IMG/VR virus record: IMGVR_UViG_3300021131_000032
Location: 1-33,354 of that record
From: a virus
Length of the DNA: 33,354 nucleotides
Direction: 5' to 3' (one strand)
Part shown: one piece after another, positions 1 to 33,354 of the stretch
Layout of the letters: the number at the start of each line of letters is the position of its first letter
Numbering within the stretch: the first letter of the stretch is position 1
Translations under genes and position numbers: made by a program
Notes under the pieces: model-generated
What the model was told of the DNA's origin: nothing
The model's input: the letters and a program-made list of their open reading frames with translations, nothing else
The model's database searches: none

Positions 1-2
1 AA

Positions 3-80
3 TGTTATGAAGAGTTTGCTATTGATACTTTTATTGCACAGGAAGCAGAAGCATTAGAATGGAAACTAAATCAACAATGA
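3..80 (+). CDS. 3' end of an unidentified gene (partial)
   Basis: An open frame enters from the left edge and ends at the TGA at 78-80. Only about 25 residues are visible; they are acidic and probably helical, with no recognisable motif. The stop overlaps the likely start of the next gene as ATGA, the coupling used throughout this strand, which supports it being a real C-terminus. Function cannot be inferred. Confidence 0.5.
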   Translation, partial: CYEEFAIDTFIAQEAEALEWKLNQQ

Positions 81-544
81 ATACTGTATCAATATCATGG
101 GAAGAATTAAAAAATATAAGGCCATCACGAGCTAGAAAAACAATTAATTCAGTATCCCGATTTTTTAATAAATTAAAGCCTGCACGTTTGTTTAATAAGT
201 TTATTAAGTATCCATATCAAAGATTAACACGTGGATTTAGCGATCAAGATGCATGGAATGGTGATAGTTATTTAGCTGGTCAAATTGCGGGGCTTTTAAG
301 ATGGCATATTAAAAACTCTCATGGTGTAGGTCACCCATATGCCAATCGTGAATCAACAGTAGATGAAGCAGCATATTTTAGGGATTTAGATTATGAAAAA
401 TATGCCAAAATGTTTGATGAATTAAGTCGTAATGGTCTTGCTATAAATAAAAAATGGCAAAAAGATTATGGCGGGTTGACAGAAAAGCAATACAAAGATA
501 CAATGAGATGGTTCGCAAACATCTACCCAGGATTGTGGGATTAA
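77..544 (+). CDS. Conserved phage hypothetical protein
   Basis: 155 residues from the ATG at 77, chosen because it forms an ATGA overlap with the upstream gene; an in-frame ATG at 59 would add six residues and a longer overlap. The first 50 residues are basic. A central segment, around RGFSDQDAWNGDSYLA, resembles a hypothetical family seen in many actinophages in which a (G/R)xSDxDxW motif precedes a helix and an HG motif. A tryptophan-rich C-terminus ends in YPGLWD. No enzyme motif is visible. It heads a cassette of small genes before dUTPase. Family resemblance is from memory; function unknown. Confidence 0.8.
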   Translation: MNTVSISWEELKNIRPSRARKTINSVSRFFNKLKPARLFNKFIKYPYQRLTRGFSDQDAWNGDSYLAGQIAGLLRWHIKNSHGVGHPYANRESTVDEAAYFRDLDYEKYAKMFDELSRNGLAINKKWQKDYGGLTEKQYKDTMRWFANIYPGLWD

Positions 545-652
545 ATGGCTAGAATAGTGATCTGCCCTAAGTGCAAGCGTGAGATTGAAGTTAGATCAGG
601 CATGATGGCAAATGAAACATTAAGTAGGCATAAATTAAAGGATCATAAGTAA
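545..652 (+). CDS. Very small zinc-ribbon-like protein
   Basis: 35 residues, starting directly after the previous stop and ending in a TAATG overlap with the next gene. Near the N-terminus is CPKC (Cys8, Cys11), and near the C-terminus two histidines (HKLKDHK), giving a possible CxxC...HxxxxH zinc site. Its placement between two coupled genes with no spare bases argues that it is translated. Role unknown; a nucleic-acid or protein adaptor is a guess. Confidence 0.65.
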   Translation: MARIVICPKCKREIEVRSGMMANETLSRHKLKDHK

Positions 653-906
653 TGTCAAAAAACAAAAAACCCTTATATCGTATTGTAGTAGAGCCAGGAG
701 GCGGTCATGGCCAATATCCAAAGTATGAAAAGTTTTGGCATATTGAAAAATGGAACGATGACCATAAGCGTTATTTTAGGCATGGCAATGGTGGTCTAGC
801 ATTTACCAAATGGGGAATGTGGCGGGCCATTAGAAAAGAATTAAAGAGAATTAATGCTGGCTACACTGTACAGCATTTTACTATTAATGGAGTAAAAATT
901 GATTAA
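652..906 (+). CDS. Hypothetical protein, 84 aa
   Basis: Starts in a TAATG overlap with the preceding small gene and ends 8 bases inside dUTPase. Basic and aromatic-rich, with a Gly/His loop (EPGGGHGQYP) near residue 16 and a Trp/Lys/Arg-rich centre suggesting a compact nucleic-acid-binding or structural fold. I recognise no family. The tight coupling on both sides suggests cotranscription with dUTPase. Confidence 0.75.
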   Translation: MSKNKKPLYRIVVEPGGGHGQYPKYEKFWHIEKWNDDHKRYFRHGNGGLAFTKWGMWRAIRKELKRINAGYTVQHFTINGVKID

Positions 907-1327
907 TATTAATGTAAAACGATTATCAAACTCAGCTAAGATTCCAACATATGCACACATCGGAGATGCTGGTGCGGATTTATATGCATCAGAAGACTTT
1001 ATTCTGCCCGAAAAAAGTGCTGGAGCGGTACCTACGGGCATTGCAATGGAAATCCCTCATGAGTACGTAGGCTATATTAACCCAAGGTCTGGATTGGCTA
1101 TGAAGGGCATTACAGTTATGAATGCTCCAGGGACTATTGATTCGGGATATCGTGGAGAGATTAAGGTTATCCTTGTCAATCACACAGATAGAGAGTATAA
1201 TATTACTAAGGGTGATAAAATTGCTCAAATGGTATTTCATAAATATCACGAAGTATTCTTTGAGCCAGTAGATGAGTTATCTAATTCTCAGCGTGGATTA
1301 GGTGGCTTTGGCTCTTCTGGCAAATAG
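899..1327 (+). CDS. dut: dUTP diphosphatase (dUTPase)
   Basis: Hydrolyses dUTP to dUMP and pyrophosphate, keeping uracil out of phage DNA and supplying dTMP precursor. 142 residues, the usual length of a trimeric dUTPase. All five family motifs are present in order: DAGADLYA (residues 23-30), PRSGLAMK (62-69), the uridine-binding hairpin GTIDSGYRGE (78-87, with Asp81 and Tyr84), KGDKIAQMVF (104-113) and the flexible C-terminal arm RGLGGFGSSG (132-141). The start is TTG at 899, overlapping the previous gene by 8 bases; this is the only start preserving the N-terminal strand before motif 1. It ends just before the strong promoter of the oxygenase operon. Confidence 0.97.
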   Translation: MININVKRLSNSAKIPTYAHIGDAGADLYASEDFILPEKSAGAVPTGIAMEIPHEYVGYINPRSGLAMKGITVMNAPGTIDSGYRGEIKVILVNHTDREYNITKGDKIAQMVFHKYHEVFFEPVDELSNSQRGLGGFGSSGK

Positions 1328-1329
1328 CA

Positions 1330-1358
1330 TTGACAATAAAGAATGTTTGCTATATAAT
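1330..1358 (+). promoter_or_regulatory. Consensus sigma-70-type promoter of the oxygenase operon
   Basis: TTGACA at 1330-1335 and TATAAT at 1353-1358 with exactly 17 bases between: a perfect match to the bacterial housekeeping consensus. It lies between the dUTPase stop and the first oxygenase-like gene at 1417, so the transcript would have a leader of about 50 nt. It should drive 1417 to about 5997. Confidence 0.85.
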
Positions 1359-1416
1359 TATATTTATACATGTTTTATCATGCTTTTAACCATACTTAAT
1401 GTTAGGAAAATAAAAA

Positions 1417-2037
1417 ATGATTAATTGGGACAAATCAAATTATGATGAAAGAAGATTTAGTAAGCAGCTTAAAATAGAAGGCACAGATAAATTTAGAACA
1501 TTTGATGAGGTTAAAGAAATATCAGAAGGAATTTATTCTTACAAAAATTTTATGGGAAAATCTTTTCATGATTTTATAACAAGTATTTGCAATGAAATTC
1601 CAGAAGAAAATTATTCGAAAGATCACTATGAATATGAAGTCGGGGACATACTGCCAGGTAATGGCGTGGCTGGAAAGCTTCTAACACCTGTCACAGAGGA
1701 TATTGATGCATTCGAGTTGCTATTAAGTTTAAGGCAAATGTTTTCGCCTAGATATTCTATGCTATTTTATACAGAATTTTTAAGACTAAAAACTGGAGAA
1801 AATTTTCCATCATTAGAACTTAATTTAGGACCAAAATATAAAATTGCCTATTTTTGTGGTGACTTCACGGGTGGTGAAATAAATTTTTATGATAAAAAAA
1901 TGCAATATCAAATTGAACCTGATGAATTAATTATATTTGATGCCTCATACTTAACTTCGGTCGAAGAAGTGATGTCTGGAACAAGATATTGTTATGTCAA
2001 TTATGTATATGAAGATCCAGGCGTGGTAATGATATGA
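1417..2037 (+). CDS. Degenerate 2OG-Fe(II) oxygenase-fold protein (likely pseudoenzyme)
   Basis: 206 residues. The C-terminal part follows the prolyl-4-hydroxylase-like pattern seen in the neighbours: DFTGGEINF (149-157), a central turn, then SVEEVMSGTRY (181-191), aligning with the second half of the double-stranded beta-helix. The 2OG-carboxylate arginine is kept (Arg190). No HxD lies ahead of the GGE strand, and the distal metal histidine position is Thr180, so all three iron ligands appear lost. It is first in the operon behind the consensus promoter and overlaps the next gene by ATGA. It may be a non-catalytic partner of the intact paralogues, or a decayed copy; the good length and coupling favour a retained protein. 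Confidence 0.75.
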   Translation: MINWDKSNYDERRFSKQLKIEGTDKFRTFDEVKEISEGIYSYKNFMGKSFHDFITSICNEIPEENYSKDHYEYEVGDILPGNGVAGKLLTPVTEDIDAFELLLSLRQMFSPRYSMLFYTEFLRLKTGENFPSLELNLGPKYKIAYFCGDFTGGEINFYDKKMQYQIEPDELIIFDASYLTSVEEVMSGTRYCYVNYVYEDPGVVMI

Positions 2038-2198
2038 GCGAAGACGACAATGTGATTGACTTTATGAGCAAATCTCAAATGAGGCGTATTGCTAAGCAAA
2101 CTGGGCATGATGTAGATGAGATTACTGATGAAGATTTTCAGGTATTCTTAAAAGCATTATTTGGTGAATATAAAGGCGGGGCGTACCAACCAGAATGA
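2034..2198 (+). CDS. Small acidic hypothetical protein, 54 aa
   Basis: ATGA overlaps at both ends place it inside the operon. The sequence is acidic with a short helix containing QMRRIAKQTGHD and then ITDEDFQVFLKALF. Spacing resembles a small helical phage protein; no family recognised. It is kept because its boundaries mesh exactly with both neighbours. Confidence 0.65.
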   Translation: MSEDDNVIDFMSKSQMRRIAKQTGHDVDEITDEDFQVFLKALFGEYKGGAYQPE

Positions 2199-2350
2199 AC
2201 TACTTAGCATTAATTCTTCCTGTAACTGCAGGCTATATTGCACATTACTACTTAATAAAGCATGAATATAGAGAATTACAGATAGAATACACAAAGTTAC
2301 ACATGAAGCACAAGCGTTTATTGAGCAAAAATGGAGAAAGCAATGAGTGA
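2195..2350 (+). CDS. Small membrane-anchored protein, 51 aa
   Basis: Begins in an ATGA overlap with the previous gene. Residues 3-20 are hydrophobic (LALILPVTAGYIAHYYL) and look like one transmembrane segment or signal anchor, followed by a basic, helical tail. It overlaps the next gene start by 8 bases. Could be a small phage membrane protein; whether it belongs to lysis or envelope remodelling cannot be told. Confidence 0.6.
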   Translation: MNYLALILPVTAGYIAHYYLIKHEYRELQIEYTKLHMKHKRLLSKNGESNE

Positions 2351-2519
2351 TAAATTAGCCCGAAAGCAACGTCAACGCAAGAAGTTGAAGAATCACGTGG
2401 CATGGCTAGAAACTATGCATAAAGCGGGAGTTCAGTTAGAAATGGATAAGATTATCAAAACTAAAAATCCTAAAATTATTGTTGATAAGTTGGTATCTAA
2501 GGAAAACAAATCTAAGTGA
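2343..2519 (+). CDS. Small basic hypothetical protein, 58 aa
   Basis: The ATG at 2343 is preferred over an in-frame ATG at 2331 because GGAGAAAG lies just ahead of it at ribosome-binding distance. Strongly Lys/Arg-rich at the N-terminus (KLARKQRQRKKLKNH), then a helical region. It ends overlapping the GTG start of the next gene. The charge suggests nucleic-acid or membrane-surface contact, but no family is recognised. Confidence 0.65.
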   Translation: MSDKLARKQRQRKKLKNHVAWLETMHKAGVQLEMDKIIKTKNPKIIVDKLVSKENKSK

Positions 2520-2893
2520 ACACTCCAGCATACCTAAGCATTATGGCATTTTACACCCTATTTATCGTAGGAGGCATTTACTATTACGAGGATAAAGTCG
2601 CCAAATTAAATAGGGAACTAGATTCCCTAGACTCAGATTATGACGAAGTTTATAGATCATTCGTCATAGCCAACAGAGAGGGCCTAGACAAAGATAACAG
2701 TATTTTGCAAAGTCAGGTAAAAGCCTTAAAGCTTGAAAATGCCGAACTGAAAGCAACGGCTGGGGATTGGGAAAGAGCGTACAGGTTATCACAACCAATT
2801 CAGTATGAATCAACCGTTTGGCAACAATCTAATTTTAATTCATTATATGAAAGCCAGGCAGCATGGCAAGACGAATTAGACCTAGAACAGTGA
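2516..2893 (+). CDS. Membrane-anchored coiled-coil protein, 125 aa
   Basis: GTG start overlapping the previous stop as GTGA. Residues 5-23 form a hydrophobic segment (YLSIMAFYTLFIVGGIYYY), followed by a long charged, heptad-like region from about residue 28 to 90, giving one N-terminal membrane segment with an extramembrane helix. The layout recalls Rz-type spanins, but no second spanin partner is evident and the probable host is Gram-positive, so that call is not made. The unusual C-terminus is rich in Ser, Gln, Trp and Tyr. Confidence 0.7.
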   Translation: MNTPAYLSIMAFYTLFIVGGIYYYEDKVAKLNRELDSLDSDYDEVYRSFVIANREGLDKDNSILQSQVKALKLENAELKATAGDWERAYRLSQPIQYESTVWQQSNFNSLYESQAAWQDELDLEQ

Positions 2894-2899
2894 TATAAT
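2891..2899 (+). promoter_or_regulatory. Extended -10 (TGATATAAT), probable leaderless promoter
   Basis: TATAAT at 2894-2899 with TG one base upstream. The ATG at 2908 lies only 8 bases after the hexamer, where transcription would begin, so the mRNA would be nearly leaderless. The same TGATATAAT string precedes several other starts in the window. Confidence 0.55.
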
Positions 2900-2907
2900 A
2901 TATACCT

Positions 2908-3084
2908 ATGAATAACTGTAAACACAAATGGATCATACAAGACGGCAAAATGACATGTACACATTGTAATAAAATAAATAATGATAAATGCAAATACTGT
3001 CATAACGAAGGCTTGTATTTTGATTTTAGAGATGGTGAAGAAGTATCTGTATGCTTTAGTCATTTAGGTGACTATACAACCTGA
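2908..3084 (+). CDS. Small Cys/His-rich zinc-binding-like protein, 58 aa
   Basis: Contains Cys4, His6, Cys17, Cys20 (CTHC), Cys28, Cys31, His32, Cys49 and His52, enough for two zinc knuckles. The ATG at 2908 follows a TATAAT box by 8 bases with no clear ribosome-binding site. The stop lies 17 bases inside the next gene if that gene uses its GTG start. No family recognised. Confidence 0.65.
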   Translation: MNNCKHKWIIQDGKMTCTHCNKINNDKCKYCHNEGLYFDFRDGEEVSVCFSHLGDYTT

Positions 3085-3655
3085 TTGGGCGAAAATGAGC
3101 GAAAAACAGGAAATACATGATGGGATCTTTTTATTAAAAGATTTTTATCAAAATAAAGAAGAATTACTTTCCGATTTGTTAAAAAGAAATTGGAATAGCT
3201 ATAATAATCATGGGGGCGGTAGTACCTTAATAGGTAGATCTACCAACCTATTCAGCCATGATAAAGTATATGACGATATCTTAAGCTTATTCCTAATCTG
3301 TGTAGAAAATGCTGGATTAAATAAAGCAAATATGGACACAAATAAATTTATAGTAAGAGAATATGCTGAAGGCTCTTATATGACTGAGCATGAAGATGGA
3401 TATAGCTATGTTGTAAAAGATGGGGATGAAGTAAGACCAGAATTTACAATCATTATTTATCTTAACGATGATTATATTGGCGGGGAACTTAATTTTACTG
3501 ATCTAGGCATATTAGTAAAGCCACCCGCTGGTTCTGCTATTGTCTTCCCAAGCTATCATAATCACGCAGTAAATAAGGTTGAGTCTGGCAAAAGATATTT
3601 AGTACAAACCTATGTTTACGAAAAAGAATTGTTTAATTATGAGGAGAAAAAGTGA
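3068..3655 (+). CDS. 2OG-Fe(II) oxygenase, prolyl-4-hydroxylase-like
   Basis: 195 residues with the P4Hc fold pattern. Metal ligands are all visible: HED at 108-110 (MTEHEDGYSY), a DDYIGGELNF strand (134-143) and the distal histidine H166 in HNHAV, followed ten residues on by Arg176 in SGKRY, which would bind 2-oxoglutarate. Such enzymes couple 2-oxoglutarate and O2 to hydroxylation; the substrate is not predictable. GTG at 3068 gives the full frame and overlaps the upstream gene; an ATG at 3095 is a plausible alternative, since neither has a strong ribosome-binding site. It ends in a GTGA overlap with the next oxygenase. Confidence 0.9.
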   Translation: MTIQPDWAKMSEKQEIHDGIFLLKDFYQNKEELLSDLLKRNWNSYNNHGGGSTLIGRSTNLFSHDKVYDDILSLFLICVENAGLNKANMDTNKFIVREYAEGSYMTEHEDGYSYVVKDGDEVRPEFTIIIYLNDDYIGGELNFTDLGILVKPPAGSAIVFPSYHNHAVNKVESGKRYLVQTYVYEKELFNYEEKK

Positions 3656-4338
3656 AAGGTACAAGACTTGCAGATAAAATTTGGTATTTTGAGGATGTTA
3701 TTTCTAATTCAAAAGATACATTTGATAAGTTAATTTTATCAGAGGACACCGACGGCTGGAGAGAAGTGCCTAATGCTCCATTCATGAAAACTCTAATTGA
3801 TACTACAAGGCATTTTTTGCAGGAAACTGATAATTCAACGTTTAGATGTTTAGATGTTTGGTACAGAGAAGAAACAGACTTAAACTATCAAGACTATAAG
3901 ATAACTAAAACTACAGCATATTACACTCGTGGCGCAGGTGGTGGGTATGGACCACATTCGGACTTTGCAAGCAGTGCCAACGGTACTTATGAAGAAGTCC
4001 AAGCGACTATTCTGGGTTACTTTTCCGATCCAGAAGATTTTGAGGGTGGAGAAATCTACTTTGATGATTATGATATAGAGATAAAGCCGAAAGCTGGTAG
4101 CATGATAGTCTTTGGGCATCAGGTTCAACACGGCGTTCGCCCAGTTTTGTCTGGTACTAGAAATATAAGTAGTCAGTTCTTAGTAACAAATAAAGCATTT
4201 TGGAATATTGCGGGTGTTGATGAATCAACTCTTTCTAAGCAAGACAGGATAGTGTGGAGAAAAACAGCCCCACAATGGGAGCCAAAGGCTTGGTTAGCCT
4301 CTCAAGCAGATAAACCCAATGCAGTGGGTAAACCATGA
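3652..4338 (+). CDS. 2OG-Fe(II) oxygenase, prolyl-4-hydroxylase-like
   Basis: 228 residues, GTG start after GAGGAG and overlapping the previous stop. Complete catalytic set: HSD at 102-104 in a Gly-rich loop (GGGYGPHSDF), EGGEIYFDDY (131-140), distal His160 in VQHGVRP and Arg170 in SGTR. The C-terminal 50 residues (WNIAG... to KAWLASQ) are an extra helical tail absent from the shorter neighbours, resembling tails on other viral P4Hc proteins. Sequence drift from its neighbours suggests old duplication or separate acquisition. Substrate unknown; protein prolyl/lysyl, nucleobase or small-molecule hydroxylation remain possible. Confidence 0.9.
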   Translation: MKGTRLADKIWYFEDVISNSKDTFDKLILSEDTDGWREVPNAPFMKTLIDTTRHFLQETDNSTFRCLDVWYREETDLNYQDYKITKTTAYYTRGAGGGYGPHSDFASSANGTYEEVQATILGYFSDPEDFEGGEIYFDDYDIEIKPKAGSMIVFGHQVQHGVRPVLSGTRNISSQFLVTNKAFWNIAGVDESTLSKQDRIVWRKTAPQWEPKAWLASQADKPNAVGKP

Positions 4339-4868
4339 GTCAGCCCAAAGTATGCGAAGGCTTTATAAGCCAAGAAAATGCAGCAAAATTAAATAGTTAT
4401 TTGAGATCTAAATCTATAATGAATCCGCATAACTTACTTAATGTTTCACTGACACCCTTGCATCTAGACAAATACCCAGATGGTGCGGAGTTTCATTCCA
4501 TGGTAGAATCAATAATCAAAAGGGTTGGCGATCAATTTGGGATTGATAATATTGATATATCAAGAGCAATGTATCAGGTTCTACAAAAAAATGATAGTTT
4601 GGGATATCACACAGACGCTTATGGCGGGGTAGAGGGTTATACCGAAGAGTATTACTCAGCCTTAGTATATCTAACAGATGATTATGAAGGTGGAGAGATA
4701 TTGTTCTATAATGGACTAACTGAAGATAAAAATGATGCTGTAGCATATAAGCCTGATGCTGGAACATTAATTTATTTTAAGGGAGATAAAGATACTCCAC
4801 ATTCAGTAAACGAGGTAATATCAGGCGAAAGATCAAACATTATATTGTTCTATAGGGAGATAAAATGA
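4335..4868 (+). CDS. 2OG-Fe(II) oxygenase, prolyl-4-hydroxylase-like
   Basis: 177 residues; ATGA overlaps on both sides. Ligands HTD at 92-94 (GYHTDAY), the YEGGEILFYNG strand (117-126), His156 in TPHSVNEV and Arg166 in SGERS. The core is minimal, and the spacing between the GGE strand and the distal histidine is longer than in its neighbours because of an insert (EDKNDAVAY) near 130-138. Adjacent to two similar enzymes and followed by two JmjC/cupin-like ones, it belongs to a coordinately expressed oxygenase set. Confidence 0.9.
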   Translation: MSQPKVCEGFISQENAAKLNSYLRSKSIMNPHNLLNVSLTPLHLDKYPDGAEFHSMVESIIKRVGDQFGIDNIDISRAMYQVLQKNDSLGYHTDAYGGVEGYTEEYYSALVYLTDDYEGGEILFYNGLTEDKNDAVAYKPDAGTLIYFKGDKDTPHSVNEVISGERSNIILFYREIK

Positions 4869-5410
4869 TAGAAAAGTTCTTAAAAGAAGCAAAAGAGTCT
4901 GGCAAAAACTATGCAGTCTTAAAGACTCATAAGTCTACACCTTCATGGGAATATTTTTATACAATATACGACAGAGAACGTGAAGACAATAAGATATCTT
5001 TAGTTGGTCGTACTTATAATGATGTCATTGAAGATTTCAAGCAGCAAGCAATTAAAGCCTTTAACGATGACTATTATGATTTTTATATGTATGAGTCACA
5101 AGGATACAGAAACATAAAGCCAAAGACTCCTGGAACACAATTACACCGTGATCCAAGCGAAATCTTGCATTGGCAGTGCCGTGGTGCTACTGAATGGAAG
5201 CTTGGGGTTGGAAAGCAAACATCAGATGGAGTTGTTAATGGTGAGTCTCATCTTTATGATGCAGAATGGCTTGAAGAGCCAGAAACTATTATCCTAGAAC
5301 CAGGGGACATTCTCTGGATGAATATTGGTGTATGGCATAGTACTGAGAATCTTACAGAAAAAATGTCAATTGTTTTTGAGCCTTTATCAAACTCAAGGAA
5401 AACATTGTGA
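4865..5410 (+). CDS. Cupin/JmjC-like 2OG oxygenase
   Basis: 181 residues. The pattern differs from the P4Hc neighbours: HRD at 94-96 (TQLHRDPSEI), then a strand ending in a Trp (GATEWKLG), then LEPGDILWMNIGVWHS with distal His158. This ordering (HxD, Gly/Trp strand, PGD turn, H) is typical of cupin-type JmjC-like hydroxylases. No GGE strand or SGxR motif is present. It starts in an ATGA overlap and ends in a GTGA overlap with a second protein of the same type. Probable Fe(II)/2OG hydroxylase acting on protein or another polymer; substrate unknown. Confidence 0.8.
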   Translation: MIEKFLKEAKESGKNYAVLKTHKSTPSWEYFYTIYDREREDNKISLVGRTYNDVIEDFKQQAIKAFNDDYYDFYMYESQGYRNIKPKTPGTQLHRDPSEILHWQCRGATEWKLGVGKQTSDGVVNGESHLYDAEWLEEPETIILEPGDILWMNIGVWHSTENLTEKMSIVFEPLSNSRKTL

Positions 5411-5997
5411 TAAAAAGTATTCTTCAAGATTTAAGTAGCACGGGCAAGGCTTTGGCCTTGCCCAATTACTTTAATTTGGACATGGATTGGAACCATGTCA
5501 TTAAAATTTTAGATGATCTTTCAAGAAGCAGTCAGGATAAAGATTTTATATCTAACATGAAAAAGGAGGGATTTCAAGGTATAGGCTCCCTTTTCCATAA
5601 GGATATATCCTACTTTCAATCTCTATTTCATATAAAATCTAGTGACCCAAAAATAAAGTACATCATTGATACAATATATAAAGATTTAGATATAGATGAG
5701 CATTTAATCCCAAATACTGCACAATCTTTTGTCAATGTATTGGGAGGAGAGTATACTACGTCAAAGCATAGGGATAACTGGGGGGTGGCATACATGCAAA
5801 TTATTGGAAGCACAGATTGGTCAATATATGATCAATTAGATAATAAAAAATTAATCCAAAAAACTACTATTAACGAGGGTGACCTAATAGTATTAAACAA
5901 GGGCGTGATACACCAAGTACATGCAAAAACCCCCAGGTTCGCAATAAGCTTATCCTTAAATGATGGTAAAGGTTATTCTAACGAATATATAGATTAA
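5407..5997 (+). CDS. Cupin/JmjC-like 2OG oxygenase, second copy
   Basis: 196 residues from GTG at 5407. Same architecture as the preceding gene: HRD at 121-123 (SKHRDNWGV), a strand ending in TDWSIYDQ, INEGDLIVLNKGVIHQVH with distal His169, then a strand (RFAISLSL) corresponding to the final beta strand of the cupin. The two share motif order but little else by eye, so divergence is old. It is the last plus-strand gene of the operon; 3' of it lies non-coding sequence converging on an oppositely oriented oxygenase gene. Confidence 0.8.
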   Translation: MIKSILQDLSSTGKALALPNYFNLDMDWNHVIKILDDLSRSSQDKDFISNMKKEGFQGIGSLFHKDISYFQSLFHIKSSDPKIKYIIDTIYKDLDIDEHLIPNTAQSFVNVLGGEYTTSKHRDNWGVAYMQIIGSTDWSIYDQLDNKKLIQKTTINEGDLIVLNKGVIHQVHAKTPRFAISLSLNDGKGYSNEYID

Positions 5998-6193
5998 ATT
6001 AAAGCTATATTAGCTGACGGACCGAAATGAGCAAAAAACAGGGGTAGTATCAAGATTTGGCGGGATTTTGATTGATAGTCCCATTATTACCTAGATAACC
6101 ATATGTATAATACACTAGAGCTAAAGCCAAATATAGGCCTATTCGTAAAGATATCTAGAGTATATACAGGTTTCAGGCTATCGCCATTCCCGC
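5998..6193. other. Convergent intergenic region
   Basis: About 196 bases between convergent oxygenase genes. It holds short inverted arms (AGCT-N5-AGCT near 6004-6016) but no convincing terminator with a T-run. One copy of the ATTCGTAAAG repeat lies at 6141-6150, in the same orientation as the cluster after 6890. Nothing else identified. Confidence 0.5.
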
Positions 6194-6823
6194 CTATTGT
6201 CTACCAAACTCTTGCCACATCTTACCAATATCACTCTCAAGCCATTCCTTAGAGTCCATGATTTGATTCCATGTCTTTTCATTATTATCTTTTTCATTCA
6301 TTTGGTTATTTGGTCCAGGCTGATTCTTGTCATATACAACAAAAGTAATAAATCTCTTATTATCACCCTTTACTCCAACTGCACCATGTGCAATAGATGC
6401 TGAATGCAATACCATATCGCCTTTTCCTGGCTTAACCCAAGTGTTATTTATAGGGTAGAATAACTCTCCACCATCCATATCTGCTAGGTAGATAACGCCT
6501 CCCCAAACCTTCTTGAATGGTGTAATATCATATGCTTGCTCATCTCTATGGATTGGGAACCATAAGTTTGCTGGGTTATACCAATGCAAGAAATAACGGA
6601 TATCATATTGTGTATCCTTAAAGAAATCATTAACCTTATCAATCAATCTTTGATCAACATCACCATGTAATAATTCAATTGTATCTTCTCTTTCTTCTTT
6701 ATCTGGACTACTCGACTTCTTTACTGATTCCTCAAATAAAATATCAGTCAGTTCGTCCCCAACGAAGTTACGCCAAACATAAGCTTCTTCATTTACCATC
6801 TCAAAATTACTAAAATCAATCAT
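6194..6823 (-). CDS. 2OG-Fe(II) oxygenase, prolyl-4-hydroxylase-like
   Basis: 209 residues. Ligands HRD at 92-94 (FPIHRDEQAY), the DMDGGELFYP strand (115-124), distal His146 in SIAHGAVGV and an Arg in the DNKRF segment (Arg157) where the 2OG-binding residue is expected. A Lys/Asn/Glu-rich linker and helical tail (WNQIMDSKEWLESDIG) occupy the last 45 residues. It is read opposite to the other oxygenases and has its own promoter with AAGGGGGT ahead of the ATG. The separate promoter suggests different timing from the plus-strand set. Confidence 0.9.
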   Translation of the reverse strand: MIDFSNFEMVNEEAYVWRNFVGDELTDILFEESVKKSSSPDKEEREDTIELLHGDVDQRLIDKVNDFFKDTQYDIRYFLHWYNPANLWFPIHRDEQAYDITPFKKVWGGVIYLADMDGGELFYPINNTWVKPGKGDMVLHSASIAHGAVGVKGDNKRFITFVVYDKNQPGPNNQMNEKDNNEKTWNQIMDSKEWLESDIGKMWQEFGRQ

Positions 6824-6846
6824 TATTGACCCCCTTGTTATTGATA

Positions 6847-6890
6847 ATTATACCATTATAAGTGGAGAAAAGTGGAGTAAAGTGGAGAAT
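6847..6890 (-). promoter_or_regulatory. Promoter with three 10-bp tandem repeats
   Basis: On the minus strand TATAAT (6847-6852) is preceded by TG one base away, giving an extended -10. Immediately upstream, 6861-6890 is three tandem 10-bp units: agtggagaaa, agtggagtaa, agtggagaat. Ten bases is close to one helical turn, so a protein could bind each unit on one face across the -20 to -50 region. No good -35 hexamer is present, so an activator or repressor site is likely. Confidence 0.65.
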
Positions 6891-7322
6891 ATAATCATTC
6901 GTAAAGGAATAAGATCAGTGGATATTATTTGATTATATCTATTTAGTTATGAATCATAGCATATTGGCGTTCGTAATGTCAAATTGCCCATTTGTCAAAT
7001 TATATTCCCCCATATGTCGTGTGATATTGCTCACATTCGTAATATATCTCAGAATAATCATGTAAAAACACACATATTTCTTAGACATTTCAAGAGATTT
7101 TGTGTATATTCTATGAGTAATGAATCTATTTTACATATATTTTATGTGATATTAATCATATTTTTTTCTATTGACAAAAACATAGTACATGTGCTATATC
7201 GTAATATCAAATTATATCCCATTCGTAAAGGTTATATATATCTAGGTAATATTTTTACTAGGGAGAGCTCAGATCAAATTCCCGCCCATTCGTAAAGGTG
7301 AATTTTAGCCTATTCGTAAAGG
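6891..7322 (+). repeat. ATTCGTAAAG repeat region, AT-rich and non-coding
   Basis: Exact ATTCGTAAAG occurs at 6897, 7221, 7288 and 7312 (and outside, at 6141), all in the same orientation; variants GTTCGTAATG (6969) and ATTCGTAATA (7035) lie between. Several copies continue as AAAGGT. Embedded are two TGTGA-type palindromes. No ORF here looks coding: the only long frame (6984-7295) has no homology-like features or ribosome-binding site. Candidates are an iteron-type replication origin or an operator array. Confidence 0.65.
7020..7035. promoter_or_regulatory. CRP/GlxR-like palindrome, perfect
   Basis: TGTGA-TATTGC-TCACA matches the TGTGA-N6-TCACA consensus of the CRP/GlxR family exactly. It abuts a repeat of the ATTCGTAA type. 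A related site with one mismatched half (TGTGA-TATTAA-TCATA) lies at 7145-7160. Confidence 0.5.
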
Positions 7323-7395
7323 TCCTCAGAAAAATTCTACAAAAAAATGATATTGGTGCAATTGGGACAAATCGGACATTCTACAAAAATGGGAC

Positions 7396-7430
7396 AAAAG
7401 AAAAGGACCACACCCCCAACAGGTGTGGCC
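7396..7430 (-). terminator. Rho-independent terminator, minus strand
   Basis: Inverted arms CCACACC (7408-7414) and GGTGTGG (7422-7428) with a 7-base loop. Read on the minus strand the hairpin is followed by CCTTTTCTTTT. It lies 40 bases past the stop of the gene ending at 7468 and would end the transcript from the 8.4-9.1 kb gene group. A TCGGACAT octamer lies at 7372-7379. Confidence 0.8.
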
Positions 7431-7467
7431 CTAGCTTGGCTTTGTTGTAGCAGCCTATTTGATTAAA

Positions 7468-7731
7468 CTATCTGCTGCCAGAATTCGTCAACCCAACTTT
7501 GACTAAATGCTGGTATAGTTCATTACAGATAGTTGCGGTATCATGAAGATAAGGTGGTAAATGCTCCTTGTCTCTGGTACCAAAAATGATAATGTAGTTA
7601 ACTATGTATTGCAACATGCTTTCGTTAATATACTTAGACTCGCCTAACATTTTATATGATAGGCCTGCAGGGGAAGTTTCTGTGTCCCCAAAAATCTTAC
7701 GTAATTGGGCTTGCTGTTTATCATAAATCAT
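7468..7731 (-). CDS. Hypothetical protein, 87 aa
   Basis: ATG at 7731, two bases after the upstream stop, with a GGAGGA ribosome-binding site inside the upstream gene; a TTG at 7758 would extend it nine basic residues but is less likely. Helical, mildly charged, with an aliphatic stretch (LQYIVNYIIIFG) that is probably buried rather than membrane-spanning. Last gene before a strong terminator. No family recognised. Confidence 0.7.
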   Translation of the reverse strand: MIYDKQQAQLRKIFGDTETSPAGLSYKMLGESKYINESMLQYIVNYIIIFGTRDKEHLPPYLHDTATICNELYQHLVKVGLTNSGSR

Positions 7732-7732
7732 C

Positions 7733-8047
7733 TTAGTTATCTTCCTCCTCTTCGGCAAATTGGATTAGAGCATTATTCGATAGCCATTCTACTACATCTT
7801 CGGTATTCCAGTCAAATCCGCCGAATGGAGCATCAAGCCATGTATCCCAAATCTTTTTAAGATCAACACCAGGAACCAATTCATATTCACCATATGAGGT
7901 ATCTCCAGGATGCTGTACTAGGTCCTCATAGTAATCACGGAAGATATCCCACATGTATAATAAAACTAGCGGGGTATGGTCCTTGAATTCCCGTTCCATT
8001 TGATCAAGGAATGCATTAGCCTGAACAAACATAAAATCAGTATTCAT
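7733..8047 (-). CDS. Hypothetical acidic protein, 104 aa
   Basis: ATG preceded by GGAGGAGAT, an excellent ribosome-binding site that sits within the upstream small gene. Rich in Asp/Glu/Trp with a run of glutamates at the C-terminus. Tryptophans in WDIF, WDTW, FDWN and EWLS suggest a compact helical fold. No motif recognised. Translationally coupled to genes on both sides. Confidence 0.75.
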   Translation of the reverse strand: MNTDFMFVQANAFLDQMEREFKDHTPLVLLYMWDIFRDYYEDLVQHPGDTSYGEYELVPGVDLKKIWDTWLDAPFGGFDWNTEDVVEWLSNNALIQFAEEEEDN

Positions 8048-8169
8048 TAAATCTCCTCCATGCTAATCCAGTTTAATAGTTCCCCGTCAAGGATATCAAC
8101 ATCAGTCAATTTATTAATGGCTTCTAACCAGCCCTCATCAACTTCTAATACGATTCTATAATTCTTCAT
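8047..8169 (-). CDS. Small acidic hypothetical protein, 40 aa
   Basis: Begins with an ATGA overlap on the upstream gene and ends in a TAATG overlap with the downstream one, so the reading frame is supported by both boundaries. One short beta strand (YRIVLEV) followed by a helix (LEAINKLTDV). Its C-terminal codons (MEEI) double as the next gene's ribosome-binding site. Function unknown. Confidence 0.65.
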   Translation of the reverse strand: MKNYRIVLEVDEGWLEAINKLTDVDILDGELLNWISMEEI

Positions 8170-8429
8170 TCCTTGGCCCCCTTAGCAAAAGCAATTGCAT
8201 ATGTAAGTTGATATAGTTCTGAGTAGGCTTCATCTACACCCTCCCAGTACCGTCGCTCCATGCTGTCCATTGCCTCACCTGAAGCCTCTTCGTCTTCTAT
8301 AGCGTTGGCAAGTTCGTTCTGTGCTTGGACCATTAGGACCTTAAGGTGACCGTGCATGATATCTGCACCGTCCATGCCTGCGTCAACCATACGTTGTAGA
8401 TATGGGTCAAGCTTTAATTCATCAGACAT
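8166..8429 (-). CDS. Hypothetical helical protein, 87 aa
   Basis: The ATG at 8429 is chosen over upstream in-frame starts because AAGGAG lies 9 bases ahead and it overlaps the upstream stop by 8 bases. Predominantly helical (LKVLMVQAQNELANAIEDEE...), with no metal or nucleotide motif. It is likely cotranscribed with the Api92-like protein. Confidence 0.7.
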   Translation of the reverse strand: MSDELKLDPYLQRMVDAGMDGADIMHGHLKVLMVQAQNELANAIEDEEASGEAMDSMERRYWEGVDEAYSELYQLTYAIAFAKGAKE

Positions 8430-9129
8430 TTGCATTCTCCTTATGTGTTGGGCAGTTATTGTTTTCTTCGTTACCGAATCCACATGCAGAGCATACCTCA
8501 TTTTCGCAATCTTCGCAATACTCTAATGTGTCTGTTGAATCACAGTCTCTACACTTGGAATCATATTGACCATGGCTAATAACTACACCACGTAAGATTT
8601 CCATTTCCCCACCCCAGCCTGTTTCTTCTTCATATGACAAAGTAAACAAAAGGTCGGGATACTGAGATGATAATGTAATTAATGCTTGTTCTGGAATACC
8701 CCATGCAGTATTAAAGTTATAATATACAGAAGCAGTCCATTCATCCTCAGTTTCTTCCATATATGTATCTGAATCTAATGAATCATTAGGTACAGCAACA
8801 TCCCATTTAACACCCCAGTTACGGATATTCCAGTTATACCATGAATTATCAGTCTTAGATTTTTCTTGCAAGTCCGCCCACCAAGTAGGGTCAGATATAT
8901 CTTTATCTGAGCGAACAGGTTGTTGCTTATATGCTTCAAGGTCGGTGGGAGCAATGATGTTCCTAAAACTAAAGATAGGATTAGAATACTTAGTCTGCTT
9001 AACACCATAAGACAAATCACCTGTGGCTTCAATATAATCAACAAACGGTGTATTCATCTGTGCTTTTAGTTTATTTACAGAATCATGTGGACCTTGTGCA
9101 GTTAATCCATTATAGACCCAGTTTGGCAT
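8422..9129 (-). CDS. Api92-like ferredoxin-fold protein with C-terminal zinc ribbon
   Basis: 235 residues beginning MPNWVYNGLTAQGP, the signature opening of the Api92-like/DUF1281 phage and plasmid family, in which a ferredoxin-like domain starts with PNW-x-x-N. The central part is Trp-rich (WNIRNWGVKWD), also typical, with GWGGEMEI near 180. The last 45 residues add a cysteine cluster, CRDC, CEDC and CSAC, forming a zinc ribbon. The family's biochemical role is unknown. The ATG overlaps the previous stop as TAATG. It anchors a five-gene overlapping unit reading down to 7468. Confidence 0.85.
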   Translation of the reverse strand: MPNWVYNGLTAQGPHDSVNKLKAQMNTPFVDYIEATGDLSYGVKQTKYSNPIFSFRNIIAPTDLEAYKQQPVRSDKDISDPTWWADLQEKSKTDNSWYNWNIRNWGVKWDVAVPNDSLDSDTYMEETEDEWTASVYYNFNTAWGIPEQALITLSSQYPDLLFTLSYEEETGWGGEMEILRGVVISHGQYDSKCRDCDSTDTLEYCEDCENEVCSACGFGNEENNNCPTHKENANV

Positions 9130-9290
9130 TAGAGTACCTCGGCATTAACTAAATCTAGTTGAGCAGAAGAAATAAACCAATCGCCAATCTCGGTATTGAG
9201 AGCAATCTGTTCTGCTAATTCTTGACTATCTGCCTCGACCTCGATATTGAGTTCGAGAGTGTAATCGGCATAAACACGATACTTTGTCAT
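9129..9290 (-). CDS. Small hypothetical protein, 53 aa
   Basis: Starts 28 bases after the -10 box of the promoter at 9319-9342, behind GAAAGGA, and ends in a TAATG overlap with the Api92-like gene. The pattern is beta strand (KYRVYADYTLELNIEVEAD) then helix (SQELAEQIAL), common in short conserved phage proteins. It is the first gene of the 7468-9290 unit. Confidence 0.7.
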   Translation of the reverse strand: MTKYRVYADYTLELNIEVEADSQELAEQIALNTEIGDWFISSAQLDLVNAEVL

Positions 9291-9318
9291 TATATGTCCT
9301 TTCGTTGGGTATGGCTAT

Positions 9319-9348
9319 ATTGTAGCATTAGGCACTGACATTGGTCAA
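9319..9348 (-). promoter_or_regulatory. AATGTCAGTG-type promoter (copy 1)
   Basis: Minus strand: TTGACC (9343-9348), AATGTCAGTG (9333-9342), 8 bases, TACAAT (9319-9324), with TG one base before the -10. The same element with identical spacing occurs ten times to 17190. It drives the 7468-9290 unit and overlaps the 3' end of the gene ending at 9328. Confidence 0.8.
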
Positions 9349-9591
9349 CACTTGGTCGGGAGTGTTGGAGATATTATCTTCCTCAAACTCTCTATGATAT
9401 TGTGCTAGAGTATACACAGTAAAGTTACATCCTTGGTTATATGCCCATTTACAAGCATCTATGAGACTTTCTGTCTCATATAGTGGATATGGTGTTTCGT
9501 AATCATTATCTAAATCATTATATATCTCAAATGAATTTATCCCACCAGGTGAGACTGAATAATCTATTTCATATATTCTTAATGTTTCCAT
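9328..9591 (-). CDS. Hypothetical protein, 87 aa
   Basis: Starts behind an AGGATG-like site at 9591. Acidic, Tyr-rich, with a mixed strand/helix pattern (RIYEIDYSV, then DACKWAYNQGCNFTVY). Its last codons run through the downstream AATGTCAGTG promoter. No family recognised; the single-gene unit is preceded by the 9604-9740 regulatory stretch. Confidence 0.7.
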   Translation of the reverse strand: METLRIYEIDYSVSPGGINSFEIYNDLDNDYETPYPLYETESLIDACKWAYNQGCNFTVYTLAQYHREFEEDNISNTPDQVLTNVSA

Positions 9592-9603
9592 GGGAACATC
9601 CTA

Positions 9604-9740
9604 TCATATCGTAAACGTTCCCGTCAAGCCATCGTAAAGGTGATTTTCATCACTTCGTAAATGTGTTTAATATCACATGTCCGATATGTCCGATTTTTTT
9701 TGAAACAGCTGCATCCCACTTTGTCAAGTGGACACGCTGT
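9604..9740. promoter_or_regulatory. Intergenic regulatory module with palindromes and TCGGACAT pair
   Basis: Contains GGTGATTTTCATCACT (9639-9654) and TGTGT-TTAATA-TCACA (9662-9677), both CRP-like; two minus-strand TCGGACAT octamers at 9677-9684 and 9686-9693, 9 bases apart; TCGTAAA motifs; and a CCACTT-GACA-AAGTGG hairpin near 9721-9736. It shares pieces with modules at 12.0, 13.3, 15.1, 16.5 and 17.2 kb but lacks DnaA boxes. Confidence 0.6.
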
Positions 9741-9746
9741 GATTAT

Positions 9747-9902
9747 TTAATCAAAATAACCTTCGGCCCATAGGCCCTGGAGAAAGTCATTGGTCCCAGC
9801 CAAATTTTCCATAAGTTTTGTTTGACCTTCGGGCACATAGTGCATTGCTAAATATGTAGCATCAATCATTTCATCGAGATCATCTTTGGTATAGCCTAGC
9901 AT
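9747..9902 (-). CDS. Small acidic hypothetical protein, 51 aa
   Basis: ATG in a TAATG overlap with the upstream gene. Begins MLGYTKDDLDEMIDATYLAM, a helical acidic stretch seen in many small phage proteins, and ends with an aromatic LWAEGYFD tail. Last gene of the 9747-10460 unit. Confidence 0.7.
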   Translation of the reverse strand: MLGYTKDDLDEMIDATYLAMHYVPEGQTKLMENLAGTNDFLQGLWAEGYFD

Positions 9903-10051
9903 TACGCCACCTCATATTCATGTAAGTAGTTTAATACATTATGGATTATGCAATCACAATCCCCGCCCATGTTATCCATGAAGTCAACGTGTCCAAAGTT
10001 GTCCTCATAGATAGTGTTAATTACTCTATCAAACATTTCTGTTGTTGTCAT
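9902..10051 (-). CDS. Small hypothetical protein, 49 aa
   Basis: Overlaps upstream by ATGA and downstream by TAATG. Acidic, with a short GGDCDC motif around residues 29-34 that could bind metal but is too small for a confident call. Mostly helical otherwise. Confidence 0.65.
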   Translation of the reverse strand: MTTTEMFDRVINTIYEDNFGHVDFMDNMGGDCDCIIHNVLNYLHEYEVA

Positions 10052-10389
10052 ACTAGAACCTCCACGAATTGCTCTAGTGGAAATGTCATCTGTCCAACTG
10101 AAACTGTCCTATTTACTAAGTCAATTACTTTCCGTTCATATTCTTCCTCGTGTGTAATCTCTGCACCAATGTAGATTCCATAGCCTGTTGCTGAATCACG
10201 CCCGTGCACAGTTAGTTTGTCAATGATGATGCGAACTGCATATGACTCATCGTTGATGCGTGGCATAGCAGCCTTGATTGCTTCTTGCATACGCCAAACA
10301 GATTCTTCGCCGTCCCAATGTGCGTAGACATTTATGTTTTGCTCAGGGTTGTCGGTTGTGATAATTGTGTAGTTAGTTCTTGCTCCCAT
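10048..10389 (-). CDS. Hypothetical protein, 113 aa
   Basis: Starts in a TAATG overlap with a 23-residue membrane peptide. Mixed alpha/beta: strands YTIITTD, INVYAHW and VRIIIDKL, a helix RMQEAIKAAM, and a C-terminal strand. The opening NYTIITTDNPEQNINVYAHWDG resembles recurrent small phage proteins of unknown function. No catalytic motif is visible. Confidence 0.75.
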   Translation of the reverse strand: MGARTNYTIITTDNPEQNINVYAHWDGEESVWRMQEAIKAAMPRINDESYAVRIIIDKLTVHGRDSATGYGIYIGAEITHEEEYERKVIDLVNRTVSVGQMTFPLEQFVEVLV

Positions 10390-10460
10390 TAAAATATTTG
10401 TCCAATCACGAATATTGCGGTTATTACGAATAAGCAGAATAGATAGAAGTTGATTATCAT
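10389..10460 (-). CDS. Single-pass membrane peptide, 23 aa
   Basis: MIINFYLFCLFVITAIFVI and a few more residues: almost entirely hydrophobic, one transmembrane helix. Its stop forms TAATG with the next gene. A TAGGAT -10-like hexamer with TG spacing lies about ten bases upstream of the ATG. It may be a true micropeptide or a leader for coupling. Confidence 0.5.
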   Translation of the reverse strand: MIINFYLFCLFVITAIFVIGQIF

Positions 10461-10481
10461 TGGGGTATCCTATCAGAAAGT

Positions 10482-10503
10482 GGGGGGATAATCAAATCCC
10501 CCC
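10482..10503. terminator. Perfect GC hairpin after the 10519 gene
   Basis: GGGGGGAT (10482-10489), a 6-base loop, ATCCCCCC (10496-10503): eight perfect base pairs. It follows the stop at 10519 on the minus strand by 16 bases. No strong T-run follows, so it may be a weak terminator or an RNA 3' stabiliser. Confidence 0.6.
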
Positions 10504-10518
10504 AGCCTGTTTAGTTAC

Positions 10519-10935
10519 TTAGAGATAACGAGCGATTGACTTCATTGTCGTGGCATTGACAGTTTCTTCATCTGTCATCTTTAGGATAGACAAGGCATTT
10601 GTGATTTCCTCACAGATTTCCTTGTATGTATGTTGGTTCATCTGCTCAAAATCACGCTTTGGTTCAGCAGGGAAATTAGCACCCTGTGTATCAACATCAA
10701 AGTCAATGTTAAGAGAGTTATTCCATTGGCGATAGTTAGTGCGGATATTTGTTGCCTTCTTGATATTAGCAATAGCATAATCAGCAAGAGCCTTGCGATA
10801 CTTCTCATACTGCTTTTGATACTTTGCTTCGTTTGCTTCCTGATTAGCATAATCAGATTTGATTTGTGCCAACTTTGCTTGTAGTGCGTTGATTACCTTC
10901 GGTGTTGCTACTTTTACGGAGATTGCTCTAGCCAT
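10519..10935 (-). CDS. Conserved actinophage-like coiled-coil protein, 138 aa
   Basis: Opens MARAISVKVATPKVINALQ and continues with a charged helical stretch (residues about 18-60), a tryptophan-containing centre and a helical C-terminus. The opening resembles a protein present in many actinobacteriophages, function unknown. The ATG sits behind the shared CAACAAAGAAAAGGA leader and a consensus promoter with a palindrome in its spacer, so it is a single-gene, well-expressed, possibly repressed unit. Confidence 0.8.
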   Translation of the reverse strand: MARAISVKVATPKVINALQAKLAQIKSDYANQEANEAKYQKQYEKYRKALADYAIANIKKATNIRTNYRQWNNSLNIDFDVDTQGANFPAEPKRDFEQMNQHTYKEICEEITNALSILKMTDEETVNATTMKSIARYL

Positions 10936-10965
10936 TTTTGTTTCCTTTTCTTTGTTGGGTTGGTA

Positions 10966-10995
10966 AGTATAACATAGCGGAGGGTGCTATGTCAA
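10966..10995 (-). promoter_or_regulatory. Sigma-70-type promoter with palindromic operator in the spacer
   Basis: Minus strand TTGACA (10990-10995), 18 bases, TATACT (10966-10971). Between and touching the hexamers lies a 7-base inverted repeat: ACATAGC (10972-10978) and GCTATGT (10986-10992), centred in the spacer as expected for a repressor site. Drives the 10935 gene. Confidence 0.7.
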
Positions 10996-10997
10996 TT

Positions 10998-11264
10998 TTA
11001 TTTGCGGGGTGTCGGGATTTTTCTATTGGTACGAGCATACTGAACCTCATACTTAGGAACATCACCAGATACAGGCTGAATTGTAGATACATCTAAGACC
11101 TTGCCCTGAAAGGCTACACAAAGTTTAGTTAATCTAACTTCATCAGTACAGGTCAGTTCTACTTGGAGGTTATCCAATACGCTGTATTCCACGCCATACT
11201 GCATCGCCTTGCCCAGACCATATCCCATCTGGGCATTGTTGGGTACTTGTAGTTTAACTATCAT
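10998..11264 (-). CDS. Hypothetical protein, 88 aa
   Basis: Begins MIVKLQVPNNAQMGYGLG directly after the 11267 stop, so cotranscribed. Strand-rich with a basic tail. Ends just upstream of the promoter for the 10935 gene. No known family recognised. Confidence 0.7.
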   Translation of the reverse strand: MIVKLQVPNNAQMGYGLGKAMQYGVEYSVLDNLQVELTCTDEVRLTKLCVAFQGKVLDVSTIQPVSGDVPKYEVQYARTNRKIPTPRK

Positions 11265-11266
11265 TA

Positions 11267-11704
11267 TTAAGCCTCTCTTACATCTTCGACAGAATAATCA
11301 GACACATCAAAGTCCCCGCCCCAAGAAGAAACTTGGAGATTATCATTGGCGATTGACTCGATATCATAGTCCTCGGTTAATGGAACTGTGATAGTAGCAG
11401 AGAAAGACATTGTGCCGATAATTTCGATTTCCTTAGTTAGTTGGATATTAAAAATATCAGCAACTTCTCGAATTACCTCTAAGGTATCCTCGTCAGCATC
11501 TTGGGCATATGTAACCAAAACATTTTCTAACTTAAATACTTTGTTATTCATTTCGATATTGCGTTCATTATTTTTGCGGGAGTTTTCTAGTAGCCACTCA
11601 ATATCAGTAACCTTTTCGGTCTTGTATTCAGTTTCACCATTGGTGATTTTCTTGTAAGTAACTAATAGGTGTGGGTCATAAATCTCTGCGATTGTTGTTT
11701 CCAT
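11267..11704 (-). CDS. Nested short form of the preceding gene, 145 aa
   Basis: The ATG at 11704 lies 34 bases past the -10 (11739-11744) of promoter copy 2. Its leader, CCCAAAAGAAAGAAGAACAAACT, matches the leaders of other promoter units (CCCAACAAAGAAAAGGA). This argues that an independent product starts here, with the long form arising by readthrough from promoter copy 3. The protein begins METTIAEIYDP and is acidic, with a helix around VLEVIREVADIF-like sequence and a strand-rich C-terminus. Function unknown. Confidence 0.6.
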   Translation of the reverse strand: METTIAEIYDPHLLVTYKKITNGETEYKTEKVTDIEWLLENSRKNNERNIEMNNKVFKLENVLVTYAQDADEDTLEVIREVADIFNIQLTKEIEIIGTMSFSATITVPLTEDYDIESIANDNLQVSSWGGDFDVSDYSVEDVREA

Positions 11705-11884
11705 AGTTTGTTCTTCTTTCTTTTGGGTTATAGGAGTAATTGTAGCATCTACCACTGACATTAGAGTCATCTGTATACAGCACTTAGGACACATTTCAGC
11801 GTGAGGAAATCCATCAGATTGTAGAGTCATTTCGACATTGCCATCACATTGGGTACAGATATAATCCCATTTAGTCCAGTTCAT
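11267..11884 (-). CDS. Zinc-ribbon protein fused to a hypothetical domain (long form)
   Basis: 205 residues from the ATG at 11884, behind AAAGGTGA; another ATG at 11899 has no clear site. Residues 1-45 form a zinc ribbon: CTQC then CPKC about 20 residues on. Residues 45-60 run across an internal copy of the AATGTCAGTG promoter (reading MSVVDATIT). After that comes an acidic domain starting METTIAEIYDPHLLV that ends in an acidic C-terminal strand pattern. An internal ATG with its own promoter probably makes the second domain alone. The ribbon half resembles the free-standing ribbon gene at 14131-14247. Confidence 0.7.
   Translation of the reverse strand: MNWTKWDYICTQCDGNVEMTLQSDGFPHAEMCPKCCIQMTLMSVVDATITPITQKKEEQTMETTIAEIYDPHLLVTYKKITNGETEYKTEKVTDIEWLLENSRKNNERNIEMNNKVFKLENVLVTYAQDADEDTLEVIREVADIFNIQLTKEIEIIGTMSFSATITVPLTEDYDIESIANDNLQVSSWGGDFDVSDYSVEDVREA
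11739..11762 (-). promoter_or_regulatory. AATGTCAGTG-type promoter (copy 2, intragenic)
   Basis: AATGTCAGTG (11753-11762), 8 bases, TACAAT (11739-11744), TG one base before the -10. It lies inside the long-form reading frame at 11267-11884. Confidence 0.75.
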
Positions 11885-11908
11885 CAGTTCACCTTTCATT
11901 AAGACACT

Positions 11909-11932
11909 ATTGTATCATTAGCCACTGACATT
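11909..11932 (-). promoter_or_regulatory. AATGTCAGTG-type promoter (copy 3)
   Basis: AATGTCAGTG (11923-11932), 8 bases, TACAAT (11909-11914), TG one base before the -10. Serves the zinc-ribbon long form starting at 11884. Confidence 0.8.
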
Positions 11933-11938
11933 TTCCAG

Positions 11939-12047
11939 GCGACACGCCGTAAGATCGTAACTGTGTTTAAGCTCACATTAGTTATACACAACCTGTGGAT
12001 AAGTCTTTGAAAATTTTTGCAGCTTTGTCAACTCGACACGCCGTGAT
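11939..12047. promoter_or_regulatory. DnaA/CRP intergenic module 1
   Basis: TGTGT-TTAAGC-TCACA (11962-11977); 4 bases later a pair of DnaA boxes in inverted orientation, TTATACACA (11982-11990) and TGTGGATAA (11994-12002), separated by 3 bases; then CTTTGAAAATTTTT and a TTTGTCAACTCGACACGCCGTG stretch ending about 12045. The second box is a perfect reverse complement of TTATCCACA. Confidence 0.65.
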
Positions 12048-12050
12048 CAA

Positions 12051-12080
12051 GAAAAAAAAGAGAGGGGGCTTTCGCCCCCT
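12051..12080 (-). terminator. Strong rho-independent terminator, minus strand
   Basis: Arms AGGGGGC (12063-12069) and GCCCCCT (12074-12080) with a 4-base loop; on the minus strand the hairpin is followed by CTCTTTTTTTTC. Eight bases past the stop of the DUF932 gene. Confidence 0.92.
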
Positions 12081-12087
12081 GCAATTT

Positions 12088-13140
12088 TTATTTCGCTAGA
12101 GCAAGAACCTGCTTAACGATTTTATTTTTTTCTGCTGTAACTACGGCATCGAATCCGCTTGCACCTGCCATGAGTGAATCTCCACCCTTGCGAGCGGTGC
12201 GGTGATAATCAAGGCGTTCGGTGAGAGTATTAACAACACCCCACGCTGTATTCTTGATATTCGCATTGTGTGGCGCATTGTATAGGTCACCGATAGTGAT
12301 AATTTTATTCTCCCACTTTTTTACTGCGCCCTTTACATCGGCTTCAGGCTTAGGGTACATCTTGTTAATGATTTCGTTAAACTTAGAATTATTAACTTCA
12401 ACAGCGAACAATTCTTGTGCTTGCTTCTCGAATTCATCAGCGTATGCGAATGTTAATCCTAGAGCCTCACGAGCAGCAGCAATTTTTCCATCTACTGTCT
12501 GAGTGTGACGAATCTTGAATGATTGCTTAGCCCGCTTCATTGCAAGGTTTAGCGTATTCTGACACATAACACGAACAGGGGTAATTGCAGATTGAACAGC
12601 AACAGAACCATCGTGTGATGTCCATACGATTAGATAGAGTTTAGTTTCATCGTTAGCACCATTAGGGTCAAGCACCATAGTGCGGGGAATTGACATTGAA
12701 CCATAAACGATTCGACCACTCTTGAGAGAGCCAGCAGATTCCCATACGACACCCTCGTTGCCATCATGAATGTTATCGGCGAATGCGAATAAATCTTCAT
12801 TCTGTACTGTCTTATAACGAGCACCGACAACAGATAGAACATCTTTCTGTCCTGCTACATTTGGGTTATCACGAGTAACGAGAAAATTCTCGCTAACAGT
12901 TGTATAGTTATCTGCAAGTAAATCGCTAACAGATTCTAGTTGAACATTCCAATTAGAGAGTTTAGCACCATCAAGCATTTGCTTAGTGGTAACAGCCTCA
13001 TCTTGTGAGAATACTTTATTAGCAAAAGAATGCCATGCAGGATTGGTGCGAAGATTGACAGCGAGTGATGCAGAACCTTCTGCAATTTCACCAGCGTGTG
13101 CTGTATTGCCGACGGGGGATTGCTTGATTGCTTGATTCAT
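12088..13140 (-). CDS. DUF932 family phage/plasmid-like protein
   Basis: 350 residues from ATG 13140, behind GAAAGAGG; an upstream in-frame GTG at 13194 would start inside the promoter. Characteristic DUF932 blocks: Trp near the N-terminus (PAWHSF), GARYKTVQNEDLF (LGvVGxxYxpVQN-like), the EGVVWESAGSLKSGRIVYG block, SHDGSVAV, and PVRVMCQNTLNLA. This family is widespread in phages and plasmids; a DNA-related role is suggested in the literature but unproven. The C-terminal 130 residues are helical. It is the largest gene of the minus-strand early region and has a single-gene unit with promoter and strong terminator, suggesting high expression. Confidence 0.9.
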   Translation of the reverse strand: MNQAIKQSPVGNTAHAGEIAEGSASLAVNLRTNPAWHSFANKVFSQDEAVTTKQMLDGAKLSNWNVQLESVSDLLADNYTTVSENFLVTRDNPNVAGQKDVLSVVGARYKTVQNEDLFAFADNIHDGNEGVVWESAGSLKSGRIVYGSMSIPRTMVLDPNGANDETKLYLIVWTSHDGSVAVQSAITPVRVMCQNTLNLAMKRAKQSFKIRHTQTVDGKIAAAREALGLTFAYADEFEKQAQELFAVEVNNSKFNEIINKMYPKPEADVKGAVKKWENKIITIGDLYNAPHNANIKNTAWGVVNTLTERLDYHRTARKGGDSLMAGASGFDAVVTAEKNKIVKQVLALAK

Positions 13141-13171
13141 GATTGAACCTCTTTCTTGTTTGATTAGTTTA

Positions 13172-13195
13172 ATTATAACAGAACCCACTGACACT
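13172..13195 (-). promoter_or_regulatory. AATGTCAGTG-type promoter (copy 4)
   Basis: AGTGTCAGTG (13186-13195; one change from the consensus), 8 bases, TATAAT (13172-13177), TG one base before the -10. Drives DUF932. Confidence 0.82.
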
Positions 13196-13236
13196 TGTCC
13201 ATTCTTAATGCCAGACTATAGATACATTTGTCCGTA

Positions 13237-13333
13237 ATGTCCGATTTCATAAATGTGATTAATCTCACATTGTTTGTCCACAGCCTGTGGATAACTCTTT
13301 AAAAATTTTTCGGGGTTTGTCAAGTGCGACACG
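13237..13333. promoter_or_regulatory. DnaA/CRP intergenic module 2
   Basis: Minus-strand TCGGACAT (13237-13244); perfect TGTGA-TTAATC-TCACA (13254-13269); 4 bases later the DnaA-box pair TTGTCCACA (13274-13282) and TGTGGATAA (13286-13294), inverted and separated by 3 bases; then CTTTAAAAATTTTT and a TTTGTCAAGTGCGACACG stretch. Same order and spacing as module 1. Confidence 0.68.
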
Positions 13334-13420
13334 TTAAAATAAATCTATAATAAACCCGATGAAATAAGCGATGGCAAACACTCCTCCATAAACAAACATG
13401 TAAGCCATCACTATATCCAT
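13334..13420 (-). CDS. Small membrane peptide, 28 aa
   Basis: ATG at 13420 follows GGGGGA at good distance; an earlier ATG at 13432 would give 32 residues. Sequence MDIVMAYMFVYGGVFAIAY and a FIGFIIDLF tail: one hydrophobic helix. The stop falls in the edge of module 2. Confidence 0.5.
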   Translation of the reverse strand: MDIVMAYMFVYGGVFAIAYFIGFIIDLF

Positions 13421-13440
13421 TGCGTCCCCCATTTATAAAT

Positions 13441-13656
13441 TTAATTTAATACGGACCAATAAGCTAATCCAAGCTCATCAGAACAATACCGTGCAACGTC
13501 ACTGTGTGCAGTTTCATTGTAGAAGTATTTTGTGCGCTGTCCCTTTACTTGAACCTTGAAGAAGATATCGTCGTTAGCATCTTGATATATTTTGCATGCA
13601 TCATCGGCGAAGACTGAGTGCCATGATGCAGATCCTACAGGTGGGTGTTTAGCCAC
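13441..13656 (-). CDS. Hypothetical protein, 71 aa
   Basis: GTG start overlapping the upstream TAG stop. Strand-rich (IFFKVQVKGQRTKYFYNET) with a helical C-terminus ending LAYWSVLN, suggesting a small alpha+beta protein. No family recognised. Confidence 0.7.
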   Translation of the reverse strand: MAKHPPVGSASWHSVFADDACKIYQDANDDIFFKVQVKGQRTKYFYNETAHSDVARYCSDELGLAYWSVLN

Positions 13657-13865
13657 TATGCCACCACTTTAAGGATGGCATAGGTACCGTTAGCATTCAA
13701 TTCATCAATACGTGGTTGAAGTGTAGGGGCCACCAATTCTTTTAGCATGCCTTCAAGCAATTGGACCTGCTCTTCATGAGACAATCCAAGCAGGCGTTGG
13801 CCTACGGGATGAGTCTCGTCAACTTCGGTGATAAACTTTAGGTTGTGTTCAATTGATACTGTCAT
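13656..13865 (-). CDS. Hypothetical protein, 69 aa
   Basis: ATG behind the CCCAACAAAGAAAAGGA leader of promoter copy 5. Opens with a strand (TVSIEHNLKFITEV), then helices containing LLGLSHEEQVQLLEGML and a C-terminal strand. No motif recognised. First gene of a three-gene unit with 13441 and 13334. Confidence 0.75.
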   Translation of the reverse strand: MTVSIEHNLKFITEVDETHPVGQRLLGLSHEEQVQLLEGMLKELVAPTLQPRIDELNANGTYAILKVVA

Positions 13866-13896
13866 TTTAATTTCCTTTTCTTTGTTGGGTTAGATT

Positions 13897-13920
13897 ATTA
13901 TAGCAGTGGGCACTGACATT
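13897..13920 (-). promoter_or_regulatory. AATGTCAGTG-type promoter (copy 5)
   Basis: AATGTCAGTG (13911-13920), 8 bases, TATAAT (13897-13902), TG one base before the -10. The motif overlaps the stop of the upstream gene at 13919. Confidence 0.82.
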
Positions 13921-14131
13921 ACTTTTCGACTACTCTGCGACCTTCACGGTAAAATACTTTTGTGTAGCACTTGCCAGTTGGCGTGTACATATTTACAGTT
14001 GAGTATTCATTTGCCAAACCCCAATCAACAAACTTCGCAAACTCTTTGTGTGCTTGTAGTTCATCTGAGTATTGTGCGACGAATACGGGGACGGGACTTT
14101 CATCATAGGTACAGGTTATCTTGTAATTCAT
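13919..14131 (-). CDS. Hypothetical protein, 70 aa
   Basis: ATG at 14131 (TTGGAG ribosome-binding site 8 bases upstream, TAATG overlap with the preceding zinc-ribbon gene); a TTG at 14143 is a less likely start. Contains strand YKITCTYDESPVPVFVAQY and a helix (DELQAHKEFAKFVDW), ending in a basic tail. A small alpha+beta fold; function unknown. Confidence 0.7.
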   Translation of the reverse strand: MNYKITCTYDESPVPVFVAQYSDELQAHKEFAKFVDWGLANEYSTVNMYTPTGKCYTKVFYREGRRVVEK

Positions 14132-14247
14132 TAGTTGCTCCAATCAAGCGTTAAGCACTTACATTTTGTTATAGTTATTGTATCACCTTGCACTGACATT
14201 GTGGCAAGGGTATCACATTCATCACATATGAAAATTTTATCAGACAT
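14131..14247 (-). CDS. Very small zinc-ribbon protein, 38 aa
   Basis: CDEC near residue 8 and CKC near 29 give a CxxC...CxC zinc knuckle. Residues 17-25 are encoded across promoter copy 6 (MSVQGDTIT). It overlaps the upstream stop by 8 bases and the downstream start as TAATG, so translation is likely. Its first half resembles the N-terminal ribbon of the 11267-11884 protein. Confidence 0.6.
   Translation of the reverse strand: MSDKIFICDECDTLATMSVQGDTITITKCKCLTLDWSN
14177..14200 (-). promoter_or_regulatory. AATGTCAGTG-type promoter (copy 6, intragenic)
   Basis: AATGTCAGTG (14191-14200), 8 bases, TACAAT (14177-14182), TG one base before the -10. Embedded in the zinc-ribbon gene, so it would add transcription of 13919-14131. 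Confidence 0.75.
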
Positions 14248-14434
14248 AGTAAGCCATTTCTGTTAGAATATGAGCATAGCCATCTTTATCGGATTTGAGA
14301 GATAACTCGCAAGGTTCACATTTCCATTCATACCGAATAGACTTTGAGGCAATAGCCCAATGTGTCATTTTTTCTGAGCATACGGGACAGTAGGCAGAAA
14401 TCTCCTGCCCTAGCCCACCAATTTTAATAGTCAT
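14240..14434 (-). CDS. Zinc-ribbon protein, 64 aa
   Basis: CPVC (16-19) and CEPC (39-42), spaced like a classic four-cysteine zinc ribbon. Starts in an ATGA overlap with the upstream gene and ends 8 bases inside the next. A basic middle (KSIRYEWK) could bind nucleic acid. Small, no catalytic motif. Confidence 0.75.
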   Translation of the reverse strand: MTIKIGGLGQEISAYCPVCSEKMTHWAIASKSIRYEWKCEPCELSLKSDKDGYAHILTEMAYYV

Positions 14435-14649
14435 AGTAATTCACTATCCAATCCGACATATACAGTTGTCCAGAAATCAGGCTTAGGAAATCCTTCGCCG
14501 TTCCAGTGTGGGCGAACCTTACACGCATAAGCGAGGTAACCCTCTGGTGTTGAGTGGTGCATATCCTTGCGGAAATCTGCGTATTGGATAAGTCCATTTC
14601 CTTTTGAGGACTTTACATATTTGCCTTCTAAGGCTTCTGAGATTAGCAT
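14431..14649 (-). CDS. Hypothetical protein, 72 aa
   Basis: ATG in a TAATG overlap with the upstream small gene that spans promoter copy 7. Contains a Trp/Pro-rich centre (RPHWNGEGFPKPDFWTT) and a YVGLDSEL end. Function unknown; coupled on both sides. Confidence 0.7.
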   Translation of the reverse strand: MLISEALEGKYVKSSKGNGLIQYADFRKDMHHSTPEGYLAYACKVRPHWNGEGFPKPDFWTTVYVGLDSELL

Positions 14650-14756
14650 TATTTGCTACCTTCTTTCTTTGTTGAGTTAATTATAGCATTGACCACTGAC
14701 ATCGTGGACTCTTTGCGTGTGGCTTCTATATAAGCCTTGTATTCTTCTAGGTTCAT
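14649..14756 (-). CDS. Small helical protein crossing a promoter, 35 aa
   Basis: Opens MNLEEYKAYIEATRKES, then crosses promoter copy 7 (MSVVNAII), ending with KKEGSK. Overlaps the upstream stop and the downstream start as TAATG. Both boundaries are exact, but no other support exists, so it could be a translated coupling leader rather than a functional protein. Confidence 0.5.
   Translation of the reverse strand: MNLEEYKAYIEATRKESTMSVVNAIINSTKKEGSK
14680..14703 (-). promoter_or_regulatory. AATGTCAGTG-type promoter (copy 7, intragenic)
   Basis: GATGTCAGTG (14694-14703), 8 bases, TATAAT (14680-14685), TG one base before the -10. Leads to the CAACAAAGAAAGAAGG leader of the gene starting at 14649. 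Confidence 0.78.
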
Positions 14757-14983
14757 TATCTGACCTCCTCTAGTGTTAGGCATAGTGGGTTGCACTCGCA
14801 ATAATCAAAATCAAAATCACCATCAGGGCTAACCCAGCCAGTAATTCCTTGACCATAGCAGTTATCGCAGGACTTGAAGATACACTCCCAGCAAGTGGAA
14901 TCGGAAGTGTAGGGAGCGTCATATACTGAAATATCAGATAAACGCTTATTGCAATCTTTGCAATATGTGGCAATAGTAGACAT
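14756..14983 (-). CDS. Multi-cysteine zinc protein (DnaJ-type cysteine motif), 75 aa
   Basis: Nine cysteines: CKDC (8-11), CWEC (31-34), CDNCYGQG (39-46) and CECNPLC (62-68). The CDNCYGQG piece matches the CxxCxGxG repeat of the DnaJ zinc domain, and the others would complete two zinc sites. ATG lies directly after a short open frame ending at TAA and behind GAAAGGGG. No J-domain is present, so it is a stand-alone zinc module, perhaps an adaptor to a host factor. Confidence 0.75.
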   Translation of the reverse strand: MSTIATYCKDCNKRLSDISVYDAPYTSDSTCWECIFKSCDNCYGQGITGWVSPDGDFDFDYCECNPLCLTLEEVR

Positions 14984-15014
14984 TTAATGCCCCTTTCTTT
15001 TCTTGATAGTTGGA

Positions 15015-15043
15015 AGTATACCAGACCCCACTGACATTATCAA
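15015..15043 (-). promoter_or_regulatory. AATGTCAGTG-type promoter (copy 8) with a -35
   Basis: TTGATA (15038-15043), 17-base spacer, TATACT (15015-15020). AATGTCAGTG occupies 15029-15038, 8 bases before the -10. Drives the multi-cysteine gene and the following units. Confidence 0.8.
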
Positions 15044-15084
15044 CTCGACACGCCGTAATGCTCATATTTTGAGACGCTTAAAGG

Positions 15085-15127
15085 TATGATTAAAATCACA
15101 TTTGCTTGTGGATAAACCTGTGGATAA
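15085..15127. promoter_or_regulatory. DnaA/CRP intergenic module 3
   Basis: TATGA-TTAAAA-TCACA (15085-15100, one half imperfect), then two DnaA boxes in direct orientation, both TGTGGATAA (15107-15115 and 15119-15127), separated by 3 bases, then CTCTTTGAAAAATT. Modules 1 and 2 have the same 3-base gap but inverted box pairs. It lies upstream of promoter copy 8. Confidence 0.68.
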
Positions 15128-15130
15128 CTC

Positions 15131-15162
15131 TTTGAAAAATTAGTTGATTATTCAACTAATTT
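15131..15162 (-). terminator. Terminator of the 15148-15437 genes, minus strand
   Basis: Perfect 11-bp hairpin arms AAATTAGTTGA (15137-15147) and TCAACTAATTT (15152-15162) with a 4-base loop; on the minus strand it is followed by TTTTTC. The loop includes the stop codon of the 15148 gene. Confidence 0.85.
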
Positions 15163-15261
15163 ATTTTTATGTTTTTGTTTTCGATCATAGCGTTTTTTAT
15201 TTCGCATAGGCGTAGCAGCATTACTACGCCTAAGCTCTTGAATTCGTTTTACCTTTTGCAT
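15148..15261 (-). CDS. Small highly basic protein, 37 aa
   Basis: TGATG overlap with the upstream gene. Eleven or more Lys/Arg residues: MQKVKRIQELRRSN, then KKRYDRKQKHKNK. Likely nucleic-acid binding by charge; no family. Ends inside its own terminator hairpin. Confidence 0.6.
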   Translation of the reverse strand: MQKVKRIQELRRSNAATPMRNKKRYDRKQKHKNKLVE

Positions 15262-15437
15262 CAGTTTAGATTCTTGAAACATTCTTCCCAAAACCTGTCT
15301 GAGTCGAATCGCTCGTTATCTGCTGCAAACATTTCGATGAAATCATTTACTAAATCTTCTAGCACTTGTGTTTTAATTTCTGAGCCATACGAGTTAATAA
15401 TTTCTGCTGTTGCAACATAATCTTTTCGTGTCATCAT
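15261..15437 (-). CDS. Hypothetical protein, paralogue of the 16532 gene
   Basis: 58 residues starting MMTRKDYVATAEII and ending in NERFDSDRFWEECF. The first block and the (F)D-x-DRFWxxCF ending match the gene at 16532-16726 (MMTRKDYVSIAKVL... FDRDRFWDACF), so the two are paralogues. The same motif arrangement recurs in small actinophage proteins. Coupled to a basic 37-residue protein. Confidence 0.75.
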   Translation of the reverse strand: MMTRKDYVATAEIINSYGSEIKTQVLEDLVNDFIEMFAADNERFDSDRFWEECFKNLN

Positions 15438-15519
15438 TTAAGTTCTTTGTCCTTTTCGTGTATGTAATAGTGTGAGCAGTTTAGCGACTTGCTCAGGTCG
15501 TTTAGGTTATAGCCTAAAG

Positions 15520-15690
15520 TTACTTAGCGGAGAAAGTCGTCCAGCGGTCTTTGCCTTCTACTTCCAACTTAACACGGGTACGCTTTGCGGTAACGGGAAC
15601 AATTTCCTTGATAGTACCTGTAACCTTGCTACGCTGTGTAGTGAATAGGTCGCCGATTTGGTAAGTTACGCCTGTTGTTTCGTCTGTCAT
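15520..15690 (-). CDS. Small beta-rich hypothetical protein, 56 aa
   Basis: Strand-rich: YQIGDLFTTQRSKVTGTIKE, TRVKLEVEGKDRWTTF, with the alternating pattern of a small SH3/OB-like barrel. The ATG is behind AAAAAGGA and the shared CAACAAAGAAA leader from promoter copy 9. A hairpin (TTTAGG-N6-CCTAAA) follows the stop. Nucleic-acid or protein binding is plausible but not shown. Confidence 0.72.
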   Translation of the reverse strand: MTDETTGVTYQIGDLFTTQRSKVTGTIKEIVPVTAKRTRVKLEVEGKDRWTTFSAK

Positions 15691-15732
15691 TATTTTTTAT
15701 CCTTTTTCTTTGTTGTTTGATTTACTTACAGT

Positions 15733-15756
15733 AGTCTACCATAGACCACTGACATT
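15733..15756 (-). promoter_or_regulatory. AATGTCAGTG-type promoter (copy 9)
   Basis: AATGTCAGTG (15747-15756), 8 bases, TAGACT (15733-15738; weaker -10), TG one base before. Drives the 15690 gene; overlaps the end of the upstream secreted-peptide gene. Confidence 0.72.
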
Positions 15757-15757
15757 G

Positions 15758-15952
15758 TTAGGGCTGTGTTTGAGTACGGCAGCCAATGTACGCACACTTT
15801 AGGTGTGTTGAGCGGTGATAAGTGTATCCGTAGTGATAAGATTTTGCGAGGCTAATTGTGTGATGAACACGGGGAGCGTGATAAACACGAGCATTAGCAA
15901 CGGCGGGAATTAGTGTAAGCAATAAGCCTAGTACAATTATCTTAGTTTTCAT
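15758..15952 (-). CDS. Secreted His/Tyr-rich small protein, 64 aa
   Basis: Residues 1-20 are a typical Sec signal peptide (MKTKIIVLGLLLTLIPAVANA) with a probable cleavage site after ANA. The mature 43 residues are basic and rich in His and Tyr (RVYHAPRVHH..., SYHYGYTYH) with one Cys pair (CAYIGC) that could form a disulfide or bind metal. A phage encoding its own secreted short peptide is uncommon; roles could include superinfection exclusion or envelope stress. Not a known family. Confidence 0.7.
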   Translation of the reverse strand: MKTKIIVLGLLLTLIPAVANARVYHAPRVHHTISLAKSYHYGYTYHRSTHLKCAYIGCRTQTQP

Positions 15953-16058
15953 CTTGCCCCCAAGTCATTACGTCTTTTGCCATAGCATACATTAGCATAC
16001 ATAGGGGCGGGAAGGCAAGTAGCATTAAGCCACGAACGATATATGTGAGAATAATCAT
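15942..16058 (-). CDS. Small membrane protein, 38 aa
   Basis: MIILTYIVRGLMLLAFPPL with further hydrophobic residues: one transmembrane helix, short acidic tail. The stop lies 11 bases inside the secreted-peptide gene; coupling supports it. No family recognised. Confidence 0.6.
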   Translation of the reverse strand: MIILTYIVRGLMLLAFPPLCMLMYAMAKDVMTWGQDEN

Positions 16059-16059
16059 A

Positions 16060-16254
16060 TTAGATACACTCCACACAATAACACTTAGGAGCATTTCCAC
16101 CTAAGAAGATTTTGATAGCCAGCATACGCTGACGAGTATCTAATCCATAAGTAGACTTTAATCCTCCGTTATTAAAATCGTGAACCATACGATTTTCGAG
16201 GATAGCAGAGATACCAAGTACCTTGCCGAGATTTACGTTTTCTAGTGTAGTCAT
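16060..16254 (-). CDS. Hypothetical protein, 64 aa
   Basis: ATG at 16254 is behind AAAGGTGG; a GTG at 16263 is possible. Begins MTTLENVNLGKVLG. The leader and first codons (AAAGAAAGGTGGTCA...ATGACTACACTA) are shared with the gene at 16875-17111. Ends with KCYCVECI, a small Cys cluster that may bind metal. Has its own promoter with a palindrome. Confidence 0.72.
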   Translation of the reverse strand: MTTLENVNLGKVLGISAILENRMVHDFNNGGLKSTYGLDTRQRMLAIKIFLGGNAPKCYCVECI

Positions 16255-16287
16255 TTTGACCACCTTTCTTTATTGTTTAATACGAGT

Positions 16288-16316
16288 ATTCTAGCAGATA
16301 ATTGCTAGAAAATCAA
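16288..16316 (-). promoter_or_regulatory. Sigma-70-type promoter with 8-bp palindrome in the spacer
   Basis: TTGATT (16311-16316), 17 bases, TAGAAT (16288-16293). The spacer contains TTCTAGCA-N6-TGCTAGAA at 16289-16310, perfect 8-base arms, a probable operator. Drives 16060-16254 and the 15758-16058 genes. Confidence 0.75.
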
Positions 16317-16373
16317 GGCGACACGCCGTGTGTTGCCAATCTTTTTTTTCCTTATTTAATTTTCGATACTGGA

Positions 16374-16402
16374 AGTATAACACATAAAATCGCTACTGTC
16401 GA
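16374..16402 (-). promoter_or_regulatory. Possible promoter without an obvious gene
   Basis: TCGACA (16397-16402), 17 bases, TATACT (16374-16379). No good start codon follows before the next promoter, so it may make a short RNA or boost the 16254 unit. Confidence 0.4.
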
Positions 16403-16442
16403 GTATACTGGGCAGTAGTATCAATATGTGGAGCGTGGCATA

Positions 16443-16482
16443 TGTGAACTACACCACAGTACAATTCGGACATATCGGACAT
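16443..16482. promoter_or_regulatory. CRP-like half-perfect palindrome and TCGGACAT pair
   Basis: TGTGA-ACTACA-CCACA (16443-16458; one base off the consensus), followed by TCGGACAT at 16466-16473 and 16475-16482, a 9-base period as in the 9677/9686 pair. Lies between the terminator of the 16532 gene and the 16.3 kb promoters. Confidence 0.55.
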
Positions 16483-16486
16483 CTTT

Positions 16487-16519
16487 AAAAAAATTGCGAG
16501 CGTGTCAAGATCAACACGC
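16487..16519 (-). terminator. Terminator of the 16532-17111 unit, minus strand
   Basis: Arms GCGTGT (16500-16505) and ACACGC (16514-16519) with an 8-base loop; on the minus strand a seven-T run follows (A-run 16487-16493). It lies 13 bases past the stop of the 16532 gene. Confidence 0.75.
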
Positions 16520-16531
16520 AAGCTTTTTATT

Positions 16532-16726
16532 TTATTCGCTGAAACACGCATCCCAGAATCGGTCACGGTCAAAGTTAGGATTATCTTTTATTAGCATAGT
16601 AATAAACGGACTAACTAACGACACATCAACCTCATCAACGAATGATGGTCGGGATTCGGAATTATATTCCTTTAGGTAATCATTTAATACTTTAGCGATA
16701 GACACATAGTCTTTACGAGTCATCAT
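16532..16726 (-). CDS. Hypothetical protein, paralogue of the 15261 gene
   Basis: 64 residues opening MMTRKDYVSIAKVLNDY and ending with FDRDRFWDACF, matching the 15261-15437 gene at both ends. The middle is divergent and longer. Starts immediately after the upstream TAA stop. The family recurs in actinophages as small helical proteins of unknown function. Confidence 0.78.
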   Translation of the reverse strand: MMTRKDYVSIAKVLNDYLKEYNSESRPSFVDEVDVSLVSPFITMLIKDNPNFDRDRFWDACFSE

Positions 16727-16873
16727 TTATAGCACCTCATCTACATCAAAATTATCAACGGGAACGAATACATCATCTGTATCGTGTTCTGCTAGTTCAT
16801 CTAGCATAGACTGATAACCATCAGCCAACTCAGACCAGCGGTCTGTCTTTACATTATCGAAAGAGTAGGACAT
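16727..16873 (-). CDS. Small acidic hypothetical protein, 48 aa
   Basis: ATG two bases before the 16875 stop; TAA directly precedes the downstream ATG. Sequence MSYSFDNVKTDRWSELADG and further acidic helix with DTDD and DVDEV runs (many Asp/Glu). Length fits exactly between coupled neighbours. Function unknown. Confidence 0.68.
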   Translation of the reverse strand: MSYSFDNVKTDRWSELADGYQSMLDELAEHDTDDVFVPVDNFDVDEVL

Positions 16874-16874
16874 A

Positions 16875-17111
16875 TTACTTGCCACCCTTCATCATTAGAG
16901 AGACATAACGCTTAGCGATAATAACCGCTTGAGGATTAAGTGTACCCCAACGAGTACCATTATCCACGCTAGGATACTTAGCGTTGATACGCACAGCAAT
17001 ATCAACAGGCAAGACATAACGAGGGCGGGGAGCATAACCGCCAGCCTCTAACCCAAAGTCCTTAGCAATATCACTACGGATTTCATTATAGTATTCATTT
17101 AGTGTAGTCAT
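16875..17111 (-). CDS. Hypothetical protein, 78 aa
   Basis: ATG behind AAAGGTGG, in the shared leader also found at 16254. Begins MTTLNEYYNEIRSDIAKDFG, helical and charged, with a centre containing APRPRYVLPVDIAVRI. No motif recognised. First gene of a three-gene unit ending at 16532. Confidence 0.72.
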   Translation of the reverse strand: MTTLNEYYNEIRSDIAKDFGLEAGGYAPRPRYVLPVDIAVRINAKYPSVDNGTRWGTLNPQAVIIAKRYVSLMMKGGK

Positions 17112-17166
17112 TTGATGACCACCTTTCTTTTTATCTGCTAATCACCTTGATTAACTTGATACGAGT

Positions 17167-17190
17167 ATCCTATCAGACACCACTGACATT
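17167..17190 (-). promoter_or_regulatory. AATGTCAGTG-type promoter (copy 10)
   Basis: AATGTCAGTG (17181-17190), 8 bases, TAGGAT (17167-17172), TG one base before the -10, TTGATA ahead. The last copy seen on this strand. Confidence 0.75.
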
Positions 17191-17204
17191 ATCAACTCAG
17201 AAAT

Positions 17205-17275
17205 GCGTACAATTCGGACATTTTATCAACTATTTTTGTGATGCTGGTCACATTGAGGGGTACATATCGGACATT
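17205..17275. promoter_or_regulatory. Intergenic module with perfect CRP-like palindrome
   Basis: TCGGACAT at 17214-17221, perfect TGTGA-TGCTGG-TCACA at 17237-17252, TCGGACAT at 17267-17274. No DnaA box. It is upstream of copy 10 and has no gene around it from about 17191 to 17404. Confidence 0.6.
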
Positions 17276-17389
17276 TCGGGCGGACTATTATTTTTCCATT
17301 CGCTTTCAGCAGAGTGTATCATACAAAATAAATGGGCATTAACATTTTGATCAAATTTGAAACTGTGAATTTCCTGAGAACGGGTAAGG

Positions 17390-17398
17390 TGATATAAT
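17390..17398 (+). promoter_or_regulatory. Extended -10, probable leaderless promoter
   Basis: TGATATAAT with TATAAT at 17393-17398. The ATG at 17405 is only 6 bases downstream. No good -35 is present. Confidence 0.6.
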
Positions 17399-17404
17399 TA
17401 CATT

Positions 17405-17533
17405 ATGAGAAGCTGTGATAAATGTTGGCGGGAATATCAAGAGACTATCTCTACAGATATTAGTGTATATCATTATTGTGGATTCCATGCAAAACAATTA
17501 AAGGAATCTCTAGATCCTAGTTTATATTACTAG
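17405..17533 (+). CDS. Small zinc-knuckle-like protein, 42 aa
   Basis: CDKC at 4-7 and CGFH at 25-28 (with His23 nearby) suggest a CxxC...CxxH zinc site. It is the only plus-strand gene between 5997 and 20396. No ribosome-binding site; the start lies just downstream of a -10, as expected for a leaderless message. Confidence 0.6.
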   Translation: MRSCDKCWREYQETISTDISVYHYCGFHAKQLKESLDPSLYY

Positions 17534-17541
17534 CGAGTAAC

Positions 17542-17700
17542 TTATTTCTTCCAAAATCTAATTTTAGACCAAAGATGTTCAAAGAATGCTTCAATAGCAG
17601 ATTCCCATTCTGGGCCTTTAGCCTTTGGATTATCATGTCCATATGGCTTCTTATCAAAATAAGGAGAGTGCATATTTTTTCTATTGTATCTTGGGCTCAT
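17542..17700 (-). CDS. Small basic hypothetical protein, 52 aa
   Basis: Basic Tyr/His/Lys-rich N-terminus (MSPRYNRKNMHSPYFDKKPYG), acidic centre and an amphipathic WSKIRFWKK end. The ATG lies 9 bases past TATAAT (17710-17715, extended TG), another probable leaderless start. Convergent with the 17405 gene, gap 8 bases. Confidence 0.6.
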   Translation of the reverse strand: MSPRYNRKNMHSPYFDKKPYGHDNPKAKGPEWESAIEAFFEHLWSKIRFWKK

Positions 17701-17709
17701 GATAATATA

Positions 17710-17718
17710 ATTATATCA
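17710..17718 (-). promoter_or_regulatory. Extended -10, probable leaderless promoter
   Basis: Minus-strand TGATATAAT with the hexamer at 17710-17715; the next start codon is 9 bases on. Same string as at 2891 and 17390. Confidence 0.55.
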
Positions 17719-17722
17719 TTAT

Positions 17723-17971
17723 TTATTCGAAGTCGTGAATTAGATCTTTATCAGGGTTTGCTTCATCTTCAAATTTAAAAGATGGGGCGGGAGCTAGAAC
17801 AATACCTTGTTCATGCATTTTTAATAGCTTATTAGCGTCAGCACCTAGCTTGTCTGCAATAATCATCAACATATCATAATTTCGTTGTTCCTGGATAAAT
17901 ATAGCTCCTAATAGATCTCTTATATTCTCATTTAGATCTATTTCTGGTGTTATATCCTTTAGCTCACTCAT
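17723..17971 (-). CDS. Hypothetical helical protein, 82 aa
   Basis: ATG behind GGGGGAA, overlapping the upstream stop by 8 bases. Mostly helix (ENIRDLLGAIFIQEQRNYDML) with an acidic tail. Last gene of the lytic operon. No family recognised. Confidence 0.7.
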   Translation of the reverse strand: MSELKDITPEIDLNENIRDLLGAIFIQEQRNYDMLMIIADKLGADANKLLKMHEQGIVLAPAPSFKFEDEANPDKDLIHDFE

Positions 17972-18218
17972 TTGTTCCCCCTAGTATAAACTCTGTTATG
18001 TAATCCCATTTATTATTCTCCATCCCCGCCGAATTATTTATTTCTAAATGTCCGTCTGGCGTATTTTCGAGATAAATCCATGGGATATTTCGATCTAACT
18101 CGACTTTGCCAACATATGTATGCGTATTTCCCTCTTTTATGTGAATTAAAATGGCAAAATCTTCTTCATCCTCCCCGAGCGGCTCAATGTAGGCCCTTTC
18201 AGTGATTATTTTCGCCAT
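17964..18218 (-). CDS. Hypothetical protein, 84 aa
   Basis: ATG at 18218 preferred (overlap 20 bases with the upstream gene); an in-frame ATG at 18254 would add 12 residues. Neither has a strong ribosome-binding site. Strand-rich: AILIHIKEGNTHTYVGKVEL, IPWIYLENT, and a C-terminal helix YITEFILGG. No motif. Confidence 0.65.
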   Translation of the reverse strand: MAKIITERAYIEPLGEDEEDFAILIHIKEGNTHTYVGKVELDRNIPWIYLENTPDGHLEINNSAGMENNKWDYITEFILGGTNE

Positions 18219-18714
18219 TTGCGTTTGTTTCTGATAATAATGGGTAATCTTCATCCATCATGTTGTTAAATTTCTCATCTCCGAGCCAAAAAATGTTGTC
18301 CAGTACACGCCATGAGAAGTTTTCTCCTCTTGCCATGTAGTATTGAATAGCCCAAGATAGAACTTCTGAGTCTAATTTGCGTCCCGCTTCAATAATTTTT
18401 GTATATATCTGCCCTTTTACGGTACGTGTCGAAAAAATAGCTCCAGAGTTGCTAGGCTTGAATGACTCTGGCATGTCTGGATTGGTTAGCCAATCGCATT
18501 TGAAGACCTTACAAGGGATTGTAGGGCGGTTTTCGTATGCTCCACAGCCTTCCCCTAACTTTAAAAAGCCACATGGGTGTAATTTGCCATCTTCCTCTTG
18601 TCCGATCCATGACTCACGTCCATCAGATAGCTTAATATCTCCTCTTAAATGCCCTTCACAGCACTTTGTACAGTCTCCGCATGACCTACCATTAACAACA
18701 GGCAATAAATCCAT
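18199..18714 (-). CDS. YkgJ-like cysteine-cluster protein
   Basis: 171 residues with the CxxCxxCC signature at 12-19 (CGDCTKCC) and the downstream Cys set PCGF (Cys48), GCGAY (Cys57), and RPTIPCKVFKC (Cys68, Cys73) typical of the YkgJ/CxxCxxCC family, a putative iron- or zinc-binding module of unknown activity. The C-terminal 90 residues are helical and Trp/Tyr-rich. It follows the permuted hydrolase by 4 bases. Its place in a lytic operon is unusual; a metal-dependent modification or sensing role is inferred only. Confidence 0.85.
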   Translation of the reverse strand: MDLLPVVNGRSCGDCTKCCEGHLRGDIKLSDGRESWIGQEEDGKLHPCGFLKLGEGCGAYENRPTIPCKVFKCDWLTNPDMPESFKPSNSGAIFSTRTVKGQIYTKIIEAGRKLDSEVLSWAIQYYMARGENFSWRVLDNIFWLGDEKFNNMMDEDYPLLSETNANGENNH

Positions 18715-18718
18715 TTTC

Positions 18719-19195
18719 CTACTTTCGACTCAATCGCAAAGCAAGATCCTTCGGACGGACTAAAGCGTGTTTCTTGTTTGATAGCTTAATATTAACATGA
18801 GAATATGACCAAGCAACTAATTGAGAGCAGATTACTCTCTTTTCACGAATTGCCATCCAGTTAGCAGGTAAAAATGGAATTCCAAATGTTAAACACTTAA
18901 TTCCCAATGCAATGATTGACCAAATGCCATATCCATCATTTAAAAATCCTTTTGCGAATCTCACTAATTCTTCCCGCTCTGCCTGAGTCAAAGAAGATTC
19001 ATTACTCCAAATAATTTTATGATTATCATACTTGCTTAATGGAGAAATTGATACTCCTGACGGACGAGCCTCAATGATCTGCCCATCTCCGATGTAAATT
19101 CCAGCATGATTCCAAATTGACCAATTGCCGAGCTGTATAGCACGTGCTGCTGGACCCGTAGTATGTACTACAAAATAATCGCCTACGCTAGGCAT
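18719..19195 (-). CDS. Permuted NlpC/P60 (YiiX-like) papain-fold hydrolase
   Basis: 158 residues. Order of catalytic residues is circularly permuted relative to standard NlpC/P60: His30 in WNHAGIYIGDGQ, Glu42 in IIEARPSGV, then Cys123 in VICSQLVAWSY. The GDYFVVHTTG opening matches YiiX/YaeF-like proteins. These are predicted amidases/peptidases on cell-wall peptides or lipid-linked substrates. No signal peptide; a hydrophobic segment (GIWSIIALGIKCLTFGIPF) lies at about 90-108. Together with the secreted lysozyme-like protein upstream it probably contributes to wall opening. Confidence 0.82.
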   Translation of the reverse strand: MPSVGDYFVVHTTGPAARAIQLGNWSIWNHAGIYIGDGQIIEARPSGVSISPLSKYDNHKIIWSNESSLTQAEREELVRFAKGFLNDGYGIWSIIALGIKCLTFGIPFLPANWMAIREKRVICSQLVAWSYSHVNIKLSNKKHALVRPKDLALRLSRK

Positions 19196-19418
19196 TCTGT
19201 ATCTCCTTCAAGATGTTTTCGTAAAGCTGCAAGCCAGCTTTTTGCTCGTAGCTACATGCTGTACAGTATAGCACGATATCATCGTTCACAAGCTTGTGCA
19301 CAAGCCAATAGACAACATCTCCAAAGCTATAGTCATTCTTATGATTAGGACAGGCGAGAGGTTTTACCCTGCCCGCCTGCGCTAAGTTATAATACTGAGA
19401 GAAAACTTGAATCTTCAT
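19188..19418 (-). CDS. Small zinc-ribbon protein, 76 aa
   Basis: Start overlaps the lysozyme-like gene stop as TGATG. Metal ligands: Cys23-x-x-His26 (CPNH) and Cys52-x-x-Cys55 (CTAC), spacing of about 25 residues, a zinc-ribbon pattern. The opening MKIQVFSQYYNLAQAGRV is strand/helix. Last 8 bases overlap the hydrolase gene. Confidence 0.7.
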   Translation of the reverse strand: MKIQVFSQYYNLAQAGRVKPLACPNHKNDYSFGDVVYWLVHKLVNDDIVLYCTACSYEQKAGLQLYENILKEIQNA

Positions 19419-20092
19419 CAGTATGCTATGTTCGCCTTCTGAAATACAGATGAGACGTACTGGAACACCGTAGGATTTCCTGCAAGTGGTTTAGACCACG
19501 ATGCAATATTTCCTGCTCTTGCTGGGGATAGATGTGCTGCAACAGCTTTAGGCCAGCTATGATAAATAGCGTATGATGATTTTAATTCACCAATCATTTT
19601 CATATCTTGGACCCATTCTGGTGCTTGGCATGCACTCTTGTAACCCATAAAGTTGTTCCATGTTTCAGACATGTATTGGAAAGCTCCACATGCACTGCTG
19701 GAATAAGATTGGCGGGTGTACGCACCCACTCCTCCTGTTTCCTGTGACAAGATGGCGTTGGCCAATCTTGAAATTATTACCCTATTGTCTACTCTTTGTT
19801 TTAGATTTAGCTTTGTGCTATATGAGGGCATTGTAAAAGTTGAATTTGTTGCTAGGTCTACAACTTTGTAAACTACGCTATTCGTCTTTTTACTGATATC
19901 AATATTTATCATGTCCTTGATGGTTACCAAGTTCATGTATTTATTAATATACAATACATCGCTGCTGTACGATATAGTTGGTGCTGTTAGCGCATGAGCT
20001 GATTCTGGATTTAATCCAAACATCAATGTTAAAATGCTTGTGCAAATTAACACCCATACCGTTCTTATTCTTGCTGTGTTCATATTATTCAT
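19418..20092 (-). CDS. Secreted lysozyme/transglycosylase-like protein
   Basis: 224 residues from ATG 20092, preceded by a perfect AGGAGGT. A signal peptide spans about 1-34 with cleavage near AHA-LTAP. After a low-complexity linker (TNSVVYKVVD...) comes a lysozyme-superfamily domain (about 105-200): the catalytic Glu118 in ILSQETGG, SSACGAFQYMSETW and AWNN-type motifs, and two cysteines (135, 155) that may pair. The fold resembles SLT/resuscitation-factor muralytic domains. Likely degrades host peptidoglycan. First gene of an operon with a zinc protein, a permuted NlpC/P60 and a cysteine-cluster protein. Confidence 0.85.
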   Translation of the reverse strand: MNNMNTARIRTVWVLICTSILTLMFGLNPESAHALTAPTISYSSDVLYINKYMNLVTIKDMINIDISKKTNSVVYKVVDLATNSTFTMPSYSTKLNLKQRVDNRVIISRLANAILSQETGGVGAYTRQSYSSSACGAFQYMSETWNNFMGYKSACQAPEWVQDMKMIGELKSSYAIYHSWPKAVAAHLSPARAGNIASWSKPLAGNPTVFQYVSSVFQKANIAY

Positions 20093-20124
20093 ATGTACCT
20101 CCTGGGAATAAAGAGTAGACTTAA

Positions 20125-20153
20125 ATAGTACCACGTATCAAAAATCATGTCAA
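20125..20153 (-). promoter_or_regulatory. Sigma-70-type promoter of the lytic operon
   Basis: Minus-strand TTGACA (20148-20153), 17 bases, TACTAT (20125-20130), followed by AGGAGGT and the lysozyme-like start. Divergent with a plus-strand promoter at 20167-20195. Confidence 0.82.
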
Positions 20154-20395
20154 AATCCCCGCATACAAGACAGTTGATAAATTTTGTGATACAATCAGAA
20201 AGGTTTGTGGGGGCTTTTCACTGAAACTCATAATGACAGAGATGGTAGCTGTTTTTATTAGGTTTTGCTCTCCTTACAACCTGTAAAAATTAATTTTTTT
20301 ATGGGGGGTAGGGGGGCTTTGCCTAAAATCTTTAATTTCTAGAGATAGTCATTAAAAATTAATTAAATATATAATATATAGTATAATTGGATATA
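20154..20395 (+). other. Divergent promoter and long untranslated leader before the glycosyltransferase
   Basis: AAGACA (20167-20172), 17 bases, TACAAT (20190-20195) with TG one base before it form a plausible plus-strand promoter, and a second -10 (TATAAT, 20382-20387) lies 8 bases before the ATG at 20396. Between them is about 200 non-coding bases with no matching known riboswitch that I can place; short inverted pairs occur (TTACA-N3-TGTAA near 20276-20286) and a T-run at 20292. A 17-residue ORF is present but unsupported. Could be a leader RNA or small RNA. Confidence 0.45.
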
Positions 20396-21391
20396 ATGAA
20401 AATTTCTTTTACTGGTGACGCAATGCGTTACATGTCTAAAAATGCAGGATATGGTCAAGCATCTGAAATGATCTATAAATCATTTAAGAAACTTGGTATA
20501 GATTGTGGTTTTGAGATTGATAATCCAGATATTGAGATTTCTTTTGCTGATCCATGGAGTCACGAATTTAAAAATCAAAATGCTTATAAAATAGCATACT
20601 CTGCTTGGGAATCTACTGACTTAACAAAAGAGCAAATTAAAAATTTTGAGCAAGCTGATGAAATCTGGGGAACTTCCCCTTGGGTCAAAAATGTATTTGA
20701 GCATCATTTCCCTGAAAAACCAGTTTTTTACTACAAGCATGGGGTAGATGAAAGATTTAAACCAGTAAAAAGAAAAGAAGCACATGACCCATTTACATTT
20801 TTTCATATCGGTGAACCTTTTGCTAGAAAAGATGCCCAGCTATTGACAGAATGTTTTATAGAGCTATTTGGTAATGATCCAAAGTATAGGCTAATCATGA
20901 AGGCATCTAGAATGAACAATGTTAAGGTTAAAGATAAATGGGGATATTGGTCTTCCCCGTCCGCCCTTTACGACAACATAATTTGTATTGATGTATTTTT
21001 AACAAATGAACAAATGCTAGACCTATATAAGTTAAGCGATGTTTTTGTTTACCCGTCTTGGGGAGAGGGATTTGGATTTCAACCATTGGAAGCATTAGCA
21101 ACTGGCATGCCAGTAATTAGCACCTACGACTGGGCGGATTATAAAAAATATATTCCACTAAAAGTTGAATCAGATCTTTCTACTAACCCCTGGCAAAAGA
21201 TACATCCTGGATTTATGTACAAGCCAAATAAAGAAAGCTTAAAGCAAAAGATGTTAGAGTCAGTTAGTGATTATGAATCTTTATGCAAAGATGTGTTTAA
21301 ACAATCATTTATAATTCATGAAGAGTATGATTGGTTAAAGGTAACTGAGCCAGTTATTCAAAGGCTCAAAGAAATATACAAAAAACTTTAA
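20396..21391 (+). CDS. GT4-family glycosyltransferase
   Basis: 331 residues from ATG 20396 (TTG at 20387 is an alternative). Rossmann-type pattern with N-terminal SFTGDAMRYMSKNAGYGQAS, then a middle linker and the GT4 donor-binding motif YPSWGEGFGFQPLEALATGMPVI (E-x7-E around residues 216-224), which contacts nucleotide-sugar. The acceptor is not predictable; a phage-encoded GT4 could glycosylate virion protein, host surface or DNA. It sits immediately upstream of ribonucleotide reductase with about 60 bases between. It lacks a signal peptide and should be cytosolic. Confidence 0.85.
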   Translation: MKISFTGDAMRYMSKNAGYGQASEMIYKSFKKLGIDCGFEIDNPDIEISFADPWSHEFKNQNAYKIAYSAWESTDLTKEQIKNFEQADEIWGTSPWVKNVFEHHFPEKPVFYYKHGVDERFKPVKRKEAHDPFTFFHIGEPFARKDAQLLTECFIELFGNDPKYRLIMKASRMNNVKVKDKWGYWSSPSALYDNIICIDVFLTNEQMLDLYKLSDVFVYPSWGEGFGFQPLEALATGMPVISTYDWADYKKYIPLKVESDLSTNPWQKIHPGFMYKPNKESLKQKMLESVSDYESLCKDVFKQSFIIHEEYDWLKVTEPVIQRLKEIYKKL

Positions 21392-21454
21392 ATATTGATT
21401 TTAAAAATGCTCTTGTGGTACACTTAAACCTCAATCAAAAAACTAGGAGAAGTA

Positions 21455-23389
21455 ATGTCTAATACTATTGAAAACCCATATGAAAATTTTATTGCACTGT
21501 CTCGTTATGCGAGATGGCTTGAAAGCGATAACCGTCGTGAAACATGGGGTGAAACAGTAAACCGTTACTTTAACTTTATGGTTAATCAACTTGAAAAAAA
21601 TCATGGCTACAAGCCAGATCCAAAGCTTGTTGCAGAATTACGTGATGCGGTATTTAATCGTAACGTAATGCCTTCAATGCGTTCTGTCATGACTGCAGGC
21701 GTAGCATTAGAGAGAGAAAATGTTTCTGGATATAACTGTGCATTTATGCCAGTAGACAATGCTCGTTCATTTGATGAAGCAATGTATATTCTTATGTGTG
21801 GTACTGGTGTTGGATTCTCCGTTGAATATAAGTACATCAATAAACTTCCCGCCCTTCCAGAAACTCTTGAGAAGTCCTCTACAGTCGTTATTGTTGGAGA
21901 CTCTAAGGAAGGTTGGGCAAAAGCTTATCGTGAGCTCCTAGGCCTATTGTGGGCTGGACAGATTCCTCAGATTGACGTAAGCAAGGTTCGTCCTTCAGGT
22001 GCACGTCTTAAAACAATGGGCGGAAGATCATCTGGTCCTCAGCCATTAATTAATCTTTTTGACTTTACTATTCAGGTATTTAAGGGAGCACTGGGCCGTA
22101 GCCTTAAGCCAATTGAGTGCCATGATATTATGTGTAAAATTGGTGAAGTAGTTGTTGTTGGTGGCGTTCGTCGTTCTGCAATGATTTCTCTTTCCAATAT
22201 TAATGATATTGAAATGGCGCAAGCAAAAGCAGGAAACTGGTGGGAGTCAAATTCTCAACGTGCTTTATCTAATAACTCTGTTGCTTATTCTCGCAAGCCA
22301 GATATGGCACAATTTATTTCAGAATGGAAATCACTATATGATTCGAAGTCGGGCGAAAGAGGTATCTACAATGTGGCAGCAGCCCAAGCCCAAGCAGCAA
22401 AATTTGGAAGACGTAGTGCAGATATTCACTACGGAACTAACCCTTGCTCAGAAATTATCTTACGTCCTTATCAGTTTTGTAACCTTTCAGAAGTCGTACT
22501 TCGTGAAAAGGATACAGTGGAAGATGTTACAAATAAAGTCCGTCTTGCATCCATTCTAGGAACATGGCAATCAACTCTTACAGACTTTAAGTATATTCGT
22601 AAGATTTGGAAAGATAACACTGAAGAAGAGCGTTTACTTGGAGTTTCACTTACTGGACAATTTGGCCATAAGTTCTTTTCTGGACAAGAAGGTCTAGATA
22701 AGCTTGGGGATATCCTTGCTAATCTTCGTCAATGGGCAGTAGACGTTAATATTGTAGAGGCAGAGAAAATTGGGATTCCCGCCTCAGCAGCAGTAACTTG
22801 CGTTAAGCCTTCGGGCACAGTGTCCCAATTGGTCGGGGTGTCTTCAGGAATGCATGCATGGCATTCAGATTACTATATTCGTACAGTTCGTGGGGATAAG
22901 AAAGATCCTATTACTCAATTCCTTAAGGATTCAGGTATTCCTGCAGAAGATGATGTAATGAAGCCACAAAATACAACTGTATTTTCATTTCCAGTAAAAG
23001 CACCAAAGCACGCTATTACAAGAGATAAACTTACTGCTATTCAGCAACTAGAAGTTTGGCTAACATATCAACGTCATTGGTGTGAGCATAAGCCGTCAAT
23101 CACCGTTTCTGTTAAAGAAGATGAATGGATGGAAGTTGGAGCATGGGTTTATAAGCATTTTGATGAAGTGTCAGGAATTTCATTCCTTCCATACTCAGAA
23201 CACACATATGTTCAAGCTCCTTATCAAGAGGTAACAAAAGATCAATATGAAGAGATGACAGCAAAGATGCCAAAAACAATTAATTGGTCTGCTTTGTCTC
23301 TTTATGAGCTTGAAGATACCACAACTGGAAGCCAAGCATTAGCTTGCGTTTCTGGAGAATGTGAAATTGTAGATATTGGTAAAAACTGA
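21455..23389 (+). CDS. Class II (adenosylcobalamin-dependent) ribonucleotide reductase
   Basis: 644 residues, the size of monomeric ribonucleoside-triphosphate reductase (NrdJ/RTPR). N-terminal Cys95 (YNCAFMP), active-site NPCSE at 329-333 with thiyl-radical Cys331 and Glu333, QFCNLSE with Cys342, and the C-terminal redox pair Cys631/Cys636 (CVSGEC). ATG behind AGGAGA. Class II enzymes need B12 but neither oxygen nor a second subunit, so this phage makes dNTPs wherever the host supplies cobalamin. No thioredoxin gene is visible here. Convergent with the SGNH-like genes across a hairpin terminator. Confidence 0.95.
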   Translation: MSNTIENPYENFIALSRYARWLESDNRRETWGETVNRYFNFMVNQLEKNHGYKPDPKLVAELRDAVFNRNVMPSMRSVMTAGVALERENVSGYNCAFMPVDNARSFDEAMYILMCGTGVGFSVEYKYINKLPALPETLEKSSTVVIVGDSKEGWAKAYRELLGLLWAGQIPQIDVSKVRPSGARLKTMGGRSSGPQPLINLFDFTIQVFKGALGRSLKPIECHDIMCKIGEVVVVGGVRRSAMISLSNINDIEMAQAKAGNWWESNSQRALSNNSVAYSRKPDMAQFISEWKSLYDSKSGERGIYNVAAAQAQAAKFGRRSADIHYGTNPCSEIILRPYQFCNLSEVVLREKDTVEDVTNKVRLASILGTWQSTLTDFKYIRKIWKDNTEEERLLGVSLTGQFGHKFFSGQEGLDKLGDILANLRQWAVDVNIVEAEKIGIPASAAVTCVKPSGTVSQLVGVSSGMHAWHSDYYIRTVRGDKKDPITQFLKDSGIPAEDDVMKPQNTTVFSFPVKAPKHAITRDKLTAIQQLEVWLTYQRHWCEHKPSITVSVKEDEWMEVGAWVYKHFDEVSGISFLPYSEHTYVQAPYQEVTKDQYEEMTAKMPKTINWSALSLYELEDTTTGSQALACVSGECEIVDIGKN

Positions 23390-23402
23390 TATAATTTAAA
23401 TT

Positions 23403-23448
23403 AATAACCCTTGTTTCTACGGCGAATACGTGGCAAGGGTTATTTTAT
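23403..23448. terminator. Bidirectional hairpin terminator
   Basis: AATAACCCTTG (23403-23413), 20-base loop, CAAGGGTTATT (23434-23444): eleven perfect pairs between convergent genes. Plus-strand side continues TTTATTT; the minus-strand side has AATTTAAATT. Ends ribonucleotide reductase. Confidence 0.85.
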
Positions 23449-24116
23449 TTAGCTGCTTCTGAAATAATAAGTTCGTATATCTTTGCAACATATTTCTTTT
23501 TTAATTTATCAAATGGATGTGGGCCTGGTTGGTCTGTTTTATCTTCAGTCATCTCATCTTGACCAAAACCCATAGCTTCAAAAATTTGTTCTTGGCTAAT
23601 AGGCTTTTTTAAACCATGCTCATCAGAATATTTTCTTAAAGATTCTATAAATGTATTGTTTTGCTCAAGTCTTTGCTCAAAAGTATACTCAGGATGCAGG
23701 CCTGGAAATTTCATAAATAAAGGTATAAATTGAGGGTGCGGTTCAATAAATCTGACTTCTGATCCAGCAAAATATTTTACAAAACGATCAACATATTGTT
23801 TTACAACAAAATCTGCATCATTATGACCAGGTAGCATTTGCCTAATATCAACGTATCCAAGCCAAGGAAGTATTAGGTCTTGATCTTTAATGTCTTTAAA
23901 ATACATTTTAGTTTCAAAATTTGCTAAAATGTGAAGTGGTATATCTTCAGTGCCTGCGCTTTGATGATTTTCTTTTGCCCAAACAAATGGATCTGTTTGC
24001 CAAGCATTAGTTCCACCTTTTCCCCAAGATTGAAATATTACGGGGCAGGATTCTGGGTTGTGATGCTCTAAAACTCTTGCTGAATGACAATCTCCAATTA
24101 ATGTTACTTTTTTCAT
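23445..24116 (-). CDS. SGNH-hydrolase-like protein, copy 2 of a tandem pair
   Basis: 223 residues. Opening strand KKVTLIGDCHSAR carries a GDCHS block that corresponds to the GDS nucleophile region, WLGYVDIR lies where the block III Gly/Asn region would be, a conserved FIEPHPQFIP strand follows, and DQPGPHPFD near the C-terminus may supply the catalytic Asp/His. That is the block order of SGNH/GDSL esterases, but the Asn of block III is not obvious. Its neighbour at 24113 has the same blocks in the same order, so duplication is clear. ATGA overlap couples them. Possibly deacylates surface glycans or acts on virion glycans. Confidence 0.65.
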   Translation of the reverse strand: MKKVTLIGDCHSARVLEHHNPESCPVIFQSWGKGGTNAWQTDPFVWAKENHQSAGTEDIPLHILANFETKMYFKDIKDQDLILPWLGYVDIRQMLPGHNDADFVVKQYVDRFVKYFAGSEVRFIEPHPQFIPLFMKFPGLHPEYTFEQRLEQNNTFIESLRKYSDEHGLKKPISQEQIFEAMGFGQDEMTEDKTDQPGPHPFDKLKKKYVAKIYELIISEAAK

Positions 24117-24814
24117 TTATTTAATGCCTCTCGTATAAACATATTATACAGCTTTTTCATGTTCAATTCAGAAAAGGTATCAATTGGTGGTATACCAGGG
24201 TATATTTTAGCCTTATCTTCTAACATCTCGTTTTGAGAAAAGTTTAAGGTTTTAAAAATCATTTCTTGAGAAATAATATTTTTTATATTATAAGAGCTTA
24301 GCTTCTTATTTAAATAAAAGATAAAATCATCGTTACTCTTTTTTCTATCTTGCCAGCTCCATTCTTCATGACCTTCTTCTTTTATTCCTATATATGGAAT
24401 AAATTGTGGAAAGGGCTCAATAAATATTAAATTTGCATTTTGAAAGTAGTTCAAAGATGACTCAATATATCTATCTACGCATTCTTCTGCATTTTGATAT
24501 TTAGGTAGGGCTACTTTAATATCTACATATCCAAGCCAAAGTAATATTGTTCCCTCGTCTTCAATGCTTGAAAATGAAATTTTAAGGTTTTCTTTTGTTT
24601 CTTCCTCTATTTCTGAGTTTATTAAGCCAAGATAGGGGGGCAATGTTTCAAATTTTGAGCTAAACTTATTTTTTTTATATTTTTCTAAAGGGTCAAAAGA
24701 CCAAGCTTTTTGCCCCGCTTTTCCCCAAGCTTTAAAGTTTACGTTTTGGCTAGGATCCCAATGCTCGTATATCCTTGTGGAATGGCAATCGCCTATTAGT
24801 GTAATTTTTTCCAT
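24113..24814 (-). CDS. SGNH-hydrolase-like protein, copy 1 of a tandem pair
   Basis: 233 residues with IGDCHSTR (residues about 6-13), LLWLGYVDIK, LIFIEPFPQFIPY and an IYPGIPPIDTF end. Same block order as its paralogue downstream, but the second carries PHPFD where this has PPIDT, so catalytic His may be lost here. The ATG lies 7 bases after TATACT (minus-strand, TG-extended), so the message is probably leaderless. Function: putative esterase or non-enzymatic homologue. Confidence 0.62.
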   Translation of the reverse strand: MEKITLIGDCHSTRIYEHWDPSQNVNFKAWGKAGQKAWSFDPLEKYKKNKFSSKFETLPPYLGLINSEIEEETKENLKISFSSIEDEGTILLWLGYVDIKVALPKYQNAEECVDRYIESSLNYFQNANLIFIEPFPQFIPYIGIKEEGHEEWSWQDRKKSNDDFIFYLNKKLSSYNIKNIISQEMIFKTLNFSQNEMLEDKAKIYPGIPPIDTFSELNMKKLYNMFIREALNK

Positions 24815-24821
24815 ATAATAA

Positions 24822-24830
24822 AGTATATCA
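24822..24830 (-). promoter_or_regulatory. Extended -10, probable leaderless promoter for the SGNH pair
   Basis: Minus-strand TGATATACT with the hexamer at 24822-24827; ATG at 24814 starts 7 bases later. Divergent with the fibre-block promoter at 24860. Confidence 0.6.
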
Positions 24831-24859
24831 GCTACTTTCTATGATTTGGAACCTATAAC

Positions 24860-24868
24860 TGTTATAAT
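24860..24868 (+). promoter_or_regulatory. Extended -10 promoter of the tail-fibre block
   Basis: TG-T-TATAAT with the hexamer at 24863-24868; a GGGGTGA ribosome-binding site precedes the ATG at 24893. No good -35. First promoter of the plus-strand structural block. Confidence 0.6.
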
Positions 24869-24892
24869 TTACATATAAATCTGGGGTGACAA

Positions 24893-25234
24893 ATGGCATA
24901 TACAAATTTTCAAATTATTCAAGGGGACACCTGGCCTCTTACTATTACCTATACAGATGCAGAAAATAACCCGATTGATATTTCTAATTATCAGGTTATT
25001 GCTGAAGTAAGAGACAAGCCTGGTGGAAAAATTGTTTGCGGAACAATTACAACAGAAGCGGGACAAATTGTTTCTGATTTAAGTGATCCTACAGGAGCAA
25101 CCATCATAGCTACTTTCCCAGGTTCAATGACAAGTAAGTTTATACTTCCAAAAGCTTATTATCAAATTAAAATTATTGATACTGCAGATACTTTATTAAA
25201 TGGGTGGGTAGAGCTAGAGGCTACCAATATATAA
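24893..25234 (+). CDS. Small beta-sandwich tail/adhesin protein, 113 aa
   Basis: Opens MAYTNFQIIQGDTWPLTITY, strands then D-x-DxxNPIDISNYQVIAEVRD; the QGDTW..ITY opening and the DI/SNY..IxAEVRDK block resemble N-terminal adhesin or baseplate-upper-type domains at the base of fibre cassettes. Strand-rich, no enzyme motif. Its TAA stop overlaps the next ATG. Probably a fibre-attachment or baseplate accessory; assignment is by position and pattern. Confidence 0.65.
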   Translation: MAYTNFQIIQGDTWPLTITYTDAENNPIDISNYQVIAEVRDKPGGKIVCGTITTEAGQIVSDLSDPTGATIIATFPGSMTSKFILPKAYYQIKIIDTADTLLNGWVELEATNI

Positions 25235-25743
25235 TGGCTAAACCATACTATCAAACAACTAAAGTTGTAAAAGTAAAAACTCCCGACAAAGTTACTGTCA
25301 ATGGACAATTTAATAATTCAAAAGTAGTAAATGTTGAATCTCCAACAAAAGTAATTGTTAGAGCTCCAGGAGTTGCAGGTCCAGCAGGTCCACAAGGATC
25401 AATGCTAAGGTCTGGTCCAGGGCTTCCATCCAATTTGATAGGAAATGTTGGTGATATGTGGCTAAATACAAACAGCTCAATTATTTATGGCCCAAAGTTA
25501 ATTACTGGTTGGCCCACTACACCATTATTTGAAGGTTTCAACAAAGATCTCTTAGGTCAAGTTTACGAAATACCATCCCCAGCATCAGTTTGGGAAATAC
25601 AACATAATCTTGGATATAATCCCAATGCTACATGCATTGATACTGCAGGAACTGTAGTAGAAGGAGATACATCCTACCCCAATGAAAATCTAATGGTAAT
25701 ACAATTCATAGGGGAAGTATCAGGAAAGGCATATCTTTCTTGA
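25234..25743 (+). CDS. Tail-fibre protein with collagen-like stretch, 169 aa
   Basis: ATG 25234 (TAATG overlap). N-terminal 50 residues are strand-rich with repeated KVV/VKV units; GVAGPAGPQGS (about 48-58) is a short collagen-like Gly-X-Y run; the C-terminal knob-like domain contains WEIQHNLGYNPNATCIDTAGT and a SGKAYLS end, a pattern also seen at the C-termini of the next fibre protein and other phage fibres. A trimeric fibre segment with a knob is likely. Confidence 0.7.
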   Translation: MAKPYYQTTKVVKVKTPDKVTVNGQFNNSKVVNVESPTKVIVRAPGVAGPAGPQGSMLRSGPGLPSNLIGNVGDMWLNTNSSIIYGPKLITGWPTTPLFEGFNKDLLGQVYEIPSPASVWEIQHNLGYNPNATCIDTAGTVVEGDTSYPNENLMVIQFIGEVSGKAYLS

Positions 25744-25774
25744 TACAAAAAAACGAAAGGGTAGGTAAATAAAC

Positions 25775-27451
25775 ATGTCTAGATTATTTCTAACAAATAT
25801 TGACCTGAATACAAACGAGCTACAAAATGCCGTAATTCAAAACCTTTCCTCTGCCCCAGCCAGTGGCAATACGGAAGGTCGAATTTACTACGACAGCACA
25901 AGAAAAACACTACGTGTTTGGCGTAATGACTCCTTACAAGGAGCAAAATGGTATGACCTTTCTGTAGGAGGAGCATCAGCTTCAACCGTAACACTCACAG
26001 GAGATGTAACGGGAAGCGCAAGCGTTGATCCAGCCACAGGAATAATTACCTTAGCTACAACATTAAACATTTCTGGAACAGAAAATCAAATTACTGTTCA
26101 AGACATAAATAATGTAACAACAATTTCTTTACCTTCATTAGTTGTAATTAACAACGGTGAAGTTCAAGTACAAAAAACTTCATATTGGCGTGATGGCTCC
26201 CAACAAGGTGTTATAGCAGCACAATCTGATGGTTCTTTAAGATTAACTGGCCTAGGCAATGGAATTCAAATTGAAACCAATGCTGGACCTATATCATTAT
26301 CTTCAGCAGGTGGACAAGATATTAATCTTTCATCTGGAAGTAATGTAAATGTACAAGCTGGAATAATCCAGTTAACATCTGATAATGTTAATATCGGTGG
26401 CGGTGGAACCAATGGTGTTCTTACTGTTCAGGATTCTAATGGTGCAGATGTATTGGTAGTAAATTCAGGTGCCCCAGCATCTGGATTGTCTTACCATGGT
26501 TACAACTCTTATACAAGTACAAAAACTATTGATATCAATGGTTTTATACAGTTAAGTTCAGAAGGCAATGAGCCAACAGGTTATTTGTTTGTAAATGCTG
26601 AAGGCGCATCTCAATCAGTACCAGCATTACACTTAGAATCACATGGAGACCTTGCTCTTCGTGCGGGAGCAAATGATGGAGAAGGAAATATCATCCTTTA
26701 TACAGGTGGTACTTCTGGAAGAACTGGTAATGTATTTATTGGTTATAATGGTCAAAATTCAGCGGGTGCAAATAACCAAGTTGCAACGTTAGGTGAGACT
26801 GAAACATTTAGCAATAAAACTCTTGTTTCTCCAACATTAAATGGCCCAGTAGGAATTACTGACGGTTCAGGAAGCCTAGTTGGAAACCTGAACGGAGATT
26901 CTGGAACACTTCAGATCAATGGTACTTCTGGTGCTATTGCAATTACTGCAGACACAGATCTTTCAGTAACTGCAGGTACTTCTACATTTAGTGGTAATGT
27001 AAATATTAATGGTGATCTCAATGTACAAGGTACATTGACTGCTATTAATAAAACTGAAATTGATATTTCAGACAATACCCTTGTACTTAATTCAAACGTA
27101 ACGACTGGAACTCCATCTCAAGATGCAGCTATTCAGGTAAAGCGTGGAAGTGCAAATACTGTAGGAATTGTTTGGTCAGAAGGAAACCAAGACTGGACAC
27201 TGACAAATGATGGTAATAATTATTTTGGTATCGCTAGAAAAGCAGTTTTTGCTATCGGTGATGCTTCAAATACATCATTTGATGTCGTTCATAATTTAGG
27301 TACACAAGACATTACAGTTGCTGTTCGAATGAACAATTCTGACTATGAACTTGTTGAAACCGATGTTAAGATGAAAGACGCAAATACTGTTACAATTGCA
27401 TTTACAGATGCCCCAGCACTAAATGCATATAAAGTTATTATCGTAGGATAA
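25775..27451 (+). CDS. Tail-fibre protein, 558 aa
   Basis: Opens MSRLFLTNIDLNTNELQNA and SAPASGNTEGRIYYDSTRKTLRVW, a pattern typical of N-terminal attachment domains in phage fibres. The middle is a long run of beta-strand repeats (TLTGDVTGSASV..., SNKTLVSPTLNGPVGITDGSG), followed by SATGTPSQDAAIQVK and a C-terminal domain with TSFDVVHNLGTQDITVAVRM that resembles a receptor-binding knob. No chaperone signature at its end. Largest complete fibre gene here. Confidence 0.78.
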   Translation: MSRLFLTNIDLNTNELQNAVIQNLSSAPASGNTEGRIYYDSTRKTLRVWRNDSLQGAKWYDLSVGGASASTVTLTGDVTGSASVDPATGIITLATTLNISGTENQITVQDINNVTTISLPSLVVINNGEVQVQKTSYWRDGSQQGVIAAQSDGSLRLTGLGNGIQIETNAGPISLSSAGGQDINLSSGSNVNVQAGIIQLTSDNVNIGGGGTNGVLTVQDSNGADVLVVNSGAPASGLSYHGYNSYTSTKTIDINGFIQLSSEGNEPTGYLFVNAEGASQSVPALHLESHGDLALRAGANDGEGNIILYTGGTSGRTGNVFIGYNGQNSAGANNQVATLGETETFSNKTLVSPTLNGPVGITDGSGSLVGNLNGDSGTLQINGTSGAIAITADTDLSVTAGTSTFSGNVNINGDLNVQGTLTAINKTEIDISDNTLVLNSNVTTGTPSQDAAIQVKRGSANTVGIVWSEGNQDWTLTNDGNNYFGIARKAVFAIGDASNTSFDVVHNLGTQDITVAVRMNNSDYELVETDVKMKDANTVTIAFTDAPALNAYKVIIVG

Positions 27452-27475
27452 TAAGAAAAATCGGAGGAGGATCAG

Positions 27476-27853
27476 ATGTCAAGAAAAATGCTAACCCCAT
27501 TAAATCTCTTAACGAGAGCATCTGATCCATCTTCTGGAACAGAAGGAGATACATATTTTAATACTCAAGATAGCAGCATTAGAGTTTATAATGGTGCAGT
27601 ATGGGTAACAATTATGAAATCTACCGATACAATTCCTTTTTACGAACATACTCATACTTATGATGGTGATGTGCATACAATTGAAGTTAACAATATAATT
27701 GTTCCTACTAAAAATATTAATAATCAAAGTTTAACTTTTGAAACATTACCTGATATAATTGGATTTGACGGCGGTGGTCCCAATGCAATATTCACAACAC
27801 CATCAAACTCAAATCTCAGTTTATTGGATGGTGGCACAGTAAGTGGCAACTAA
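27476..27853 (+). CDS. Small fibre-attachment protein, 125 aa
   Basis: Opens MSRKMLTPLNLLTRASDPSSGTEGDTYFNTQDSSIRVYNGAVWV, which repeats the attachment-domain pattern of its neighbour, followed by a His/Thr-rich stretch (EHTHTYDGDVHTIEV). ATG behind GGAGGA. The next gene overlaps it from GTG at 27843. Probably a short adaptor or fibre stub. Confidence 0.65.
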   Translation: MSRKMLTPLNLLTRASDPSSGTEGDTYFNTQDSSIRVYNGAVWVTIMKSTDTIPFYEHTHTYDGDVHTIEVNNIIVPTKNINNQSLTFETLPDIIGFDGGGPNAIFTTPSNSNLSLLDGGTVSGN

Positions 27854-28388
27854 TTTCCCAGAAAGTATAGATGTAATAGTAAATCCAAACGCATCAAATC
27901 CTTTATCATCCCCTTCACACTCAGATCAACATGTTATTGCAAATACTGCAATTGAAGCACTTGAGGCAAAAGTTGGTGTTGATAATTCAACAGACCCAAA
28001 TTCCCTAGATTACAAAGTATCTCAGCTGGAAGCAGCTGGCGGTACTACAACAGTAGAAGTTTTAGGACTTCAGGGTAATAATGATTTAGAGGTTTATGGA
28101 ATAGAAAATCCAACAGTGGTAGATACTTTGGATACAAGTGTTTGGCAATCTGCTGAATACAAGATACAGATAACAAAGGGTAATGATGTTTATTCATCAG
28201 ATATAAACGTATTATTTACCCCATCTGGAGCAAATGTTTCAGAATTTAATATTATAACTTCAAGTGACGGTTTTAATAATCCCGCCAACTTTGATTTTGT
28301 ATATAATGGAAGTATAATTGATTTAGTAATCACACCAGTTTCAGGTTCTGTATCAGTAAGATTTTACAGAACAGCGTTAAAAAAATAA
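27843..28388 (+). CDS. Tail-associated adhesin protein, 181 aa
   Basis: GTG start 10 bases before the upstream stop. ATNFPESIDVIVNPNASNPLSSPSHSDQHVIANTAIEALEAKVG is an N-terminal block common to fibre-proximal proteins; the remainder is beta-rich. Followed within 26 bases by the coiled-coil fibre gene. Function: tail-tip or fibre assembly part, by position only. Confidence 0.65.
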   Translation: MATNFPESIDVIVNPNASNPLSSPSHSDQHVIANTAIEALEAKVGVDNSTDPNSLDYKVSQLEAAGGTTTVEVLGLQGNNDLEVYGIENPTVVDTLDTSVWQSAEYKIQITKGNDVYSSDINVLFTPSGANVSEFNIITSSDGFNNPANFDFVYNGSIIDLVITPVSGSVSVRFYRTALKK

Positions 28389-28414
28389 ATTAAAACAAGG
28401 AGCACAACCCAACA

Positions 28415-29932
28415 ATGGCAACAGTAGATAAAAACTTTAGAATTAAAAATGGATTAGTCGTTGAAGGTACCACAGGTACAATCAATGGACATAATATCCT
28501 CACAGAATCAGCAGGCGATTCATATATCCTTAATCTTGTTGGCGGAGCTACACTTGTTAAATCCGTTGATACATTAGTATTTAACGTTGATGCCCACGGT
28601 AAGCTTACAGTCAATGCTAATACTTTTGATGCATATGGTGCAGCTTCACAAGCATTATCAGATGCTAATTCATATACAGATTCTGCTATATCAACAGAGG
28701 TTTCAAATAGAAACTCTGCAATTTCTTCTGCAATTAGCACTGAGGTATCAGATCGTAACTCAGCTATAGCAACAGCATTATCAACAGCAGAGTCATACAC
28801 AGATTCAGCTCTTTCAACTTCAGAGTCTTATGCAGATTCAGCAGTTTCAACAGAAGCTTCAAATCGTCAAACAGCAATTAATTCAGCACTTACAGTAGCA
28901 GAAACTTATGCAGATACAGTATCAGGAAATGCTCTTAATAGTGCAAATTCTTATACAGATTCAGCAATCAGCACAGAAGTTTCAAACCGTAACTCTGCAA
29001 TTGCTGCTTCTCTCTCAACCGCAGAAGGATACGCAGATACTGCAGCCACAAATGCACAAAATGCAGCTGAAGGCTATACAGATTCTGCAATTTCATCTGA
29101 AGTTTCCCGTGCAAATGGAGCATATGATGCAGCAGGATCTGCAGCAAATGCACAAACCGCAGCAGCTGGCTATACAGATTCTGCAGTTGCTTCAGCTACA
29201 ACTTTAATCGAAGGATACGCAGATACAGCAGCTTCAACAGCTCAATCAAATGCTGAGTCTTATGCAGACACTGTTTCTGGCACAGCTCAGTCAAATGCTG
29301 CAGCATATACAGATACAAAAATTGCTGGTCTTGTTTCAACAGCTCCATCAACACTAGATACACTTGCTAAAATTGATGCAGCAATAAACAATGATGCAAC
29401 ATTCTCTGCAACTTTACTTTCAGATATTACAAGTGCAATAACAACATCTGAAGGTTATACAGACACAGCAATTGCTCAAGAAGTTACAAACAGAAATTCT
29501 GCAATTTCTTCTCAAGCAACAACAACTCTTTCAGATGCTAATTCATATACAGACTCACAAGTTGCTGCAGGTAATTCAACTGCAACGCCTACTTATGAAG
29601 CTCTTAATGTAAATTCAGTTTCATTAATTGCTTCTGCCAAGGTACAAGTACCTACTGCAGGTTCAGCAACTGCTTATTCATGGGATGCAACAGCTTATTC
29701 AACAGCCAAGGCTTTGGTTAAGTTTGCAACAGCAACTCATACTCAAGTTACAGAAGTCCTTCTTACACTTGACGCAGCAAATAACATTGCAATCACTCAA
29801 TTTGGTGAAGTTGGAACAAACGGGGAACTTGGAACAATCACTGCTAACTATGCAGCTGGTGTGGTTTATATCACAGTTACAACAAACCAGTCTTCAACAG
29901 ATGTTATGACTTACGCAACACTTATTCAGTAA
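28415..29932 (+). CDS. Long coiled/repetitive tail-fibre protein, 505 aa
   Basis: N-terminal FRIKNGLVVEGTTGTINGH is beta-rich and recurs at 29988 (FKVKNGLEVAGNATF). From about 75 to 320 the protein is built of near-identical helical units such as SYTDSAISTEVSNRNSAI with variants (AESYTDSAL, ESYADTVSG), giving an elongated trimeric stalk. A PSTLDTLAKIDAAINNDATFSATL block (about 308-331) matches the Phage_fiber_2 repeat type. The C-terminal 110 residues are beta-rich and probably form the tip. Starts behind AAGGAG. Confidence 0.8.
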   Translation: MATVDKNFRIKNGLVVEGTTGTINGHNILTESAGDSYILNLVGGATLVKSVDTLVFNVDAHGKLTVNANTFDAYGAASQALSDANSYTDSAISTEVSNRNSAISSAISTEVSDRNSAIATALSTAESYTDSALSTSESYADSAVSTEASNRQTAINSALTVAETYADTVSGNALNSANSYTDSAISTEVSNRNSAIAASLSTAEGYADTAATNAQNAAEGYTDSAISSEVSRANGAYDAAGSAANAQTAAAGYTDSAVASATTLIEGYADTAASTAQSNAESYADTVSGTAQSNAAAYTDTKIAGLVSTAPSTLDTLAKIDAAINNDATFSATLLSDITSAITTSEGYTDTAIAQEVTNRNSAISSQATTTLSDANSYTDSQVAAGNSTATPTYEALNVNSVSLIASAKVQVPTAGSATAYSWDATAYSTAKALVKFATATHTQVTEVLLTLDAANNIAITQFGEVGTNGELGTITANYAAGVVYITVTTNQSSTDVMTYATLIQ

Positions 29933-29944
29933 TTAAAAGAGTTC

Positions 29945-29965
29945 GGGGGATCTCTAAAATCCCCC
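29945..29965. terminator. GC hairpin after the 28415 fibre gene
   Basis: GGGGGAT (29945-29951), 7-base loop, ATCCCCC (29959-29965). Followed by ACCACAAATTTTT, so only a weak terminator signature. It lies 12 bases past the stop at 29932. Confidence 0.55.
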
Positions 29966-29987
29966 ACCACAAATTTTTAGGGGATAT

Positions 29988-30359
29988 GTGAACCAAAAAA
30001 TGACAACAAATAATAAAGATTTTAAAGTAAAGAATGGACTGGAAGTGGCGGGAAATGCCACATTTGATTCCAACGTCATACTAGGAAATACCCCTATATC
30101 ATACGACTCTGTAAATAACAGACTTCAAGTTCAGATCAACGGCACCTGGATTCCAGTCGCCTATACTTCAGATATTCCAAATTCCAATAATGAGATAACA
30201 TTCATGGATATTGGATTGGCAATTGACTATAATGGTCTTCCAACCTATATAGTGCAGGCAAATGGTGTAACGCCATCAGGCAGTTCTAAATTCCTTGACG
30301 GGGGTAATCCGTCAACAACATCAGCTGAATGGTTATTTGATTCTGGAGTTATAGTATAA
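29988..30359 (+). CDS. Small fibre-like protein, 123 aa
   Basis: GTG start behind AGGGGA; an internal ATG at 30000 would remove four residues. DFKVKNGLEVAGNATFDSNVI repeats the N-terminal motif of the 28415 protein, then a beta-rich region ends with WLFDSGVIV. Probably a short paralogue or adaptor of the long fibre. Confidence 0.68.
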   Translation: MNQKMTTNNKDFKVKNGLEVAGNATFDSNVILGNTPISYDSVNNRLQVQINGTWIPVAYTSDIPNSNNEITFMDIGLAIDYNGLPTYIVQANGVTPSGSSKFLDGGNPSTTSAEWLFDSGVIV

Positions 30360-30380
30360 TTCTAGTTTTGAAGCATAAAC

Positions 30381-30389
30381 TGATATAAT
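30381..30389 (+). promoter_or_regulatory. Extended -10 promoter of the last fibre gene
   Basis: TGATATAAT, hexamer 30384-30389, 25 bases ahead of ATG 30414, with AAGGGG as ribosome-binding site. No clear -35. Gives the long fibre its own transcription start. Confidence 0.6.
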
Positions 30390-30413
30390 TAAAAAAAAAT
30401 AAGGGGTAATAAT

Positions 30414-33354
30414 ATGTCAACTGTAAGAATTCAACTACGTAGAGGTCAGTCATCAGATTGGTCATCAGTAAACCCAGTACTAGCAGCAGGTGAGGTCGGA
30501 TTAGAATCCGACACTCTTCAAATTAAAATTGGTGATGGATCAACAAATTGGTCTTCACTTGGCTATGCAACAGTTACCCCAGGAAACCTTACCGATGCTA
30601 TTAATGCAGCATTAACAGGTACAGTTGATGTAAATTTTGCAACAATTACAGATTTAAACAATGCAATTGCTGAAGAAATTTCAAATAGAGATACAGCAAT
30701 TTTAAATGAAGTAGCTAATCGTGATGATGCAATTGCAACTGCTAAAGCCCGAGCAATTTCTACATCAGGATCTTATACAGATTCTGTAATTGCAACTGAA
30801 ATAACTAATCGAAATGCAGCAATTTCAACTGAAACAACTAATCGCAATGCAGCTATTTTAAGTGCTAAATTAGATGCAGAATCATTTGCTACAAACGCAG
30901 TAAATAACGAGCAATCTCGTGCAATTTCAGCAGAAGAAACACTTTCTACATCTATCATTAATGAATCAAATCGTGCTCAAGAAATGGAAGCTATTCTTGC
31001 CCCATTAAATAATGCTCAATTAACAGGAAATCCTACAGCACCCACACGAGAGCTAGGAAATGTTAGCACTTCTATTGCAACAACTGCTTTTGTTGACACA
31101 GCAGTTCAAAATCTTGTTGGAGCAGCACCAGGAACTTTAGATACTCTCAATAAATTAGCTACCGCAATCGGAGATAACTCTAACTACGCAGCAGCAATTT
31201 CAGCTGAAATTGCAGGGATTCAATTAAATGGTACCTTGGACAGCCCAACGATACACAATGGTGTTTTAAATACCCCAACTATTGATAATCTTATTGTAAC
31301 TCAAACAACAACTTTTCCAAATGGTTCAATTAACGGCTCAGCACTTGAAGATGGAACAGTATATGGAGCTCAAATTGCTAACAATGGAATAGTAACAGCA
31401 AATTTGTCAAATTCAGCAGTAACAGGACAAAAAATAGCTGTTGGAACAGTAACGGGCAATAATATTGCTGCAGGAACTATAACTGGAAGCAATATTACTG
31501 CACATACAATTACAGATGAAAATATCCAGGTTAGCTCTATTACTCATAATTCACTTGCAATCGGTGCGGTAATAACAGATAGTCTTGCCGATTTATCAGT
31601 TACTACTGAAAAAATAGCCAATGAAACAATATTAGCTTCAAATATTGCCGATAGAGCTGTTACTGGAAGTAAAATAGCTGCTTCAACAATTACAGACGAT
31701 TTAATAGCTGGCAAAACAATTACTGGCGATAAAATTGCAGATGGAACAATTGTGGATGGACTTATTGCAAATTCAACATTAACTGGCGATAAACTTGTTG
31801 ATAAAACAATTACAACCTCAAAAATTGCAGACTCTGCAATTACTGGCGATAAAATTGCAGGTGCTACAGTAACTTCTGGGAATATTATTTCTATTACTTC
31901 TTCTCAGGTTTCAGATCTTATGGCAACTCTTTCTTCTTACTCTCTTACTGAGTCTCCAACATTTACAGGCACAGTCATTTTACCTACAAATACAAGCATA
32001 GGTATAGCAACATCAACAGAACTTGGCTATGTTCATGGAGTAACCTCAAGCATTCAATCACAAATTAATGCAGGAGGAACTAACCTTCTTGCACATGAAG
32101 CATTAACCACAAATGTTCATGGAATTGACGATACCTCAGCTTTAGCTACTAAAGATTATGCAGACAATGCAGTTTCAGTAGAAACACAAGCTAGAATTAC
32201 CGCCGTATCTGGCGAAGCATCTACTCGTGCAACAGCTGTAACAAATGCAATTACAACTGCAGAAGGATATACAGATTCAGCAATCACAACAGAAGTTACA
32301 AATCGTAATAATGCAATAGCAACTGCAAAATCACAAGCTATTTCTACATCTGAAGGTTATGCAGATACAAAGAAATCTGAAGCTATTGCTGCAGCAGAAT
32401 CATTTGCTACAAATGCAGACTCAGCATTACATACAACTGTCACTGGTGAAATTGCTACTGCTAAATCTCAAGCAATTTCAACTGCAGAAGGCTACACAGA
32501 TACAGCTATTAGCAATCTGGTAAATGGTGCACCAGCAACACTTGATACACTTAAAGAGCTTGCAACAGCACTTGGAAATGACGCAAATCTTTCTACAACC
32601 TTAATTAATGATATTGCTTCTGCTAAAGCAGATGCAGAATCATATACCGATTCTTCAATTGCTACAGAAGTTACAAATCGTAACTCAGCTATTAATACAG
32701 CTAAGTCTCAAGCAATCACAACATCAGAGGCTTATACAGATAATTCTATATCTGGTGAGGTTTCTAATAGAAATTCAGCAATTGCAACTTCTCTTTCTAC
32801 CGCTGAATCTTATGCAGACACAAAGAAAGCAGAAGCTATTTCAACTTCTGAGACATATACAGATACAGCAGTAAGCACAGAAGTTACAAGCCGTAACTCA
32901 GCAATTGCAACCGCTAAATCTCAAGCTATAACAACTGCAGAGGGTTATACAGATACTGCAATTAGCACAGAAGTTACAAATCGTAACTCTGCGATATCTT
33001 CTCAAGCTTCAACAACATTGTCTACTGCAGAAGGATACACTGATACACACGCTGCAAAGACTACGGGAACTCATGGAGTTACTGGAACTATTGTAGGAAC
33101 TTCAGATACACAAGCATTAACAAATAAAACAATTTCAGGCTCAAGCAATACTATTACAAATATTGCTAACTCAAGCCTTGTACACCCAAGCATCACACTT
33201 GGAGTTACCGCCGTCAACCTCGGAGATACTGTTACAGATGTTTCTGTTTCAACTGTTGAAACTTCTGGAGACATGAGTGTTGGTGGAAACCTTATAATTA
33301 GTGGAAATGCTACCATTACTGGCAATGTTGATATTAAAGGAACAACAACAACAG
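30414..33354 (+). CDS. Giant tail-fibre protein, partial (at least 980 aa)
   Basis: Open to the right edge with no stop. N-terminal MSTVRIQLRRGQSSDWSSVNP and AAGEVGLESDTLQIKIGDG form an N-terminal attachment domain of the major tropism determinant (Mtd_N) type. Then long helical repeats (TEITNRNAAI, AESFATNAV, SEGYADTKKSEAI), a block with NPTAPTRELGNVSTSIATTAFV and GTLDTLNKLATAIGDN (Phage_fiber_2-like), a run of beta units of the type ITGDKIADGTIV, and a second TLDTLKELATALGND copy near 32535. Longest gene in the window and probably the main receptor-binding fibre. DNA repeats between it and the 28415 gene invite recombination. Confidence 0.85.
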   Translation, partial: MSTVRIQLRRGQSSDWSSVNPVLAAGEVGLESDTLQIKIGDGSTNWSSLGYATVTPGNLTDAINAALTGTVDVNFATITDLNNAIAEEISNRDTAILNEVANRDDAIATAKARAISTSGSYTDSVIATEITNRNAAISTETTNRNAAILSAKLDAESFATNAVNNEQSRAISAEETLSTSIINESNRAQEMEAILAPLNNAQLTGNPTAPTRELGNVSTSIATTAFVDTAVQNLVGAAPGTLDTLNKLATAIGDNSNYAAAISAEIAGIQLNGTLDSPTIHNGVLNTPTIDNLIVTQTTTFPNGSINGSALEDGTVYGAQIANNGIVTANLSNSAVTGQKIAVGTVTGNNIAAGTITGSNITAHTITDENIQVSSITHNSLAIGAVITDSLADLSVTTEKIANETILASNIADRAVTGSKIAASTITDDLIAGKTITGDKIADGTIVDGLIANSTLTGDKLVDKTITTSKIADSAITGDKIAGATVTSGNIISITSSQVSDLMATLSSYSLTESPTFTGTVILPTNTSIGIATSTELGYVHGVTSSIQSQINAGGTNLLAHEALTTNVHGIDDTSALATKDYADNAVSVETQARITAVSGEASTRATAVTNAITTAEGYTDSAITTEVTNRNNAIATAKSQAISTSEGYADTKKSEAIAAAESFATNADSALHTTVTGEIATAKSQAISTAEGYTDTAISNLVNGAPATLDTLKELATALGNDANLSTTLINDIASAKADAESYTDSSIATEVTNRNSAINTAKSQAITTSEAYTDNSISGEVSNRNSAIATSLSTAESYADTKKAEAISTSETYTDTAVSTEVTSRNSAIATAKSQAITTAEGYTDTAISTEVTNRNSAISSQASTTLSTAEGYTDTHAAKTTGTHGVTGTIVGTSDTQALTNKTISGSSNTITNIANSSLVHPSITLGVTAVNLGDTVTDVSVSTVETSGDMSVGGNLIISGNATITGNVDIKGTTTT

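Follow-up and report, generated by a model that had tools for sequence, protein, structure and literature searches.

Ten RecA-NDp-type promoters along a small-gene block of a freshwater actinophage, and host PafBC as their candidate reader

What reads a 10-base box that recurs, always at the same distance from a -10 hexamer, along a block of small viral genes? The DNA analysed here (the window) comprises an entire IMG/VR virus record, linear, 33,354 bases long and with 37% GC. Judged from its sequence, it is a fragment from a relative of the Streptomyces BE phages (Stanwilliamsviridae). It matches the left end of the BE-cluster phages in gene order and in proteins, with a minus-strand block of small genes that includes a DUF932 gene, followed by plus-strand genes for a glycosyltransferase and a class II ribonucleotide reductase. 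Identity to the BE-cluster homologues is 51% for DUF932 and 66% for the reductase. The DUF932 gene (12088-13140, minus strand, 350 aa), which has its homologue at the left end of the BE phages, served as the marker of the block. BE1 phages are reported to have terminal repeats some 11 kb long (PMC5764925), and in the BE phage LilMartin the first minus-strand genes, DUF932 included, appear a second time at the right-hand end of its record. LilMartin and the near-complete relatives of the window have terminase, portal, capsid, and replication genes in common, and the group is a widespread one of large freshwater actinophages. The block is putatively early, a label taken from homology to the BE phages alone.

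Ten promoter copies in the window

An earlier note on this DNA had listed ten copies of the arrangement, each under the low end of its -10 hexamer. All ten (10/10) were recovered on the minus strand, and the window has none besides these. Eight of the boxes are exact copies of AATGTCAGTG, and two carry one mismatch, AGTGTCAGTG at 13186-13195 and GATGTCAGTG at 14694-14703. A TAnnnT hexamer follows after exactly 8 bases, with TG one base ahead, at 10/10 sites, as the note had described. The 10-mer alone, with up to two mismatches, occurs 45 times in the window against 39 expected, which is not significant. The composite pattern TGTCRGTG-N8-TAnnnT has exactly these 10 matches, against a mean of 0.02 and a maximum of 1 in shuffled sequence.

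From the upstream end, the promoter at 17167-17190 (box 17181-17190, -10 TAGGAT, -35 TTGATA) precedes the ORF at 16875-17111, that at 15733-15756 (box 15747-15756, -10 TAGACT) the ORF at 15520-15690, and that at 15015-15038 (box 15029-15038, -10 TATACT, -35 TTGATA) the ORF at 14756-14983. The promoter at 14680-14703, which has the GATGTCAGTG box and a TATAAT -10, lies within the ORF at 14649-14756 and ahead of that at 14431-14649, while the one at 14177-14200 (box 14191-14200, -10 TACAAT) lies within 14131-14247 and ahead of 13919-14131. Next come the promoters at 13897-13920 (box 13911-13920, -10 TATAAT), ahead of the ORF at 13656-13865, and at 13172-13195, ahead of the DUF932 gene; the latter combines the AGTGTCAGTG box with a TATAAT -10 and a -35 element, TGGACA, that adjoins the box. 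The ORF at 11267-11884 is preceded by the promoter at 11909-11932 (box 11923-11932, -10 TACAAT) and contains another at 11739-11762 (box 11753-11762, -10 TACAAT), upstream of an internal ATG near 11704. The last, at 9319-9342 (box 9333-9342, -10 TACAAT at 9319-9324), stands ahead of the ORF at 9129-9290 (53 aa) and of the genes downstream of it. Three boxes (11753, 14191, and 14694) are within short ORFs rather than intergenic, each site lying inside the end of the upstream ORF. Every site leads into a short leader with a Shine-Dalgarno sequence and then a start codon. The locus reads as roughly twelve small genes in a block, most of them predicted to be started from such promoter copies.

The note had placed the box at -30 to -21, within the spacer where a good -35 element is present. 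The position stands, with the refinement that a good -35 adjoins or slightly overlaps the box, at a spacer of 17 or 18. Two other explanations of the box were rejected: a hairpin around it is not general, and a WhiA-type GACAC site does not match the motif.

Conservation of the box and its relation to the -35 element

Relatives were gathered through protein homology to DUF932 and the reductase, independently of the box, and amounted to 2.33 Mb. In these sequences, TAnnnT lies at exactly +8 in 204/207 exact boxes (130/132 when non-redundant), where chance would give 1.8%, and the whole 2.33 Mb contains 6 copies of the reversed box. The fixed spacing claimed in the earlier note is borne out by these counts, and the motif, whose absence upstream of homologous genes in relatives the note would have held against it, is conserved there. 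Five relatives of about 105-115 kb carry 8-9 sites each, in one block and one direction, with almost none elsewhere, and the site-bearing block spans 6-13 kb in near-complete relatives. Among boxes with 9 or 10 of 10 letters in these five genomes, 34 have a spacing of 8, while any other spacing is represented by 0-2 boxes. In a more distant clade, whose structural proteins diverge from those of the first clade as much as LilMartin's do, a contig can hold as many as 22 sites; the spacing is unchanged, and the TG of the extended -10 is often missing. BE phages of Streptomyces have -35 promoters in place of box promoters; a TGTC at the equivalent place seemed conserved by eye and proved not to be.

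Across 243 non-redundant promoters, information is concentrated in the box, a G/C at -20, the TG at -15/-14, the -10 hexamer, and an A at +1, with less than 0.2 bit at every -35 position. A good TTGACA is present in about a quarter of them, solely at spacers 17 and 18, and these are therefore promoters for a housekeeping sigma factor. The clearest view of the exchange between box and -35 comes from the 138-aa gene (10519-10935, minus strand). Its promoter in the window is box-less, with a perfect TTGACA and an extended -10, whereas many relatives have the box and a poor -35. For the non-redundant orthologous promoters of this gene, the -35 match is 2.27/6 with the box (n=11) and 5.67/6 without it (n=6). 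The contrast is weaker with all families pooled (rank test, p = 0.001), the box-less group then including misassigned -10s.

The gain of TTGACA in box-less orthologous promoters indicates that the box is needed for activity, and the direction of the swap fits an activator site rather than an operator. The earlier note had proposed a phage or host factor that co-activates or represses. A positively acting box tied to the -10 is supported, and since that box takes the place of the -35, repression is the less favoured option. It is accordingly extremely doubtful that the box is an operator at which a repressor in the spacer shuts the block, in the manner of the stoperators of cluster A mycobacteriophages. 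A box in the spacer does cover part of the polymerase site, good -35 elements persist in the quarter of promoters described above, and sites with 0-3 box mismatches show no -35 compensation by mismatch class. Against these points, loss of the box goes with gain of TTGACA at the orthologous promoter, the phase of the box to the -10 never varies, and in hosts the homologous motifs are sites for an activator. Stoperators and the lambda Q binding element are phage regulatory sites in or over a promoter; their sequences differ from the box, and activation with an exchangeable -35 sets the present sites apart.

A published promoter class and its reader

What led us to a published consensus was one exact copy of the box ahead of carD in the single-cell genome SCGC AAA278-O22. 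RecA-NDp, the RecA-independent DNA-damage promoter of actinobacteria, reads tTGTCRgtg - 8 nt - TannnT (PMC5656591); it is not confined to mycobacteria (PMC8223512) and is also found in Streptomyces (PMC5087735). TGTCRGTG, 8 nt, and TAnnnT are present at 10/10 sites in the window, so that the previously undescribed promoter class thought plausible in the note gives way to a known one, the RecA-NDp/PafBC promoter, letter for letter. The canonical -35 is dispensable here too, as seen in the 243-promoter logo and in the swap between box and TTGACA. In mycobacteria, PafB binds the -26 motif and PafC binds sigma-A domain 4, replacing the -35 contact in what has been termed 'sigma adaptation', and PafBC is activated by ssDNA bound by its WYL domains (PMC11804915). 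The box spans -30 to -21, and its centre falls at the expected place of the -26 element.

RecA-NDp promoters such as recA P1, in Mycobacterium and other actinobacteria, share with the phage sites the TGTCRGTG, the 8 bases, the TAnnnT, the unneeded -35, and the housekeeping sigma factor. The phage sites differ in lying on phage DNA in arrays of 8-22, in a box whose first letters are usually AA, in the extended near-consensus -10 of the main clade, and in having no SOS box alongside.

From the low GC, the relationship to BE phages, and the presence of WhiB, we infer that the hosts are Nanopelagicales-like (acI-type) actinobacteria. A PafBC-encoding host with the motif at recA is found in this order, itself an inferred host. 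A tandem WYL pair (pafB-pafC) is present in 6/7 genomes tested; in one examined genome the pair matches the PafBC/PafB/PafC structures 6SJ9 and 7P5X at 1e-30 to 1e-34, and the ORF that follows as the third in the row reads as TatC. Over 61 genomes of the presumed host order, there are 132 copies of the motif and 25 of the reversed control, a fivefold excess. It amounts to only about two sites per genome, with DNA-damage genes among them. It lies upstream of recA, with an SOS box directly after it, and also upstream of carD. The idea of a phage-only box was rejected: host scans with the exact string, which gave scattered single matches, were too narrow, and the relaxed pattern is enriched in hosts.

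At phage and host sites alike, G is favoured at -20 and A at -24. Their -10 hexamers differ, those of the phages being nearer consensus (TATAAT, TACAAT), often with TG, and those of the hosts reading TACCTT. The phage promoters may therefore fire without PafBC, and some basal activity of this kind is likely. That the box is merely a favourable spacer for host RNA polymerase, in a strong constitutive promoter with no activator, we nevertheless regard as very unlikely. The extended near-consensus -10 and the clear start-site A would suit such a promoter, but box-like spacers are not enriched at that phase in one presumed host genome, where data are limited, the host order has the motif at so few sites, DNA-damage genes included, and the Streptomyces BE phages rely on -35 promoters instead. 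A promoter logo from 400 kb of one host genome comprises only 10 promoters and says little.

The phages themselves offered no obvious reader. A WYL/PafBC-type gene was found in 0/14 phage records, and no phage gene that follows the box across clades is a convincing DNA-binding candidate. A phage sigma factor was rejected as reader, as no Sigma70_r2 (sigma-70 region 2) was detected in 16 phage records.

T4 middle promoters, which use a MotA box and AsiA, combine an extended -10 with a box near -30 to -21 that takes the place of the -35 and with an activator in contact with sigma domain 4; the TGCTT core of the MotA box lies some 12 bp from the -10. The earlier note had drawn this comparison, and it is apt for the mechanism, in which an activator replaces the contact between sigma and the -35. 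The system is not that of MotA, however: the phage box is TGTCAGTG at exactly 8 bp, no MotA- or AsiA-like gene was matched among the phage proteins scanned (a scan without a MotA model), and the T4 reader is phage-encoded, whereas the one proposed here is a host protein.

A phage-encoded activator that reads the box in a MotA-like way, for example the WhiB-like protein or some early protein, is improbable in our estimate. WhiB is present in 15/16 box phages and on other box contigs, WhiB proteins are expected to bind sigma-A domain 4, and the block holds small conserved proteins without assigned function. Yet LilMartin has WhiB and no box, the phage records yielded neither another candidate that tracks the box nor a sigma factor, and the same promoter with the same spacing precedes recA and carD in the host, so that a host reader exists.

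A proposed host-driven programme

We consider it highly probable that the phage block is run via host PafBC on RecA-NDp-type promoters, linked to damage or ssDNA; motif identity is what points to PafBC acting on the phage promoters. The ten sites would be promoters with TGTCRGTG at -28 to -21, 8 bases, and TAnnnT. The ssDNA-activated host PafBC heterodimer would sit between sigma-A domain 4 and the DNA, with PafB reading the -26 box and PafC holding domain 4, allowing the housekeeping RNA polymerase to start without a normal -35. Copies of this promoter, taken over by the phage and made stronger by an extended -10 close to consensus, would stand in front of some ten genes of a single block. 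When ssDNA arises from infection, from phage replication, or from broken DNA, the host's DNA-damage response would turn the block on or raise its output, with a presumably early, ssDNA-triggered timing.

Some features of the promoters sit less easily with PafBC. About a quarter retain a good -35, and it is not obvious why an early block should wait for ssDNA; the main effect of the box might be on promoter strength.

Hardly any LexA/SOS boxes lie near the phage sites (4/804), and the phage therefore appears not to use the SOS branch. In coliphage 186, the tum gene is under the control of the host SOS system through LexA, a repressor. Phage genes would likewise be tied to host DNA-damage sensing in the present case, which would differ in using the activator branch and differs in the absence of LexA boxes. 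If PafBC is the reader, a phage lineage has been coupled to the actinobacterial DNA-damage response through its activator branch and not through SOS; its members are related to Streptomyces viruses and probably infect the commonest lake bacteria. The conservation of the block would be explained, infection would be predicted to induce it through ssDNA, and natural, strong, damage-inducible promoters would be on offer.

The promoter type is known; the apparent novelty lies in a block of phage genes equipped with host PafBC promoters in arrays. No paper listed in the literature searches links PafBC to phage promoters, and the 10-mer appeared, among the matches listed, in unrelated papers only. 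The chances are about even, in our view, that freshwater actinophages place the whole block under PafBC with ssDNA as the cue for takeover, and that the WhiB-like protein, which may compete for sigma-A domain 4, could bring the programme to an end; phage WhiB could in this way counteract PafBC. One 6-13 kb phage stretch holds more PafBC-type promoters than a typical genome of the presumed host.

Box-less and boxed promoters in the window and its relatives

The region upstream of the 138-aa gene (window 10936-11010, minus strand) has counterparts in related loci L132, L134, L135, L157, and L160. Box-less promoters of this gene carry TTGACA, and their spacer holds a palindrome whose letters vary from phage to phage, as exemplified by ACACGGCA-TAC-TGCCGTGT and CATAGC-ACCCTCC-GCTATG. 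An inverted repeat also surrounds several of the boxed versions of this promoter.

Three boxes of the PafBC-type promoter (TGTCRGTG-N8-TAnnnT) lie inside short reading frames of the window, at 11753-11762, 14191-14200, and 14694-14703. Each is read in frame as ATG TCA GTG (Met-Ser-Val), and coding sequence and promoter overlap at these positions.

Additional repeated motifs near promoters

Two further intergenic motifs, CGACACGCC(GT) and TGTCCG/CGGACA, recur upstream of promoters in the window (at about 11940, 13330, 15045, and 16320) and in many related loci, and possibly represent a second regulatory element. The Streptomyces BE phages LilMartin, Coruscant, and Yaboi (L129, L130, and L131) each carry their own repeated box within the first 11 kb (GGCCGGACA, GGCGCCCGGCGCCA, and CCGCCCCGGC), positioned some tens of bases upstream of early promoters, with an ordinary -35 alongside.

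PafBC-type promoters in other phages and the presumed host

A second phage clade, comprising contigs G315, G317, G319, and G320 (L405-L407, L421-L423), has 10-22 sites on each contig. The TG of the extended -10 is frequently lost at these sites, and some of the contigs also carry one or two SOS-like boxes. G318 (L412-L415), a 63 kb phage of 52% GC with different structural genes, contains two PafBC-type promoters 400 bp apart (28638-29057, minus strand), probably reflecting independent use. In several genomes of the presumed host order (e.g. L483-L486), a conserved promoter of this type precedes carD.

Other genes of the window

A 57-aa protein (window 15520-15690), which by eye looks similar to an SH3/KOW-like fold, is missing from LilMartin; it is found in the box phages and in G315 and G321, frequently as two copies in relatives. 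A run of genes at 1417-5997 and 6194-6823 resembles repeated 2OG-Fe(II) oxygenases, and two of its genes gave PHROG matches.
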